From contig NZ_JAGSYB010000001.1 in assembly GCF_025685415.1 (NCBI RefSeq), positions 558,001-622,000 of the forward strand: 64,000 bases of DNA. The letters run 5' to 3'. Position 1 is the stretch's first letter. Each line of letters starts with the position of its first letter. Shown one piece after another: positions 1 through 64,000 of this stretch. The translations under genes and the position numbers were made by a program. Under the pieces are notes generated by a model that ran no database searches, was not told where the DNA came from, and saw only the letters and a list, made by a program, of their open reading frames with translations. The DNA is from Terriglobus aquaticus. Its GTDB lineage: Bacteria > Acidobacteriota > Terriglobia > Terriglobales > Acidobacteriaceae.

Positions 1-1
1 C

Positions 2-1267
2 CAACTGGCTCAGGAGCGTGGGCTGCGTTATCGGGCAGTATCTCGGGGTACTGCTCCGAACTCAACCACCGTACCGAACGCGATTATTCAAGGCTTGGCC
101 GGCGACGGCTTCAACGTGAGTTCATTTCATCCGTCGGCGGTGAAGACTTCCGACGTATCTGCATCTCAGCGTGTCATCACGATCGGGACAGAGCTGCCCG
201 CGGACGCACAGGAGGCGGCTCAGGCGAAGATAGAGCAGTGGAGCGACGTGCCAGCCGCCAGCGATGACTACAGTGCAGCGCGTGCAGCTATCAAGAGACA
301 TGTCGAAAGCTTCGTCGCCTCTCTCGAAGCGACGAACCTGCTTACGAAGACGGCGGTCATCGAAGTGTCCGGCCCGAAAGGGCAGCGCTTCGACTATCTC
401 GCTATCGACCCGGAGGATCACTACCTCCTGTCAGCGCATCTGGGCCCCGGCATCATGTATGTCGTCGACCTGCGCACGAATATATTGGTCAAGGCTATTT
501 CGGGCGTCCCGGGAATCACTGGGGTGGAGTACATTTCGGACAGACACAAGGCCTATACCTCGGATTGGGGCGAAGGAAAGATAGGTGTTGTCGACCTCAA
601 GACCATGGCAGTCGTCAAACGTCTGCCCACGGAGTCGAAGCCTAACGGCATCTCCTACGCTCAAGAGTTCGGGAAGGCATACGCCGTCAATACGCTTGCC
701 AAGGCTGTCAGCGTAATTGATGTTGAAAAGGATGAGATTGTAAAGATTCTGCGATTCGACAGTGAGACCGGAACACCAGGCTACGATTCGGTTGCCAAAC
801 GGATGTATGTCAGTCTACGTTCGACCAACGAGGTTGCAGAGATCGATCCCGCAACCGATCGCATTGTGGGCAAGTATCCGGTCGATGGCTGTGTCTTTGA
901 TCACGGCATGGCGATCGACTCGGAACACCATCGCGCATTCCTGCTCTGCGGGAGAAGCCAGAACCTCACAGTCTTCGCGCTTAACAGCCACAAGGCGATT
1001 GCTCATTTTCCGATACCGGCCGGTGCGGATGTGGTGAAATACGACTCCGGCAACGGCCGAGTCTACGCCGCGTGTTCCAGCGGTTCCATCTCAGTGGTTC
1101 AGGAAGACGACCCAGACCATTTTCACAAGTTGGGAGATGTTCCCGTAGCCCAATCGGTCCACAGTCTCGCCGTTGATCCAGCCACGCATCGGGTGTACGC
1201 CCCGGAGCAGGAGGAAGACGGCAAGCCCGTCGCACGGATCATCGTCTACGAGGCTAGTCACAGGTGA
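2..1267 (+). CDS. LMW-phosphatase/ArsC-like domain fused to YncE-like beta-propeller (5' partial)
   Basis: The reading frame is open from base 2 with no stop, so the gene enters from the left edge; the TTG at 95 is not needed as a start. The first ~105 residues resemble the C-terminal two thirds of a low-molecular-weight tyrosine phosphatase/arsenate reductase: RGL and SRGTAP strands, VPNAI helix, RVITIG strand, an acidic loop at WSDVPAASDDY where the family has its general-acid Asp, then a closing helix. The catalytic CxxxxxR loop would lie outside the window. The remaining ~300 residues are six or seven YncE/NHL-type blades with DLRT, DLKT, DVEK and DPAT turns. It is the first visible member of the chromate operon and is followed by a paralogous propeller. 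Role unknown; redox or oxyanion handling is only a guess from context. The fusion is seen in sequence, the domain assignment is by pattern. Confidence 0.75.
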   Translation, partial: QLAQERGLRYRAVSRGTAPNSTTVPNAIIQGLAGDGFNVSSFHPSAVKTSDVSASQRVITIGTELPADAQEAAQAKIEQWSDVPAASDDYSAARAAIKRHVESFVASLEATNLLTKTAVIEVSGPKGQRFDYLAIDPEDHYLLSAHLGPGIMYVVDLRTNILVKAISGVPGITGVEYISDRHKAYTSDWGEGKIGVVDLKTMAVVKRLPTESKPNGISYAQEFGKAYAVNTLAKAVSVIDVEKDEIVKILRFDSETGTPGYDSVAKRMYVSLRSTNEVAEIDPATDRIVGKYPVDGCVFDHGMAIDSEHHRAFLLCGRSQNLTVFALNSHKAIAHFPIPAGADVVKYDSGNGRVYAACSSGSISVVQEDDPDHFHKLGDVPVAQSVHSLAVDPATHRVYAPEQEEDGKPVARIIVYEASHR

Positions 1268-1282
1268 ATGGGAGGCAGTGAA

Positions 1283-2281
1283 ATGCGTAAAACTACCTTG
1301 GTTATTCTTCTAGTATCGCTATGCGGTTGGCCAACTGTTTCTCCCGCGCAGTCTGCAAACGCCGAACCTCTGAAGCTGATTGCCACGATCCCTTTGCCGG
1401 ACGTCCAAGGCCGCATCGACCACCTTTCCATCGATATGAAAGGCCAGCGCCTCTTTGTCGCGGCCCTCGGAAACAATTCTCTCGAAATCATCGATTTGAA
1501 AGAGAATAAGCGAATCCATTCCATCGCCGGGTTGGCGGAACCTCAGGGTATCGCTTACATTCCTTCATCCAATCATCTCTTTGTAGCCGATGGCAAAGAT
1601 GGTTCCGTCCGTGAGTTCGATGCAGCGTCCTGGAAGATGCTCAATTCGATCTCCTATGGCGATGATGCCGACAACCTGCGCTTCGATCCGGCCAGCGGCC
1701 ACATCTGGGTGGGCTACGGAGGAGGTGCCTTGAGTGAATTTGACCAAGACGGAGCGAAGCTGGGAGAGATCAAAGTTGACGCGCATCCCGAATCCTTCCA
1801 ACTGGAAAAGAACGGATCGAGAATGTTTGTCAACCTGCCTGGAGCCCGGAAGATCGCGGTTGTGGATCGCAAGGCTAGATCGATATTGGCGTCGTGGAGG
1901 ACTGGAGGTCCGCTAGCCAACTTTTCCATGGCACTGGACGAACAGAACCACCGGTTATTCGTGGTCACCCGTCTTCCGGCGCGTCTCATTGTGCTGGACA
2001 CGGTTGACGGCAAACGTGTGGCGGGTCTATCCGCAATCGGCGATTGCGATGATGTGTTTTATGATGCGCAGCGTCACCGCATCTATGCGACCGGAGGAGA
2101 AGGAGGGATCGCGGTGTTTCAACAGCGGGACCCTGATCACTATGACGAGATTGCCCGAGTCAAGACCGTAGGCGGTGCGCGAACGGGATTGTTCTCGGCG
2201 GATCTCGATAAGCTCTACGTTGCGGTACGAAAGCAAGGATCGCAGCCCGCTGAGATTCGCGTGTACGAACCGGTCCCGTAG
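1283..2281 (+). CDS. YncE-like secreted beta-propeller protein
   Basis: The protein has 332 residues. The ATG at 1283 is preferred over the in-frame ATG at 1268 because GGAGG lies 7 bases upstream and it gives a clean signal peptide (MRKTTLVILLVSL, cleavage after SPAQS-ANA). Blades repeat the pattern of the preceding gene's propeller, and both C-termini share QxxDPDHY and IRVYE. It is therefore probably a periplasmic or exported paralogue of the fusion protein's second half. Such propellers bind ligands or partners; no catalytic motif is seen. It lies 15 bp after the previous stop and probably belongs to the same transcript. The following gap of ~150 bp before the TolC gene could hold a secondary promoter, though none is obvious. 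Confidence 0.8.
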   Translation: MRKTTLVILLVSLCGWPTVSPAQSANAEPLKLIATIPLPDVQGRIDHLSIDMKGQRLFVAALGNNSLEIIDLKENKRIHSIAGLAEPQGIAYIPSSNHLFVADGKDGSVREFDAASWKMLNSISYGDDADNLRFDPASGHIWVGYGGGALSEFDQDGAKLGEIKVDAHPESFQLEKNGSRMFVNLPGARKIAVVDRKARSILASWRTGGPLANFSMALDEQNHRLFVVTRLPARLIVLDTVDGKRVAGLSAIGDCDDVFYDAQRHRIYATGGEGGIAVFQQRDPDHYDEIARVKTVGGARTGLFSADLDKLYVAVRKQGSQPAEIRVYEPVP

Positions 2282-2429
2282 ATGCGGAGTCCAGAGCGTG
2301 AAAGAGCCCCGTTCTGGCTCAAGACTTTTGTGAAATTCCAAACAAGGGATCTTAGACATTTTCCGAATCGGAGCCGCCGCGTTCGAGGCTGTGCTATTGT
2401 TGTTTCACGGATTGGTTATGCATATAACA

Positions 2430-3917
2430 ATGACAGACAGCATTCGTTGCGTTTGGTCGGAGAGCGCTACGAGGAACCGGCGCACGAAAACACCCGGAGC
2501 CTGGCACGTACGAAGTGTTATTTCTTCGTGTGCGCTGTTGAGCGTGTTCGCGGGTTCCGGCAGTCCGATCGCGCACGCGCAAGCTCCTCCCCCGCCTTCT
2601 CCTGTACTTGCGCTCTCCGAGGTGGTTCAGTCTGCGGTGCGTGATTACCCCTTGGTGCACGTCACGCAGGAAGAACTCAACGCGTCTGCCGCCAATATTG
2701 AATTGGCGCGAACGGCCTACCTTCCACGAATCGACGGGCTGACCCAATTCAACCGCGCCACTAGGAACAACGTCTTCGGAGCGCTGCTGCCGCAAAGCAT
2801 TGTGCCTTCCATCACGGGTCCGGTACTTGGAACGAATAACGGCGGCTCGGTCTGGGGCAGTGCAACTGGATTGCTCGTTAACTGGCAGCCGTTCGACTTT
2901 GGTGTCCGCCACGCCAACGTGCAGGCTTCCCTTGCGGCGCGGGACGCGGCCGGTGCGGCGGTTCGACGCACTCAACTGGAAGTTGGTACCGCGGCGGCTG
3001 ATGCCTTTCTGACACTGATTGCAGCGCAGCAGACCGAGAAGTCTGCAACAGCGGCGGTAGACAACTGGGATGTGTTGCTGCGCAGCATCCATGCGTTGAC
3101 ATCGGCTCAACTTAGGCCAGGTGCGGACGAATCCCGGATAGAAGCTGAGCGCGCATTGGCAGGGACACAGCTCGCTTATGCGAAGCAAGCCGAAGCGACA
3201 AGCCGGGCCACCCTTGTTAAGTTCATGCCGCATGCGGACGACGGTGGAGTCGTGTTCGACGTCGCGCGTCTGTTGTCAGAGCCACCCCCGCTGGCGGACG
3301 AGGACGCGCCCTTCCAGGCGGGCCAGCATCCCATCCTGGTGCAGCAGAAAGCGGTCACTGCGCAATCGGAAGCGCAGTTGCACGCGACCGAACGCAGTTG
3401 GGTTCCGAAATTCAATTTAGAGGGTGCAGCCTTCGCTCGCGGAACGGGTGCCGAGTCGGACGGAAGGCGACTTGGGGGCATCAATGGTCTTGGTCCGACG
3501 ACAGCGAATTACGCGGTGGGGGTTAATGTCACCTTCGCATTCATGGATTTTGCCAGCATCCATGCTCATGAAGCCGCACAAGCTGCGACGGTCAAAGCCA
3601 ATAAGAACAACGAACAGCTGGCGGATAGAACCCTTCAGGAGCGGTTTGCCATCGCCCGGGCAGCGGTACGCACTGCGCGTGAGGTTGCAGCAAACACTCC
3701 GGTCGAAGTGAAAGCTGCACATACGGCCTTCGACCAAGCCCAGGCTCGCTACAAGGCAGGTCTTGCCCCGATCGATGACGTGGCGCAGGCACAACGGCTG
3801 GTAGTTCAGGCTGAGATCGATGATTCCATTGCTCGCCTGAATGTCTGGCGGGCTCTTCTTCAATTGCAAGCCTCGCGCGGGGATATTCAACCCTTCGTAC
3901 AAGCAGTCAGCAAGTGA
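2430..3917 (+). CDS. TolC-family outer-membrane efflux channel
   Basis: The protein has 495 residues from the ATG at 2430; an in-frame GTG at 2391 would add 13 residues. It has a long basic N-terminus, a hydrophobic segment (SVISSCALLSVFAG), a cleavage region near AHAQA, and then two outer-membrane-efflux repeats rich in long Ala/Gln/Glu helices. The repeat ends are typical: TAYLPRIDG in the first half, and AQARYKAGLAPIDDVAQAQ near residue 440. Family role: a trimeric channel-tunnel that passes substrates across the outer membrane for an RND pump. The pump and adaptor follow directly, with 17 bp to the RND gene. Substrate is unknown; chromate or other toxic anions are suggested only by the operon. 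Confidence 0.9.
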   Translation: MTDSIRCVWSESATRNRRTKTPGAWHVRSVISSCALLSVFAGSGSPIAHAQAPPPPSPVLALSEVVQSAVRDYPLVHVTQEELNASAANIELARTAYLPRIDGLTQFNRATRNNVFGALLPQSIVPSITGPVLGTNNGGSVWGSATGLLVNWQPFDFGVRHANVQASLAARDAAGAAVRRTQLEVGTAAADAFLTLIAAQQTEKSATAAVDNWDVLLRSIHALTSAQLRPGADESRIEAERALAGTQLAYAKQAEATSRATLVKFMPHADDGGVVFDVARLLSEPPPLADEDAPFQAGQHPILVQQKAVTAQSEAQLHATERSWVPKFNLEGAAFARGTGAESDGRRLGGINGLGPTTANYAVGVNVTFAFMDFASIHAHEAAQAATVKANKNNEQLADRTLQERFAIARAAVRTAREVAANTPVEVKAAHTAFDQAQARYKAGLAPIDDVAQAQRLVVQAEIDDSIARLNVWRALLQLQASRGDIQPFVQAVSK

Positions 3918-3934
3918 GTTCCAGGTAGGAAACG

Positions 3935-6900
3935 ATGCGTCTTGTTTTGGCAGCTTTATCTCGTCCGTTGGCTGTGATCGTCGCATTGATCGCGATCCTG
4001 GGCGGCTTTGCCCTTTCGCTGGGACGCATGCGCACCGACATCTTTCCCGAGGTCGGGAATCCGGTGATCTATGTTGCGCAGCCATACGGGGGAATGACGC
4101 CTGCCCAGATGGAGGGCTTCCTCACCTACTACTACGAGTACCACTTCCTCTACATCACCGGTATCGAATCGGTCGACAGCAAGAGTATCCAAGGCGCTGC
4201 GCTGATGAAGCTAAGCTTCCGTGAAGGAACCAACATGCAGCAGGCGATGGCTGAGACGGTAGGCTACGTCACGCGAGCCCGCGCTTTCATGCCCCCCGGC
4301 ACCGTCCCGCCGTTCATCACGCGTTTCGATCCAGGTAGCGTGGCCGTCGGTTTGTTACTCTTCACCAGCACGAACCATACCCAGGGCGAACTCCAGAACA
4401 TCGCGCTCAACCAGGTACGCCCGTTGTTTGCGACGCTGCCCGGCGTCTCTGCGCCTCCGCCCTTTGGCGGCAATCAACGGACGATCGTCGTCACGCTTGA
4501 CCCGGACAAGCTGAAGCAATACCACATCTCGCCGGAGCAGGCGATCTCCGCAGTGAGCACGGGGTCGGTGGTCGCTCCATCCGGAAACCTCTATGACGGC
4601 ACCCTGAACCGGATCGTGCGCAACAATGCGACGCTCGGGCCGGAACTGGGCGAGTTGATGAACACGCCGATCCACCCAGGATCAGGCACAAGTGTCTATC
4701 TCCGCGATATTGGAGCGGTCGACAACGGAACCGACATTGTGACGGCCTACGCCCATGTGGATGGACGGCGAACGGTCTATATTCCGGTAACGAAGCGTTC
4801 CGACGCCTCGACTCTTGCGGTCATCAGCGCGGTCAAGGCGGCTATCCCTCTTTTCAAGAAGGCAATCCCTGACGACGTGGACGTTCAGTTGGCGTTCGAT
4901 CAATCGGGGTATGTCTCTCACGCGATCAACGGCCTGGTACGCGAAGCCATCATCGGTGCGGTGCTTACAGGAATTGTGGTTTTGTTCTTCCTGCGCGACT
5001 GGCGCGGAGCCCTGATCGTAGTGGCAAATATTCCGTTTGCACTCTTCACGGCCGTCCTTTTGCTTTGGGCAACCGGGCAAACCATCAACATCATGACGCT
5101 CGGCGGTCTGGCGCTCGCCGTGGGCGTTCTCGTAGACGAAGCCACCGTGGAGATCGAAAACATCCATACGCAGCTTCTCCCGGGCGTCTCCCGAGCAAAA
5201 GCAGTTCTGGAGGCGTGCAAACGCACCGTGATTGCTCGATTGTTGTCCATGCTGTGTGTTCTGGCGGTCTTCGTTCCGTCCTTCTTCATGAAGGGTGTTG
5301 GGCGGCAGCTCTTCGTTCCTTTGTCTCTCGCGGTTGGCTTCGCAATGATCGCCTCCTACCTGCTTTCCAGCAGTCTTGTCCCGGTGTTTGGGACGTGGAT
5401 GATGAAAGAGACCCATCGGCGGGAAGAGTCGGAAGGAGCCTTCGGACGACTCCGGGCGCGATATGAGAAATTCCTGGACGCCGTTCTGAAGTTCAGGTGG
5501 CCCGTCATCCTCACCTACTTCGGAGTGTCGATAGTCGTTCTGGTGCTTGTCACACCACATCTCGGAACGGAGATATTTCCGGACGTCAATGGTCCTGTCC
5601 TGCGGATGCGTTTGAAGGCACCAGTCGGCACACGCATTGAGGAGACCGAGCCGATGATTCTCCAAGCGCTCGATCTCATTCGCAAGACCATTGGAAAGGA
5701 GAACGTGGAAATTACATCCGATTACGTCGGCGTGCAACCTTCCAGCTATCCGATCAACCTGGTGCATCTTTTCTCCAGCGGTCCCGAGGAAGCGATGGTT
5801 CAAGTCCAGTTGCGACCCGGACATCCCGACGACGAACGGTTACGGGAAGACCTGCGCTCTGCTTTCAGTAAAGAGATGCCCTCACTCCATCTGTCTTTCG
5901 AGGCAGGAGACATCGTCTCGCAGGTCATGAGCTTCGGTTCGCCCACTCCTGTGCAGATCGACGTACAAGGAGTGAACCTCGAACAGAACTACGCTCAACT
6001 TGCAAAGATAGAGGCGGAACTCCACAAATTGAGTTTTCTCCGCGATATATCCATCGTGCAGCCGCAGAAGTATCCCACCGTCGAGGTAAACATCGACCGG
6101 CAGTATGCCGGACAATTCGGGCTGACGATGGCAGACGTGACCAACTCCATGGTTGCCGCGACAGGATCGTCACGGTTTACTTCGCCGAATTATTGGCGCG
6201 ACCCGAACACCGGAAATGCTTTTCAAATTCAGGTACAAATTCCTCCGAGCCGCGCTCAGGGTATGCCGGCCTTGTCGTCTCTGCCGCTGATGCGAGATGG
6301 ACTCTCACAGCCTCAGCTCGATCAGGTCGCAAGCCTGCAGTACGGCACCATGCCGGAGATGATCGAGAGGCTCAGCGGACAGCGTGTTGTGAGCCTCACA
6401 GCCAACCTCCACGGTGTCACTCTCGGAGAAGCACAACAGAAGATAAAGGACGCACTCGCCAAAATGCCGGCACCGCCCAAGGGGTCCGTTGTCACAGTTC
6501 GGGGCGAGGTTCCAGCGCTGGAAGAGACCATCTCAGGCTTACGCGTGGGACTTTTGCTAGCGATTGCAACTATCTTTCTCCTCCTGATGGCATACTTTCA
6601 ATCCCTTCGGTTACCGTTGGCTGTCTTGAGCACTATCCCCGGAGTGCTCTGCGGCGTGGTGCTGATGCTGCTCGTTACACGAACAACCCTCAATATCCAG
6701 TCCTTTATGGGAGCGATTATGGCGGTAGGGATCTCCGTTGCCAACGCAATTCTCCTTGTGACATTTGCCGAACACGCCCGCCAGCAGGAAGGCGCGGAGG
6801 TGGCGGCGCACACAGGCGCTGTCGGTCGCCTCCGTGCGATTCTGATGACCGCCACGGCAATGATCTGCGGCATGATCCCAATGGCCATCGGATTCGGGGA

Positions 6901-7078
6901 GGGCGGCGCGCAGTCCGCCCCTCTGGCCCGCGCCGTTATCGGTGGCCTCCTCTTTTCGACGTTTGCCACATTGGCCGTGCTGCCCGCCATCTACGGGCTC
7001 CTGCAACGGCGCGCATCTGTTACTTCCAATTCCTTGAATCCTGAAGATCCCGCGAGCCGATACTATGCACAATCATAA
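3935..7078 (+). CDS. RND-family inner-membrane efflux pump
   Basis: With 1047 residues this is the usual RND length. It has an N-terminal transmembrane helix (residues 5-28), a large periplasmic loop beginning RTDIFPEVGNPV, transmembrane helices 2-6 around residues 335-490, a second periplasmic domain, and helices 8-12 at the C-terminus. The TM4 relay region reads GVLVDEATVEIEN near residue 400; the acidic pair is D-E instead of the AcrB D-D, a form common in acidobacterial HAE1-like pumps. It uses the proton gradient to drive substrate into the TolC channel through the adaptor. AGGTAGGA precedes the ATG. It overlaps the adaptor gene by 14 bp, so translation is probably coupled. Order is TolC-RND-adaptor, the reverse of many operons. 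Confidence 0.92.
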   Translation: MRLVLAALSRPLAVIVALIAILGGFALSLGRMRTDIFPEVGNPVIYVAQPYGGMTPAQMEGFLTYYYEYHFLYITGIESVDSKSIQGAALMKLSFREGTNMQQAMAETVGYVTRARAFMPPGTVPPFITRFDPGSVAVGLLLFTSTNHTQGELQNIALNQVRPLFATLPGVSAPPPFGGNQRTIVVTLDPDKLKQYHISPEQAISAVSTGSVVAPSGNLYDGTLNRIVRNNATLGPELGELMNTPIHPGSGTSVYLRDIGAVDNGTDIVTAYAHVDGRRTVYIPVTKRSDASTLAVISAVKAAIPLFKKAIPDDVDVQLAFDQSGYVSHAINGLVREAIIGAVLTGIVVLFFLRDWRGALIVVANIPFALFTAVLLLWATGQTINIMTLGGLALAVGVLVDEATVEIENIHTQLLPGVSRAKAVLEACKRTVIARLLSMLCVLAVFVPSFFMKGVGRQLFVPLSLAVGFAMIASYLLSSSLVPVFGTWMMKETHRREESEGAFGRLRARYEKFLDAVLKFRWPVILTYFGVSIVVLVLVTPHLGTEIFPDVNGPVLRMRLKAPVGTRIEETEPMILQALDLIRKTIGKENVEITSDYVGVQPSSYPINLVHLFSSGPEEAMVQVQLRPGHPDDERLREDLRSAFSKEMPSLHLSFEAGDIVSQVMSFGSPTPVQIDVQGVNLEQNYAQLAKIEAELHKLSFLRDISIVQPQKYPTVEVNIDRQYAGQFGLTMADVTNSMVAATGSSRFTSPNYWRDPNTGNAFQIQVQIPPSRAQGMPALSSLPLMRDGLSQPQLDQVASLQYGTMPEMIERLSGQRVVSLTANLHGVTLGEAQQKIKDALAKMPAPPKGSVVTVRGEVPALEETISGLRVGLLLAIATIFLLLMAYFQSLRLPLAVLSTIPGVLCGVVLMLLVTRTTLNIQSFMGAIMAVGISVANAILLVTFAEHARQQEGAEVAAHTGAVGRLRAILMTATAMICGMIPMAIGFGEGGAQSAPLARAVIGGLLFSTFATLAVLPAIYGLLQRRASVTSNSLNPEDPASRYYAQS

Positions 7079-8150
7079 GAAAATCCTTCTCATTGCTCTT
7101 GCCATCTGTGGGCAGGTGATCGCCCAGTCGCCAGCGCGTGTGGAGCTTGTGGCGGTGGAAAGCCGTAACCCTACACGAACGATCGCATTGCCCGCGGAGT
7201 TGGCACCATATTTGCAGGCTGACATTGAAGCACGGGTGCCCGGTTACATTGAACAGGTACTCGTGGATCGTGGCAGTCGCGTGCGACGCGGACAGGTTCT
7301 GGTAGAGCTATCCGCCCCGGAGATGAAGGCCCAGACAGCTGCCGCCGAAGCGAATCTTCACCAGGCCGAAGCTGACCAAAGTCAGGCGGAAGCTCAGGCA
7401 GCAGGCATTGAGAGTACGTTTGCTCGCTTGCAGGAAGCTTCAAAGACGCCAGGAGCCATAGCGGGCAACGAACTGGTTCAATCGGAGAAAGAGCGGGACG
7501 CCGCCCAATCTCTTGTGAGTAGCAGAAAGGCAGCCACTCGGGCGGCGTCCGAGCGTTTGCGCGTTGCAAAGGAGATGGAAGGTTATCTCCGCGTGACGGC
7601 GCCCTTCGATGGCACAATCACTGATCGTTTTGTGCATCCGGGCATATTGGTCCAAGGAGGTACCCACACTCCTCTGCTGAAGCTCCAACAGACCGCCCAT
7701 CTTCGCTTGACGGTCCCAGTTCCCGAGAGTTATGCCGGTCACGTTGTTTCTGGCACACCGGTAAACTTCCACGTCTCGTCACAGCCCGGCAAGACGTATT
7801 CTGCCAAGATTGCCAGAATCTCTGGCGCTCTGGATGCACAGAGCAGAACGATGACAGTCGAACTTGACGCCTACAACAAGGACGGCAGCCTTGCACCCGG
7901 GATGTATCCGACTGTCGATTGGCCGGTCAGTTCGGCGGAGCCCCTCCTGCTCGTTCCTGCAACCAGCGTTGTCTCGACCACCGAGCGAACTTTCATCATC
8001 ACCCCACTCAATGGACACGCTCACTGGGTCAACGTGCGCAAAGGCGCAGCTTTTGGAGATCAGGTGGCGATACGTGGCGAGATCAAACAGGGGGACAAGG
8101 TTGTAAAACGAGCATCGGATGACCTACGTGAGGGTACGCCTCTTCCGTAG
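7065..8150 (+). CDS. RND efflux periplasmic adaptor (membrane fusion protein)
   Basis: The protein has 361 residues, a signal peptide ([17 protein letters not shown]), a split barrel-sandwich/lipoyl domain ([19 protein letters not shown] and [17 protein letters not shown]), and a coiled-coil hairpin of roughly residues 90-165 rich in A, E and Q. A beta-barrel and a membrane-proximal domain follow. It bridges the RND pump and the TolC channel. There is no CxxC or His-rich metal-binding N-terminal domain as in CusB-type adaptors, so nothing in the sequence points to copper or silver. The gene starts inside the RND gene's 3' end and is followed 54 bp later by chrB. Confidence 0.9.
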
Positions 8151-8204
8151 ATATCGGAGTTGAACTGCGGGAATTGCACAACGGAACGACAACTTTTGAA
8201 TTCC

Positions 8205-9134
8205 ATGAAGAAAATCAATGAGACAAACTCGGCGCCGTGGCTCCTGTTGATCTTCACCTTGCCCGGGAACAAGGCAAGCGCGAGGGTCGGCATCTGGAGA
8301 AAGCTGCAGCGATATGGAACGCTTCAGCTGCGAAACTCTGGCTACCTATTGCCAAATACGCCGACAAATCAGGAGCGCTTCGCTTGGCTGGCGACCTCAA
8401 TTCGTGCTTCCAAGGGTGAGGCCTCGGTGCTTCAAGTCTACACCGTTGATTATCCTCCCGTAGACAAGCTTCACGATCTTTTCCGTGAAGAACGAAGACC
8501 CGATTACTCAGGATTAATCCAGGAGGTGCAAAAGCTTGACCCGTCAGGTCCGGGCTTTCCCAATCAACTTGCAAAGTTGAAACGGCGGTTCGATGAAATT
8601 AGCGAGATCGACTTCTTTCATTCTCCTCTGAGAGCCAACGCCGAAGAGGTTCTTTATAAGGCGGAACATCCGGTAGCCACCCAGGTGAAGGTGCCGAAAG
8701 GAAAGCTCTCAAAGGGGGCCTATCAGAAGCGTGCCTGGATTACGAGGCCTCGGCCTGGGATTGACCGCGTGTCCTCTGCGTGGCTCATCCAACGTTTCAT
8801 TGATCCGAAAGCTACGTTCGTGTTTGGAAATGAACCGGCGAGCCACCCGAAAGCTGTCCCGTTCGACATGTATGAGTCTGGCGGCTTTGGCCACGAAGGA
8901 GAGAACTGCACTTTCGAGACTTTGTGCCTTCGCTTTGGAATTCGCGACAAAACAGTTCACCGCATTGGACAAGCTATCCACGATGCCGACTTCGATGACA
9001 TCAAGTTTGGTCGGACAGAAGGCATCACCATCAACCAAGTTCTGAAGGGGTGGGCCAAGCAGGGCATCCCGGATGACGAACTGCTGCGCCGAGGAATGGA
9101 CCTTATCGAAGGGCTCTATCACTCGATTGCATAG
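8205..9134 (+). CDS. chrB: ChrB-family chromate resistance protein
   Basis: The protein has 309 residues from the ATG at 8205; an in-frame TTG at 8160 exists but the 15 extra residues look unstructured. The N-terminal domain starts PWLLLIFTLPGNKASARVGIW, typical of ChrB. The C-terminal ChrB domain has ITRPRPGIDRVSSAWLI, FGHEGENCTFETLC and IHDADFDD, clustering His, Glu, Asp and Cys residues. ChrB homologues are reported as chromate-responsive regulators or chromate-processing proteins next to chrA. The position between an efflux system and a DUF1259-ChrA pair supports a role in chromate resistance. The Shine-Dalgarno is weak at either start. Confidence in the family is high, in the exact biochemical role low. 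Confidence 0.88.
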   Translation: MKKINETNSAPWLLLIFTLPGNKASARVGIWRKLQRYGTLQLRNSGYLLPNTPTNQERFAWLATSIRASKGEASVLQVYTVDYPPVDKLHDLFREERRPDYSGLIQEVQKLDPSGPGFPNQLAKLKRRFDEISEIDFFHSPLRANAEEVLYKAEHPVATQVKVPKGKLSKGAYQKRAWITRPRPGIDRVSSAWLIQRFIDPKATFVFGNEPASHPKAVPFDMYESGGFGHEGENCTFETLCLRFGIRDKTVHRIGQAIHDADFDDIKFGRTEGITINQVLKGWAKQGIPDDELLRRGMDLIEGLYHSIA

Positions 9135-9149
9135 AAATAAGGGAGAACA

Positions 9150-10064
9150 ATGAGAAACCAAATCGTATATTCCGTTGCGCTGTGTGCACTCGCCTGTTGC
9201 CTTACCTCTGCATGGGCTCAGGCTGATCCGAATGCGGCATGGAAGCCTGTGGACGCGGCACTCGGCCGGTCTGGTCAGATGCAGCCAGGAGATGTATACA
9301 AATTTGCCCTTCCGCGTAGGGACATGAAGGTTGTGAAAGATGGGGTGACCATCGCCCCCGGCCTCGCGCTGGGATCGTGGATTGCCTTCAAGAAAATGGG
9401 CAATGAAGCTATGGTCATGGGCGACCTCGTTCTTGCCGACGACGAGATTGAACCCGTCATGCTGAAGCTTCAGCAGAACGGCATCGAGCAGACATCGATC
9501 CATAATCATCTCTTGGGAGAAAGCCCTCGTGTGATCTACATGCACATCGCAGGGCATGGTGACCCGGTCGTATTAGCGCGTTCGCTTGCTTCCGCACTGG
9601 CTTTGACCAAGACACCCTTTCCCCCAGCCACGACTCCTCCCGCAGCCGCGCAACCAACGATTGATCTAAAAACGGCAGAGGTCGAGCAAGCCCTTGGCTA
9701 TTCCGGTAAGGTCAATGGAGGCATACTGCAATTCTCTGTTCCTCGCATCGAGAAGATCAGCGATAACGGAATGGAAGTTCCCCCCGCCATGGGTACTGCG
9801 ACTGCGATCAACTTCCAACCTACGGGAGAGGGTAAGGCTGCCATCGCAGGCGACTTCGTCCTGCTCACCGCCGAAGTCAATCCGGTCATTCGCGCTCTGA
9901 GGACGCACGGCATTGAGGTCGAGGCAGTGCACAATCACATGCTTTTCGATCAACCTCATCTCATTTTCATGCATTTCTGGGCGAATGATGACGCCGTCAA
10001 GCTGGCGCAGGGCCTTAGGGCCGCACTTAACGAAACCAGTTCGCAAAAGCCACAAATCAAATGA
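9150..10064 (+). CDS. Exported two-repeat DUF1259 (LppY/LpqO-like) protein
   Basis: The protein has 304 residues with a signal peptide (MRNQIVYSVALCALACCLTSAWAQA) and AGGGAG 5 bases before the ATG. It contains two DUF1259 repeats, about residues 30-155 and 175-300. Each ends in a histidine motif: IHNHLLGESPRVIYMH near 115 and VHNHMLFDQPHLIFMH near 260. The spacing HNH...P...MH looks like a metal site, but no function is established for the family. It lies 15 bp after chrB and 6 bp before chrA, so it should be co-expressed with chromate transport. It could be a periplasmic metal or oxyanion-binding partner; that is inference. Confidence 0.85.
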   Translation: MRNQIVYSVALCALACCLTSAWAQADPNAAWKPVDAALGRSGQMQPGDVYKFALPRRDMKVVKDGVTIAPGLALGSWIAFKKMGNEAMVMGDLVLADDEIEPVMLKLQQNGIEQTSIHNHLLGESPRVIYMHIAGHGDPVVLARSLASALALTKTPFPPATTPPAAAQPTIDLKTAEVEQALGYSGKVNGGILQFSVPRIEKISDNGMEVPPAMGTATAINFQPTGEGKAAIAGDFVLLTAEVNPVIRALRTHGIEVEAVHNHMLFDQPHLIFMHFWANDDAVKLAQGLRAALNETSSQKPQIK

Positions 10065-10070
10065 GGCCAC

Positions 10071-11231
10071 ATGGTCGATCGCGCCAAACTCGCAGATGAG
10101 CAGAAGGCGCCCCTTGGGGCCTTTGTGCTCTATTTCCTTCGCCTCGGCGCACTCGGATTTGGCGGGCCGATCGCGTTGGCCGGTCGGATGGAATCCGAGT
10201 TGGTTCAGGAGCGAGGTTGGATTCAGCGGGAGGACTATCTTGAAGGTCTCGCTTTCGCACAACTCGCCCCCGGACCGCTCGCTGCGCAACTCGCTATGTA
10301 CCTCGGCTATGTGCGTGCAGGTGTGCTCGGTGCGACTGGGGTGGCTATCACCTTCATCGCGCCTTCGTTCCTTATGGTGCTAGCCATATCGGTGCTCTAT
10401 GTGCGCTATGACGGCTTGAAGTGGATGCAGGCGCTTTTTTATGGAATCGGAGCGGCGGTCATCGGCATCATCCTCCGTTCGACTATCAAACTCGGAGGCG
10501 TCACTTTAAAGAGAGATCCATTGTTATGGGCAATCTTTCTTGTGTTGGCAGCTTCGACCGCCTATACGGGAAGAGAAATCGTCTGGCTCTTTCTTTTGGC
10601 GGGTATCGTTTCGCTCGGCGTAAAAACCACGTCTTCGCGCACTGGCTCTGTGGCGATCGCAATCTGGCCCGCGACGCTAGGGCTCTCGGAGCCAGCGAGC
10701 AAGCACTGGGCATTGTGCCTGTTCTTCCTCAAATCGAGCCTCTTCGTCTTCGGCAGCGGTCTAGCGATTGTGCCTTTCCTGCACGGCGGTGTCGTTGATT
10801 CTCACCATTGGCTCAACGAGCATCAGTTTCTAGATGCCATCGCAGTTGCGATGATTACTCCTGGTCCCGTCGTTATTACGGTTGCCTTCATTGGATACCT
10901 TGCCGACGGCCTGACCGGTGCTGTATTGGCCGGCTTGGGAGTGTTCCTGCCCGTCTATTTGATGGTTGTGATTGTTGCACCGTTCTACCGTCGGCTCTCC
11001 CGCAATGACGGAATCAAAGCCTTCGTAAGCGGGGTAACCGCCGCTGCCACCGGAGCGATTGCCGGCGCGGTCTACATTCTGGCGCGTCACTCTATAAAAG
11101 ATGTTTGGACCGCTGCCATCGCGTGTCTCGCCTTCATCGTACTGTGGCGTTGGAAAGTGCCGGAACCTGTCATTGTGGCTGGCTCTGGAATCGTGGGGCT
11201 GCTCTTATATACCTCATTCGGAGGCAGGTGA
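10071..11231 (+). CDS. chrA: ChrA chromate efflux transporter (two-domain CHR family)
   Basis: The protein has 386 residues, the normal length for the long two-domain CHR family, and about ten to twelve hydrophobic segments. The first half contains RLGALGFGGPIAL and AQLAPGPLAAQLA; the second repeats this with FLKSSLFVFGSGLAIVPFL and MITPGPVVITVAFIGY. These duplicated G-F-G/P-G-P signatures mark ChrA. It exports chromate from the cytoplasm, driven by the proton gradient in characterised members. ATG starts 6 bp after the DUF1259 gene and the stop is 1 bp before the next DUF1259 ATG. The tight packing with chrB supports the call. Confidence 0.93.
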   Translation: MVDRAKLADEQKAPLGAFVLYFLRLGALGFGGPIALAGRMESELVQERGWIQREDYLEGLAFAQLAPGPLAAQLAMYLGYVRAGVLGATGVAITFIAPSFLMVLAISVLYVRYDGLKWMQALFYGIGAAVIGIILRSTIKLGGVTLKRDPLLWAIFLVLAASTAYTGREIVWLFLLAGIVSLGVKTTSSRTGSVAIAIWPATLGLSEPASKHWALCLFFLKSSLFVFGSGLAIVPFLHGGVVDSHHWLNEHQFLDAIAVAMITPGPVVITVAFIGYLADGLTGAVLAGLGVFLPVYLMVVIVAPFYRRLSRNDGIKAFVSGVTAAATGAIAGAVYILARHSIKDVWTAAIACLAFIVLWRWKVPEPVIVAGSGIVGLLLYTSFGGR

Positions 11232-11232
11232 A

Positions 11233-12306
11233 ATGCACTCAAACACATCATTACTCGTTGTCGAGTTCACAGCGGACATGACGACAACAATCTCTCGTAT
11301 TCAATCGGCCGGGTCCAACCGGATTTGTCAAAACACACCGGCTGCGCCTCAGACACGAGCGCATCGTCCGAAAAGACACTTCGACTGGCATCTGTCCGCT
11401 TCGCTACTTGCCGTTGGAGTGGCGACGCAGTTGATGGCCGAGGTCCCGAAGCAGGCCCGCGTGCTAATCGATCAAACCATAGGCAGTCCGGGAACATACA
11501 TACCCGAAGAAGGAGTTTATAAGGTTGTATTGCCGGAAACCAAAGCCACGGTGGTGCAGGATTATCAAACACTTTCTCCCAACTTTGGGCTGAATTCCTG
11601 GGTTGCTTTTACACCTGCTGTCCATCATGAAGCCCTCCTTGTCGGTCAGATTCTCCTTCTCGAGGACGAAGTGAATCCCGTGATGACCGCTGCTCTGAGT
11701 GCCGGGTTGGAAATCACCGGACTTGCAGACTCATCCACTTTTGACGGACCTCGATTGAAAACCCTCGATGTAACAGGTGTCGGAACCTATCAGAGCCTCG
11801 CGTCAGCCTTTCGCAAGGCGCTCGATGAGATACGACATACCCGTGTTGACGTCATTCGCCGTGGGGGGAGCGTTGCGCCACCAATGCTCTCACTCGACAG
11901 TTCTATCGATTTTCATCCGCTGGATGCGGTTCTCTCGATGAAAGGTTCGATAAGCGAGGGTGTGTATAGGGCGGCGATCGGTCGACGGGCGCTTTCCCAC
12001 GGTGAAACGATCGGAAGAGAGATGGGGATTACGAGCTGGATATCGCTCTCGGGCACCGATGAACGGGCATTCGCTCAGGGAGAGTTCGTCGCGACTTCGG
12101 GCGAACTTCAAAAGCTCCTAAGAGCAGTTTGTTCCAAGAATATGAAAATCGTTTCTATCCGAAACCATATGGTTGGTGAGCATCCTCAACTTATCTTCGT
12201 GCACTTCTGGGATCAAGGAAGAGCGATTGAAATCGTTAAGGCCGTACGATATGCCCTGAACGTTCAAGTAGGGATAACCACGGCCCCTTCCTTGGTTCGT
12301 GAATGA
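11233..12306 (+). CDS. Second DUF1259 protein, diverged
   Basis: The protein has 357 residues from the ATG at 11233, preceded by GAGGCAGG inside the chrA stop region. It has a long basic N-terminal tail followed by one hydrophobic stretch (HLSASLLAVGVATQL), either a late signal sequence or an anchor. Two DUF1259 repeats follow. The first repeat has lost the histidine motif (LADSSTFDGPRLKTLDV where the paralogue has HNH...MH). The second keeps a degenerate version (IRNHMVGEHPQLIFVHFW). It is probably a diverged duplicate of the gene before chrA, retained in the same operon. Loss of the putative metal ligands in one half suggests an altered or structural role. Confidence 0.8.
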   Translation: MHSNTSLLVVEFTADMTTTISRIQSAGSNRICQNTPAAPQTRAHRPKRHFDWHLSASLLAVGVATQLMAEVPKQARVLIDQTIGSPGTYIPEEGVYKVVLPETKATVVQDYQTLSPNFGLNSWVAFTPAVHHEALLVGQILLLEDEVNPVMTAALSAGLEITGLADSSTFDGPRLKTLDVTGVGTYQSLASAFRKALDEIRHTRVDVIRRGGSVAPPMLSLDSSIDFHPLDAVLSMKGSISEGVYRAAIGRRALSHGETIGREMGITSWISLSGTDERAFAQGEFVATSGELQKLLRAVCSKNMKIVSIRNHMVGEHPQLIFVHFWDQGRAIEIVKAVRYALNVQVGITTAPSLVRE

Positions 12307-12817
12307 GCTCGGCAACAGGCAAGGGTGGTCGTACGGAAAAGTGCCTTGATTGTATTCGACGCGACGGAGCAACCGACATGACTCCCCGCAATAACCAAAT
12401 GCAAGGCAACGATTTCGTGCAGAGCAATTTGTGCCATCGTCAGCTACGTTGTTTCGACTGCCATGAGGTCCATACCGACGCCGTCTCCAATCTGTTCGTC
12501 TCCGGGAAGAAGCTCCGCTTGTCCTGCCATACCAAAGAAAACGCTGCAGGACTGAAGGGCACCGCCTCCGAACATACCCATTACGCGGAAGGAAACGCCG
12601 GGAGCCAATACACCGCTTGCCCTATGCGGCGGATCGAACAGACGATCAAAGACAACTACGTCACGGCACACACATACCGGTTCATCACTCCAACAGAGAC
12701 GGAACATTCAGGAATTTAGATTCCTGCACATCTTGCCATGCCGATAAAACCACCGAGTGGGCGAACAGTGAGTTGAGAAACTGGTCTTCCACCTTTCCTT
12801 GGCGCGTTGGACAATGA
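12303..12817 (+). pseudogene. Decayed multihaem cytochrome c fragment
   Basis: The first frame (12303-12719) keeps one intact haem site, CFDCH, in the context HRQLRCFDCHEVH. Other sites are ruined by point changes: CLDCIR, RLSCH where CLSCH is expected, and ACPMRRIEQT where ACHMP is usual. After HTYRFITPTETEHSGI the frame ends at TAG, and the natural continuation DSCTSCHADKTTEWANSELRNW is in another frame up to 12817. Both a frameshift and ligand loss are therefore visible. The family is the periplasmic multihaem cytochromes with repeated CxxCH, often followed by TPRs. Only the middle of such a protein is present; the apparent ATGA overlap with the DUF1259 gene is probably accidental. Confidence 0.82.
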
Positions 12818-12895
12818 GGTCATCGACTCAACAAGCCAATTTCATTTGGACGATGGTGCTCTCAAGAACCTGTCGCCATGCTCAGGTCTTCGCCA

Positions 12896-15776
12896 TCAAA
12901 ACTCGTAATCCAAGGAGAATTGAATCCTCCGCGCAGTCAATGTTGAGATCGGGCGACCGAAGCCTGATTGCGATGAAACAGCAGAGCCGAACGCGCTGTT
13001 CAAGATGCCGACGTTCTCATGGTTCAGCAGGTTGAACGACTCCGCAACTACATCTAAGTGGCCCTTCCTGAAAGGGATCATCTTTAGGGCACGCAGATCG
13101 AAGTCGATGATCCCACTTCCACGAAGAGCATTCCGGCCATACCCGGCCGGCCGGAATGCAAAGGGGTAGATATGCTCGCGATTGCTGTCGAGACCGACGA
13201 TAGGATCATCGCGAAATCCGGTTGAAATGCTCAGGATCGGAGCGAACTCGAAGCCTGTCAACAGACGCATAAGGCGGCCCGGGTTCTCGTTAGCCACAGC
13301 GTCTGCCGGATCGTTCAGGTCCGGCCCAATCAACCATAGTCCGCTCAACGTCAGACGGTGACGCTGATCCTGAAGTGACGGCCCATACTCTCCCCGGAGG
13401 TTATAAGGATTGTGGGGCTGCTCTGTGTCCGTCGAGGCATTGTCGAGGGTCTTCGAGAACGTGTATCCCACGAGTAATTGGAAGTCGTCAGTGAACTGCC
13501 GATTCAGGGTCACTGTCGCACCGTTGTAATTCGAATGTGCGGATGTTGCGAACGCGTGGATTGCGTCATACGCCGGATTCAGGCGAATCGGCGAGAACAC
13601 CAGGTTTCCCAATTGTTGCGGGGTGGGAGAACTGACATCAAGAGCAGCGGCGTTCTGTGCGGTAAGAATCACCGGAGCCGCAAGGTTAGTGTTGATCGTT
13701 CGTCCAAGATGAACTCCGTTGACGAACTGATACTCAGCCTTGAGAGTTGTCTGAAGAGGAAGTGCATACTCGACACTCAGGGATGCCACTTCGCTGTAGG
13801 GATTTTGGAAACTTTGCGATGCTCTCCAAACGCTTGGTGCGACGGATGGCATCGGCAGGAGCGTCGATCCACTAGCCCGGTATGCAGACGTAGCCGCCGT
13901 ATCCTCCACGATCTGGGTGAACCCATTGTGCCCGTCAAGTTCCAGGAGCCGGTTGACCGTTGAGACCAGAAAACGGTCCTCAAATATCCCAAATCCTGAG
14001 CGAATGACCAATGACTTTCGAGGCGTCCACGCGATCCCGACTCTGGGGCTGAGATTGAGTGCGTGCTGAGGCAAAGACGCGGGGAGGTAATTGTCTTTGT
14101 ACCGAACACCGAAATCGACCGCCAAGTTTTGAGCCGGAGTCCAATGATCCTGCGCGTAAGCCTTCAACCGGTACTCCGTGAAGTTGACGTCTGGATTGGA
14201 GTAGAACGAGTGGATAAAGAAATCCGGGGCAGCAGCCGAGAATGCGTTCAAGCTGCTGAACACGAAAAGGCCGCGGCTCCCATCCGTGATGGCACTCCGC
14301 AGGGAGGTTCGGTCGAGACCTCCGCCCACCTGCACCATGTGTTTGTGGAGCTGCAGGATGGCAGTCTCTTCAAACTCGACATGCGTCTCAAACCGTCGGT
14401 TGTTTCCGGCATAGGGCGTCCCAAAGAGAGCGACGCCGGGTATGAGGACGCCCGGAAACTTAGTTGAGCCTGTACGTTCGACTGCGCGACGTTGAGACAC
14501 CTCGAAACTCGCTTTGTTAAGGAATGACTTAGACAACGTTGAAGTCAGTGTTCCATTCAGGCTGTTATCCGCCGTGAACGCTGAACCACGCGCGCAGACA
14601 TCGGCCAGCTCGTCCGTGTTGAACGCGTCAGAACCGTTACGGCTATTGGTGAAGGCATAGCGCAACATGCCCGACTGTTGATCGGTGAAGACACGATCGA
14701 GCCTTCCTGACAGCTCGGTCTCCTGATCGGTGGTCGGGAAAAGGGCGGTTTTAAGGATGAGTCCTTGTACCGGGCCCGGCTGCTGAAGAGCCGCGTTGAT
14801 CTGACTCACGACTGTGGGCTTGAGATCGTTGGCATCCTCTCCGTGAGCGATCTCCTGTTCAGCGGCGACGTAGTAGAACGTCCTGTCCCGTTGAAGTGCA
14901 CCACCTAACGCAACGCCTGCACGGAATCGATTCTCATCCGGCTTGTACGGGTAGATGCCCAGCGGAGGTGTGCCATTCAGAGCTCCGTTCTGCTCAAAGA
15001 TGAATTCGTCCCCGTGGACTTGGTTTTGACCTTCTCGCGTCTGTACGTCGATGGAACCGCCAGCCCCTCCACCTGACTCGGCCGCAAATCCGTGGTTGAC
15101 GATCTGGAAGTCGCTGATTGCCTCTGGGGACAGCTGCGTTCGGCTGCCGCCCGTGAATTCATCGTCGTTCCGGAACTCCGTCAAGATGGACGGAATTACT
15201 GGAGGGGCGCAGTCCTCCAAAGCCGAAGCCTCCGCTCGACTGTGCCAGGGATTGTTGCGAAAATACTGGATTCGAGGGTGTGGCTTGCGGCGACAGCAGG
15301 ACGAAGGTCAGATAGTTCCGACTCGGGATCGGCAACTCTTCGACCCGATCCCGGTCGATATTGATCACGGACGATGTCTGCGAAGCGTCGAGCGGCGATT
15401 GCTCGGCGCTGACGTTTACTTGCTGTGTCGTGCCGGCGACCTTGAGCGTGAAGGTGAGTAGCGTGTTTCGTCCTACGGCGACCGATATGTCGGATTGCTG
15501 GGCTGAGGCAAATCCAGGCGCGGCAACCTGAACAGTGTATGTGCCGCTCGGCACGTCGATCAGCGAGAAGTCTCCCTGTGTTCCCGACGATTGCACCCGT
15601 TTGAAACCGTCTGCTCCCTGAAGGGACACAGTGGCACCGGCCACAAAACTATGATCCACGGTATAGACCTGACCTGAAACGGTTCCGCTCTGGCCAAGTT
15701 GAGCTGACGCAGGGACCGTGAGAGTGAAAACGACGCAAATAACTCGTTGAACAGCTGAAAAACGTAGAAAGGACAT
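12896..15776 (-). pseudogene. Oar-like TonB-dependent receptor, broken by a +1 frameshift
   Basis: The ATG at 15776 starts a signal peptide (SFLRFSAVQRVICVVFTLTVPASAQ), then a carboxypeptidase-regulatory beta-sandwich (SGQVYTVDHSFVAGATVSLQ) and the start of the plug (RVEELPIPSRNYLTFVLLSP). Reading stops at VHLDGVPERR near 15159. The continuation, DEFTGGSRTQLSPEAISDFQ, is in the next frame and runs to the C-terminal strand FSLDYEF at 12896. Removing one base at about 15172-15178 joins the parts into ~960 residues, the normal length. Such receptors take up siderophores or large organics with TonB-ExbBD energy. Either a true pseudogene or a sequencing error; the decayed cytochrome next door favours real decay. 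Confidence 0.82.
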
Positions 15777-15887
15777 GGAATCTCCGGGTGAGCAAATACG
15801 TGGGTCCGCGCGATCAGTGCGCGGAAACGACGCTCCACGAGCGACAGCAAGGGCCGTCGCCAAGCAGAGTTGCGAACACCAGATCCA

Positions 15888-16196
15888 TCAAATTCGGAGA
15901 GGAGGAGGAAACTGCGGAGGGATAAAGGCGATCTTCGAAAAGAGCCGGTCAATGATTCGAAACGTTTGCTCCCACCGTGGCAGCAGTGTTGTTATCCACG
16001 AAAGACGCCCGGACGATGCGGCAATGAGCCTGCATACTAGCAGGACAAGACAAAGAACTAGTACCAGGAAGAAGACGCCCATCTCCGTGTCATTGCCGAG
16101 GCCAGGTGCGTCCCAGCGGTCGAAGAACTCGAACAATGGGATGACGAACGCTGCCAGAAGCAGCATCATCGTTCCGAATTGCATAAGGCGACGCAC
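15888..16196 (-). CDS. Small two-helix membrane protein
   Basis: The protein has 102 residues, with hydrophobic segments at about residues 8-25 (MMLLLAAFVIPLFEFF) and 40-60 (VFFLVLVLCLVLLVCRLIAA). A basic and aromatic tail (LPRWEQTFRIIDRLF) follows. The family is not recognised. It lies 111 bp upstream of the broken TonB receptor on the same strand and may share its transcript. Nothing in the sequence gives a function. Confidence 0.6.
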   Translation of the reverse strand: MRRLMQFGTMMLLLAAFVIPLFEFFDRWDAPGLGNDTEMGVFFLVLVLCLVLLVCRLIAASSGRLSWITTLLPRWEQTFRIIDRLFSKIAFIPPQFPPPLRI

Positions 16197-16291
16197 TCTC
16201 AGATTGTACGAGGTGGAAGACTCAGTCCGAGGTGCCCGTTCAACAGGTCGGAATCGTATATCGCAGATTTGACAGCGGCTCTAAAGCCGGT

Positions 16292-17407
16292 TCAGTCTTC
16301 TGAATCAACGTTCTTTTTCGCGGGGCTTGACGCGATCGGTCCAGATTCCTCTCTGACCTTTGCCAAAAGAAAATCTCTCAGGGCGGGAGTTTTCGCGGCC
16401 TCATCGCTCATGACGATCCGCCACTCATCCCCTCGCCGCGCAAACGCCATCCCGTACAGAGCCATCATCTCGCAGAGCAAATCGTATATCGGTGCAAACA
16501 CTTCGAGTGAATCCCACCCAAACTCGGAGAGCCAAAGTTCCTGCAACACTCTTTCCAATCGGGAGATCAGTTCCGCAATAGGGGGATTCTTTGTCAACAA
16601 CTGTCGAGCGCCCGGGGCTTGCTCCATTCCGTGCATCTCCAACCCGTGAAGGTGCCCGAGCAGGTAACCTGCGCAAATGAAGGTGTCGCCAAAGACCTGT
16701 TGGATTTCTCGAAAGGTTTCCGCCGCATTCCCTCCATCCCGGAATCGCTCAATCCACTTCTGGGAAGAAGAGAGACTCTGTTGGAGCGCTACGCAGAATG
16801 CCCGGTCGAAGTCCTCCATCGCCTCGGCCCGAAACTGCGCCGAGGACCGGCAGGCCGCGTATTCACTCCAGACATCCAGCGACTTGATGAAGGACTGGCG
16901 GGAGCGATCTCCGCAGTCAAGCGCATGACCGTATACATCAGGAAAGGTCTTGTAGAGGAGCCCTTCATGTTCGACGTGCGCCGCTTCGTGGGCGATACAC
17001 CCGCAAGCCAGCGCCTGCTCTTCGGGCTTTGTAGATAAAGTCATCAGACCGAGTCCAGGTCGCAGAACGATGTGAAAGCGGAACTCGTCTCCACGCTGTA
17101 CAGCAACCGTCCGAGCAAGTTCCATTGTCTCGGGTTGCTCGGTCATCTCAAGAGGGATGGCTCCGGCGGGCAAATCCTGCAAATCGCAAGCAGCCTTCCG
17201 TGCGTCGCTCGTAACGGTGACGCCATCGAGAGAGCGCAAGTCCATACCCGACAGTGCAAGCGCATACAGCGACTGCTCGATCGAGGATGCGATTGCATCC
17301 CGAATGTCCGATGAGTCATAGCAATCGATTGATATGGTGCACTTCGGGGGGAGCGGAAGGCTTCCTTCTTCATGATGGTGAAAATCTAGGAGGTAGTTAC
17401 CGCCCAT
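16292..17407 (-). CDS. Uncharacterised protein with HExxH zincin-like motif
   Basis: The protein has 371 residues from the ATG at 17407; a TTG at 17422 is an alternative. The central segment contains IAHEAAHVEHE (His at about 140 and 144, followed by H and E), an HExxH-type zinc-protease signature in a short helix. The rest is alpha-helical and Trp/Cys-containing with no signal peptide or membrane segment, so a cytoplasmic metallopeptidase-like protein is likely. It does not look like an ImmA/IrrE protein because no Xre domain is adjacent. It is isolated, 684 bp from the HxlR gene and 95 bp from the membrane-protein gene. Function unknown; activity is inferred from one motif only. Confidence 0.65.
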   Translation of the reverse strand: MGGNYLLDFHHHEEGSLPLPPKCTISIDCYDSSDIRDAIASSIEQSLYALALSGMDLRSLDGVTVTSDARKAACDLQDLPAGAIPLEMTEQPETMELARTVAVQRGDEFRFHIVLRPGLGLMTLSTKPEEQALACGCIAHEAAHVEHEGLLYKTFPDVYGHALDCGDRSRQSFIKSLDVWSEYAACRSSAQFRAEAMEDFDRAFCVALQQSLSSSQKWIERFRDGGNAAETFREIQQVFGDTFICAGYLLGHLHGLEMHGMEQAPGARQLLTKNPPIAELISRLERVLQELWLSEFGWDSLEVFAPIYDLLCEMMALYGMAFARRGDEWRIVMSDEAAKTPALRDFLLAKVREESGPIASSPAKKNVDSED

Positions 17408-18111
17408 CCTCAAGCCTCGCAACTGTCCGCGTAAAAGCGTATCGGAAGAGGATGTCGCTCGCGCGGATAAAACTCGGGAATTCGATACGTGTTGCGGATC
17501 GATCGAGTCTTGCCTGTATCTGTCCCGAGATCAACGGAGGCCCATCCAACTCATTCGGGGAAGAAACGTCTGCGGTGCGCCCCCGCAAACTGCCCTATAA
17601 ACCCGTGATCGGGGAGTTGGAAAACCGAACAGAGTACGGTTCCTGAGACCTTTAGCTTTAGGGGCCTGGACATACGTCTCAGGCTCCCCGACCGCAAAGG
17701 CAAGGGAATCCATCGCGCTCATAAGCGCGATTTACTCTGTTAGGGGTTTCCACACCCCAGGACGGCGCGTGACCGTCCCGACTCCATCATCGAACATCCC
17801 ATTGGAGTTGGCAATTCGATCGGGACGCCGAAGTAAAACCCACTCCCTCAGCGCCTGCCAGTTTTCTACTTCTAAGGGTTTAGTCCCCGTTGTGTCTTAC
17901 TGAACTTTCACCCGCTATACGTGTGTTTCATCGAATCGGGGAGGTTTGGGAACTTCGAATGTTCCGCGGCACTGCAACCGGTTTTCATGGCGCGAACGTC
18001 TCTGTCAGTAGGGCAACGGATCTGCAGATTAGTTTTTATGCACCCAAAGACTTGCCCAGTGATGAAGGGCGACGACACCTGAAAGACAGGGTCATACGCC
18101 GAGGGCCACGC
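17408..18111. other. Long intergenic region with one perfect hairpin
   Basis: No convincing gene is seen in these ~700 bp; the short frames present lack Shine-Dalgarno sites and recognisable composition. A perfect 8-bp stem, ATCGCGCT-CATA-AGCGCGAT, sits at 17712-17731 without a T-tract on either side. The region just before 18112 should carry the HxlR promoter. Confidence 0.5.
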
Positions 18112-18471
18112 ATGAGCCACACTCCAGAGGATTACTGCCGCTCGTGTACCGATACCGTTCACCTCGTCCAAGGCAAATGGAAGATCCACATCCTTTGCGC
18201 TATACGGACCGGTCCCGTCCGCCTAGGGCAACTGAGGCGCGAACTTCGGCACGCCTCAAAGAAAGTGCTGGCGGAGAATTTGCGGGAGTTGGAAGACGCT
18301 GGGTTAGTGCTTCGAAGGGATCTGGGCGGGTCAGTCCGCCATGTCGAATACGATTTCACCGAGGATATGCGGCCTCAGATTCACTCCATATTGGATCACC
18401 TTGCGGATTTTGGCGAAGCGCTCGGCTCATCCCGCCTAAATGCAACTAGCGCTGTTCGAACGAGAAGCTGA
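18112..18471 (+). CDS. HxlR-family winged-helix regulator
   Basis: The protein has 119 residues. The ATG at 18112 is chosen over an upstream in-frame start because GAGGG lies 7 bases before it and the HxlR core begins here. The N-terminus has CRSCTDTVHLVQGKWKIHIL, including the Cys and the GKW typical of HxlR. The recognition helix and wing follow (LGQLRRELRHASKKVLAENLRELEDAGLVLRRD). Members sense electrophiles or redox state through the N-terminal Cys; two Cys (CRSC) are present here. Its target is unclear, since neighbours are a toxin-antitoxin pair on the other strand (8 bp to the PIN stop). Confidence 0.88.
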   Translation: MSHTPEDYCRSCTDTVHLVQGKWKIHILCAIRTGPVRLGQLRRELRHASKKVLAENLRELEDAGLVLRRDLGGSVRHVEYDFTEDMRPQIHSILDHLADFGEALGSSRLNATSAVRTRS

Positions 18472-18478
18472 TGTTTGG

Positions 18479-19060
18479 TCAGAGGTCGGACAATCCATCT
18501 CTGATATGCTCGCGCATCGCGTCCACGCTCTTGCACAGACCTTGCTGTCGAAGGTCATCAAGGTACTCGTCTCGATTTTTGGGTGGGTTTTTGAGACTAG
18601 CGCGGTGGGCTATTGCTGCTTCTAGGACGAGACCGGGGAAAGCCTCAAACAGGGCCAGAACAAAGTCATCCGGATGCTGGGCTTCGATGTCGAAAGCGGC
18701 AAGGACATCAGATGGAAAGTCCGCCAGGTTCAGCGTGACGATCAAGCTCGAATCGGAGTGAATTGCGGCGGCGAGGACGTGCCGATCGTCGCGATCCGAC
18801 AGGCACAAGGTTTCAGTGTGGTGTTCGTATCCGAATACCATGGCATCCGGCAACGCTTGCTCCATCAGGCGCCGCGTGCGCTCCAACTTGTCGAGCGTGA
18901 TGTCGGGTCGATTCTCAAGGAGATTGCACATCCATTCCTCATGCACTTCGGCAGACCAGTGGGCACGAAAGGTTCCCGTCAATGCCAGGTACATGAGGAA
19001 GTTCCGCAGCCCCGCAGGGTAGAGGACATTGGCGTCGAAGAAGGCCCCGAGTGTCGCCAC
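18479..19060 (-). CDS. PIN-domain toxin (VapC-like ribonuclease)
   Basis: The protein has 193 residues. Acidic active-site positions are visible: the first Asp in GAFFDANVLYP, an acidic cluster in SAEVHEEW, and DRDDRHVLAAAI before the final strand SLIVTLNLADF. Length is above the ~130 of classic VapC because of a C-terminal helical extension (LVLEAAIAHRASLKNPPK). Family members cleave RNA in a metal-dependent way. It follows the antitoxin gene by 3 bp. The pair sits just inside the proposed island end, consistent with a maintenance role. Confidence 0.85.
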   Translation of the reverse strand: MATLGAFFDANVLYPAGLRNFLMYLALTGTFRAHWSAEVHEEWMCNLLENRPDITLDKLERTRRLMEQALPDAMVFGYEHHTETLCLSDRDDRHVLAAAIHSDSSLIVTLNLADFPSDVLAAFDIEAQHPDDFVLALFEAFPGLVLEAAIAHRASLKNPPKNRDEYLDDLRQQGLCKSVDAMREHIRDGLSDL

Positions 19061-19063
19061 GAA

Positions 19064-19513
19064 TCAGATCCCGATCTCCTGGTCGTAAGCAACAAGTTCA
19101 CTGAGAGCGGCAAGCCGCTCGGCGTGGGCTTTCCGTTTGTACGCCATGAGGGACTCGAAACGCACCCTGCGATGGGTGCCAACTTTGCGGTATTCGATCT
19201 TGCCTTCGTCCAACATTTGGATCAGGGAAGGGCGCGAGATGCTGAGCATGTCGGCTGCCTCCTGGGTCGTCAATTCGGCGTGGACCGGGATAACCGTGAC
19301 CGTGTTTCCGCGTCCCATTTCGTCGAGGATTCCGACCAGCATCTTGAGGGCGGAAGCGGGGAGAACGACCGTCTCATCTTCGGGTGCTCCGACGACCCGG
19401 AGGCGAAGCGGGGTTTTCGAGCGAAGCCGGGAGGAGAGTAGACGGCTGGTTTCCTCGGCCTGCTTGGCCTCGGACGGCGTGGGTAAAATCTGGGTCAGAA
19501 GGGCTTCCGGCAC
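19064..19513 (-). CDS. Antitoxin with excisionase-type helix-turn-helix
   Basis: The protein has 149 residues. The middle contains LTTQEAADMLSISRPSLIQM and KVGTHRRVRFESLMAYK, a MerR/excisionase-like winged helix that binds DNA. The region before it has ETVVLPASALKMLVGILDEM, common in antitoxins paired with PIN_3 toxins. It precedes the PIN gene, should autorepress the operon, and binds the toxin through its C-terminal helix (AERLAALSELVAYDQEI). Its promoter must lie in the 237 bp between 19513 and the tRNA half. Confidence 0.82.
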   Translation of the reverse strand: MPEALLTQILPTPSEAKQAEETSRLLSSRLRSKTPLRLRVVGAPEDETVVLPASALKMLVGILDEMGRGNTVTVIPVHAELTTQEAADMLSISRPSLIQMLDEGKIEYRKVGTHRRVRFESLMAYKRKAHAERLAALSELVAYDQEIGI

Positions 19514-19648
19514 GGTTTTAACCTCGTCTTATTATGGCTTCTATTCGTAGCAAACGCAACCAATCGAAGCATTCGCGGAGCGTTTTTGACCACAGCTCTG
19601 CCGCGTTGAAGCAGTGGTTTAGGGCAGAGGTCGTGGGTTTGGACCCAC

Positions 19649-19670
19649 GGGTCCGATAAGGGTCCAATAA
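19649..19670 (+). repeat. Tandem 11-bp arm repeats of a putative attachment site
   Basis: Two abutting 11-mers, GGGTCCGATAA and GGGTCCAATAA, lie 80 bp before the tRNA-Asp half. A near-identical pair occurs at 59559-59580 on the other strand, 79 bp before the tRNA-Glu half (19 of 22 positions equal). Directly upstream (19634-19650) is a degenerate T-arm-like GTGGGTTTGGACCCAC. The pattern fits integrase arm-binding sites inside an integrated element. Confidence 0.7.
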
Positions 19671-19750
19671 CTGTTCCTTGCTGTTCCCAATAGCGCTAAA
19701 ACGGGCCATCCGCTACGCATTGTTTCAGCTAGTTACAGTTTTCCGGTTCA

Positions 19751-19795
19751 CTGTCACGGCAGAGGTCGCGGGTTCGAGCCCCGTCGTCCCCGCCA
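19751..19795 (+). other. tRNA-Asp(GTC) 3' half, putative att site at island 1 right end
   Basis: The sequence starts with the anticodon loop CTGTCAC, continues GGCAG (3' anticodon strand), AGGTC, a T-arm GCGGG-TTCGAGC-CCCGT, acceptor strand CGTCCCC, G and encoded CCA. The 5' half is absent: the bases before the loop (GTTCA) cannot pair with GGCAG and no D-arm is present. A break exactly at the anticodon loop is typical for tyrosine-recombinase integration into tRNA genes. The element should lie to the left, and an intact tRNA-Asp is expected at its other end, outside the window. Confidence 0.82.
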
Positions 19796-20248
19796 CTAAG
19801 TCACTCGGAACGAGTAGGTTAGTGGCACCCCAGCAAGAAAGCCAAATACTTCAACATCACAGAACATCATCCACTTTTGAATGCCGGAAGTGTGCAAGCC
19901 GACGAGCTCTGTGACGTAAGCACGTTGGGCGGCGGGCCGGATGATCTTCTCCATCATCATGTTGGACCGCAGGGCTTCGTTCCGTTCGGGAGGAAGCTTC
20001 GAGCCTTACCGATGCTTCGAATGTGCGGCAGCAGGGAACCCGTGTTGGGAACTGGCTCATGAAGGAGCAGGCAAGGGGACTGCTTGCTGTTCCCGATCGC
20101 GCGGCCGTGAAGGGCTAGCGAAGGCTACGCGATTCTCTCCCTCCTTGTCGGCTACGCTCTGCGATCGCGATGAATGACATGATGGACGCCCGCGCTTCGG
20201 AAACAGAGAAGTATACCGTGGAGCAGCAGCACCCCTCCCCCGCGGTTT
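19796..20248. other. Intergenic region, no gene seen
   Basis: About 450 bp just outside the proposed island end. Short frames on both strands lack start signals and look like random GC-rich translation. No terminator or RNA is recognised. Confidence 0.5.
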
Positions 20249-20647
20249 CTAGGCCATCAGCTTCGCTGTACTTGCCCGGTGGGCGAGAACTTTGCCGACG
20301 TTTGCCTCGATGTAGGAGGTGAGTGCCTGCATCCGCTCCGCGACTTCTTTGCCAAGTGGGGTTAGGCTGTACTCCACTTTGGGCGGTTTCGTCGGGTGAA
20401 CCTTGCGCAACACGAACCCGTCTTCCTCCAGGGCCCGGAGAGTTTGGGCGAGCATCTTCTCGCTCACACCTCCGATAAGGTAAGCGAGTTCGCTGAAGCG
20501 ATAGCAGCTTTCCTTGAGCAGGAGCACCAGCACGAGCGCCCCCCAGCGCGAAGTGACATCGTCCAGGATGTTGCGCGTCGGACAGTCGGCTGCAAACAGG
20601 TTTCCCTGACGTATGCGAACGGTCTTCATGCTCTTGGGCCACGGCAT
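20249..20647 (-). CDS. HxlR-family regulator divergent from qorB (YtfH-like)
   Basis: The protein has 132 residues (126 if the internal ATG at 20629 is used). It contains the HxlR core: CPTRNILDDVTSRWGALVLVLLLKE, the helix RFSELAYLIGGVSEKMLAQTLRALEEDGFV, and the wing VHPTKPPKVEYSLTPLG. The Cys before PTRN is the usual redox-sensing position. It is divergently transcribed from the quinone-reductase-like gene with 94 bp between, the same arrangement as ytfH and qorB (ytfG) in Escherichia coli. It probably represses qorB and itself until quinones or other electrophiles modify the Cys. Confidence 0.88.
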   Translation of the reverse strand: MPWPKSMKTVRIRQGNLFAADCPTRNILDDVTSRWGALVLVLLLKESCYRFSELAYLIGGVSEKMLAQTLRALEEDGFVLRKVHPTKPPKVEYSLTPLGKEVAERMQALTSYIEANVGKVLAHRASTAKLMA

Positions 20648-20673
20648 GGACAGAGCTTACCTCTAGGTACGTA

Positions 20674-20688
20674 CTTACGCAAGGTAAG
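20674..20688. promoter_or_regulatory. Candidate HxlR operator between qorB and its regulator
   Basis: A perfect inverted repeat, CTTAC-GCAAG-GTAAG, lies in the 94-bp divergent spacer. The overlapping GTACGTAC at 20667-20674 and a CTTAC at 20656-20660 suggest two half-sites. HxlR-type regulators bind short palindromes of this kind. Position between both start codons supports dual control. Confidence 0.5.
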
Positions 20689-20741
20689 CCCCCTGGCTAT
20701 TCTGATTGTGGTGCCGCCCTAGCTAGCGGTAGGAGAAGATC

Positions 20742-21596
20742 ATGATCGTCGTAACCGCTGCCAATGGACAGCTTGGAACCCTTGTCATCGAAGGTCTGCT
20801 GAGGACTGTTCCCGCCAATCAGATTGTTGCCGCCGTCCGTACGCCCGAGAAGGCGAGCGCTCTTGCCGCTAAGGGTGTCGCAGTCCGCGAAGCTGACTAT
20901 TCCAAACCTGAAACACTGAAACCTGCTCTGAAAGATGCGACCAAGGTCCTGCTCATCTCCGGAACGGAGATCGGGCAGCGTGTCCCGCAACACAAAGCCG
21001 TGATTGATGCTGCGAAGTCGGCCGGTGTCCGCTTGCTGGCATACACCAGCCTCCTACACGCGGACACCTCAACCCTGCAGCTGGCAACCGAGCATCTTGA
21101 GACCGAGAAGTATCTGCAGGCGAGCGGCATTCCTTTCGTGCTGCTGCGGAACGGCTGGTACGCCGAGAACATCACGGCAGGGGTGGCCCCCGCACTCGAA
21201 CAGGGCGCGTTCATCGGTGCTTCCAAGGGAGGCCGATTCGCCGCTGCCAGCCGTGCAGAGTACGCAGAGGCGGCTGTTGCCAGCCTGACCGGCCCGGGAC
21301 ACGAGAACAAGGCTTATGAATTGGCAAGCGACGTGGCTTTCACGCGCGAGGAGCTGGCCGCGGAGGTGAGTAAGCAGACCGGCAAGACGATCGGCTACCA
21401 CGACCTGCCCGAATCTGATTACGAGAAGATACTTGCCAGCGTCCTGCCGCCGTCACTTGCACACATCATCGCCGATGCAGAAGCCAAAGCTGCCAACGGC
21501 GAGCTGGATGACAACTCCCATACGCTGAGCCACTTGATTGGCCACAAAACGGCGACTCTGGCCGAGATTGTGGCCGAAACCTTGAAGGCGCTTTGA
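20742..21596 (+). CDS. qorB: NmrA-like NAD(P)H:quinone oxidoreductase
   Basis: The protein has 284 residues, with AGGAGA before the ATG. The Rossmann fold starts MIVVTAANGQLGTLVIEGLL with the atypical SDR glycine motif of QorB/NmrA proteins, and AAVRTPEK is the NADP-binding strand end. Further markers are VLLISGTEIGQRVPQHKAVIDAAK, LLAYTSLLHAD (SDR Ser region without the YxxxK pair) and VLLRNGWYAEN. It matches E. coli QorB (YtfG) in length and motifs. It reduces quinones with NADPH in the cytoplasm. Divergence from an HxlR gene reproduces the E. coli locus and strengthens the assignment. Confidence 0.88.
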   Translation: MIVVTAANGQLGTLVIEGLLRTVPANQIVAAVRTPEKASALAAKGVAVREADYSKPETLKPALKDATKVLLISGTEIGQRVPQHKAVIDAAKSAGVRLLAYTSLLHADTSTLQLATEHLETEKYLQASGIPFVLLRNGWYAENITAGVAPALEQGAFIGASKGGRFAAASRAEYAEAAVASLTGPGHENKAYELASDVAFTREELAAEVSKQTGKTIGYHDLPESDYEKILASVLPPSLAHIIADAEAKAANGELDDNSHTLSHLIGHKTATLAEIVAETLKAL

Positions 21597-21655
21597 CACC
21601 GATGAGCGATCCACAGGAAGACGACCTCGCAGGTCACTAAGGGAGCGAAGGCAGG

Positions 21656-22513
21656 ATGAAGAAGAAGACGATCGTTTGGAGCGCGCTGCTGTGCATGGGT
21701 TCGGCTCTTCCCGCCTCGGCAGCGTCCTGCGACCGGGCGTGCCTGCTGCAAACAGCCAAGCTCTTCAATGGGGCGATGCTCGCGCACACACCGGACAAGC
21801 TAGACCTCTCTGCGGATGTGCAGATACGGGAAAACACAAAGAGCATCACTCTCCCGGAGAGCCGCTGGTACGGTGTGAAGGCGATTCGTTCCGAGGGCGT
21901 GTACGCCGATCCTTTGCTGGGCAATGTCGTTGAGCATGTGGCAGCGGAGACCAACGCCGGGAAGATGGTCTACATCGGATCGCGTCTGAAGGTGGTTGAT
22001 GGCAAGATCACGGAAGTCGAGATCAACTTCGATGATGGACCTCGGGTAAACGCCAAGAACCTGATTCCATACGACCCGTTCTTCCTCACTGTTGTGCCCG
22101 AAAACGAGCGGTCCACTCGCGCTCAACTAGCAGCAATCATCACTCGCTACTTCCAAGGCCTTACGGATCACAAGCCTGTAGAAGCTGATTATGACGCGCG
22201 TTGCGATCGCTTCCATAGCGGTAACCGCATTACGCACAATGGCAGAAATGGCATCGAGGCCGGCACGGGGGACGACGGCTGCTACGAAAGCAATCTTGGT
22301 CCAAAGCCCTGGGGACCAGCAACGGAAACACGCATTGCTGTAGTCGATCCCGAGCGCGGCATCGTCATAGGGTATGCGGTGCTGTTCTACGGCAACAGCA
22401 CGCGTCGCATGCAGATCAATGAAGTTTTCAAGATCCTCGACGGCCGCATCCGCATGGTGGACAACATCGGGCTTATGGAAGAGGGGATAACCACGTCAGG
22501 CTTTACTCACTAG
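21656..22513 (+). CDS. Secreted protein of unknown function
   Basis: The protein has 285 residues and a clear signal peptide (KKKTIVWSALLCMGSALPASA). The mature part starts with ASCDRACLLQTAKLF and has a paired Cys motif. Downstream, DYDARCDRFHSGNRITHNG and DDGCYESNL carry two more Cys that could form a disulfide. The rhythm (LLQTAKLFNGAMLAHTP, RWYGVKAIRSEG) resembles NTF2/SnoaL-like secreted proteins, but this is weak. It lies 59 bp after qorB on the same strand, so co-transcription is possible. Confidence 0.7.
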   Translation: MKKKTIVWSALLCMGSALPASAASCDRACLLQTAKLFNGAMLAHTPDKLDLSADVQIRENTKSITLPESRWYGVKAIRSEGVYADPLLGNVVEHVAAETNAGKMVYIGSRLKVVDGKITEVEINFDDGPRVNAKNLIPYDPFFLTVVPENERSTRAQLAAIITRYFQGLTDHKPVEADYDARCDRFHSGNRITHNGRNGIEAGTGDDGCYESNLGPKPWGPATETRIAVVDPERGIVIGYAVLFYGNSTRRMQINEVFKILDGRIRMVDNIGLMEEGITTSGFTH

Positions 22514-22795
22514 AGCTCGCGGAGGCACCTTGAATACGTGGGATCATCACTCCCGACGCGGTATTTGGCTTCCGCAGGAAAACGCCTCTTGCTGCGACCA
22601 CGCTACGATCTGGGCAATTGGACATTGTAGAAATGCGCATGGATGACGATGCGGAAATGCAGCGATAACGGGAATGCGAGATCGGAAGACAGAAGAACAA
22701 CGAGAAGTAGAAGGGCTCGGCGGCGACCCGACGATGCACGTTCATGCGATCTCGCGATCAACGAACGACTACGGTGTGAAGCTTACGGGGGCAAA

Positions 22796-23923
22796 ATGAA
22801 ACGAATCGCTTGTCTGGTGGCTGTTGCGGCACTCTGCGCTTCTGTATTTGTAAACGCGCAACAGAAGAACTCGACCGAAGCCGTCGTGCATGCAGCCAAT
22901 GACTTTCTGGCGACGCTGACGGCAGAACAGAAGAAGAAAGTGATGTACGCCTTTGACGACTCGACGCAACGAGCTAGGTGGTCGAATTTCCCGACTGGAG
23001 TGATTGCACGTGGCGGCATCAACTTGAAATCGATGTCTGCTGCGCAGCAGCAGGCTGTGATGACGCTGTTAGGCACCGTGCTGAGCCCGATGGGAGTTGA
23101 GAAGGTTGAGGAGATCCGCCAGGCGGATGATGACTTCAAGGCGAACGGGTCAAAGCGCGGGCCTGGAGGCGGTGGACCGCGGCCGCAGGGACCACCACCG
23201 GGCGGACAGGGCGGCCCGCCGCCACAGTTCGGTGGGCGAGGTCCGGGTCCGGGAGGTCGGCCACCTGGAGGTGATCTGTTTGGTTCTGATCTGTACTACA
23301 TCTCGTTCCTCGGAGCACCTTCTGCGACGCAGCCGTGGATGCTGCAGTTCGGAGGACATCATCTCGCCCTGAACATCACGGTCGCCGGGAGCCAAGGCGT
23401 GCTGACTCCTACGTTGACCGGAGCACAGCCGGCGCTTTTCAAGCTTAATGGTAAGACGATCCGGCCTGTCGGACGGGAAAGCGATAAAGCTCTCGCACTC
23501 TTCAAGGCTTTGGACGAGTCGCAGCGCAAGCAGGCGGTGCTCACGTATCAGGTCGCCGATCTGGTACTTGGGCCAGGACAGGACGGAAAGAAGATTCAAC
23601 CTGAAGGCCTGAAGGCTTTGAGCATGAACGCGAAGCAACAGGCCATGCTGCTGGACGTCATTGGGGAGTGGACCGGCATCCTGACCGAACCCTATGCAGC
23701 AACGCGCATGAACCAGATGAAGGCCGACTTGAAGGACACTTACTTTGCGTGGAGCGGACCAACGGACGCAGAGGTTGGAACGAATATCACAGCGTATTAC
23801 CGCATACAAGGTCCACATCTGGTCATTGAATACGCCCCGCAAAGTGATGAACCCGGGAACCACGTTCATACGATGTATCGCGATCCGACGAATGACTACG
23901 GAAGCGCGCTTGTGAGGCCATGA
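22796..23923 (+). CDS. Exported DUF3500 protein with Gly/Pro-rich linker
   Basis: The protein has 375 residues from the ATG at 22796 (GGGGG 5 bases upstream). It has a signal peptide (MKRIACLVAVAALCASVFVNA). The DUF3500 regions are FLATLTAEQKKKVMYAFDD near the start and WMLQFGGHHLALN, LYYISFLG and PHLVIEYAPQSDEPGNHVHTMYRDP in the second half. Between them is a low-complexity linker of about 40 residues almost entirely Gly, Pro, Gln and Arg. The C-terminal H-V-H-T-M-Y-R-D-P with the conserved GGHH suggests a metal site. It overlaps the HupE-like gene by ATGA, so the two are translationally coupled. Function is unknown. Confidence 0.85.
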   Translation: MKRIACLVAVAALCASVFVNAQQKNSTEAVVHAANDFLATLTAEQKKKVMYAFDDSTQRARWSNFPTGVIARGGINLKSMSAAQQQAVMTLLGTVLSPMGVEKVEEIRQADDDFKANGSKRGPGGGGPRPQGPPPGGQGGPPPQFGGRGPGPGGRPPGGDLFGSDLYYISFLGAPSATQPWMLQFGGHHLALNITVAGSQGVLTPTLTGAQPALFKLNGKTIRPVGRESDKALALFKALDESQRKQAVLTYQVADLVLGPGQDGKKIQPEGLKALSMNAKQQAMLLDVIGEWTGILTEPYAATRMNQMKADLKDTYFAWSGPTDAEVGTNITAYYRIQGPHLVIEYAPQSDEPGNHVHTMYRDPTNDYGSALVRP

Positions 23924-25236
23924 GGCGAAAGTTCGCGTTTGTTGCCGCTCTCTGTTCTCTGCTTGTGGGAGGCACCGCATGGGCGCATCGCATCGATGAA
24001 TATCTGCAGGCCACCATCGTCTCCTTGCAGTTGAATCAGATGCACGCATCGATGCGCTTGATCCCGGGGGTTATGGTCGCGCCCTCCGTTATCGCGATGA
24101 TCGATACCAACCACGATGGTGTGTTTTCCGAGAAAGAGAAGCGCGCGTATGCGGATAGGGTTCTCGGGGATCTGTCCCTCTCGATTGATGGACAGGGTGT
24201 GAAGCCACGACTCGACTCGTGGGTCATTCCAGAGGCGCCGCAACTTCACGATGGCCTTGGGGAAATCCGTCTTGAGTATCACGTCGATCTGACTTCGAGC
24301 ACGGCAACGGATCGTACCCTCGTCCTTACGAACCGGCATCTGAACGAGTCTTCGGTGTACCTGATGAATGTGGAAGTGCCGCAGGAGCGGACTCTTCGCA
24401 TCGTGGACCAGGAAAGAAATCCACGGCAGTCGGTTTACGAACTCCACTTCCAACAAATGGGGAGGGTGGGCCAATCGAGCACGAGGTCGGGTATACGCGC
24501 CTGGTGGAGTGACTTGCAACTTTCCAGCCTTTTCCACCTGGGATTGCGCCACATTGCGGAGGGCACAGACCACCTGCTGTTCCTGCTTGCGCTCCTGCTG
24601 CCTGCGCCGCTGTTGGCTGTCGGCTCGCGTTGGGCTGCACCGGCGACCGAGCGCCAAAGCTTGCGCCATATTCTCGGCATTGTTACGGCGTTCACCATTG
24701 GTCATTCGTTGACGTTAACGGTGGCTGCGATGAACGTCGTTCATGTACCCAGCCGCCCCGTCGAAGTGCTCATCGCCGTTTCGATCCTGGTTTCGGCCGT
24801 ACATGGTTTGCGGCCAATCTTTCCCGGAAAAGAGGCCTGGATCGCTGCCTTCTTTGGGTTGATCCATGGACTAGCCTTCGCTTCGACGCTGGATCGGCTC
24901 GGGCTATCTCGATGGGATCGACTTGCCGGGATACTAGCGTTTAACCTGGGGATCGAAACGATGCAACTGCTGGTTGTTGCAGTGGTTCTGCCTTCGTTGC
25001 TCATCCTGAGCCGCACGCGTGCCTATTCTGCCTTCCGCATAGCCGGAGCGGCGTTCGCCTGCCTTGCCTCCGCTCTGTGGATTGCCGAGCGGCTGTTCGG
25101 CCTCGACACGTATGTAGATACAGCAGTGAACCTGATTGCTCAGCGAGGTCTCGTGTGTGCGGGCGTGCTCTTCGCATCTAGCATGGCGCTTCTGCTAGTC
25201 GCAAGACGGGCATCGGCCTTGTCGAGTAACGATTAA
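23920..25236 (+). CDS. HupE/UreJ-family membrane protein with EF-hand-like loop
   Basis: The protein has 438 residues. A signal peptide (FAFVAALCSLLVGGTAWA) precedes an exported N-terminal domain of ~180 residues that contains DTNHDGVFSEKE at 62-73, an EF-hand-like calcium loop. The C-terminal half is a HupE/UreJ-2 membrane domain: HLGLRHIAEGTDHLLFLLAL, TIGHSLTLTVAA, GLIHGLAFASTL, with conserved His residues in several helices. HupE/UreJ proteins are associated with nickel or cobalt transport. Coupled to the DUF3500 gene and convergent with a TonB receptor 5 bp away. A role in metal acquisition is reasonable but not shown. Confidence 0.86.
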   Translation: MRRKFAFVAALCSLLVGGTAWAHRIDEYLQATIVSLQLNQMHASMRLIPGVMVAPSVIAMIDTNHDGVFSEKEKRAYADRVLGDLSLSIDGQGVKPRLDSWVIPEAPQLHDGLGEIRLEYHVDLTSSTATDRTLVLTNRHLNESSVYLMNVEVPQERTLRIVDQERNPRQSVYELHFQQMGRVGQSSTRSGIRAWWSDLQLSSLFHLGLRHIAEGTDHLLFLLALLLPAPLLAVGSRWAAPATERQSLRHILGIVTAFTIGHSLTLTVAAMNVVHVPSRPVEVLIAVSILVSAVHGLRPIFPGKEAWIAAFFGLIHGLAFASTLDRLGLSRWDRLAGILAFNLGIETMQLLVVAVVLPSLLILSRTRAYSAFRIAGAAFACLASALWIAERLFGLDTYVDTAVNLIAQRGLVCAGVLFASSMALLLVARRASALSSND

Positions 25237-25241
25237 CCGCC

Positions 25242-27815
25242 TCAGAACTTGAACTGCAGGTTGAGTTGCATCCGCCGTCCGGGCTGCGCTGTAACAGGGC
25301 GCGCGAAGAACGGTGATGTAATCACGCCCACGTAAGTTAGTGGATTCAGGTGGTTCAGCACGTTGAACGAGTTAAGCGACACTGAGAGCACCGGCGACTT
25401 TTTGTCTCTTCCCAACCGGAAGTCATGCGTGCCATTTAAGTCGAGGTTCAAGTAGCCGGGGCCGTGAAGGGTGTTGCGTGCGAGGCCGAGTGGGCGGTCC
25501 ACTACCACGCCGTCATGGTTATCGTCACTACCGGTGGTCACATTGACCGGGCGGCCGCTGTAGACAGAGAGTGCCGATCCCACGGAGAGCCATGTCTTCA
25601 TGGTCACCGTACCAAGCAGGTCAAACTTGTGACGGCGGTCGTTGTCGGAGCGTGCCCAATCGCCGTTTGGGTTGTAGCTGTCGGCGGGAAAGTAAAGGAT
25701 GCCCTGCGTGTTGGTATAGGTCTTGCTCAACGTGTACTGCGCCTGCCCGGAGAAGTACGGTGTAGGCCGACCGCGAAAACTCACCTCAAGCGAGTCCGCT
25801 TTCAGGTACCCCTCCGACTGCAACAGGCGTTCCTGCCCCAGGGTTGGGTTCGGCCGCACGATGGAGTTCAAGCCGACCGGTGCGTTACCGTCCACTGACC
25901 GAAACAGGTGCATGCCGCGCGTGCCGACGTAGGTTGCAGAAAGCGTACTCTGCCGTGTCAGCTGATCCTCCACACCAAAGCTGTACTGCAATGTGGAGGG
26001 GATGCGAGTGGCCGGATCAAGCCGCACTACGCTAGTGGGTAAACCCTGCAGTTCTGTGACAGGGAAAGGGTAGGCAGCGGGCGTTACGATATAGCGCCGG
26101 AGCGTGACACCGTTGTAGTGCAAGAGATCCGAGATGGGCTGAGGCCCGGAACGGTCATAGAACATGCCCGCGCCACCGCGCAGGATGATGTGGCCGCGGG
26201 TGGAGGGCGCGTACGCAAAGCTGGCTCGCGGCGCCAGATTGTTGGGGTCGTCGTGGAAGTAGTTCTGGAAGTAGTACCGCAGGCCGGCGGAGATCGACAG
26301 GTTGGGTCGCACGCGGAACGTGTCTTCCATGTAGCCTGCGACGACCTTCTCCCAGAATGTGGCCCGTGGCTGTCCCTGCTGCACCACAAAGAGTGACGGC
26401 CTGCCCGCAACGTAGTCGGCAAGGCTTGCAAAGGTGTAGGTTCCTTGCGCATTGGTGTAGTCATCGTAGGCGCGGCGGCTGATGTCTGGTACGTCGATGC
26501 CGAACTTCAACTCGTGCTTGCCCTGAGTCAGGGTTAATACGTCCGCGCCATCGAAGTGGTTCTCAGTTCGGTGCAGGCTGGCTTGCGCGCCACCACCGGT
26601 AAAGGCGCCGGAGACGACCGTCTGCGGTAGTGCAGTGATGCTGTCGGTGCGGTTGTCCGCCTTACCCACAAGGAAGCGCAACTGGTTCAGCATCCTTGGC
26701 GAGAGCACGGCGGAGTAGCCAACGTTAATTTCGTGCTCGAATGTGTGCGTGTCGATGCCCGCTTCAGGCAGGACCGTACCGCCCACGCCCGCGTTTTGCA
26801 CCACACGGCGCTCGTAGGAGTAGCCGATCCAAAGCTGGTCCGATCCGCGGAAGGTGTGGAAGGCACGGGCGGAATAGAAGTCATGCGTGGTGGGGTTGGT
26901 GACGTTCGTCTGCACTTGGCCGGTCGGCGTAGCGGCCACCACAATGGCCTGCTGGTGATTGCTATCGTGATTGCCGGTCAGCAGGAACGTCGACTTTTTG
27001 CCTGGGCCAAGCGGGCCGGTCAGCGCGCCTTCAAAGTAAATGCGCTCCTGCGGTGGCTTGCTGGCGCTGAAGGGCTCGCGCGCGTCGAAGAGCGAGTTCC
27101 GGTACAGAAAGTTGGCCGAGCCGTGAAACTGGTCGGTGCCGCCCTTTGTTGTAATCTCAAGCCGGGCCCGACCGGGTGCTGCATACGCTGCTGTGTACGG
27201 ATTCTGATTGATGCGAACGCTCTGGATGCCGGATGCGGAGACGCCGGGACCGTTGGACTCCATGCCATTCACTACCAGCGATACTCCGTTTGTGCCGGTG
27301 GCGTCCGTGTTCAGGAAGCGGGTCAGCGTTGTAATGTAGTCCGCGTCGAACACTGGCAGCCGATCGAGCGCGTCGCGGTCCAGTTCTACGGCGTTCTGGT
27401 TGCTCTCCGGGTCTGTGGTCACTTGCAACTGCTGGTCGCCCGCTGACACGATCACATCGGTCACGACGGACGATACCTTGAGCACGATCCGCAGCGACTC
27501 GCCCGGATAGGGGAGACTCACCTGCTGCTGGGTGCTGTCAAAGCCTTCGGCCTGAGCGGAGAGAGTGTACCGGCCGGCGCGCAGGTTGCTGAAGCGGACG
27601 CGACCGGCAGTGTCGGACCGCACTTGCTGCACCGTCTTGCCGTCTTTCAACAGCATCAAGCGCGCATTCGGCACGAGCGCGCCTGACTGATCCTGCACCG
27701 TGCTGTTCAGGCCCAGGTTCGCCTGGGCACCCGCCAACATCGAGGCACCAGTCACGATGACAGCCGCGCCCCACCGTGCTCCAAGGCCGCATTTGCCTAC
27801 GAAAGTCAAAATCAC
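25242..27815 (-). CDS. Oar-like TonB-dependent receptor
   Basis: The protein has 857 residues. A signal peptide (ARWGAAVIVTGASMLAGAQA) is followed by a carboxypeptidase-regulatory domain (STVQDQSGALVPNARLML ... LRAGRYTLSAQAEGF). A plug domain comes next (ALDRLPVFDADYITTLTRFL, GVSLVVNGMES), then a barrel ending in MQLNLQFKF with a terminal Phe. The TonB box is not obvious. It should import a large ligand across the outer membrane. Upstream on the same strand are a small Cys protein, a Ser/Thr kinase and an ECF sigma factor, so regulation by that sigma-kinase pair is plausible. Convergent with hupE-like; the stops are 5 bp apart. Confidence 0.9.
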   Translation of the reverse strand: MILTFVGKCGLGARWGAAVIVTGASMLAGAQANLGLNSTVQDQSGALVPNARLMLLKDGKTVQQVRSDTAGRVRFSNLRAGRYTLSAQAEGFDSTQQQVSLPYPGESLRIVLKVSSVVTDVIVSAGDQQLQVTTDPESNQNAVELDRDALDRLPVFDADYITTLTRFLNTDATGTNGVSLVVNGMESNGPGVSASGIQSVRINQNPYTAAYAAPGRARLEITTKGGTDQFHGSANFLYRNSLFDAREPFSASKPPQERIYFEGALTGPLGPGKKSTFLLTGNHDSNHQQAIVVAATPTGQVQTNVTNPTTHDFYSARAFHTFRGSDQLWIGYSYERRVVQNAGVGGTVLPEAGIDTHTFEHEINVGYSAVLSPRMLNQLRFLVGKADNRTDSITALPQTVVSGAFTGGGAQASLHRTENHFDGADVLTLTQGKHELKFGIDVPDISRRAYDDYTNAQGTYTFASLADYVAGRPSLFVVQQGQPRATFWEKVVAGYMEDTFRVRPNLSISAGLRYYFQNYFHDDPNNLAPRASFAYAPSTRGHIILRGGAGMFYDRSGPQPISDLLHYNGVTLRRYIVTPAAYPFPVTELQGLPTSVVRLDPATRIPSTLQYSFGVEDQLTRQSTLSATYVGTRGMHLFRSVDGNAPVGLNSIVRPNPTLGQERLLQSEGYLKADSLEVSFRGRPTPYFSGQAQYTLSKTYTNTQGILYFPADSYNPNGDWARSDNDRRHKFDLLGTVTMKTWLSVGSALSVYSGRPVNVTTGSDDNHDGVVVDRPLGLARNTLHGPGYLNLDLNGTHDFRLGRDKKSPVLSVSLNSFNVLNHLNPLTYVGVITSPFFARPVTAQPGRRMQLNLQFKF

Positions 27816-27816
27816 C

Positions 27817-27984
27817 TCACTGCTGCCTGAGATCGTCGGGGTAAAGATGACAGGAGCAATTGCACAAAGTCACGTTGCCGTCATCATCACTTTCCTGATA
27901 TGGGCAGTCGTCATGATCGCCGTAGAGGATGCAGAGATTACGTTCCTCCACGTGCCGCTTGAGCTGCACTTCATCTCCGGACAT
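27817..27984 (-). CDS. Small Cys/Asp-rich protein
   Basis: The protein has 55 residues from the ATG at 27984 (GTG at 27999 gives 60). It contains CILYGDHDDCPYQ and TLCNCSCH: five Cys plus His and a run of Asp residues, a pattern like a small zinc-binding or ferredoxin-like knuckle. It has no signal peptide. It ends 1 bp before the receptor start, and the near-abutting arrangement argues for a real gene. No clear Shine-Dalgarno is visible, which lowers confidence. Family not recognised. Confidence 0.5.
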   Translation of the reverse strand: MSGDEVQLKRHVEERNLCILYGDHDDCPYQESDDDGNVTLCNCSCHLYPDDLRQQ

Positions 27985-28092
27985 AGTTGTAGCTTGCACG
28001 CGGCAACTTAAGTCCTGCTGAAGGTGTCATGTCGAGGTGCGCCATGAGCTGTGTCGCGCGTCAGTTTCCCAACCGCGAAGTGTGCTGGCCGC

Positions 28093-28130
28093 GGCCCGGC
28101 CCTATCGCCCGTTTAGCGGGTGGCCGGGCC
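28093..28130. repeat. Strong nested hairpin downstream of the kinase gene
   Basis: A perfect 9-bp stem, GGCCCGGCC with GGCCGGGCC, encloses a 20-base loop that itself contains CCCG-TTTAG-CGGG. It lies 29 bp beyond the kinase stop in the direction of transcription and has no U-tract. It may act as an mRNA 3' end stabiliser or attenuator between the kinase and the small Cys gene. Confidence 0.55.
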
Positions 28131-28158
28131 TATGTTTCTTGTGACAGCACAGGCCTGA

Positions 28159-30846
28159 TTAGGTTATTTGCAACGAGCAAGATTGCGTCGGATCCGCTGC
28201 AGCGCCGGGTTGCCGGGTTCCGCCCATGCCTCTCGCATCGCCAGGGCAGCTTGCAGCCATCGTCTGGCCCTCGGCGTGGTCGCCCTGCTGAAGCGCGACC
28301 ACGCCCAAGCCTTCTTCTGCATCGGCAGTCACAGGATGGGCCGCGTCGCCGAAGTTCGTCCGCGCAATCGTGAGTGCATTGCGGTACGCATTCGAAGCGT
28401 CCGCAGCATCGCCATTTGCCGCAAGCGCCGCGCCCAGATTGATATACCCCGCGGCCCACCAGATGTTCTGCTGCGGATACGCAAGCCGAGTCTCTGCCAT
28501 TGCATTGCGCGTCTCCCGCAGAGCCTGCGCACGCTTTCCTTCCGCTAACAACAGTTCACCCAGCTGCTCCTCACTCTGGCTCAGCAGTGCGTGATGTTCC
28601 ATGCATTGAGCGCGCCTTAAATCAAACGCAAGATTCAGGTGGGTGGCTGCTTCGTCCAACCGTTGCTGAGCCAACAACGTCAGGCCCAGTTCGTCCTCGG
28701 CAGCAGCTACCTCCAGGTTTCCCTCCGCGGCGACCTTGCGGTACATGCGAAGCCCTTCGCGAGCGAACGGTTCAGCCTTCGCCGGGTCATCGGTGTCGCG
28801 GTAATAGTGGCTCAGGTGCAACAAGGAGCTGGCTATCTTCGGGTGTTGTTCTCCATACAATTCGCGTCGAAGCTCAAGCGCATGGGTCAGCAGCGGCAAT
28901 GCTTCGCGAAATCGCCCTTCGTGCTCCAGCACTACGCCAAGATGGTCCGTACTGCTGGCTGTGTGAGAGTTGCGCTCTCCGAAGATGCGCCGCCGCGTGG
29001 CCAGCACCTCACGATCGATGCGCTCCGCCTCTCGGAAGCGCCCCATGTCCAGATACAACACCGACAGGTTGTTCTTGTCGACCAGCGTCATGGGCGCATC
29101 CGGACCGATCACCCGCGAAGCCATCGCAATGGACGCAAGGTGATACTTCTCCGAGCCGGCAAAGTCGCCCATCTCCCAGAGGATGCCTGACAATCCATCC
29201 ATGCTGTCCGCCAGTTCTGAACTCTCCGGGCGGTAGCGGCTAAACAGATTCACGGCCTCGCTGTAATCGCGCAAGGAGTCCTGATAGTCGCCATCTTCCA
29301 GCTCAGCTTCACCCAGGCTGTTCAGTACGTCTGCGATTGCTGCCGGGTCATGCGCCGGCAGCGCGAGATAAATCGCCTTCGCCTGCCGGAACAGCCGCTT
29401 GGCTTCGGGCAGCGATCCAAGCTGGAAATACACGCTCCCCAGGGTGCTCAGCAGTCGAGCCTTGGCGGTCAGATCGCCCTTCCACGCAGTGTCGAGTTGA
29501 ACGACCCCGGTGTCCAGCAGTTCGCGTGCGCTGGTGCTTCGTCCTTGCGTGCTGTCTGGCTGCGCGCTATTGAACAGGCTGATCAGGTATTGCGAGACAG
29601 CATCGGCCGAGGCTGCTTCTCTCTGCGCGCGTCGTGCCTGCACCACCAGCAACGCGCCCAGCGCAATTACGGTCACGGCGAACAGCGCGGCCGCTGCAAC
29701 CCAGGCGCGATTGCGTCGAATGAACTTCGCTGCCCGATACCGCGCAGAGTCCGGTCGGGCCAGCACAGGGAACCCTTGGCGGAACCGCAACAGATCGTCC
29801 GCCAGCGCAGCCGCAGAGCCGTAGCGACGCTCCGGTTCGCGGTGCATCGCTTTCAGCACAATGCGGTCCAGGTCACGATCTACCTTGAACCCGGCAGAAC
29901 CCGAGCGTTCGCTTGGAGGCGGCGGCGCTGTCTCGCACACAAGGCGCTCGGCTTCGGCCGGGCTTCTTCCTGTAAGCGAAAACGGCGTCTGCTCGGTCAG
30001 CAGCTCATACAGCAGCACGCCCAAGCCCCACACATCTGTGGCCGTCGTGATGCGTCCACCCCGTACCTGTTCGGGGCTCGCATACTCCGGCGTCATCATT
30101 CGCTCCGCCACCATGGTCATGTTGGCGTCGCGACCGTCCTCCAGCAACTTTGCAATGCCGAAATCCAACAGCTTCGCGTCGCCATCCGCGGTAACCAGAA
30201 CATTGCCGGGCTTCAGGTCCCGGTGCACAATCAGGTTGCCGTGGGCATACTCCACTGCCGCGCAAACCTGCGCAAACAGTGCCAGCCGCGCCTCTACGCT
30301 AAGCGCATGCGAGCGCGCATAGGCCAGCAGGTTCTCGCCCTCGATGTACTCCAGCACCAGGTACGGCAGCCCTGCCGGCGTCAGTCCACCATCCAGCAGG
30401 CGAGCAATATGCGGATGTGCAAGCGCCGCCAACACCTGGCGTTCGGTCCGAAAACGGTTCAGCAGCGCCTCGCCCGCGCCTAGCCCAGCGCCAACGACTT
30501 TCAGCGCGACCACCTGGTCAAAGGCACCGTCCGCACGTTCCGCCCGGTAGACCACGCCCATGCCGCCATGGCCGATCATGTCCAGGATCCGATAGGCCCC
30601 AATGCGATCGCCAGCGCCATGCGAGGAGAACACAGCCGCATGCCGTGCTGCGTTCAGCACCGCCTCTTCCATCTCCAGGTCCGGCTCGCTCAATGCATTC
30701 GCCATGCGCTCCGCTTCTGCGCAAAGCTCGGCATCTTCGCTGCTATCGGCACACTGTTGTGCGAGCCACGCCGCACGCTCGTGAGTTGGAAGCGCCGCCG
30801 CTCCCTCGGCCAGATCTTGCAGCCGGTTCCAGCGCGCCGCGTTCAA
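28159..30846 (-). CDS. Membrane Ser/Thr protein kinase with TPR repeats (3' end frameshifted)
   Basis: The protein has 895 residues. Order: helical N-terminus, kinase domain 85-360 with GHGGMGVVY loop, catalytic Lys116 in VALKVV, HRDLKPGN at 208-215, DFG at 228-230 and a TPEYASPEQ activation segment; one transmembrane helix about 382-402; then ~480 residues of TPR-like repeats (LLSTLGSVYFQLGSLPEAKRLF and similar). All catalytic residues are present. The start overlaps the ECF sigma gene by 4 bp. Near the 3' end (28261-28266) an extra base shifts the frame: the original ending REAWAEPGNPALQRIRRNL can be read in the next frame to a TAA at 28164. The last ~35 residues as written are therefore unnatural. 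It probably senses envelope signals and phosphorylates the sigma factor. Confidence 0.88.
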   Translation of the reverse strand: MNAARWNRLQDLAEGAAALPTHERAAWLAQQCADSSEDAELCAEAERMANALSEPDLEMEEAVLNAARHAAVFSSHGAGDRIGAYRILDMIGHGGMGVVYRAERADGAFDQVVALKVVGAGLGAGEALLNRFRTERQVLAALAHPHIARLLDGGLTPAGLPYLVLEYIEGENLLAYARSHALSVEARLALFAQVCAAVEYAHGNLIVHRDLKPGNVLVTADGDAKLLDFGIAKLLEDGRDANMTMVAERMMTPEYASPEQVRGGRITTATDVWGLGVLLYELLTEQTPFSLTGRSPAEAERLVCETAPPPPSERSGSAGFKVDRDLDRIVLKAMHREPERRYGSAAALADDLLRFRQGFPVLARPDSARYRAAKFIRRNRAWVAAAALFAVTVIALGALLVVQARRAQREAASADAVSQYLISLFNSAQPDSTQGRSTSARELLDTGVVQLDTAWKGDLTAKARLLSTLGSVYFQLGSLPEAKRLFRQAKAIYLALPAHDPAAIADVLNSLGEAELEDGDYQDSLRDYSEAVNLFSRYRPESSELADSMDGLSGILWEMGDFAGSEKYHLASIAMASRVIGPDAPMTLVDKNNLSVLYLDMGRFREAERIDREVLATRRRIFGERNSHTASSTDHLGVVLEHEGRFREALPLLTHALELRRELYGEQHPKIASSLLHLSHYYRDTDDPAKAEPFAREGLRMYRKVAAEGNLEVAAAEDELGLTLLAQQRLDEAATHLNLAFDLRRAQCMEHHALLSQSEEQLGELLLAEGKRAQALRETRNAMAETRLAYPQQNIWWAAGYINLGAALAANGDAADASNAYRNALTIARTNFGDAAHPVTADAEEGLGVVALQQGDHAEGQTMAASCPGDARGMGGTRQPGAAADPTQSCSLQIT

Positions 30847-31418
30847 GGCGCTGGCACCGCCTCAGGCGCGCGTTCCAGCTCAGACCGCATCCATGCCTTT
30901 GCCATGCGCAATTCACGATGCACAGTCACGGCCGAGATGCCCAGCACCTCCGCTGTTTCGTCGTAGGTCATGCCGCCGAAAAACACCATCTCAACTACCT
31001 TCACCTTGCGCTCATCCACTTCATTCAGCCGGTCCAGCAGCCGATTGATCTCCAGGATCGTCTCTGCATCGGCCTCCAGCGCCGCCGAGTTCTCCTTCAG
31101 CGTCTCGTGAATTGCGCCACCGCCACGCTTGTCTCGCTTCTTGCCGCGCGCCCAGTCCAGCAGAATGTGCCGCAACACCGTTGCCGCCAGCGCTGCAAAA
31201 TGCGCCCGATCGTTCACCGGCGCGGGCCCATCTGCCAAGCGCAGATACAGCTCGTTCACCATGGCTGTGGCGCTCAGCGTATGCGACCCGCTCTCGTTTC
31301 GCAGCATACTTCCCGCGAGCGCTCGCATTTGGCCGTACATCAGCGGCATTAGCTCATCCAGTGCCGCGCGATCGCCCTCTCGCCAACGTCCTAAAAGACA
31401 GGTAATTGCTTCCGCCAT
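30843..31418 (-). CDS. ECF-type RNA polymerase sigma factor
   Basis: The protein has 191 residues from the ATG at 31418; an in-frame GTG/ATG further up to 31448 is possible. Region 2 is seen in LYLRLADGPAPVNDRAHFAALAATVLRHILLDWARGKKRDKRGG. Region 4 is MVFFGGMTYDETAEVLGISAVTVHRELRMAKAWM. The form matches the acidobacterial/planctomycete ECF group that lies next to Ser/Thr kinases. No anti-sigma factor is encoded nearby. The ATGA overlap with the kinase gene implies coupled expression, and phosphorylation control is the likely mode, as known for other kinase-linked ECFs. Likely target is this operon, including the TonB receptor. Confidence 0.9.
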   Translation of the reverse strand: MAEAITCLLGRWREGDRAALDELMPLMYGQMRALAGSMLRNESGSHTLSATAMVNELYLRLADGPAPVNDRAHFAALAATVLRHILLDWARGKKRDKRGGGAIHETLKENSAALEADAETILEINRLLDRLNEVDERKVKVVEMVFFGGMTYDETAEVLGISAVTVHRELRMAKAWMRSELERAPEAVPAP

Positions 31419-31520
31419 GCAGCCATTATCCAGCCGTCTGCTGCACAACGGAGCGCAATGGGAAGGCGAGAGCGACCAGAATTTGCATGGCCGCCCTCAC
31501 GCTCACCGCAGTCGAAAAGA

Positions 31521-32441
31521 TCAGTCCTCAAACCAGAGGGTGACCTTCTTGTGCTTCACCGGCGCCGGCGCGGGCTGCCCAGCCGAGACGGCTGCGGCGC
31601 GTGCTGCCTTCGCAGTCTGGGCCTGCACCTTCAATGCGGCGACCTCCTCCTCACTCGGCTTGGCCGTCAGCGCCGCGGAAGGGGAAGTCACGACCGCATC
31701 CGACTTGGTGCAAGGCTGCTGTGTGTCAGGGTCATACGAGCACATGCGATATACCTTTGCGCTCGCAGTATCGCTGGCACTTGCGGCAGTAGCAGTCGAG
31801 AGGCAGCCAGCACTGTAAACGGCGTAATGACTATCGATGTTAAAAATGTCCGCGGATCCGTTGTTGTATACCTTGCACGTCATCGTGATGACACCCGTAC
31901 CGCTGGAGGCATTTCCCGGGTTTGTGTCAGGACCGACGGCCGACACAACCAGTTCATGCAAATCCTCAGAGTCATAGTCGCGAGAGCCGCAGCCGGTGCC
32001 TACAAGCACCGAGTTCACTGGGCAGGTCTGGTAAAGGTCTACCGTGCCCAATTCACCCACGCTCGCCTGCGAGGTAAACCAGGTCACCACCGGCACCAGC
32101 GTGTCGCCCGTGGCACCTTTTGGTCCGGTGGGTCCAGTGGGCCCACTCGGTCCGGCAACCCCTTGTGATCCTTGAGGTCCGGTCGGCCCAGCCGGCCCGG
32201 CAACACCTTGCGGTCCCTGGGGTCCGGTCGGCCCCTGCGGACCCGTCTGGTTCCAGTAAGTCACCGTCTCCGTGTTGGGATTGCAGCTTGCAGCCGAAGG
32301 CACAATGCGCGACACCGCTGTCAGCTTCGACACGCAGGAGGTAATCACATTGCTGGTGGTGGTCTGTGCCCCGGCTGACACCGTGGCAGCGGCCGTAGCG
32401 GCGCAGAACAGAAACGAAAAACGAGCAAACGAGAGCGTCAT
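31521..32441 (-). CDS. Secreted collagen-like repeat protein
   Basis: The protein has 306 residues, with AAGGAG before the ATG and a signal peptide ([22 protein letters not shown]). Residues ~67-108 are about fourteen uninterrupted Gly-X-Y triplets ([19 protein letters not shown] and so on), which would form a collagen-like triple helix. A globular domain follows with paired Cys ([43 protein letters not shown]), then a Lys/Ala-rich tail. It is likely trimeric and extracellular or surface-bound. The function is unknown; the triplet block is the collagen-triple-helix repeat family. Confidence 0.85.
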
Positions 32442-32490
32442 GGAATTTCTCCTTGATGGTTTGGCAAAGCAATTGGGTTAGGGGTGGAGC

Positions 32491-33105
32491 TTAAGCGGTA
32501 GCGCGCAAACGCAACCGACGGCGCAACGCACCAGCCGCGCCCAGCAGGCCAGTCGTGGTCAGCACGATGCTGTTCGGTTCCGGCATTGCTGCAAGGGCCG
32601 GCGCCGCAACCGTAAATGTCACATCGCCTTTGGCCCCAGTCAGGATCAGCGCGCCGGCTGACGTTTGCTGCGCCTGTGTGCCGTACGACACAAACGAGCC
32701 CATCGTGGATCCGTATTCGCCCAGCACGTTGTACGAGGTCAGTTCATTGAACTCGCCCGCGGCAAAGCTGGTGACGCTGTCCTGAAAACTGGCTGCGCCG
32801 TACTCACTCTCCACGCCAAAGGTCGGGCTCAGGATGCGCGCGATCGCTGCGGAGCCAAGCTGAAACGTAGCATCGCCCGCAGTGTTGAAGAAGAATGCGT
32901 TGTCGGTGGTCGAGACGGCGCTTGTGTCAGAGCCGCTCAAGGTAAAGGTCGCTGGCGTGTCGCTGAAGGTCAATCCATTCAGCGATCCGCTGAACAGCCC
33001 TGACAATGTGTAGGTCACCGGCATGGCATGCGCTGGCAAAGCTGCTGCCAGCAGCAAAAGCGGGGCAGCACCGAGCAGGCGCCCGAGGCGAAGGGGAAGG
33101 CGCAT
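32491..33105 (-). CDS. PEP-CTERM sorted secreted protein
   Basis: The protein has 204 residues with a signal peptide (RLLGAAPLLLLAAALPAHA). The C-terminus carries the PEP-CTERM signal: MPEPNSIVLTTTGLLGAAG then RRRLRLR. Such proteins are sorted by exosortase to the surface or matrix. The middle is Ser/Thr/Gly-rich beta structure (SLNGLTFSDTPATFTLSGSD). No exosortase gene is in the window. GGAG precedes the ATG. Confidence 0.86.
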   Translation of the reverse strand: MRLPLRLGRLLGAAPLLLLAAALPAHAMPVTYTLSGLFSGSLNGLTFSDTPATFTLSGSDTSAVSTTDNAFFFNTAGDATFQLGSAAIARILSPTFGVESEYGAASFQDSVTSFAAGEFNELTSYNVLGEYGSTMGSFVSYGTQAQQTSAGALILTGAKGDVTFTVAAPALAAMPEPNSIVLTTTGLLGAAGALRRRLRLRATA

Positions 33106-33320
33106 CGAGAACTCCAGGGAAGATTTGTTGATCTACCCCTATAGCGACGAAGCGTCACGAATCACTTCACCCTTACGAAAATATTTCCGAACACTCCGCG
33201 CTACTCTGAACGCGCCCTTCAACCGCCCGACTGGCAGGTGGCAACTTGGAGTGGAGTACGCAAAGATCTCTGCTGGACAGCGCAGCGAAATCCATAACTT
33301 TCTGCTGTTTCCTACACGCC

Positions 33321-34760
33321 TCAATGAGGAAACGTCAGTACGAACACAGTTCCGCGCTTCTCCGGTTTGACACTGCTTCGCACACGAACCCGTCCTGCGT
33401 TCTTATTCACCAGATCCTGTGTGATCCACATGCCCAATCCAGTACCACCGATCCCCTTGGTCGTAAAGAACGGCTCGAACAGCCGGCGAAGCGTAGAGGA
33501 ATCCATGCCGGTCCCCGTGTCAGCAATCGTGATGCGCAATTCAGGGCGGCTACCGGAGAACAGTATCGTGTCACGGCAGCGAATGGTCAGCGTGCCTCCG
33601 GACTTCATCGCGTCAAAGGCATTCGCGACAAGATTGACGATGATCTGACGGATCTCTCCATCGAAGCAGCGAAAGGGAGAGGCTCTCTTGCAGTCGCTGC
33701 TTGCGGTTATGCCAGCATTGGCGAACCGCGACCGGTACAACGCGAGCACTGATTGAACGAGCGTTTCTACATCGACGGGTACGCGGCTGCTGCTCTGCTT
33801 GTAAAAACGGAGAGTCTGCGTAGCGATCTGCGACACTCTCGCCAACTCCTCTTGTGCCATCGTGACAAGCTCTAGGCTTTCGGCCGGGAGGGGGTGAGAT
33901 TGCAGGATGTACAGGAGGTTCGTAACCGCTTCAAGTGGGTTGTTGATCTCATGAGCGATGGAACTCGCCATACGACCAACCGAAGCTAGTTTCTCATTCT
34001 GCAGGAGAGCTCGCTCGGACGCCTTGAGCAATGTCACGTCCCGGATGATCGCGGAGAATGCGACTAAAGTTCCCGGCGCCTCTAGGTGAGGCGTGAGACT
34101 TACTGAAAGGTCGAGAGTTGAGCCGTCTTTTCTGACGCCAGCGAAGTCTCTGACCACCTGCGTCCCACTACCGAGGAGCGCCATCGCATCCTGCATTGCC
34201 GTTGCCGCACCATCGTCCATCAGCGAGCTGATGGAACGTCCCAGCACCTCTGCGGACGACCAGCCAAAGATGCGGATGGCTCCCTCATTCCAGCTCTGGA
34301 TCGTTCCATCAGGGCCAAATCGGAGGATAGCGTCAGATGATCGGCGCACCACTTCGGAAAGGCGCTCCGCCTCCTTACGAGCTCTGAGTAGTTCCTTCTC
34401 GTAGAGTCTGCGCTGCGTGGCATCGAAGAGAGTGAGGAATATCCCATCTGGATGGCCGTCTGCCCCACGATGGAGGACAGCGTTGGCAAAGACCGGGATT
34501 TGCTGCGCTGAAGGCAGTCTCAACTCCAGCGAGATGCCCTCCACCTTCCCACGCTGAAGAAGCGTAGGAACCAACTGGCTCTCATAGAACATCGCCGCCC
34601 CTCTGGTGAGGGCCTGTTGAATGTGGAACTCGGAGGCTGCGGCATCCTCCCCTCCGGTCAATGTCCAGAAGCTTCGGTTAGCGGAACGAACCAGCCCATC
34701 TATGTCCAATAGCGCCTGAGCGCAGGGGGAGTTTTCGAAGAACTCGACCGCTAGATGCAA
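33321..34760 (-). CDS. PAS-PAS sensor histidine kinase coupled to an RsbQ-like hydrolase
   Basis: The frame is open up to 34934, but the TTG at 34760 is preferred: it overlaps the hydrolase stop by only 10 bp and starts right at the first PAS domain (HLAVEFFENSPCAQALLDIDG). It gives 479 residues. Order: PAS 1, a second PAS (RRSSDAILRFGPDGTIQSWNEG), HisKA with H in SSIAHEINNPLEAV, and HATPase_c with N-box NLVANAFDAM, G1 ITIADTGTGM and G2 GTGLGMWI. There is no transmembrane segment, so it is cytoplasmic. No response regulator is adjacent. Pairing with the upstream hydrolase suggests the PAS domain receives the hydrolase's signal. Confidence 0.85.
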   Translation of the reverse strand: MHLAVEFFENSPCAQALLDIDGLVRSANRSFWTLTGGEDAAASEFHIQQALTRGAAMFYESQLVPTLLQRGKVEGISLELRLPSAQQIPVFANAVLHRGADGHPDGIFLTLFDATQRRLYEKELLRARKEAERLSEVVRRSSDAILRFGPDGTIQSWNEGAIRIFGWSSAEVLGRSISSLMDDGAATAMQDAMALLGSGTQVVRDFAGVRKDGSTLDLSVSLTPHLEAPGTLVAFSAIIRDVTLLKASERALLQNEKLASVGRMASSIAHEINNPLEAVTNLLYILQSHPLPAESLELVTMAQEELARVSQIATQTLRFYKQSSSRVPVDVETLVQSVLALYRSRFANAGITASSDCKRASPFRCFDGEIRQIIVNLVANAFDAMKSGGTLTIRCRDTILFSGSRPELRITIADTGTGMDSSTLRRLFEPFFTTKGIGGTGLGMWITQDLVNKNAGRVRVRSSVKPEKRGTVFVLTFPH

Positions 34761-35566
34761 CTGAGAGCTGTTTCTTCCGCTTGAAGAAAGCTCTTTAGGG
34801 CGTTCGTCACCTTCTCTGGGGCACTCATGTGCGGGCAGTGACCGGTCGCATCCATCAGGACGAATTGGCTGTTCGGCAGACACTGGTGGACGTATTGTCC
34901 CACCTGCAGTCCGGCAATCACATCCTTTTTGCACTGGAGAATGAGCGTCCTGACAGAAACCTTTGGAAGATCAGCCCGGTTATCTGACAGGAAGGTCACT
35001 CGTGCGAAATGATGAGCCAGGAACGGGTCCATCCGGCAAAAACTTGCCTCCAGTTCGCCCGAGAGTTCTGGGCCGTTCTCTTGCCCCATGATGGCGGGAG
35101 CCATAGATGCCGACCATGCGGTTTGATTGCTTTCGAGAGATTCCAAAAGTGCCTCGATGTCCGCTCGATCGAACCCGCCAACATAGTCCGCGTCATGGAT
35201 ATAGCAGGGGGAAGGACCAATCATAGTCAGAGACTCAAATTTGGATGGGTTCTCGATGGCGGCTAGCGCACCGATCATTGAGCTGACGGAGTGCCCCACG
35301 AAGTTCACCTTCTTCAGCTTGAGCTCGTCGATGATCTCAAGAACGTCAGCGGCGTACCCCTTGAGCGTGCTATAGCGCGTTTGTTCGAACGCGGAAACAT
35401 CTGAGTTCCCGGATCCGACATAGTCGAAGAGCACAACCCGATACTCTGAGAACGCCGGTACGACATGTCTCCACATGCTCTGGTCGCACCCGTAGCCATG
35501 CGCGAACATTAATGTCCGTTCGCCTGAACCAACAACAGTTACATTGTTGCGCTTTTGCACGCTCAT
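34751..35566 (-). CDS. RsbQ-like alpha/beta hydrolase
   Basis: The protein has 271 residues from the ATG at 35566, chosen because MSVQKRNNVTVVGSG aligns with the start of Bacillus RsbQ; the frame stays open to 35797 but that part looks non-homologous. Catalytic triad: Ser93 in FVGHSVSS, Asp216 in CKKDVIAG and His244 in ATGHCPHM. The spacing equals that of RsbQ (Ser96, Asp219, His247) shifted by three. The oxyanion/cap motifs FAHGYGCDQSMWR and DYVGSGNSD agree. In Bacillus RsbQ is required with the PAS-phosphatase RsbP for energy-stress signalling; plant KAI2/D14 receptors share this fold. Here the partner gene encodes a PAS histidine kinase. Confidence 0.88.
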   Translation of the reverse strand: MSVQKRNNVTVVGSGERTLMFAHGYGCDQSMWRHVVPAFSEYRVVLFDYVGSGNSDVSAFEQTRYSTLKGYAADVLEIIDELKLKKVNFVGHSVSSMIGALAAIENPSKFESLTMIGPSPCYIHDADYVGGFDRADIEALLESLESNQTAWSASMAPAIMGQENGPELSGELEASFCRMDPFLAHHFARVTFLSDNRADLPKVSVRTLILQCKKDVIAGLQVGQYVHQCLPNSQFVLMDATGHCPHMSAPEKVTNALKSFLQAEETALSCI

Positions 35567-36413
35567 CAGATCCCGATCCGATAGCAGGATTGCTTCTCCG
35601 CCATTGTCGCAGATGGGTCGAGTGTCCGGCCGGCTGTCAAAGGCGCCCGTAAGGTCTGGCGTCTGAAGTGAATAGTTGCGTAGCTGCACCAAGGTGATTC
35701 GTAGCTCTCTTCGGACGAGAGCTATCAGCTGCTTGCGGACAGCGGATCGGCGCCGTCGACTGAGGTGTAGAACCGGGTCATCCTTCCTTTTATCCAACAG
35801 GTCCGTACCTGTGTAGGAGAAGGTCCGCTAGGAGGGACGCTTCTCCGAGTGCTTCAGGACCGGTGTTAGGCGCATTCCCTGGCTTTTTTTCGCTACTACC
35901 CCAGTCGGCGCCAGCAAACGCCCGCTTTGCCGGCGTTGGTCAGCACCCTACGCGTGTGACACGGAACTGGGCTGCTTCTTGCGGTCAGAAGGGCATCACG
36001 GGGGATGGCTTCTCCGGAGCGAAGGAGGTCTTCCGTCCCTTTCTCTCCCGGTCCCTCCGTCGGGTGAAATGCTCCGGTCGGGTGAAATGCTCACCCGCGG
36101 GCGTAGGAGTTTGAAGGCAGCTGACATCCCGTTCACTCCAGATGTTGTAACCGGACCGTAATCACCCTCAGCCGTTCCATGCTCGGCTCGTTATGAGAGC
36201 CCTTCAGATTTCACTTACGACTCGATGGAATTCAAAAGGAAAGTGCCCTTCGGGGCCCTTGAGACTTCTCAAATGCACAACTTTGAGGCTTATTTGCTGC
36301 ACTTTGCGCCGTTTTAGCTTTATGGTCCGAATGTCGGTGGACCTCTCAGGGCAGCCGCCTTCCCGAAAAATCCTCTTACAACCTGGGCTTATCCAAAGGC
36401 CAGATGGAGAAGC
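35567..36413. other. Divergent intergenic region with 18-bp period direct repeat
   Basis: No gene is recognised in this ~850 bp stretch between the leftward hydrolase and the rightward secreted-protein gene. The 14-bp sequence CGGGTGAAATGCTC occurs at 36061-36074 and again at 36079-36092, and ACCCG follows and can pair with CGGGT. The promoters of both flanking genes must lie here. Confidence 0.55.
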
Positions 36414-37163
36414 ATGAACGCCTCAAAATTGAAACTCAAATCCCGACAATTCCTTGGCATCGGGCTTTGCCTAGGCCTGACCGCTCTGTTCCACGCCGCG
36501 TCAGCAGAGGCGCAACTTTCTCCCGTCCACCCCGTAGGCCAATGTGTGGAGTACTCCAATGTCCCCGGATCGGGACAGTATGTGGGTCACTTTTCCTATT
36601 TCAACTCCGACAGTTCCTCTCATGTGTACCGTCCGGACGGGTCGAGCAACTACCTGCAGCCCCTCGACGTCACGACGCAGCCCCTCACTTACTACCCAGG
36701 GTTCCACCCGGACGCGTTGACAGTACTGGTGCCGTTCGGGACGGCAGAGACGTGGCACCTGGGAACCGACGAAGCGACCGTCTTCAGCGGTACGCAAGCG
36801 TCGCAAACGCAAGCTGTGAGTCCCACGTGTCCTGCTCGCCTCATCCCGGCCTCCCTGCAATTGAGCCAGCCCGGCACGTACCCGCACCAGTACCTGGGCC
36901 AGGTGCAATCCGGGCCAGCGATTGATGCCGATACGACGTACGTGCTCATTGGCGTCCCGCTGGCGACTGCGAACGTGACCGTGTCCAACCTGACCTATAT
37001 TCCCGCTGACAGCGCCAACCCCGGGCAGTGGTTGAACCCCAACTCGATCTATGGCGATATCACCGTCACCGCGGCCGCCCCCGGCACTACCATCGCGTTG
37101 GACGTGCAACTCAGTGTCAAGGGCCTTCCCATCGTCGAGGGTCTTGTCACCGTGCAGCAGTGA
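36414..37163 (+). CDS. Secreted protein, short paralogue of the next gene
   Basis: The protein has 249 residues with GGAG 4 bases before the ATG. A signal peptide (RQFLGIGLCLGLTALFHAASAEA) precedes a mature domain with CVEYSNVPGSGQYVGHFSYF, VYRPDGSSNYLQPLDVTTQP, YYPGFHPDA and CPARLIPASL. Two Cys are conserved with the following gene. Nearly every block recurs in the next protein (CVEYANTP, YRPDGSSNYFQPLDITTQP, YYPGFHPDA, CPVRLIPAAL), so this is a tandem duplication. The domain is not recognised. Exported or surface role is likely. Confidence 0.75.
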   Translation: MNASKLKLKSRQFLGIGLCLGLTALFHAASAEAQLSPVHPVGQCVEYSNVPGSGQYVGHFSYFNSDSSSHVYRPDGSSNYLQPLDVTTQPLTYYPGFHPDALTVLVPFGTAETWHLGTDEATVFSGTQASQTQAVSPTCPARLIPASLQLSQPGTYPHQYLGQVQSGPAIDADTTYVLIGVPLATANVTVSNLTYIPADSANPGQWLNPNSIYGDITVTAAAPGTTIALDVQLSVKGLPIVEGLVTVQQ

Positions 37164-37264
37164 AACTTGCCGAAGATGGCGAACCCGAGTTCCGGAAGCA
37201 CCTCTCCCGAGTTCTACCTCACCCACTTACCGGGCCGGTATTCCTGGCTCCGGATGGAGCGTTC

Positions 37265-38794
37265 ATGATTGCCTTACGCACGAAATTCAGACCTTCGCGC
37301 TTCCCCCGGTGGGCGCTTCTGACGAGCTTCGCGTTGCTTGGCCTTTCGCCTCTTGCAACTGCTCAAGCCTCCAAGGTCACCCCAATTGCACAATGCGTGG
37401 AGTACGCCAACACGCCCGACGATGCACAGGTAATCGCACATTTTACCTACTTCAACGCTGGCAGTGCGCCTGTGGCGTACCGTCCCGACGGGTCCAGTAA
37501 CTACTTCCAACCACTCGACATTACGACTCAACCATTGACCTACTATCCAGGCTTTCACCCGGATGCTGTTCTGATCTCCGTGCCATTCGCAACGGCAGAG
37601 ACGTGGCATCTGGGCACCAGCGAATCGACCGTCTATGCCCGGGGAGCAGCGAACTTCTCTGGTCCTATAACGCCGACGTGTCCTGTCCGCCTGATCCCTG
37701 CAGCGCTGCAGCTGACGCAGCCAGGGACCTACACCCACCGGTTTCTGGGGCAAGTAGAATCCGGGCCGCCCGCCGACGCTGCGAGTGTGCTGACCGAAGC
37801 AGCGATTCCTCCGGGCGGTGCCGGCGTATCGATCTCAAACCTTACTTATGTCGCGGGTGATTCTTCCAACCCGTCCCATTCTCTGAATCCGAACTCTCTG
37901 TACGGAGACGTAACCCTGACCACGGCACAGGCAGGCACAACTTACGTCAAGCTCCAGATGCACCTGAACGGCGCAATCGTTACCAAGGCTCTGTTGCCGG
38001 TGACAATACTCGCACCGATCGCACCTGCTTTGGCGCTGACGATTGTCGATCACCAGTTCGACGACGCCCCATTTACGCTTGCCGCGTCGTCCAACTCACC
38101 CGGCGCGATCACGTACAACATCGTCTCCGGGCCAGCAGCCGTGACCGGCAACGTGCTCACGCTCACTGGCGCCGGTCCGGTAACGGTTGCTGCGAACCAG
38201 GCTGCATCCGGAAGCTACGCCGCCGCGTCCAGCGCGGCTACCTTCCAGGTTCAGAAAGGTCCTGCTTCCATCAGCCTGTCTGGGTTGACCGAGCCATACA
38301 CAGGGCGTGCTGTGAACCCCAACGCGAGCACCACTCCGGCAGGACTTACGGTGGCTTTCAACTATGCTGGATCCTCTTCGGCTCCAACGCAGCCCGGTTC
38401 GTATCCATTCACCGCCAGCGTTGTGGATGCCAATTACCAAGGCTCCATCTCGGCAGTGCTGGTGATCAGTCCTCCCGTCACCGGTACCGTTCAACTGGTC
38501 AGCCAGAACACGCTGCGCAGGGCCGCTGACGGATCGCTGCTGTTGACTGTGAGCCTGGTAAATAGCGGGACCGGAACGGCACAGAATGTAACCGTTACAT
38601 CCCTGTCGGTCAACGGGATCTCAGGCTTGGTTCCAGTGTCTTTCGGCTCCATTCCACCGAAGGGCGGCTCCGCTTCCCAAACCTTTGTCTTTCCACCGCC
38701 GATTGGTGCCGCAGGAACGGTGGTGCCGGAAAAGATTACAGCAACTTACAGTGGCGGCACCTTTGTGACGACCGTCCGCGCCATTCTGCCTTAG
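37265..38794 (+). CDS. Secreted multidomain protein with Ig-like repeats, paralogue of the upstream gene
   Basis: The protein has 509 residues from the ATG at 37265; the frame is open further upstream but the signal peptide (RFPRWALLTSFALLGLSPLATAQA) starts here. Residues ~35-235 duplicate the preceding protein. A C-terminal extension of ~270 residues adds Ig-like/MBG-type repeats (FDDAPFTLAASSNSPGAITY, PASISLSGLTEPYTGRAVNP, PGSYPFTASVVDANYQGS) and a final CARDB-like domain (NSGTGTAQNVTVTSLSVNG). This looks like an adhesin-type surface protein. The short paralogue appears to be the bare N-terminal module. Confidence 0.78.
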   Translation: MIALRTKFRPSRFPRWALLTSFALLGLSPLATAQASKVTPIAQCVEYANTPDDAQVIAHFTYFNAGSAPVAYRPDGSSNYFQPLDITTQPLTYYPGFHPDAVLISVPFATAETWHLGTSESTVYARGAANFSGPITPTCPVRLIPAALQLTQPGTYTHRFLGQVESGPPADAASVLTEAAIPPGGAGVSISNLTYVAGDSSNPSHSLNPNSLYGDVTLTTAQAGTTYVKLQMHLNGAIVTKALLPVTILAPIAPALALTIVDHQFDDAPFTLAASSNSPGAITYNIVSGPAAVTGNVLTLTGAGPVTVAANQAASGSYAAASSAATFQVQKGPASISLSGLTEPYTGRAVNPNASTTPAGLTVAFNYAGSSSAPTQPGSYPFTASVVDANYQGSISAVLVISPPVTGTVQLVSQNTLRRAADGSLLLTVSLVNSGTGTAQNVTVTSLSVNGISGLVPVSFGSIPPKGGSASQTFVFPPPIGAAGTVVPEKITATYSGGTFVTTVRAILP

Positions 38795-38804
38795 TGAGGA
38801 ATCG

Positions 38805-39323
38805 ATGTTCAGAGGTATCTTGCTCATCCTGGTCGCCGTGTTCTGTAGCACTGCTGCACGCGCCGACTCGATATCATTCACCCTGCTTGCCCCTGACCAG
38901 GCGGCCAGCGTGGGACAAACTGTGACTTACATCGCAAACGTCTCGTTGGACAGTACAAGTTCGCCTTACTATCTCTACGCGCTGGCCGTGAACCTGAATG
39001 CACCCGACGGCTCGGATGTGACGCAACTCTTCCGACAAAACCAGGATGGCTTCTACAACAACTTCCCTTTCGAACTGGACCCAGGCACCAGCATCACCGA
39101 TGTGCTGTTTACGTTAGAGTTGCCCGCCGGTTTGCCTGCAGGCACCTTTACCGGGACGGCGGCACTGCAAGGTGGTTCCGATCCCTCTTCCTCGGATATC
39201 CAGGTTTCTGACGCGTTCAGCCTCACGGTCGTGTCGGAAACCGCAGAACCTGGAAGCTTCCTATTTGCATGCACGGGCATGCTGCTGTTAGCTGCGCAAT
39301 ACTATCGGACCCGCCAGATCTAG
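38805..39323 (+). CDS. Secreted protein with PEP-CTERM-like tail
   Basis: The protein has 172 residues; TGAGGAATCG precedes the ATG and the previous stop is 10 bp away, so it shares the transcript. It has a signal peptide (RGILLILVAVFCSTAARA) and beta-rich mature part. The C-terminus AEPGSFLFACTGMLLLAAQYY then RTRQI resembles a PEP-CTERM signal with AEP in place of PEP: a short motif, one hydrophobic helix, basic end. Confidence 0.72.
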   Translation: MFRGILLILVAVFCSTAARADSISFTLLAPDQAASVGQTVTYIANVSLDSTSSPYYLYALAVNLNAPDGSDVTQLFRQNQDGFYNNFPFELDPGTSITDVLFTLELPAGLPAGTFTGTAALQGGSDPSSSDIQVSDAFSLTVVSETAEPGSFLFACTGMLLLAAQYYRTRQI

Positions 39324-39364
39324 ATGCCTTGGTGTACTGCTGATTTACCCCCCGGCTGTGTCTG

Positions 39365-39398
39365 GAAACGGAGCCGTCGCAATGGCGGCTTCGTTTTC
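39365..39398. terminator. Bidirectional terminator-like hairpin
   Basis: GAAACGGAGCCG (39365-39376) pairs with CGGCTTCGTTTTC (39386-39398) through 12 base pairs with one bulged T and one G-T pair around a 9-base loop. It ends in TTTTC on the plus strand and GAAAC on the other side. It sits between convergent genes ending at 39323 and 39470, where a shared terminator is expected. Confidence 0.5.
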
Positions 39399-39469
39399 GT
39401 GCCCGTCGTTACGGCGGGGACTCGTTCAGTACGATCGACGCGTTGGAGGCCGCTCATCCTCGCCGGCGC

Positions 39470-41662
39470 CTATGGCAGCCGTAAGTTCCATAGATTGCTG
39501 TCAGTGTTCTGATCCAGGAAAGCCAAACGCTTACCATCTGCCGAGGGCACCGCCCAGGTGGAACGCTGGCTCGTGAGTATCCGTTTGGCATGGCCGTCCA
39601 GGTACAACTGCACAATCTCAAACCGGCCGGAAATGGTTGCGGCTGTTACAAAGAGGTCTGAGTGCGAGACGCCCCAGGTGACCGCTGCAAGCAACCGGTG
39701 CTCCTGGTTTGGAACTTCGACGATCTCTCCATGTTCCAGATCGATCACGTGCAGAGCCGAAGTGCCGGCGGCAGACGAAAGTAGCGCCAGGTATCTGCCG
39801 TCGGCAGAGACATCCCAGTCAGCGTTGCCCCAGCCTGATGCGTCCTGGAATACAGCGGCGCCAATCCCGCTCTCCGGATCAAGGCGGCTGTAGGTATGGT
39901 GCCCGTCTTGACCCAGCAGCTGCGCAATACAGGAGCCGCGAAGCAAAGGACAGCGAACCTGTAGCAGGTCGGGTCGATCACTCACAAGCGATGGTGAGCC
40001 GCCCGAATCGGGAGCCCGGTACAGGTGAGGGCGGCCGCTTTGACCCCAACGGCCAAAGAAGAGAATCCACCTGTCATCCGGAGTTTGCCTGGGCGAGACC
40101 TGGTTCATGTCGCTGATCATCACGGGATGGCCGTTGTGCTGATCAAGTTGCTGCCGGTAGATCTGCCAATGACCCTCTTTGAGAGATTCGTACAACACTG
40201 CCGAACCATCTCGAGACCAGGCATGGGGATACGAGACGTCCCCATCCTGGCTCAATGGATAGGTATTCTTCAGCACCCCACTCGCATCGTCCCAAGAGCC
40301 GACGTACACACCGACAGGGCCCTGCTGGGATAGGGTCACAATGATCTTTCCACTGCGGTCTGCGGTGAAGGCATAAATGTGGGGCTGGCCCGCAGCAAGA
40401 CTCGCCAGGATTTCAGGAGTTCCCTTGAAATCTCCCGTCGCCGGATCGAGGTCGACTCGCCAGACCGTACTTGCCTCTTTTGAGTTCGCGAGCGCAGAGC
40501 GCGTGAACAGGACACTATTCGGTTCCACGGCAACGGCATTGGCGATGTACACATTGCTGCGGGTTGCAGTGATCGCGCCCGAGACAGGGTCGACAACGGT
40601 CAATGCTCCTTCCACGCGGGAAGCAAGCTCGTCTGCGCTCGGCAGCACATAGCTCGGTGAGGCCAGCTGCCTATGACTCTCCACAAGTAAATGCTTGTCA
40701 TCGGCGGACCACAGAAGACTCGTAAAGGTACTAGCCTCGCGGCTACTCTGCAAGCGTCTTGGCTGCTCGCCGCTTGCGCTCGACACCCAAAGTTCACTGT
40801 TGTGCTTGCGAAGGAAGGCCAGGTAAGTACCGGACGCAGAGAGCGCACCTAACTGAGCATCGTCAACCAGCAGGTGCGACGGCTCACCCGTGAGTGAGAT
40901 CTCCCAGATCTGCGCCGCGCCTGATTGCGCTGACTCTCCGCTGAGCAGCAGGTGCAGACCGTCAGGGAACCATGCCAGCGACTGCACCTCCCGTACCTCG
41001 GGCACTCTGAGGGTCTGCAGCTTTTCTGTGTCAAATGGGCGCACCTCGATCCCATCGGAGTCCGCGAACGCGAGCATGCGGCCGTCGCGGCTGACAGCTA
41101 CGGCGGTGATCTGATTCTGTGAGGAGTGATCCGTCAGCCGCTGCAGCTTGAAAGCGGGCATCTGCGACTCGGGTCGATGCCGCAGATGTTGATGCCAAAG
41201 CAGCAACACTGCGCATGCAGAGCCGAGGCCCAGGGCGATCCACGCGGTGAGCTTTAGGTTGCGGCGGCTTGTAACCGGCTCATCCACCGCAGGCTGCACG
41301 TCGGGAGCATTCACTGCAACCTGCGTCTCCGCTGCATTCGGCAAACGCGTCACGGGTAGGGTGAATCGGTAGCCCCGCCTTGTGATTGTTTCGATCACCT
41401 GCTGCTCGCCATACTCGGCGGCAAGCAGCTTCCGCAGAACAAAGATGTTCTGGGTTAGGTTGGCTTCGTCCACAAAGCAATCAGGCCAGACAACAGCCAT
41501 CAACTCGGCCTTGCTGACAACCTTGCCAGCACGCTCGACCAGTGCGAGAAGGGTGCTGAGCACTTTCGGGGAGGCGGCCACACGCTGCGACCGGCGGTTC
41601 AACTCCGGGCCGTTCGCTAATAGCTCAAAGGGGCCAAATGCAAAGCCTTCCGGGCGCTCCAC
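39470..41662 (-). CDS. CadC-like membrane winged-helix regulator with TolB/WD40-type propeller
   Basis: The protein has 730 residues from a GTG. Residues ~7-105 are an OmpR/PhoB-type winged helix (LNRRSQRVAASPKVLSTLLALV, LTQNIFVLRKLL, IETITRRGYRFTLPV). A transmembrane helix lies at 137-156. The periplasmic part of ~570 residues has PD40-like blades (VAVSRDGRMLAFADSDG, AWFPDGLHLLLSGES, YPHAWSRDGSAVLYES, DWDVSADGRYLALLSS). This one-component design lets a periplasmic signal act on DNA directly. Target is unknown; candidates are the genes on either side. No Shine-Dalgarno is evident at the GTG. Confidence 0.88.
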   Translation of the reverse strand: MERPEGFAFGPFELLANGPELNRRSQRVAASPKVLSTLLALVERAGKVVSKAELMAVVWPDCFVDEANLTQNIFVLRKLLAAEYGEQQVIETITRRGYRFTLPVTRLPNAAETQVAVNAPDVQPAVDEPVTSRRNLKLTAWIALGLGSACAVLLLWHQHLRHRPESQMPAFKLQRLTDHSSQNQITAVAVSRDGRMLAFADSDGIEVRPFDTEKLQTLRVPEVREVQSLAWFPDGLHLLLSGESAQSGAAQIWEISLTGEPSHLLVDDAQLGALSASGTYLAFLRKHNSELWVSSASGEQPRRLQSSREASTFTSLLWSADDKHLLVESHRQLASPSYVLPSADELASRVEGALTVVDPVSGAITATRSNVYIANAVAVEPNSVLFTRSALANSKEASTVWRVDLDPATGDFKGTPEILASLAAGQPHIYAFTADRSGKIIVTLSQQGPVGVYVGSWDDASGVLKNTYPLSQDGDVSYPHAWSRDGSAVLYESLKEGHWQIYRQQLDQHNGHPVMISDMNQVSPRQTPDDRWILFFGRWGQSGRPHLYRAPDSGGSPSLVSDRPDLLQVRCPLLRGSCIAQLLGQDGHHTYSRLDPESGIGAAVFQDASGWGNADWDVSADGRYLALLSSAAGTSALHVIDLEHGEIVEVPNQEHRLLAAVTWGVSHSDLFVTAATISGRFEIVQLYLDGHAKRILTSQRSTWAVPSADGKRLAFLDQNTDSNLWNLRLP

Positions 41663-41818
41663 GAAGAGGAGGATACCATCGGCTCGACAGGATCAATCGG
41701 CGGCCGCGAGAGATCTAAGCCGCGCAGGGGGTCGTGGCGGGTGGAGCAGCGTGCGATCTACACGGACTTTCGTATACCAGAAAAGTCTGCAGAGTCAAAT
41801 GGGCTTTCCGGGTGCTCT

Positions 41819-43333
41819 TCACATTTTTGGCGCTGCCCTTGTATCCAGCAACGGCAGACTCAGTTCCACGAGGCATCCTGACCCGTCGTCGCGATTCCGT
41901 AAACGAATGGAGCCCTGGTGTGCCGCGACGATTTGCTGGCAAAGCGTGAGCCCGATGCCAGTGCCCTCAGGCTTGGTGGTGTAGAAGGGCACAAACAGGT
42001 TCGCGGGATTTGCGAGCCCTGGGCCGTTGTCGCGAATCTGTATCGCAACATCGCCGTTGAGCGCTGTCCATGACACTTCGATAAGAGGTGATCCGTGTTC
42101 CAGCGTGGGGTCTCCTGCGGCTTCGGCGGCATTCTTGAAGAGGTTGATCAGTAGTTGCTGAATCTGGTCCGGGTCGGCTTGAATGTACAGATCAGGGGAA
42201 GGCCGCACCTGGATCGCAAGCCGCCGTTCCAGCAGCGCGCTCCTTTCCACGATGGCAGCGATGGAGACGGTCTGCATGCGCGGCGACGGCAACCGCGATA
42301 GCTGCTGGTAGCCCTGCAGAAAGCGATTGAGGGATTCCGCGCGATCTTCGATCATGGCCAGACCGCGGCGCAGGTCATGCAGATCCTGCGAAGTGTGCGT
42401 AACCGAATCCAGCTTGAGAGGGCGCGAGCGCAACATGCTCGCTACGGACTTGATCGGCGTAAGAGAGTTGTTGATCTCGTGACTGAGAACGCGGATGAGA
42501 CGTTGCCATGCGGAGCGCTCCTCCTCCCGGAGAGCCGCGGCGACGTCGCTTAGAACGACGAGCACGTGCGGCACGCCGTGAAGGCGGAACATGGTGCGGC
42601 GAACCGACCATCGGGACATAGAGCCGCCGGCAGAGAACTGATTGGATCCGCTTTTCTGACCAGGCTGGCCCCGTTCGGCGGGCTGCCGGTGGTGCTCGCG
42701 ATTGCGCTCTGGCGTGATGACGCTTTGATCGCGCGCCTGCAAGAGGTCGGACAGGATTAGTTGCTCGGCAGTTCTACCTAAAGCGCTCGATGCGGAGAGT
42801 TGAAACACATCCTCTGCGGCGGCATTGAGCAACCGAAGCCGCTGATGCTCATCGAAGGCGAGAACGGGCGACGGCATGGATCCGATAACGCGGTCGGCTA
42901 GCGTGATCGCGTCCATGGCGGCGTTGCGATGCAATTGCATGGCGCTCGCGAGCGTGTTGATCTCCAGGGCAAGGTCGCCTAGCGAGTCGCCGCGGATCGC
43001 CCCACGCGCGCGAAAGCTGAAGTCTTCGTCGCGCAATGCGGCCACGATGTTCGAGAGAGTTTGCAGAGGCCGAATGACGGTCTCGAAAAACGCGCTGGTG
43101 ACCACCTGCCATACGAGGGCGGTTACCAGCAGGTACAGCGCAGACCAGCCGACGGGGATCTCGTACAGACGGCAGCACCAGAACACCAGAGCGAAGCAAG
43201 GCAGAGAAAGAGCCCAGCGCCACAGGTGGAGCCTGCGTTCGAAGCTGAGGCGACGCGCGGAGCGCCCTAAAGGCAGGCGTTTGCGCGAAGGATTGCTGCG
43301 TGGCGGATCGGAAGCGGGCCGGCTAGAGCCCAT
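41819..43333 (-). CDS. NtrY-like membrane sensor histidine kinase
   Basis: The protein has 504 residues. The ATG at 43333 is preferred to 43363 because GGAG precedes it by 4 bases; it overlaps the regulator gene by 11 bp. Two transmembrane helices (LSLPCFALVFWCCRLYEI and WSALYLLVTALVWQVV) have almost no periplasmic loop. HAMP-like VIRPLQTLSNIVAALRDEDF, PAS, HisKA (VLSHEINNSLTPIKSVASML) and HATPase_c (LLINLFKNAAEAAGDP, IRDNGPGLANP, GTGIGLTL) follow. It pairs with the sigma54 regulator and is the last gene of the efflux operon. Confidence 0.9.
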   Translation of the reverse strand: MGSSRPASDPPRSNPSRKRLPLGRSARRLSFERRLHLWRWALSLPCFALVFWCCRLYEIPVGWSALYLLVTALVWQVVTSAFFETVIRPLQTLSNIVAALRDEDFSFRARGAIRGDSLGDLALEINTLASAMQLHRNAAMDAITLADRVIGSMPSPVLAFDEHQRLRLLNAAAEDVFQLSASSALGRTAEQLILSDLLQARDQSVITPERNREHHRQPAERGQPGQKSGSNQFSAGGSMSRWSVRRTMFRLHGVPHVLVVLSDVAAALREEERSAWQRLIRVLSHEINNSLTPIKSVASMLRSRPLKLDSVTHTSQDLHDLRRGLAMIEDRAESLNRFLQGYQQLSRLPSPRMQTVSIAAIVERSALLERRLAIQVRPSPDLYIQADPDQIQQLLINLFKNAAEAAGDPTLEHGSPLIEVSWTALNGDVAIQIRDNGPGLANPANLFVPFYTTKPEGTGIGLTLCQQIVAAHQGSIRLRNRDDGSGCLVELSLPLLDTRAAPKM

Positions 43334-44732
43334 GCTTCTCCATGCGACGGTACAGCGCCCCACGGCTCAGGCCGAGTGCGTCTGCGGCATGACTCACGTT
43401 GCCGCCAGCGCGAGCCAGCGCCTTGCGGACGAGAACGGCCTCGACTGCTTCCAAGCTCAGATCATCAAGGTTTGTTGAGGCGGCACGTGCACCGGTCTGC
43501 AGGCCTAGGTCGGCGCTGCCGATGCTGTCGCCCGAGCACAGCAGCACCGCGCGCTCCATGGTGTGATCCAACTCGCGGACATTGCCGGGCCAGCCGTACT
43601 GCAGCATCTGTTGCAGCGCTGAAGGTTCAAAGCCGTGAAGAGCGCGACGATACCGCGTGGCATAGCGAGCGAGGAAGTGCGCGGCGAGGACGGGAATGTC
43701 CTCCCGGCGTTCGCGCAGCGGTGGCAAGTGAATCTCCACAGTGTTTAGCCGAAAAAACAGATCTTCGCGGAAGTTGCCCTTAGATGCTTCTGCACGCAGA
43801 TCCGCGTTGGTGGCCGATAGCATGCGAACATCAACGCTGCGCGTGGTGGACGAGCCGACGCGCTCCATCTCGCCAGTTTCCAACACACGTAGCAGCTTGC
43901 TTTGCTGGCGAAGCGGAATATTGGCGATCTCGTCGAGAAAGAGCGTGCCACCGTTTGCCAATTCGAAGCGGCCGATGCGGTCCGCGCGAGCGTCGGTGAA
44001 CGCGCCTTTTACGTGGCCGAACAGCTCGCTTTCAAAGGTCCCTTCAGGCAGCGCTCCTGTGTTGACCGCCACCAGGGTGCGGTGCGCACGGTGTGACAAG
44101 CGGTGTAGCGTTTGCGCCACCACCTCTTTGCCGGTGCCGTGCTCACCTGTGATGAGTACGTTCGCGTCCGAGGGCCCGATGCGCCGCACCAGATTGAGCA
44201 CCGGGCGCATGGAGGGCGCGCTCGCGATGAACTCTGGTGCGCCTTCCGCGCGCAACATATCGTTCTCGGCTTCCAGCAGCAGCGTGCGGCGATGCGCACG
44301 GTAGAGCTCAACCTGTGCTTTGACCACGGAAAGAAGCCGAGCGTTCTCCCATGGTTTCTGCACGAAGTCGTTCGCGCCCAAGTGCATCGCTTCCACGGCG
44401 AGGTCCACGTTGGCGTACGCGGTCATAACGATGACGGGCAGTCGATCGAAACTTTGCCGGACCTGCTGCAGCAGCTGCAGGCCTTCGGTGCCGCTGGTTG
44501 TGTCGCGCGTGTAGTTCAGGTCGATGAGAAGCGCATCGTACTCGTTCTGCTGCAACAAATCGAGTACCAGCCCAGGCGTGCGCGCCGTCTCGATCTGGAA
44601 GCCCTCCGGCCGTAACAGCAGGGTCAGCGCCTCCAAGATGAAAGGCTGATCGTCTGCAATGAGCAGACGCGGACCGGGCGCCGCGGCTGCGTTGCGGGAT
44701 GGAGCAGATTCGGTAAACGAGGGTAAAGCCAT
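43323..44732 (-). CDS. Sigma54-dependent NtrC-family response regulator
   Basis: The protein has 469 residues. Receiver domain: IADDQP with phospho-acceptor Asp71 in LLIDLNY, MTAYAN and KPW at the end. AAA+ domain: Walker A GEHGTGKE at 196-203, GAFTDA at 243-248 (sigma54 contact), Walker B GGTLFLDEIAN and an intact R region in FREDLFFRLN. The C-terminal Fis helix is RAGGNVSHAADALGLSRGAL. It activates sigma54 promoters after phosphorylation. A sigma54-like promoter and dyad upstream of the operon's first gene are natural targets. Confidence 0.93.
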   Translation of the reverse strand: MALPSFTESAPSRNAAAAPGPRLLIADDQPFILEALTLLLRPEGFQIETARTPGLVLDLLQQNEYDALLIDLNYTRDTTSGTEGLQLLQQVRQSFDRLPVIVMTAYANVDLAVEAMHLGANDFVQKPWENARLLSVVKAQVELYRAHRRTLLLEAENDMLRAEGAPEFIASAPSMRPVLNLVRRIGPSDANVLITGEHGTGKEVVAQTLHRLSHRAHRTLVAVNTGALPEGTFESELFGHVKGAFTDARADRIGRFELANGGTLFLDEIANIPLRQQSKLLRVLETGEMERVGSSTTRSVDVRMLSATNADLRAEASKGNFREDLFFRLNTVEIHLPPLRERREDIPVLAAHFLARYATRYRRALHGFEPSALQQMLQYGWPGNVRELDHTMERAVLLCSGDSIGSADLGLQTGARAASTNLDDLSLEAVEAVLVRKALARAGGNVSHAADALGLSRGALYRRMEKHGL

Positions 44733-44740
44733 ATGCGATT

Positions 44741-46765
44741 TCAGGGCTGTGGCTGCGCCGGACTTGCTTGCGCGCCAGTTCGAGGTGACGCATCGGGTGC
44801 ACGTTGCGAGACGGATGCAGGTTGCACACCGCTTCGGGCCGATTCTACCGAAACGTGGTTCTCCGCGAGTGTAGTACCGATGGCACGCTGCAATTCCACC
44901 CGCGCCTTCTGGTAGGCGGTTCGCGCCGCAACCAACAGGCTTTCGGCTGTGGCAAGCGCTTGACGGGACTGGAGCGTGTCGAGCGCAGAGCCGGCGCCGA
45001 GCTGTTGTTCCTTGCCCATGATGTCGAACGTCTGTGCGGCGATGTCCCGGGCTTTTGCCGCGGCCGTCACCCGAGCGGCAGCCTGCGCCAGGGCGTATTG
45101 CGCATTGCGGACCTCGATACGAATCTGCTTGCGCTGCTGCTGAAGCAGGATTTCGGCTTGACGGGTCTCCAGCTCAGACCGATATTGATCGCTCTTGGCC
45201 TGGCGATTGCGGATCGGGATGTCCAGGTTGAGTCCGACGAAGTAATTGGGCGCGCTATTGTTGAAGGCGTTTTCGACGGAGCTCCCGAAGCCTACAGGCG
45301 ACGTCGATGTGATGCCTGCTGCCGGATTCGACACGCCGGCCAAGCCTAGCCCGCCGTAGTTGGCCACCAGATTGAGAGATGGCAACAGGTTGTTATTCAC
45401 AGCCTTGCGGCTGATGTCGCGGTTGTGCAGGTTTGTGGAACTGATGCGGAGCTCAATACGACGCTCAAGAGCGCTGTTGATCGCTTCCTGCGTAGGCTCC
45501 GCCATCTCCGGCACGCTCGCACTGCTCACACTGCTCAAATCGGTCGGCCGCACCGGCATGGACTCCAGGATAGGATCATCCAGGTTCTTGGTCAGCGCGT
45601 TCTTCATCAACAGTTCCTGGAACTGCAGCGTGGATTTAGCAATGGTTAGATCACCTTCGGCTCTGGCGACTTCACCTTCGTCCTTCGTTACATCAAGGCC
45701 GGGTATGGCTTGCAACTGTAACTGCTGACGGGCTGAGGTGAGAGTACTGTTGGCGAAGTCGAGTGAGCGTTCCTTCACTTGTTCGTCTTCGTAAGCCGCA
45801 ACCAAGTCCCAATATAGATTGGCTGTTTGCGTCACGGTGCTGATCACCTGAAGTTCAAACGCTTCGTCGGAAATCAGCTTGTTGTTGCGTGCGATGCGAA
45901 GGTAGCGAAGATTCGGACCTAGTCCAGAACCGGCGAGCAGCGGCTGTTGGATCTGAACCTGGTACTGCGAGTTGAGTTGAGGATTCAGGAAGGTATAAAT
46001 GCTGTTGGTGGTCTGACGATTGGCATTGAAGCTGAACTGCACCGATGTGCCCGTTGCGAAAGCCTGGTTGTACCCGAAGCTGCCGGCCCAGGCGTTGGAA
46101 CGCAAGGTGGGTACGCCATTCACAGCGAGGTTTGAGAGCGGCTCAGTGGAGTGCTGGAGGCCGATCTGTCCGGTGATGATGGGGTCATAGGAGTTGACCG
46201 CGGTTCCTGTGCCCAGCGTAGACTGCACCAGGCCTGACGCGCCGGTGCCTGCACCGCCGGCACCTCCGCTGGTGCCGCCTGCTCCAGCACCCGCACCCGC
46301 TGAGCCAAAGGCGCCAACGCCTCCGCCGCCAGGCGTGTTCTGCACTACGCCTGTATTTACACCACGCGTAATGCCACCAGCCTTGGTCCGTTGGATGTCG
46401 GCCTCGGCGATCGGGATGTTGTAGCGCGCGATCGCCAGATCCAGGTTGTTCTCCAAGGCGAGCACGATGGCATCGGACAGAGAGATCTCCAGGACACCGT
46501 TGTGAACCAGCGCGTCCAGCCGAGGCGAGTTGGCGAGGTTTGCGGGTGGGACCGCGGTCGGCAAATATGCACGGAAGGGATTTCGCTCGTGTGGGATAGT
46601 GAGCGGAACCGACGTCGGCAGGGCGAGTCGTGGCTGAGGAGCAGCGGGCGGCTGCTGCCCGGTCTGCGGCTGCACAGCCGCTTGCGCAGCAGCAACGCCG
46701 GCGGGCAAGGGAAGTACAAACAGAGCAAGCAGGCTCATCAGGCGTTGTGAGGTGGTTCCGATCAT
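44741..46765 (-). CDS. TolC-family outer-membrane channel of the ABC efflux operon
   Basis: The protein has 674 residues, longer than the ~480 typical of TolC. A signal peptide (RLMSLLALFVLPLPAGVAAAQA) is followed by a Pro/Gln-rich stretch, then a Gly/Ala/Ser low-complexity insert around residues 140-176. Two OEP repeats follow (LRYLRIARNNKLISDEAFEL, AARVTAAAKARDIAAQTFDIM, and KEQQLGAGSALDTLQSRQAL). A Pro/Gln/Ala tail ends the protein. It completes the tripartite path for the ABC permeases. It overlaps the second ATPase gene by ATGA. Confidence 0.9.
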   Translation of the reverse strand: MIGTTSQRLMSLLALFVLPLPAGVAAAQAAVQPQTGQQPPAAPQPRLALPTSVPLTIPHERNPFRAYLPTAVPPANLANSPRLDALVHNGVLEISLSDAIVLALENNLDLAIARYNIPIAEADIQRTKAGGITRGVNTGVVQNTPGGGGVGAFGSAGAGAGAGGTSGGAGGAGTGASGLVQSTLGTGTAVNSYDPIITGQIGLQHSTEPLSNLAVNGVPTLRSNAWAGSFGYNQAFATGTSVQFSFNANRQTTNSIYTFLNPQLNSQYQVQIQQPLLAGSGLGPNLRYLRIARNNKLISDEAFELQVISTVTQTANLYWDLVAAYEDEQVKERSLDFANSTLTSARQQLQLQAIPGLDVTKDEGEVARAEGDLTIAKSTLQFQELLMKNALTKNLDDPILESMPVRPTDLSSVSSASVPEMAEPTQEAINSALERRIELRISSTNLHNRDISRKAVNNNLLPSLNLVANYGGLGLAGVSNPAAGITSTSPVGFGSSVENAFNNSAPNYFVGLNLDIPIRNRQAKSDQYRSELETRQAEILLQQQRKQIRIEVRNAQYALAQAAARVTAAAKARDIAAQTFDIMGKEQQLGAGSALDTLQSRQALATAESLLVAARTAYQKARVELQRAIGTTLAENHVSVESARSGVQPASVSQRAPDASPRTGAQASPAQPQP

Positions 46766-47478
46766 GCTGCGTATGCTCCTGCCCGCGCAGATGGCGCAGC
46801 ATCGTTGATCTTCCGATCCTCGGTGATCCAGCCATCGCGCATTTCAATGACGCGAGCGCCGTAAGCGGCGTTGGCGTCGGAGTGCGACACCTGAAGGATC
46901 GTCGTGCCCGCGGCGTTCAAGGTTTGAAATAATCGCATGATCTCAGCCGCTTGTGCGGAGTGCAGATTACCGGTGGGTTCATCCGCCAGCAGGAGCGATG
47001 GATTGTGGATGACGGCGCGTGCGATACCGACGACCTGCTGCTGGCCCCCGGAGAGCTGCGACGGGTACAGATCTTTCTTCCCGACGATGCCGAAGCGATC
47101 CAGGGCGTCGGCGACCAACGCCTGCCGTTCGCTGCGCGGCATGTTCTTGTACGAAAGCGGAAGGTCAATGTTTTCGGCGACGGTGAGATCGTCAAGCAAG
47201 TGATAGCTTTGGAAAACCATTCCAATTTTGCGGCGAGCCACGTCGGCTCGTTGCTTGCGCGACATCGTGTGGACGGCTTCTCCGTCCAGCAGGTACTCGC
47301 CGCTCCAGCCATCGTCCAGCAGCGCGAGCGTATTCAGCAGGCTCGACTTGCCTGCGCCGCTGGGACCCATGACGGTCACAAACTCACCGGGTTGGATCGT
47401 CAGGTTGATCCGGCGCAGCACGAACGTCTGTTCGTGACCCGTTTTGTACGATCGCTCTACGTCGCTTAGCACAATCAT
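46762..47478 (-). CDS. MacB/LolD-type ABC ATPase with altered D-loop
   Basis: The protein has 238 residues with GGAG 6 bases before the ATG. Walker A is GPSGAGKSS, signature LSGGQQQVV, Walker B LLLADEPTG and H-loop VSHSD. The D-loop reads NLHS instead of the usual NLDS, and the signature ends QQQVV where the sister ATPase has QQQRV. It lies 3 bp after the third permease and probably serves it. Whether the His at the D-loop lowers turnover cannot be told from sequence. Confidence 0.9.
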   Translation of the reverse strand: MIVLSDVERSYKTGHEQTFVLRRINLTIQPGEFVTVMGPSGAGKSSLLNTLALLDDGWSGEYLLDGEAVHTMSRKQRADVARRKIGMVFQSYHLLDDLTVAENIDLPLSYKNMPRSERQALVADALDRFGIVGKKDLYPSQLSGGQQQVVGIARAVIHNPSLLLADEPTGNLHSAQAAEIMRLFQTLNAAGTTILQVSHSDANAAYGARVIEMRDGWITEDRKINDAAPSARAGAYAA

Positions 47479-47481
47479 TGA

Positions 47482-49995
47482 CTACTCCGTGCGAAGTGCG
47501 GTGTTGGGGTGAACGGAAGCAGCGCGACGCGCTGGCAGAAGTGCTGCGACGAAGCTGACCAGAGCGATCAGCAGTACGGCCACCAGCGCGCTTAGGGGAT
47601 CGGTTGCGGATACTCCATAGAGCTGGCTGCGTAGGCTGCGCGCTGCGAGCAGGGCAATCGGCACTGCAACCGCGATTCCCGCGCATGCGAGCCAGGCGAC
47701 GTCCAGCAGGACAAGCCGAGCGACCATGGATCGGGTTGAGCCTAGGGCCATGCGTATGCCGATTTCCCGCGTGCGCTGCGACACAGAAAAGGCGAGAACG
47801 CCATAAAGGCCGACTCCGGCGAGCAGCGTTGCCAGCACACTAAACGCGATGGCAAGCAGTTCGATCATGCGCTCATTGCTGAGTTCCGAGTCGATCTGTT
47901 GGTCCATGTCCCAGAAGTCCACAAGCGCGAGTCCCGGGTTCAGATCGTGCATGGTGGCTCGCGCGGCCTGCGCTGTCTGCAATGGAGCGGTCGTGGTTCG
48001 CAGGTACATCGTGATCTCCGAGGTCTTCGGTGCCTGCTTCAGCGGCATGTAGAAACTGATCTTTGCCGCATCGCGCGGGCCAGTGTGACGGAGATCCCGC
48101 GACACCCCCACGATCTGTCTCCATTGCACGTTCTTGCCACCGCCGCGCGCCATCAGCCTGCCGATTGCTGCTGCTGCAGAGCCGTAATAGTGCCGCGCGA
48201 AGCTCTCGTTCACAATGGCTACCAACGGGTGCTGCAAGTCGTCTGTCGGGGTAAAGTCCCGGCCCGCGATCATTGGCACGCGCATCGTAGACAGGTATCC
48301 CGCCGACACTGCAGCGTAGCCCACGTCAAGATCTTCGTCCGGTGGTGGCGTATAGCCCTGAACGGTCACGTTGGTGCCCCGATCGGAGTTTGCAAGTTCC
48401 GCGTTATCGGTTGCGGCCACACCCGTGACTCCGGGCAGGGCAGCAAGCCGCTGGAGCATCTGATCGAACAGAGCAGGTGTAGTCTCCTGCGCAATCCCTG
48501 CCATCTGCGGCACAGTCGTAAAGGTAAGCAGATGCGAAGTGTCGAAGCCAACGTCCGCATGCCGCAGGTTTCGGAGGGTCTGTGTAAACAGACCGGCGCC
48601 CATCAGCAAGAGAACGCTTAAGCCAATCTGCAAACCGACCACGACGCGCCTGAAACCTACTCGTGCAGCACTGCTCGTCCCGGCCTGCTGCTTAAGCGCG
48701 CTGATCATGTCAGGCCGCAGCAACTGCAGTGCCGGCGCAATGCTGAATACACCGCTGACTAGAATCGCATTGACGAAACTGAAGGCGAGCAATCGCGCGT
48801 CTACATTGGAACTGAAGTAGGTGACGTCGCCAGCGTCGACCAACCGGCGCGCGATGCCATGCATGGCGGCGGGTGCCAACAGAACTCCCGCAAGCGCGCC
48901 CGCCAATCCCAGCACCAAGCCCTCGAGCAGCAGTTGCAAGATGACGCGTTTGGCCGTGGCGCCCAGGGCGTAGCGCAAGGCGAACTCGCGGACGCGCCCG
49001 CTTGATCGCACCAGCAGCAGGCTGGCAACATTCACCGATGCGATCAGGAGTACCAGGAACGCCATACCCATGACGACCAGCAGCGGAGTCTGCAGGCTTT
49101 CGCGGCGATACGACAGGCCACGCGCGCCGGGCAACACTCTCAATCGACTATTGGTTAGGAATTCGCTTACAAAGCGGGGTGAGCGATTGCCAAGCGCTTT
49201 TAGTTCGTCCGCGCGCAGGCTGTGCCAGAGAGGAGCTAGCTGTGCCTCCGCTTGTGGCTGAGTAACGCCCTGCTGCAAGCGGCCGATGATGTTGAGCCAC
49301 TTGGAGCGATGATCGGTCAGTGCGGTCAGGCGACGCGCGTCTACCTGCGGCAGCAACGCCATGGGCGCGAACACGGCAGGCGTTTGTCCCCAAACCGCAC
49401 TTTGGAAATTCGGAGCGGCGACGCCGATGATCTGTACCGGTACACCGTTCAACTCGACCGTTTCGTTGACCACGGCAGGATCGGCGCCCAGTTTGTCGTG
49501 CCAATAGCTGTAACTCAGCACCGCAACCTGGTGATTGCCGCCTACGGTGTCGTCGGTGGGTGTGAGCATCCGGCCCAAGGCAGCGCCTGTACCCAGAAGT
49601 GAGAAGTAATTTCCGCTCACAAATTCTGCATCGACTGCATCTGACTGGCCGCGCCGGATCAGTCCGATGGCATTGGTGGTGGTTGCTGCAAGCCCCTGAA
49701 AGACAGTGGAGTGGTCGCGGAGATCGCCATACATGGGATAGCTGAAGTATGACTCCGGGTCCCCTCCGTGGCTGCTGGCACTCCCCTCCCAGGCTTTGCC
49801 CGTGCCTTCCAGGATGACGAGTTGTTGCGGGTCGCGCACCGGGAGTGAGCGCAACAATGCCTGATCCAGCAACGAGAAGATCGCGCTATTTGCACCCACG
49901 CCAAGAGCCAGCGTGAGAACCGCCGTGATCGCGAATCCCGGCGATCGCCGCAACTGGCGCAATGCGTAGCGAAGATCCTGCATAAGCTGATGCAT
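47482..49995 (-). CDS. ADOP-type MacB/FtsX permease 3
   Basis: The protein has 837 residues from the ATG at 49995, preceded by GGAGGAAACAGG; the frame is open to 50379 but that part overlaps the previous gene. The ADOP N-terminus is QLMQDLRYALRQLRRSPGF. It has a first MacB-like periplasmic domain and two FtsX blocks (LLVVMGMAFLVLLIASVNVASLLL at about residue 305; LAIAFSVLATLLAGVGLYGVLAFSVSQRTREIGIRMALG near the C-terminus). The Cys-Cys motif of permeases 1 and 2 is absent. Such MacB_PCD permeases work by mechanotransmission with an adaptor and TolC. Confidence 0.9.
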   Translation of the reverse strand: MHQLMQDLRYALRQLRRSPGFAITAVLTLALGVGANSAIFSLLDQALLRSLPVRDPQQLVILEGTGKAWEGSASSHGGDPESYFSYPMYGDLRDHSTVFQGLAATTTNAIGLIRRGQSDAVDAEFVSGNYFSLLGTGAALGRMLTPTDDTVGGNHQVAVLSYSYWHDKLGADPAVVNETVELNGVPVQIIGVAAPNFQSAVWGQTPAVFAPMALLPQVDARRLTALTDHRSKWLNIIGRLQQGVTQPQAEAQLAPLWHSLRADELKALGNRSPRFVSEFLTNSRLRVLPGARGLSYRRESLQTPLLVVMGMAFLVLLIASVNVASLLLVRSSGRVREFALRYALGATAKRVILQLLLEGLVLGLAGALAGVLLAPAAMHGIARRLVDAGDVTYFSSNVDARLLAFSFVNAILVSGVFSIAPALQLLRPDMISALKQQAGTSSAARVGFRRVVVGLQIGLSVLLLMGAGLFTQTLRNLRHADVGFDTSHLLTFTTVPQMAGIAQETTPALFDQMLQRLAALPGVTGVAATDNAELANSDRGTNVTVQGYTPPPDEDLDVGYAAVSAGYLSTMRVPMIAGRDFTPTDDLQHPLVAIVNESFARHYYGSAAAAIGRLMARGGGKNVQWRQIVGVSRDLRHTGPRDAAKISFYMPLKQAPKTSEITMYLRTTTAPLQTAQAARATMHDLNPGLALVDFWDMDQQIDSELSNERMIELLAIAFSVLATLLAGVGLYGVLAFSVSQRTREIGIRMALGSTRSMVARLVLLDVAWLACAGIAVAVPIALLAARSLRSQLYGVSATDPLSALVAVLLIALVSFVAALLPARRAASVHPNTALRTE

Positions 49996-50021
49996 CCTGT
50001 TTCCTCCTGTCTTTAAGGTGC

Positions 50022-52574
50022 TTACTCGCTCCGCAACGCTTGCATGGGCTGGATGGCCGCGGCTCGGCGTGCCGGGATGGCACTGGCCAGGAACGCTGCG
50101 CAGAGCAGGGCAGCGCAACTGGCGAGCACAGGCAGGAGATTCCATCCCGCCAAGCCGTACAGTTGCGAACGCAAGAGGTACCCTGCTACGAAGGCAGCCG
50201 GAATCCCAATCAGAAGGCCGATGCCGGTTTGGACCAAGGACGATCGAAGAATCATCTGAAGGATGCCGGATCGATCGGCACCGAGCGCCATGCGGATGCC
50301 GATCTCGTGCCTGCGGCGGCCAACGGAGTACGCTGTGACGCCGTAGATTCCAAGCGCTGCCAGGACCAACGCGATGCAACCGAAGATCGTGGTCAGTCGG
50401 ACTACCAGTTGCTGCGTTGTGAAGTAGTTGCTGACCTGCTCGTCATAGGTGGTCAGCCGGGTCACTGCGATATCGGGGTTGATGGCCTGCAGAGTGCGAC
50501 GAACGGTGTTGGCCGCAGCGGTAGGGTCGCCGTCATAGCGGAAGATCAGGTTGCCGGCGAAGTGATAGAAGTGCTCCCCGCTTTCTGCCTGCGCCAGTAC
50601 GGCCGGACTCGCATGCAGACCCGAGAGGTCCAGGCTCTGCGCTATCGGTGTAAACCACATGGGGCGCGTTGGTTCGGTAGGATCGCCATACTTGCTGTCG
50701 TCGACGACGCCGACGATGGTGAAGGCACTTGGCAGAAGCGAGTCAGGACCAAAGACTTCACCCAGCGGCTGCTTGCCTTTCATGAAGCGATCGACGAACT
50801 TCTGGTTCACGATCGCGACGCGAGGGGCTGCATTGGTATCGCGATCGGTGAACACGCGGCCACGCAGCAGGCGAGTGCCGACCGTGTCAAAGAACATCGG
50901 ACTGACTGCGGTATAGCTGGCGTTCATGTGTGCGTTCGGATCGCTGCCCGGGAAGGCAATGTCTCCGCCCCAGTTGTTGAACGCCATGGGGCTGTAGGTG
51001 GCGTAAGCAAAGCCGTGCAGGCCGGGCACACCGCTGAACTGTTGCTCCATGCGGCGATACAGACCTTCTAACTGCTCGAACCGGTAACCTGCAGCTTGCA
51101 GGTCGACAAAGGCGATCAGCCGCCCGTGCGGCTCAAACCGGAAGTCCTGGTGCTGCAGGTTGCGGAGGCTGCCGATCAGAAGACCGGCGGTGCTGAGCAG
51201 GGCAACCGAAAGTGCGGCCTGCAGGATGATGAGGATGCGCTGCGGCCGTGCACTCGCATCGGTGGTGCTGCGATTCGCCCCACGAAGGGCGTCAGCAGGG
51301 TTGGAGTCGGTCACGATCCACGCGGGCGCGATTCCGAATGCGACGCCAGTGAGCAGCGATATAGCAAAGGCGAACGCAAGCACCGGCAGGGACGGGGAAG
51401 CGCTGAGTGGGCTCACGGTGACGTCCTTCATCGCAAGTGCGAGGATGCCTTTGACACCGCCGTATGCAACGGCAAGCGCGACGACACCTCCCAAGATTGA
51501 AAGCACAACGGATTCGGTGAGCATCTCGCGCACCATTCGCCAGCGGGGCGCTCCCAACGCGGCACGGACGTTCAGTTCCTGCGATCGGGCCATGCCGCGC
51601 ACCAGCATGAGGTTGGCCAGGTTGGCACAGGTGATTAGCAGGACGAAGCCCGCAATCGCGGAGAGCAGGACCAGGCTCTTTTGGTACTGATCGCGAAGGT
51701 TGTTGATGCCTGTATCTGCTGACGTCAAGTGCGTGGTCTGCTTCTCAACGACTGCGTCGGGTGTGTGGTCCGTCGGCTCCTTATGCGTGCGCAGCCATCG
51801 CACCAACTCCACCTGGAGCGCGCGTTCCACCACAGGCACTTGCGACCTCGCAGGGATGCGGACGAGCAGGTCCAGCCAATGAGAGCCCGGCGTGTTCAAC
51901 AGCTTGCGCTCGGGCTCCAGCAAAGGCTCCTGCGACAAGGGAAGCCAGACGCCCGCGGGATCACCATCATTGCGTTCGCCGAGGAAGTTGGCAGCACCCA
52001 CGCCGACGACGGTGACCGGAGTTCCGCTGAGCAATAACGTGGACCCGACGAGCCGTGGATCGGCATGGAATCGGCTCTGCCAAACGGCATAGCTGAGCAC
52101 GGCAACGGGCGCCGCGCCAGTGCGGTCGTCTTCCGGACGCAACAGGCGGCCCATGTACGGCTTCACGCCGAGCACATCGAAGTAGTTGCCAGAGATGACG
52201 CGTACGTCCAGCGGCTGCGATGCTCCTTCACCTTCTCGCCGCGCACTCAGGGTTGTGGTGCCGGCCTGGACAGCTGCGATGCCGTCAGTGTTGGGCGTCT
52301 GATCGCGCAAGGTCCGATACAGATCGGCCCCGAACAGATTCCACTCGGTCTGCATACCGCCTGTGACACAGCAGTTGATGTCCTTGCCGATCTTGTAGAG
52401 CTGCTCCGGGTGCTGCACCGGTAGAGTCCGAAGGATCACCTGGTACAGAAGCGTGAAGATCGCGGTGGTGGCGCCGATGCCGATCGCTAGCGTGAGCACC
52501 GCAGTCGCGGCAAAGCCCGGCGAAAGGCGCAGCCTGCGCAAGCTGTATTGCAGATCCTGACGAAGTGTTTCCAT
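50022..52574 (-). CDS. ADOP-type MacB/FtsX permease 2
   Basis: The protein has 850 residues; AGGAAGGA precedes the ATG. It starts with the ADOP segment DLQYSLRRLRLSPGF, then a helix and a large periplasmic MacB domain. FtsX blocks are SAIAGFVLLITCANLANLMLV and the C-terminal GCIALVLAALGIYGVTAYSVGRRRHEIGIRMALG. Early in the periplasmic domain it has a vicinal pair, Cys68-Cys69 in KDINCCVTGGM, conserved with permease 1. It ends 26 bp before the next permease ATG. Confidence 0.9.
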   Translation of the reverse strand: METLRQDLQYSLRRLRLSPGFAATAVLTLAIGIGATTAIFTLLYQVILRTLPVQHPEQLYKIGKDINCCVTGGMQTEWNLFGADLYRTLRDQTPNTDGIAAVQAGTTTLSARREGEGASQPLDVRVISGNYFDVLGVKPYMGRLLRPEDDRTGAAPVAVLSYAVWQSRFHADPRLVGSTLLLSGTPVTVVGVGAANFLGERNDGDPAGVWLPLSQEPLLEPERKLLNTPGSHWLDLLVRIPARSQVPVVERALQVELVRWLRTHKEPTDHTPDAVVEKQTTHLTSADTGINNLRDQYQKSLVLLSAIAGFVLLITCANLANLMLVRGMARSQELNVRAALGAPRWRMVREMLTESVVLSILGGVVALAVAYGGVKGILALAMKDVTVSPLSASPSLPVLAFAFAISLLTGVAFGIAPAWIVTDSNPADALRGANRSTTDASARPQRILIILQAALSVALLSTAGLLIGSLRNLQHQDFRFEPHGRLIAFVDLQAAGYRFEQLEGLYRRMEQQFSGVPGLHGFAYATYSPMAFNNWGGDIAFPGSDPNAHMNASYTAVSPMFFDTVGTRLLRGRVFTDRDTNAAPRVAIVNQKFVDRFMKGKQPLGEVFGPDSLLPSAFTIVGVVDDSKYGDPTEPTRPMWFTPIAQSLDLSGLHASPAVLAQAESGEHFYHFAGNLIFRYDGDPTAAANTVRRTLQAINPDIAVTRLTTYDEQVSNYFTTQQLVVRLTTIFGCIALVLAALGIYGVTAYSVGRRRHEIGIRMALGADRSGILQMILRSSLVQTGIGLLIGIPAAFVAGYLLRSQLYGLAGWNLLPVLASCAALLCAAFLASAIPARRAAAIQPMQALRSE

Positions 52575-52604
52575 GATGCTGATCCTTCCTGGTGATGCCG
52601 CCGA

Positions 52605-55172
52605 TTACTGTGCTCGCAGAGCAATCATGGGGTCGATGCTGCTGGCGCGCCGTGCCGGTACAAGACTGGCAAGCAGGGCAGCGATGGCAAGCACTGCGCA
52701 CGAGCACAGGAGCGTGGGAACGTCGTAGGCGTTCACGCCGAAGAGTTGTGACTTCAGCAGGTAGCCGGCAAGCAGCGCGGCGGGCACGCCCACCAGGAGT
52801 CCGACGGCCGTTTGCAGCAGAGCTCCGCGTACGACCATGCCGAGGATCGTGTTGCGGCTTGCGCCCAGGGCCATGCGCACGCCGATCTCAGACACCCTCT
52901 GATTGACCGCGTAAGAGGTAACGCCGTACAGGCCTATGGCCGCGAGAGCGAGGGCCAAGAGGCCGAAGGTGCCGGTGAGTCGGGTCACCATGCGTTGGTC
53001 GTTCAATTGCATTGCAACCTGACCGTCCAAGGATCGGTAATCTGTGAGTGCCAGGTTCGAATCGACGTCGTGAAAGGCCCGGCGTACCTGCTGTTCCAGG
53101 CCTTCCTGCGCTCCAGGAGCTACTCGCAGCAGCACAGCGTGCGGCGCCAGGGAGTACTTCTCGCCCATGTCCTTCGGATCGGCGTTGAGGTCGGGCTGCA
53201 ACATGGAGCGGAAGAACATGGCGCGAGGTTCTGCCGACGGCTGCTGGAAGCGTGCGTCGCCGACCACGCCCACGATGGTGTACTTGGGCTTATGTGCTTC
53301 CGTGCCGAAGCGCTTCCCGATCGGGTCTTCGTTGGGCAGGAACTTGCGGACGAACTTCTGGTTCACAACTACGGTCAGCGGTGTGTTTGCGCGATCTGTC
53401 TGTTGAAAGTCGCGGCCGCGCAGCAGTGGCTGGCCTACGGTTGCGAAAAAGCCAGGGCTGACACGGTCCCATGAGGCGCCAATGTCGTCGTGCAGAGTCG
53501 GGTCGGGCCGTCCCTCGATGAAGACGCCTTCACCCCAGTTGTTGCCCTCAAGCGGACTGTAATTGGCGAAAGCAATACTCTGGACACCCGGGATGGCGGT
53601 GAGCCGAGTTTCTAGCGAGCGCATCAGGCCTTCCATGCGATCGTCGGTGTAACCGCTGGCGTTCGGATCCAGGTGCAGAACGATGCGATCGGCGGTCTCC
53701 AGTCCGAAGTGCTGGTGCTGCAGGTTCATCAGGCTGCGCGTAAGCAGGACTGCCACGGTGAGCAGCACGACAGAAAGCATCGCCTGGACAACGAGGAAGA
53801 CGCGCTGCGTCAGCGTCGCTCCACCACCTGCGCTACGGTTCAGTCCGCGCAACGCGTCAACAGGCTGGCTGCGCATGGCGGACCAGGCCGGTGCGAGGCC
53901 GAAGAGAAGGCCCGTAAGCACCGCAAGCACCACCGTGAACAGCAGCACGGCAGGGGAAGGTGTGGCTGTGATTGGAAGCAGATGCGCTTCAGGAAAGGCG
54001 AGAGACAGCATGGCTCGTGCGCCGGCGTAGGCCAGCAGAATGCCTGCGATGCCGCCGGCGAGCGATAGCACGATGCTTTCCGTAAGCGCCTGCCGCAGGA
54101 TCCGGGTGCGACCTGCGCCCACTGCAACTCGAATGCTGGTTTCCGCGCGTCTCGCCATGCCGCGGGCCAGCAACAGGTTGGCCAGGTTGGCACATGCAAT
54201 CAGCAGTACCAGAGCGGCGATGGCCATGAGAAATCGCAGACCTTTGCGCGCATCGTTCTGGAAGCCTTGTTGCACCCCCGTCGCCGCAGAGACGAGTTCC
54301 GAGTGGACCTTGGGCAGCTCTTTAGCGGCTTCCGGCTTCTGGTAGTCCTTCAACGTGGCGAGCTGGTTGCGCAGTACGGAGTCCAGCTTGCGCTGCAACT
54401 GCGGAATTGCGGTTCCGGGCTTAACGCGGCCGACGATGTAGAGCCATCGAAGATCGCGGTTCTTCGACACGTGTATCGCAGTCATCGTGTCCTCTGCCGA
54501 CAGAGGCATGTAGAATGCCGGCGGGTTATCGATGATCCGGTCGCCGAAGAACTCCTGCGGCGCGACACCTACAACGGTGACGGGATGGGAGTCGAGAAAG
54601 AAGGTGGCGCCTACGACAGACGGATCGGCGCCGAACTGGTTCTTCCAGATGGGATAGCTGATGACCGCCACGGGCGGCGCGCCTTCTTGATCGTCAGCAT
54701 CCTGCAGCAAGCGGCCAAGCGTCGGCTGTACGCCGAAGGTTTCGAAGTAATTGCCAGAGACGAAGTAGCCGCGGAGTTTCTGCGCTGCTTCATTGCTGCC
54801 CGCACGTTTGGCGAGGCCTGTGCCGTTGCCCATGCCCGACTGCATTGCGGCCAGATGCTGGAACTCGGGTAGGTTCGTGCGCAATGCCCGATAGGTTTCG
54901 GTCGAGAAGTCGGAGTAGACGTGGTTGTCTTCCAGACCGCCGTCGATGCAGCACGCGTCGCCGCTGCCCACGCGATACAACTGGTTCGGCTCGGTCACTG
55001 GCAGGTTGCGCAGAATCATGGCATGCGCCAGGGTGAAGATGGCTGTATTCGCGCCAATGCCAAGAGCGATGGTGATGATGGCCGTAATCGCAAAACCGGG
55101 AGAACGGCGGAGCTGCCGCAAGGCGTACCGCACGTCTTGCCCTACTGTGCTGATCGAATCGAAGCCACTCAT
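52605..55172 (-). CDS. ADOP-type MacB/FtsX permease 1
   Basis: The protein has 855 residues with GGAGGAAACG before the ATG. The N-terminal ADOP segment is DVRYALRQLRRSPGF. Cys74-Cys75 lie in GDACCIDGG at the start of the periplasmic domain, matching Cys68-Cys69 of permease 2. The FtsX blocks are MAIAALVLLIACANLANLLL and GLLALALAAIGLYGVTSYAVNQRVSEIGVRMALG. It lies 201 bp downstream of the first ATPase gene, the largest gap within the operon. It likely partners with that ATPase. Confidence 0.9.
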   Translation of the reverse strand: MSGFDSISTVGQDVRYALRQLRRSPGFAITAIITIALGIGANTAIFTLAHAMILRNLPVTEPNQLYRVGSGDACCIDGGLEDNHVYSDFSTETYRALRTNLPEFQHLAAMQSGMGNGTGLAKRAGSNEAAQKLRGYFVSGNYFETFGVQPTLGRLLQDADDQEGAPPVAVISYPIWKNQFGADPSVVGATFFLDSHPVTVVGVAPQEFFGDRIIDNPPAFYMPLSAEDTMTAIHVSKNRDLRWLYIVGRVKPGTAIPQLQRKLDSVLRNQLATLKDYQKPEAAKELPKVHSELVSAATGVQQGFQNDARKGLRFLMAIAALVLLIACANLANLLLARGMARRAETSIRVAVGAGRTRILRQALTESIVLSLAGGIAGILLAYAGARAMLSLAFPEAHLLPITATPSPAVLLFTVVLAVLTGLLFGLAPAWSAMRSQPVDALRGLNRSAGGGATLTQRVFLVVQAMLSVVLLTVAVLLTRSLMNLQHQHFGLETADRIVLHLDPNASGYTDDRMEGLMRSLETRLTAIPGVQSIAFANYSPLEGNNWGEGVFIEGRPDPTLHDDIGASWDRVSPGFFATVGQPLLRGRDFQQTDRANTPLTVVVNQKFVRKFLPNEDPIGKRFGTEAHKPKYTIVGVVGDARFQQPSAEPRAMFFRSMLQPDLNADPKDMGEKYSLAPHAVLLRVAPGAQEGLEQQVRRAFHDVDSNLALTDYRSLDGQVAMQLNDQRMVTRLTGTFGLLALALAAIGLYGVTSYAVNQRVSEIGVRMALGASRNTILGMVVRGALLQTAVGLLVGVPAALLAGYLLKSQLFGVNAYDVPTLLCSCAVLAIAALLASLVPARRASSIDPMIALRAQ

Positions 55173-55373
55173 CGTTTCCTCCGTTGCACCTGTTCTGTTG
55201 CGCGTCTGTCAGTTCGCCGTAGCGGAGAAGGGAATGCCAGCTCGCTTGCGGACCACGCGGCCAAGGATTCGTAGGACCTGAGTTCCCGCTTTGCGAGAGT
55301 TCCTGCAACGTACTGACATGAGGCAGACTGCGAACGCAGCAAGGTGAGCAGTGAAGCTTTCGGTTTGTGCCGA

Positions 55374-56150
55374 TCAGGCGTTGGTTGGTGCTTCGTATCC
55401 CATCGCAGGAGCGTTGCGATATTCCGTGTCAGCTTCTGCGAGCAAACGGCGCAGCTCGCCCTCTGCTACCACCTTGCCGTCGAAGAGGTGGACCTGACGC
55501 TGGGCGTGTGCCGCGAAGCGCGGATCGTGGGTGACCATGCAGATGGTCGCGCCCTCACTGTGCAACTCGGCGAGGAGGCGCATCACAGCCTCGCCATTTT
55601 TCGAATCAAGATTGCCGGTGGGTTCGTCGGCGAGCAGGATGCTGGGTGATCCAGCCAGTGCACGCGCAACGGCAACACGCTGCTGTTGACCGCCGCTGAG
55701 TTGCGCTGGGTAGTGGCGCAGCCGGTGAGCCATGTTCACGCGCTCTAGTGCCTGCACCACGCGCTGCTTGCGGTCGGCTGCGGACATGCCTCCGCGATAG
55801 GTCAGCGGCAGCTCGACATTTTCAAACACGGTTAGATCCCCGATGAGGTTAAAGCTCTGAAAGATGAAGCCGATCTCCTGGTTGCGGATGCGCGAGCGCT
55901 CGGCGAAGTTCAGGCCCGCCACTTCCTTGCCGTTCAGCGTGTATGTGCCTTCGGAAGGCGTATCCAGCAGCCCAAGGATGGACAGCAGCGTCGATTTGCC
56001 GCAGCCCGATGGCCCGCTCATCGCTACATACTCGCCGCGCGCAATGTTCAGGTGAACTCCGCTGAGCGCGTGCGTTTCAATCTCGTCGGTGTAGAAGACC
56101 TTGGTCAGGCCGCTGATGTGGATCAGGTTTTCGGTTGGGTTTGCACTCAT
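55374..56150 (-). CDS. MacB/LolD-type ABC ATPase
   Basis: The protein has 258 residues from the ATG at 56150, with GGAG 9 bases upstream; the open frame to 56240 overlaps the adaptor gene. Walker A is GPSGCGKST, signature LSGGQQQRVAVARAL, Walker B ILLADEPTG, D-loop NLDS and H-loop VTHD. All are canonical. It energises one or more of the three permeases that follow. Confidence 0.93.
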   Translation of the reverse strand: MSANPTENLIHISGLTKVFYTDEIETHALSGVHLNIARGEYVAMSGPSGCGKSTLLSILGLLDTPSEGTYTLNGKEVAGLNFAERSRIRNQEIGFIFQSFNLIGDLTVFENVELPLTYRGGMSAADRKQRVVQALERVNMAHRLRHYPAQLSGGQQQRVAVARALAGSPSILLADEPTGNLDSKNGEAVMRLLAELHSEGATICMVTHDPRFAAHAQRQVHLFDGKVVAEGELRRLLAEADTEYRNAPAMGYEAPTNA

Positions 56151-56203
56151 CGTTTCAATCTCCGCTGGCTTGCTGTTTGACTGATTTGCTCTACGGCTGG
56201 CCG

Positions 56204-57463
56204 CTATTGCTCGATCCGCACGCTGTCGTTGCTGTCCCACTTGCTCATGTCGCTCAGGATGACGGTGTCCCCCTGCTGCAGTCCCCCGAGCACCTGAATT
56301 GAGTTGACCGAAGCGCGGCCGACCTGTACCGGCACCCTCTGCGCGAACTTGCCATCCGAAGACAGCTTGAACAGGCTGAGTGTGCTGTTTTCGTTGCCCT
56401 GGGCCGGCCGGCCTACGTACAGCACGTCGCTCAGCCGGTCTAGATCGATCGTTCCGTCCACGCTCAGGTCGGGCCGTGCGCCTTGGGGCAATGCTCCTTC
56501 TAACGCAACATCGACGGTTACGGTTCCGTTCTGCACGGCGGGATCGACACGGCTGACCTTTCCGGCAATCACGCTGTTGTGCGTGTCGACCGCGGCAGGT
56601 TGACCGATCTGGATGTCTCGCGCCTGCGTTTCCGCAATCTTCAGCGACGCTTTTAACTGATCCGGCTGCACTACCTTGGCCAAGGTTGTGCCAACTGTTA
56701 CGTGTTCGCCGACCTGGTGAGGCAGGTCGACCAGTACACCGTCGATGCCGGCGCGAACGCTTAACGCGTCCTGCTGCTTTTGCTTTAGTGCGAGCAGCGC
56801 CTGTGCCTGCTCCACCTTGGCCTGCTGCACGGCAACCTGAGTGCGAATGGCCTGCTGGTTCAGTTGCAGCCGCTTGCCTTCAATATCGTTGCGGACGCCG
56901 AGTTCATCGGCTTTCCCGCGACTCTCGTTGTATTTGAGGCCGCTGATCACGCCCAGCTTCAGCAGGCTGGCATCGGTCTGTGCCTGCAACTGCGCCTGCT
57001 TCTGATCCTGGCTGACTGTCGCAGCAGCGGCCCGCTGTGTCATGAGGTCGCTCTCGGCCTTGGCACGTGTGTTTTGCAGGTCTGCCTTCGCCGCCTGCAG
57101 TTGCAGTTGGGCGTCCATCAACTGCTGTTGTGTGGAGGGATCGACGAGGTCCATCACGATGGTGTCAGGGTGTACCAGCGCACCAGGCAGTACGCGGATG
57201 CGTACCACCGTGGCTTCGGTCTGGGCCGGGATCAGGCGGATGCGGTCTTCCCGCGGAACCAACGTACCAGGGCCGCGCACCTGCCGCAGGAGCATGCCGC
57301 GCTTGACGGTGTCGGTGAACAGGGGGCCGTCCACCGTAGGCACTGCCGGCTTAAGCCGGACGACGAAGAAGGCTAGCGCCGCGAGCACCACCGCTCCCAC
57401 AGCAGCGAAGAGAATGGTTCGGCGTTGCCGTTTGCGCCTCAGATCGGGACGAGCGATATCCAT
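56204..57463 (-). CDS. HlyD/MacA-type periplasmic adaptor, first gene of the operon
   Basis: The protein has 419 residues. A single N-terminal membrane anchor (TILFAAVGAVVLAALAFFVV, residues 16-35) precedes a long coiled-coil hairpin, residues ~115-245, rich in Gln and Ala (QLQLQAAKADLQNTRAKAES ... VQQAKVEQAQALLALKQKQQ). Lipoyl halves and beta-barrel surround it (GIDGVLVDLPHQVGEHVTVG). It connects the ABC permeases to TolC. No Shine-Dalgarno precedes the ATG, and the proposed sigma54 start point would give a very short leader. It is the promoter-proximal gene of a nine-gene transcript. Confidence 0.9.
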   Translation of the reverse strand: MDIARPDLRRKRQRRTILFAAVGAVVLAALAFFVVRLKPAVPTVDGPLFTDTVKRGMLLRQVRGPGTLVPREDRIRLIPAQTEATVVRIRVLPGALVHPDTIVMDLVDPSTQQQLMDAQLQLQAAKADLQNTRAKAESDLMTQRAAAATVSQDQKQAQLQAQTDASLLKLGVISGLKYNESRGKADELGVRNDIEGKRLQLNQQAIRTQVAVQQAKVEQAQALLALKQKQQDALSVRAGIDGVLVDLPHQVGEHVTVGTTLAKVVQPDQLKASLKIAETQARDIQIGQPAAVDTHNSVIAGKVSRVDPAVQNGTVTVDVALEGALPQGARPDLSVDGTIDLDRLSDVLYVGRPAQGNENSTLSLFKLSSDGKFAQRVPVQVGRASVNSIQVLGGLQQGDTVILSDMSKWDSNDSVRIEQ

Positions 57464-57477
57464 GCGCCGGTTCTAGA

Positions 57478-57494
57478 TGCACGCACCTGCCCAA
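57478..57494 (-). promoter_or_regulatory. Candidate sigma54 (-24/-12) promoter of the ABC efflux operon
   Basis: On the minus strand the sequence is TTGGGCAGGTGCGTGCA: GG and GC are separated by exactly 10 bases as required, with TTGG and TGCA matching the consensus ends. It lies directly before the adaptor gene. The inner bases (GCAG in place of CACG) match less well. The predicted start point would be about 5 bases before the ATG. Confidence 0.45.
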
Positions 57495-57572
57495 ACTCCC
57501 ACTGAGAGAAACGCGTCAAAACGGCGCATTCTGGCGACAGGCCTCTTCTCCAGGTGTTCGTTTACGTTTTGC

Positions 57573-57590
57573 GTGTCCGATCCCGGACAC
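57573..57590. promoter_or_regulatory. 18-bp dyad, candidate upstream activator site
   Basis: GTGTCCG-ATCC-CGGACAC is a perfect 7-bp inverted repeat. It is centred about 90 bp upstream of the proposed -24 element, a usual distance for NtrC-family enhancers, many of which contain TGTC...GACA. The operon encodes its own NtrC-type regulator. Confidence 0.55.
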
Positions 57591-57830
57591 ATAGGATCGA
57601 GAAAATCTAGTCGTGACCTGGTTGAAGATGCATGAAGCGCTGGGCAGCTATGCCACGCGGCTGGACACGGCAATATCCCTTTGTCAATCTTCCACCCAGA
57701 ACGCCGCTCTATCTGACTAGCCGTGCGCAGATGGGGAGAAAGCACCGAGATTAGAAAGCTCCACCTCGTGCCATTCGCATTGGACCCTAAGCCAAGTCAC
57801 CACAGAGTCGATTCGCCGACGGCAGAGCAA

Positions 57831-58208
57831 TCAGCAGGTCATGTTCGGATTTTGGTAGGTATCCGCGTTGTCCGCATCACTCCTGTCAAGACAGGCGAAA
57901 TCCTTTTCGACAACAAGGGCGATCGGCTGCACGGCACCGGTTTCGACCTGCGCGTAGATACCCACCTGGTCGCTTGTGGCCCAGTGCAGGATCTGTTCTG
58001 CCGGAATGCTGACTAGAATCTCATTGCCCGTAAAACGAACCTCGGGGATGTTGGTTCCAACCGTCTGCTCAATCGCGTATGTAAACCGCGCAGAAGGATC
58101 CGGACCAAGGCATAGGGTTTCCTGGAGTCGCGCGCCCGTGTGCAGAGCTGCTACCTCCGAGCGCAGAACGCGCAAACGCAACGAATTCTTCGCCAGCCTC
58201 AATTTCAT
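57831..58208 (-). CDS. DUF7009-like protein coupled to fdhD
   Basis: The protein has 125 residues and no signal peptide. The start MKLRLAKNSLRLRVLRSEVAAL and the later FTYAIEQTVGTNIPEVRFTGNEILVSIP match the DUF7009 pattern as I remember it. It overlaps the fdhD stop by ATGA, so translation is coupled. A role with formate dehydrogenase or molybdenum-cofactor handling is suggested only by this coupling. Confidence 0.75.
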   Translation of the reverse strand: MKLRLAKNSLRLRVLRSEVAALHTGARLQETLCLGPDPSARFTYAIEQTVGTNIPEVRFTGNEILVSIPAEQILHWATSDQVGIYAQVETGAVQPIALVVEKDFACLDRSDADNADTYQNPNMTC

Positions 58209-59101
58209 CTCAGGTCCTTCCGTACAGGGTGTGTCTCGACACGATCCGCTCCGTGGTAAATGTTAAAACTCTGTTCGCGGAGAAAGCCCACTAGAGTCAC
58301 ATCGAACTCGCGCGCAATCTCTACCGCCATGCTGGAAGGAGCCCCGACGGAAACCACCGCGGAAACGCCAGCCATAACACTCTTCTGCAACAGTTCGAAG
58401 CTCGCGCGCCCAGAAAGCAGCAGAATGCAATCACGGAGCGGAGTACGATCAGCGAGGAACTCTCTTCCGATGAGTTTGTCACAGGCATTGTGGCGTCCCA
58501 CGTCTTCCCGCAACGCCAGCAACTGACCCTTCGCATCAAACAGCCCGCACGCATGAATCCCGCCAGTAGCTTCGAAAGCTTGTTGTCGAGCACGCAACAA
58601 TGCGGGAAGCTGTTGAAGCGTTTCGGCCGATAGTGTGAGGCGATTAGGCGCGCGGGGAGGACATACGCTTCGGATTGCTAGAAGCGAAGCTTTGCCACAA
58701 ATCCCGCAGCTTGAGGTGGTATAGAAGTTGCGCTCCAGCGATCCCAGATTGAACTGAACGGAAGGCTCGAGCGTGACCCGCAGAGTGTTCCGCGATGCGC
58801 GTGGTTCGTGCCCCTTTGAACCCTGCACGATCTGTATGCTCTCGATCTGTGCTGCGTCGGTGAGGATCCCTTCCGTCAGCAGAAAGCCAGCAACTAATTC
58901 CTGATCGTTCCCGGGTGTTCGCATTGTGACGGAGATAGATCGGGTGACGCGATCATCGCGAGGACCGTATCGGAGTTGCAGTTCCAGCGGTTCCTCGACC
59001 GCGATCACATCGTCACAGGCGATCAGATGACCGTTCTGCATTCGCGTGATGTCAGCCTTCTGAGTGGCCTGATCTCCCGAAACGGATTCAACGCTTACCA
59101 T
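58205..59101 (-). CDS. fdhD: Formate dehydrogenase accessory sulfurtransferase FdhD
   Basis: The protein has 298 residues from the ATG at 59101, with GTGGAG 4-5 bases upstream; the frame is open to 59401 but the extension is not conserved-looking. It contains the CxxC pair at 132-135 (TTSSCGICGKAS), which relays sulfur from a cysteine desulfurase to the molybdenum cofactor. Other FdhD marks are ELVAGFLLTEGI, FEATGGIHACGLFD, REDVGRHNACDKLIG and LLLSGRASFELLQKSVMAGV. No formate dehydrogenase gene is visible, so its client lies elsewhere. Confidence 0.93.
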   Translation of the reverse strand: MVSVESVSGDQATQKADITRMQNGHLIACDDVIAVEEPLELQLRYGPRDDRVTRSISVTMRTPGNDQELVAGFLLTEGILTDAAQIESIQIVQGSKGHEPRASRNTLRVTLEPSVQFNLGSLERNFYTTSSCGICGKASLLAIRSVCPPRAPNRLTLSAETLQQLPALLRARQQAFEATGGIHACGLFDAKGQLLALREDVGRHNACDKLIGREFLADRTPLRDCILLLSGRASFELLQKSVMAGVSAVVSVGAPSSMAVEIAREFDVTLVGFLREQSFNIYHGADRVETHPVRKDLR

Positions 59102-59438
59102 GACGCTCCACCGCGACGTCGCTGGAGCCGTTCCCATGTGATTGCGATTGCGATGGGAGGCCGGGCCGCATGGACAGTCTACGGCAGGTATAGCCAACGG
59201 GTTTGCCGGGCTCTGCCGCTTGGATCGAGGCTGCAAGATGCCAGCCTGCCTCGGTCTTGCATGATCGTGCGAGACCAAAATGCGGCACATTAGGGCATCT
59301 GCAATTGCGAACCAGACAGCATGCGGAGCAAACAGCGGCGTGGGGCTGGTTGAGACACCGCGCGGAACGCGTCCAGCTAGCCCGGTTCCGAAACTGTGCA
59401 CTAAGTGGGAGATGGCTGGTAAGTGCAGCGCTCATTGA
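59102..59438. other. Upstream region of fdhD, end of backbone
   Basis: These 337 bp lie between the fdhD start and the tRNA-Glu half. No gene or RNA is recognised; the leftward promoter of fdhD is expected here. Confidence 0.5.
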
Positions 59439-59479
59439 CGGCCACGATGGGATTCGAACCCATGTTACCGCCGTGAAAG
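59439..59479 (-). other. tRNA-Glu(TTC) 3' half, putative att site at island 2 left end
   Basis: On the minus strand the sequence begins with the anticodon loop CTTTCAC, then GGCGG, TAAC, T-arm ATGGG-TTCGAAT-CCCAT, acceptor strand CGTGGCC and G. The following TCA means CCA is not encoded. The 5' half is missing: bases before the loop (GGTCC) do not pair with GGCGG. The break is at the same place as in the tRNA-Asp half at 19751. The element should extend right, with an intact tRNA-Glu beyond the window. Confidence 0.85.
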
Positions 59480-59558
59480 GGACCCGAGGGGCCGTAACCC
59501 ATTGACTTCATTGGGCACGGTTGGCGCTTTACGGCACCCTTGGAGCCCTGAAGAAGCT

Positions 59559-59580
59559 TTATTGCACCCTTATTGAACCC
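59559..59580 (-). repeat. Tandem 11-bp arm repeats at island 2 end
   Basis: On the minus strand GGGTTCAATAA is followed directly by GGGTGCAATAA, 79 bp before the tRNA-Glu half. A third, weaker copy GGGTGCCGTAA is at about 59530-59540. The pair differs from 19649-19670 at three positions only. Confidence 0.7.
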
Positions 59581-59657
59581 ACGTTCTCGGCGCGGAACGG
59601 GCTCTCCATCTGAGCCAAGAAACGAGCTATACTGAGCTGGAGAGGTGTTTGATATCG

Positions 59658-60080
59658 ATGATCGAACCCCAATCCATTGCTGAGATCCTCGGGCTCGGAC
59701 CTTCCATCCGGACCGTCAGTGAACTGGAGTCTGCCGTCTCGGCCGGGCTCCCGAAACGCTCCCTAGAAAAGCTGTCCACTCGTCTTTACGAGGATCGTCG
59801 TGTGGCGAACGCCTACAAGTTCAAGGTTGTGCCAGCGGCAACGTGGAAGCGGCGGACCAGGCGTCTCTCCGTAGACGAGAGCGAGCGGACCGAGAGGCTG
59901 GCGCGCGTGCTCGCACAAGCAGAGTACGCCTGGGATGATCGGGATCAAGCGCGCGAGTGGATGAACAAGCCACACCGCGAGCTCAATGACCGAACTCCCC
60001 TTGAAGTGGCTCGCACGGAGCTCGGCGCGCGCCGTGTCGAAGACCTGCTCGAGAAACTCTTCTACGGACTCCCCGTCTAG
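59658..60080 (+). CDS. Xre/MbcA/ParS-type antitoxin (DUF2384)
   Basis: The protein has 140 residues from the ATG at 59658, with GGAGAGGTG upstream; a TTG at 59649 is an alternative. The N-terminal half is helical (SIAEILGLGPSIRTVSELES, KRSLEKLSTRLYEDRRVANA). The C-terminal DUF2384 part contains AQAEYAWDDRDQAREWMNKP and DRTPLEVARTELGARRVEDLLEKLFYGLPV, the segment that blocks the toxin active site. It ends 2 bp before the RES toxin gene. It should repress its own promoter in the 178 bp next to the tRNA-Glu half. Confidence 0.9.
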   Translation: MIEPQSIAEILGLGPSIRTVSELESAVSAGLPKRSLEKLSTRLYEDRRVANAYKFKVVPAATWKRRTRRLSVDESERTERLARVLAQAEYAWDDRDQAREWMNKPHRELNDRTPLEVARTELGARRVEDLLEKLFYGLPV

Positions 60081-60082
60081 CG

Positions 60083-60538
60083 ATGATCGCGTACCGGATC
60101 GCGGATGCGCGCCACCCGATCTTTGACGGAACCGGGGCCATGCTCCGGGGAGGCCGTTGGAACTCCATTGGTCAGCGCGTCATCTATGCCGCCGAAAGCT
60201 ATGCCGGCGCGATGCTTGAAATCCTTGTGCACGCCAATCTGACGCTCCCTCCCAAGCATCATCAGGTCGTCCGGATCGCCATGCCGGAGAGTGTCGCGAT
60301 CGAGACTCTATCGCCGTCTGCGCTGCCAGGTTGGGATGCCGAGGATGTGACTACGGCACGAGCTTTTGGTGATGCGTGGCTTCGGGAGGGTCGAACCGCA
60401 GTTCTCCGTGTGCCAAGCGTCGTCACCGAAGGACGCGAGTACAACATTCTCATTAACCAAGCCCATAGTGCCGCCAGATTGATCGAAGCTTCCGCTCCCG
60501 AACGGGTACGCTGGGACACTCGATTGTTTACACGTTGA
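60083..60538 (+). CDS. RES-domain toxin (NAD+-degrading family)
   Basis: The protein has 151 residues, the usual size. RES signatures are seen: YRIADARHP at the start, MLRGGRWNSIGQRVIYAAES, EILVH, and a late VTEGREYNILINQAHS. The Arg of GGRWN, the Tyr of VIYAAES and the Glu of LEILVH correspond to the R, E and associated residues of the domain. Characterised members (MbcT, ParT) degrade or use NAD+ and stop growth. It is the second gene of the toxin-antitoxin pair at the island edge. Confidence 0.9.
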   Translation: MIAYRIADARHPIFDGTGAMLRGGRWNSIGQRVIYAAESYAGAMLEILVHANLTLPPKHHQVVRIAMPESVAIETLSPSALPGWDAEDVTTARAFGDAWLREGRTAVLRVPSVVTEGREYNILINQAHSAARLIEASAPERVRWDTRLFTR

Positions 60539-60760
60539 CCGTAGCGCGTATTTCGGGGGCGGCACCAAACCGGATTGAAAACACACCGAAGCTTCGAACC
60601 TGTGTCGATCGGAGGGTGGCGCCGGTGCCCTCACTTTATGCCGGTCCCAAACCTCGCAGAGCCGAAACCAGGGATGCCAATCTTAGCTAGTCGCAGAATG
60701 TATCCGGCCGCTCTCGGGCTTGTTGCCAGTTCCAGCGCATGATGAATAGCTGCTCTCTTT

Positions 60761-60792
60761 ATCAATCAATAAAGCCGCCTATTGTGATTGAT
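60761..60792. repeat. Inverted repeat in the gap after the RES toxin
   Basis: ATCAATCA (60761-60768) pairs perfectly with TGATTGAT (60785-60792), and ATA/TAT extends the stem with a two-base bulge. It is AT-rich in a GC-rich setting. It could be a terminator or binding site. The 420 bp from 60539 to 60959 contain no other clear feature; a possible 80-residue leftward frame (60766-61008) ends inside this repeat and is doubtful. Confidence 0.45.
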
Positions 60793-60959
60793 TGCTGGGG
60801 CGTCCTTAGGTCCTGCTCTCTTAACTCGGACTGCCCTCTTCACTCCCCGCTTCATAGATAGTAAGCGCTGTTGCGGAAAGAGACTGGCGTGCTTCCGGAG
60901 CAGTTCGTGCATCACGCGAACGCTGATGCGGGCGGCGAAACTGACCTCTCTGTCGAGCT

Positions 60960-61106
60960 TCACGTCCACGTCTGAAAGTCTGGCATCCGCAGAGGCTTCG
61001 CAGCCCATTTAACCGTTCGAATGGCTACGATCAGCGCAGTCGCAATCAGAATGGACGGCCCCAGCTTCGGCCAGTCTAGTCGGATGTCGTGACCCACAAC
61101 TTTCAT
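60960..61106 (-). CDS. Possible small single-pass membrane protein
   Basis: A 48-residue frame starts at the ATG at 61106. It has one hydrophobic segment (GPSILIATALIVAI) flanked by DWPK and RTVKWAAKP, a plausible membrane topology. GCAATG-like spacing before the start shows only a weak Shine-Dalgarno. Family not recognised; it may be spurious. Confidence 0.3.
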   Translation of the reverse strand: MKVVGHDIRLDWPKLGPSILIATALIVAIRTVKWAAKPLRMPDFQTWT

Positions 61107-61346
61107 TGCTGAAGTATAGGCGAATACACGGCGAAGATGTAAAGATGAAAGCTGTGCGTCCGCTCGAGTCCGAGGAGATGGAGATGGACGAAGCCAATCC
61201 GAAAGTCGGCCACGTGAGGAATAATGGCCCTGAACTGCTGCGAGCTGAGCGTGCGGCGCAGAACGAAGAATTATCGTTTTGAGGCGAGAAAAGATCACTG
61301 ACGATAAGGCGACTTGTCGTTACCAATTGCTAAGCTCAAAGGTCTT

Positions 61347-62411
61347 CTAACGACTGTTCGAAATCTCGAGGAGATAAGCCGTGGGATTGTCTAGCAGCAG
61401 CTTCCGCCTTGATTGAGCGAATTGACTGGCCACCGAAATGACTCCTGACGTTACAGTGACGAGCTCACCGAGATGTGTCCAGACCGTAGCGGGCAGTGCC
61501 TCGCGAACCGTCAACGCCGTGCCGATCATTGCCGCTGCAGAGATCACTTGGGTAGTATTAAGCGCAACCAAAGCCTGCAACTTCATTGCGTCTTTCAACT
61601 CTTTGTAATCATCCTCCATCGACTGCTTCAGTTCAGCTTTAGCGATCCCTTTGTCTCGCTCTGACATGCCTGACGTCATAACCGCCGCCTGCTTGCGTAA
61701 ATGATCCGACAGCCTGTGACGCAGCTTCCTAAGTCGATATCCACTCTCCCTCTGTTCTTCGAGCCGCAGTGCGATGAGTGAATCGAGTGAGAACTGCCTT
61801 GGATCGATTATGTCCAGTGCGATCTGGGTAATAGACAGCTCAGCTTCACTTCTCGATGCGTCAGCAAAGAGACTTTGGACCGGCTCGTCAGACTTTAGCA
61901 AGTCGTTATCGATGAACAGGCCCGCCAAGCCCGCATACGTCTCACTTCTATCAGTGACACGGACAAGCGAATCTCCAGCGCAACAGTCTGCAAGGAGACT
62001 CATAAGTACTAAGCCCGTAGGTGCGGAAGTTGCGTAATGGCTAGGGCGCCTGCGGATCGGTTGAGCCATCCCCGATCTTTGAAGGAGATCCCAGGTCTTG
62101 TGGAGGATTTTGTGTTTGAAGAGTTCATGAACTTCTCTGTCAGCAGAGTGCGCGCGAAGATAAAACGCAGGAGGAAGGGGGCGCCGAATGAAATCTTCAA
62201 CAAGACTATGTAAGCGTTCCTTCTCTTGCTCCGATGGGTAGAGCGTCTTTCCAACCAGATCGAACGCTTCTCTCTCCTGGTCGGGACCGTCTTCGATGCG
62301 ATATCCCGGCCACGGTACGATTGTGTGAATCTCGTCCCAAAGTAGGAGCGACGACTTTAGCATCGATTCATTGCGAATCTTCGTATGTGGGTAGTAGAGG
62401 GCGCTGTACAT
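61347..62411 (-). CDS. DUF6236-like protein
   Basis: The protein has 354 residues. The N-terminus MYSALYYPHTKIRNESMLKS with LLLWDEIHTIVPWPGY matches the DUF6236 pattern (ALYYP, LLWD, I..IVP) as I recall it. The rest is mainly helical, with a hydrophobic segment about residues 280-330 (VALNTTQVISAAAMIGTALTV, VTVTSGVISVASQF). A long charged helix precedes it (RLRKLRHRLSDHLRKQAAVM). Members are scattered in accessory regions; function unknown. It is alone, reading left, 423 bp from the PLD gene. Confidence 0.65.
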   Translation of the reverse strand: MYSALYYPHTKIRNESMLKSSLLLWDEIHTIVPWPGYRIEDGPDQEREAFDLVGKTLYPSEQEKERLHSLVEDFIRRPLPPAFYLRAHSADREVHELFKHKILHKTWDLLQRSGMAQPIRRRPSHYATSAPTGLVLMSLLADCCAGDSLVRVTDRSETYAGLAGLFIDNDLLKSDEPVQSLFADASRSEAELSITQIALDIIDPRQFSLDSLIALRLEEQRESGYRLRKLRHRLSDHLRKQAAVMTSGMSERDKGIAKAELKQSMEDDYKELKDAMKLQALVALNTTQVISAAAMIGTALTVREALPATVWTHLGELVTVTSGVISVASQFAQSRRKLLLDNPTAYLLEISNSR

Positions 62412-62834
62412 GGTGTTCCCACTTTAGCCGAACCGCGAATTTTTGGTGCAAGGCTTCATGTTCTGCATCCATTCGGCTGGTCACCTGCCAACGACATGAC
62501 TGCTCGAACTGGATGCAGGTGCTGCAGAGACTCAAATGGACTATCCGATGCGACCCCGCCCTTTCGGAGTTCAAGTCCTAATTAAACGCGGTTTTCGGAA
62601 ATCATCGCGTCCATGCTTACCGTTGTGCCGCATCACTGACGACACGTCTACTTATCGGTATCGCGTATCGAGACTAGATGGTGACTTGGCGATTATGGAC
62701 CCACTTAGAACGCTGGGTCTAATCTCCGCAGAGACGATCACGCGGAATCGATCCGACTGTTCCATTCGCCATAGGATCTGCGTACACTCCTAGCGAAATT
62801 GGTTAGCAAGCAGGGTCTATGTCATGCTTGCCGA
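62412..62834. other. Divergent intergenic region, no gene seen
   Basis: This spacer lies between the leftward DUF6236 gene and the rightward PLD gene and should carry both promoters. Base composition is lower in GC than the flanks, and the short frames in it look random. Confidence 0.5.
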
Positions 62835-63884
62835 ATGGAATTTCTGACAGACGGAATTGGGGACTGCTTACTCAACACTCTGCGTAAGGCAACCCGGGTT
62901 CGCATCGCGAGCGCGTTCTTCTGCCCTGGTAGCGGGACTCTTGAACTGCTGAACGCCGTAAAACATTTAACGCTAGTTGTCTCGGAAGAGTTCACGATCA
63001 ACGATCCGCACAAGCTGGAAACGTTGACGGCAGCGATAAAGCTATCGGTCCCACCAGATAGCGACGACGGCAAACTGCACGCAAAGGTGTTCATCGCGGA
63101 TATGCCAAACGGCGATGCCTGGGTTCTCATCGGTTCTGCCAATCTGACAGAACAGGGACTGTTCTACAACCAGGAGGCATGCATCGCCTTGGACTCGGCC
63201 AGGCCCGAAGATCGCAGGCACATCACGGACGCGCAACATTGGTTTGAGCTTCTTGAGAAGCGCGCCAGGCCAATCAACATGATCCAGGCAAAGGCAATCT
63301 GGAAAACGCGCAGCCAGCAGCGTCTGAGCACCGTAGCCAAGTCAAACCAACCGGCCCCCTCATATTGGGCCATCAAGACGACGGAGGGCGGTAACACCCA
63401 CTCGATTGAGCATTGGGATATGTTCGAACGCGAAAGCGTCATCGCTCTTGGATGGGAAGCGGTGGCGGTTGATCCGTCTGCCGTAGACGACGAGACACTC
63501 CAACAGGCTGTAGCTCAAGCCTTCCCGGACATGAAGCCGCGTTCCAGGAGCTTCGCTGCGCGAACACTTCGCAATTTCACTGCAATGCCCGTTGGATCAC
63601 TCGTGATGATCTGCCATGGGTATTCGTCGACCGCGAAGGATCACAATCTTGTGAAGGTTTACGCTTTTGCGCGCGTCGCCGACGATCTCAAAGCCGTTCC
63701 CTTTGTCGCTGGGGAATGGCGGTTCAGGCGCCCCGTGATAATGCAGATTGTACACAAGACCTTGACCGTGGGGATGATGCGCAAGCTACTCGAGCTTGGC
63801 AGCTTTATGACGACGCTGCACGAGCTGGATCGTAGCGGCGTCGAAGCCGTGGCGCAGGAACTAGGGATACAGATTGGAGTGTAG
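62835..63884 (+). CDS. PLD-family nuclease-like protein with EVE/PUA-like C-terminal domain
   Basis: The protein has 349 residues from the ATG at 62835; an in-frame GTG at 62799 adds 12. The N-terminal half is a single phospholipase-D-type domain: IASAFFCPGSGTLELL, then KLHAKVFIAD (the HxK motif), and VLIGSANLTEQGLF (G-S-N). This resembles helicase-associated PLD nucleases that dimerise to form one active site. The C-terminal ~180 residues (YWAIKTTEGGNT, FERESVIALGWEAVAVD, MPVGSLVMICHGY, VYAFARVADDL) resemble EVE/PUA-like or McrB-associated recognition domains: W at the start, IALGW and GSLVM. Together they suggest a defence effector recognising modified bases. Only the PLD part is confident. 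Confidence 0.75.
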   Translation: MEFLTDGIGDCLLNTLRKATRVRIASAFFCPGSGTLELLNAVKHLTLVVSEEFTINDPHKLETLTAAIKLSVPPDSDDGKLHAKVFIADMPNGDAWVLIGSANLTEQGLFYNQEACIALDSARPEDRRHITDAQHWFELLEKRARPINMIQAKAIWKTRSQQRLSTVAKSNQPAPSYWAIKTTEGGNTHSIEHWDMFERESVIALGWEAVAVDPSAVDDETLQQAVAQAFPDMKPRSRSFAARTLRNFTAMPVGSLVMICHGYSSTAKDHNLVKVYAFARVADDLKAVPFVAGEWRFRRPVIMQIVHKTLTVGMMRKLLELGSFMTTLHELDRSGVEAVAQELGIQIGV

Positions 63885-63938
63885 AAGACGAATGGGCGTT
63901 TAATCCGGTCGAGGTAGCGGGATGCCGCCAGTGACACT

Positions 63939-64000
63939 ATGGAAAAGACTATCGACCAGATCGTCGAGTCGGCGGTCGGCCAAAGCTTCCTTGGCAGCTC
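63939..64000 (+). CDS. Start of a further gene, cut by the window edge
   Basis: An ATG at 63939 opens a frame (MEKTIDQIVESAVGQSFLGS) that runs to the last base. It follows the PLD gene by 54 bp on the same strand, so it may be its operon partner, possibly the nucleic-acid-dependent ATPase or helicase often linked to such genes. Only 20 residues are visible, so no family can be named. Confidence 0.4.
   Translation, partial: MEKTIDQIVESAVGQSFLGS

Follow-up and report, generated by a model that had tools for sequence, protein, structure and literature searches.

A displaced tRNA-Asp 3' part as the predicted attR of a 65,756-bp ICE in an Acidobacteriaceae chromosome

Sequence comparison indicates that the window, the whole 64-kb stretch of DNA that we analysed, almost certainly contains the attR, or right junction, of a 65,756-bp integrative and conjugative element (ICE), which has inserted into the tRNA-Asp(GTC) gene on a chromosome of the Acidobacteriaceae. 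An attR of an ICE in tRNA-Asp is a standard, classic arrangement, and the element belongs to a known kind. At window 19751-19795, the sequence CTGTCACGGCAGAGGTCGCGGGTTCGAGCCCCGTCGTCCCCGCCA runs from the 7-nt anticodon loop to CCA with the 5' half absent, and ARAGORN detected no tRNA in the 64-kb window. An intact tRNA-Asp(GTC) lies on the forward strand of the same chromosome (G000:C1:511963-512039), and its last 45 bases are those of the fragment. The two copies (C1:511995-512039 and C1:577751-577795) match without a mismatch, share their orientation and stand 65,756 bp apart. As a 28-mer from this repeat is found at just two sites in the 4.16-Mb genome, even with up to three mismatches allowed, a chance origin of the repeat is excluded. 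We infer that the crossover lies within the anticodon loop, at 19751-19757. The displaced 3' fragment and the restored intact tRNA mark the insertion as a tRNA-targeted genomic island, and GC content is 56.2% within the element versus 60.1% in sampled flanks.

These results bear out much of a preliminary description of this DNA. It had read the fragment as tRNA-Asp sequence from the anticodon loop to CCA without a 5' half, and had predicted both an intact tRNA-Asp(GTC) with its final ~45 bases repeated at the junction and an adjacent tyrosine integrase gene; the integrase gene is found right next to the intact tRNA and runs the other way. The same description had the element lie left of 19,751 and include the chromate operon, which does fall inside it, within a 23-kb cargo block absent from a sister ICE. 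The coordinates of the features are collected in the table below.

Table. Features of the predicted ICE and its right junction. Coordinates with the prefix C1 are chromosomal; all others are positions in the window.
Feature	Position	Strand	Evidence or remark
Tyrosine integrase, 399 aa, directly adjoining intact tRNA-Asp, opposite strand	C1:512110-513309	-	PF00589, 92 bits
virB2-virB11 genes	C1:514977-524384		
TrwB/VirD4-type coupling protein	C1:527207-529303		
MobF relaxase	C1:529307-532087		TrwC 9.8e-87; NCBIfam MobF 228 bits vs cut-off 100
Defence block	C1:532-545 kb		DrmD-like helicase, ATPase, type III methyltransferase, 895-aa open frame, fused SIR2-Argonaute
parB	C1:546977-548662		
Cargo block, 23 kb	1..16397 plus C1:551365-558000	.	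alignment gap vs G250, C1:551364 to 574398
Right 19.8 kb of the 65,756-bp ICE	1..19795	.	remaining 46 kb left of window, G000:C1:511995-558000
Outer-membrane efflux protein, AcrB/CzcA-like RND pump, HlyD-type adaptor	2391..8150	+	
Chromate operon: ChrB-like protein, DUF1259 protein, ChrA chromate transporter	8160..11231	+	TIGR00937 above cut-off
PIN-domain protein, likely toxin	18479..19060	-	
HTH_17 / excisionase-family DNA-binding protein; probably an antitoxin or an accessory factor	19064..19513	-	
Degenerate inverted half-site pair with 7-bp spacer, CAGCTCTGCC-GCGTTGA-AGCAGTGGTT, putative pseudo-core site	19593..19619	.	5 mismatches
Target half-site GGCAGAGGTC, exact copy with which the T-arm-like copy begins	19623..19632	+	
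Tandem 11-bp repeats, putative right arm-type sites: GGGTCCGATAA (19649-19659), GGGTCCAATAA (19660-19670)	19649..19670	+	
GTTAC, 14 bp ahead of the repeated core, conserved across most related right ends	19732..19736	+	
attR core, 45-bp exact copy of tRNA-Asp 3' part	19751..19795	+	repeat search, sister-ICE alignment
Former tRNA-Asp 3' hairpin (pre-insertion neighbour)	19792..19826	+	-19.5 kcal/mol, z -5.6

The limits of the element are corroborated by a 48,628-bp sister ICE in a genome from another genus of the same family (G250), which is bounded by the same repeats. Its DNA alignment with our element starts at 511995, where the repeat begins, and stops at 577799, four bases beyond the right repeat. 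The integrases of the two are 98-99% identical, their VirB, coupling and relaxase proteins 80-99%, and the first 10 kb of the sister ICE about 90% at the DNA level. The sister ICE lacks C1:551365-574397, chromate operon included, and has no alignable counterpart of the defence block at 532-545 kb. Relatives of the same genus tell of insertion at the same place: two genomes (G095 and G180) agree with each other to the left and to the right of tRNA-Asp, and a third (G031) follows both on the left to within about 15 bp of the tRNA 3' end, where an integrase remnant takes over. This pattern shows insertion at the tRNA 3' end in same-genus relatives. An empty tRNA-Asp joining the two flanks of G000 itself was not found among the same-genus genomes, compared by DNA and by protein, in which those flanks are not conserved; the exact limits shared with the sister ICE and the breaks seen in same-genus relatives serve in its place.

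The catalytic R-K-H-R-H-Y set of a tyrosine recombinase is complete in the integrase, and R218, K252, H324, R327, H350 and Y360 are the same in all 18 sequences aligned. A three-strand sheet is predicted at the N-terminus, and the protein scores under the curated cut-offs of named NCBIfam recombinases. Two more integrases of the same family, suggesting further islands, are encoded in the genome at C1:637499-638680 (54% identical), about 15 kb past the right end of the window, and at C1:1870760-1871881 (45% identical).

Lambda-type integrases combine an arm-binding domain, an N-terminal three-strand sheet, with a catalytic domain, and have repeats in both arms. The integrase described here is like them in its predicted sheet, catalytic domain and repeats in both arms; it is unlike them in that the arm repeats are tandem 11-mers and the right arm adds core-like inverted pairs with 7-bp spacers. 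The tandem 11-bp repeats, noted upstream of the tRNA fragment in the preliminary description, are indeed present at 19649-19670, and a left-end counterpart, GGGTCCGATTAGGGTCCATTA, lies inside C1:512040-512130. Many related Acidobacteriaceae elements have tandem repeats of the form GGGNNCRATAA within both ends. At right ends these stand near -102 and -91 relative to the crossover; at left ends they fall in the interval that separates the integrase gene from the tRNA. Bases 4-5 mostly agree between the copies in one element and differ from element to element. The 11-bp repeats are most likely the arm sites of the integrase. Of 29 non-redundant elements, 26 show an association of these variable bases with integrase residue 39, a position on strand three of the predicted sheet: Q goes with CA, R with TC, Y with TG or TT, and H with TA. 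The three misfits weaken the idea of a strict recognition code, and in a larger set the residue ranked second to a C-terminal column. Tree-based tests, which found only three to four independent pairs, gave p values of 0.25 or more; the apparent tracking of arm-repeat bases by residue 39 is suggestive, not significant.

The preliminary description had also noted a degenerate T-arm-like copy upstream of the fragment. Such a copy is present at 19623-19646 (83% over 24 nt), but it does not represent a decayed tRNA; it is one part of a recurrent right-arm array made up of target half-site copies and arm repeats. A search of window 18400-20300 with Rfam at a permissive threshold gave no useful match. 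The motif GGCAGAGGTC, which is the target half-site adjoining the crossover, occurs within 400 bp ahead of the crossover, at most one mismatch allowed, in 38 of 41 right ends, with 97 matches against about 2 in shuffled sequence, counts that are not independent, as the right ends compared are related by descent. At the other end, the 300 bp nearest the integrase gene held no copy in any of 17 elements. Direct copies have flanks that do not run into the anticodon loop. Inverted pairs of the form GACCTCTGCC-N-GGCAGAGGTC, counted when they had four mismatches or fewer, show a 7-bp spacer in 27 cases and no other single spacer in more than 4; shuffled sequences gave none at 7. They are found in 18 of 37 de-duplicated right ends (L154, L043 and L136 are examples at Asp right ends), and the favoured spacer is as long as the anticodon loop. 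Our element has one exact direct copy and one degenerate pair, the latter better preserved in relatives. Versions of the half-site that correspond to the element's own target are seen in 3 of 10 Val ends and in few Glu ends, lending weak support to the view that these are integrase sites.

We regard the GGCAGAGGTC copies in the right arm as probably accessory core-type integrase sites. A more specific and tentative proposal, possible rather than likely, is that the single copies and the inverted pairs, whose 7-bp spacer does not match the loop, are pseudo-core sites that load integrase dimers without recombining and regulate synapsis or direction, and that attachment sites and integrase (residue 39) co-evolve across the Asp, Val and Glu elements. 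Somewhat less probable is that the copies and inverted pairs are operators for a regulator, such as the HTH protein encoded at the right end, and have nothing to do with integrase binding. Perfect GACCTCTGCC-N7-GGCAGAGGTC palindromes away from tRNA-Asp in some genomes, one of which, in L138, precedes an open reading frame, speak for operators and are the chief caution on the integrase reading, whereas the identity of the motif with the target half-site beside the crossover, the spacer that resembles the anticodon loop, and the few Val and Glu elements with their own target's version all speak for the integrase. The HTH/PIN pair is missing from other right ends, which sets back the idea that the copies are operators of the HTH gene in particular; that gene is in both sister ICEs and is not general at the right ends of related elements. 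We know of no description of extra target half-site copies in the right arm of an island, from a search that was not exhaustive, and the half-site array may be a new variant of attachment site.

In the mechanism that we propose, the integrase, through its N-terminal arm-binding sheet and C-terminal tyrosine recombinase domain, would bind the core half-sites around the anticodon loop together with the 11-bp arm repeats on both flanks, and strand exchange would proceed across the 7-bp loop. The element would then rebuild the 3' half of the tRNA and supply a new 3' hairpin, the old 3' half being pushed to 19751-19795. Excision, as the reverse reaction, would yield a circle to be transferred by MobF, the coupling protein and the VirB channel. 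The element-borne hairpin now downstream of tRNA-Asp at the left end is predicted at -11.5 kcal/mol (z -4.5), and among 18 elements this region is variable in sequence and similar in layout. We infer that the hairpins serve 3' processing or termination.

The make-up of the element is that of an ICE: it has a site-specific integrase, att repeats that match exactly at its two ends, a relaxase, and a coupling protein and VirB4 together with mating-pair genes. The left 20 kb hold a LysR regulator and VirB2, VirB4, VirB9, VirB10, VirB6, VirB8 and VirB11, followed by SSB, a RepB-type primase, the TrwB coupling protein and the MobF relaxase-helicase; VirB1, VirB3 and VirB7 were not identified among the element's genes by profile searches. 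Beyond the defence block come ArdC, DUF6908, ParB and SRAP, then the cargo of TonB-like receptors, a two-component system, RND efflux and chrB/chrA. The ICE is apparently self-transmissible. The alternative, that it is an immobile island or decayed ICE that entered once by conjugation and has lost excision, we consider unlikely: long open frames encode the integrase, the relaxase, the coupling protein and most of the VirB proteins, the element is exact at either end, and the sister ICE with about 90% identity over its first 10 kb resides in another genus. Mobility is nevertheless read from sequence, and related elements are eroded in three genomes (G031, G148 and G290). A third element, of 44.6 kb in G290, shows few detected transfer or ICE genes, and immobile copies may therefore exist.

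Where a locus offers enough flank, an integrase with 75% identity or more to this one is almost always 64-139 bp away from tRNA-Asp. In the exceptions, L052 and L056, the integrase abuts a partial copy of tRNA-Asp, a sign of tandem elements. Tandem tRNA-Asp elements, each closing with a tRNA 3' copy, were seen at G141 C12:1084616-1134990 and G194 C1:2856542-2871689 as well as in these two loci. Integrases at roughly 43-58% identity stand beside tRNA-Glu, tRNA-Val or tRNA-Ala, and some at tRNA-Asp. Right ends of the Asp type, with GTTAC 14 bp ahead of the anticodon-loop repeat, occur in 53 of 398 genomes; under a slightly looser pattern, Glu ends occur in 26 of 300 genomes and Val ends in 8 of 300. 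Since tRNA-Asp is a hot spot where elements stand in tandem, it might be suggested that the GGCAGAGGTC copies are old, non-functional att sites left by earlier integrations, but this is quite doubtful, since the half-site alone is kept and the crossover bases CTGTCA are not, many copies are inverted, their spacing is regular, and the 300 bp on the integrase flank held none in 17 elements. A literature search, not exhaustive, turned up no paper describing these elements.

In common with MobF and VirB-type (MPF_T-like) ICEs, the element has an end-located integrase, exact att repeats, MobF/TrwC and TrwB, as well as VirB2/4/6/8/9/10/11, SSB, ParB and ArdC; it differs from the known ones in its Acidobacteriaceae backbone and in an integrase under the named NCBIfam recombinase cut-offs. 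Like the tRNA-gene islands catalogued by Islander (PMC4383910), it has an intact tRNA at one end, a displaced 3' fragment at the other and the integrase by the intact gene; unlike them, its right arm bears extra copies of the target half-site. Exact limits are now set for a conjugative element that carries Argonaute/restriction-type defence and metal resistance and has a close sister in another genus. Acidobacteriaceae are abundant in soil and genetic tools for them are few. Integration vectors could naturally draw on the integrase and its attachment sites, and on the related sets for tRNA-Asp, tRNA-Glu and tRNA-Val. The recurrent half-site copies raise a concrete and testable question, namely how assembly or restraint of integrases on attP comes about.

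Several further observations concern the element and its relatives. A DrmD-like SNF2 helicase, an AAA ATPase, a type III methyltransferase and the 895-aa open frame form one run at C1:532130-542007, likely a defence cassette, in which we take the open frame adjoining the methyltransferase to be a putative restriction partner. The fused SIR2-Argonaute (1049 aa; G000:C1:542057-545206, L005 2057-5206, reverse strand) is spanned over nearly its full length by the PADLOC pAgo model. Two proteins of similar size, 375 and 376 aa, without a Pfam or PADLOC match, are encoded at C1:548893-550020 and window 16292-17422, and the latter is retained by both sister ICEs. Finally, perfect GACCTCTGCC-GAACCCC-GGCAGAGGTC palindromes, on either strand and away from tRNA-Asp, lie at L236 2638-2664, L237 2687-2713 and L138 1296-1322; those of L138 and L236 share flanking sequence.
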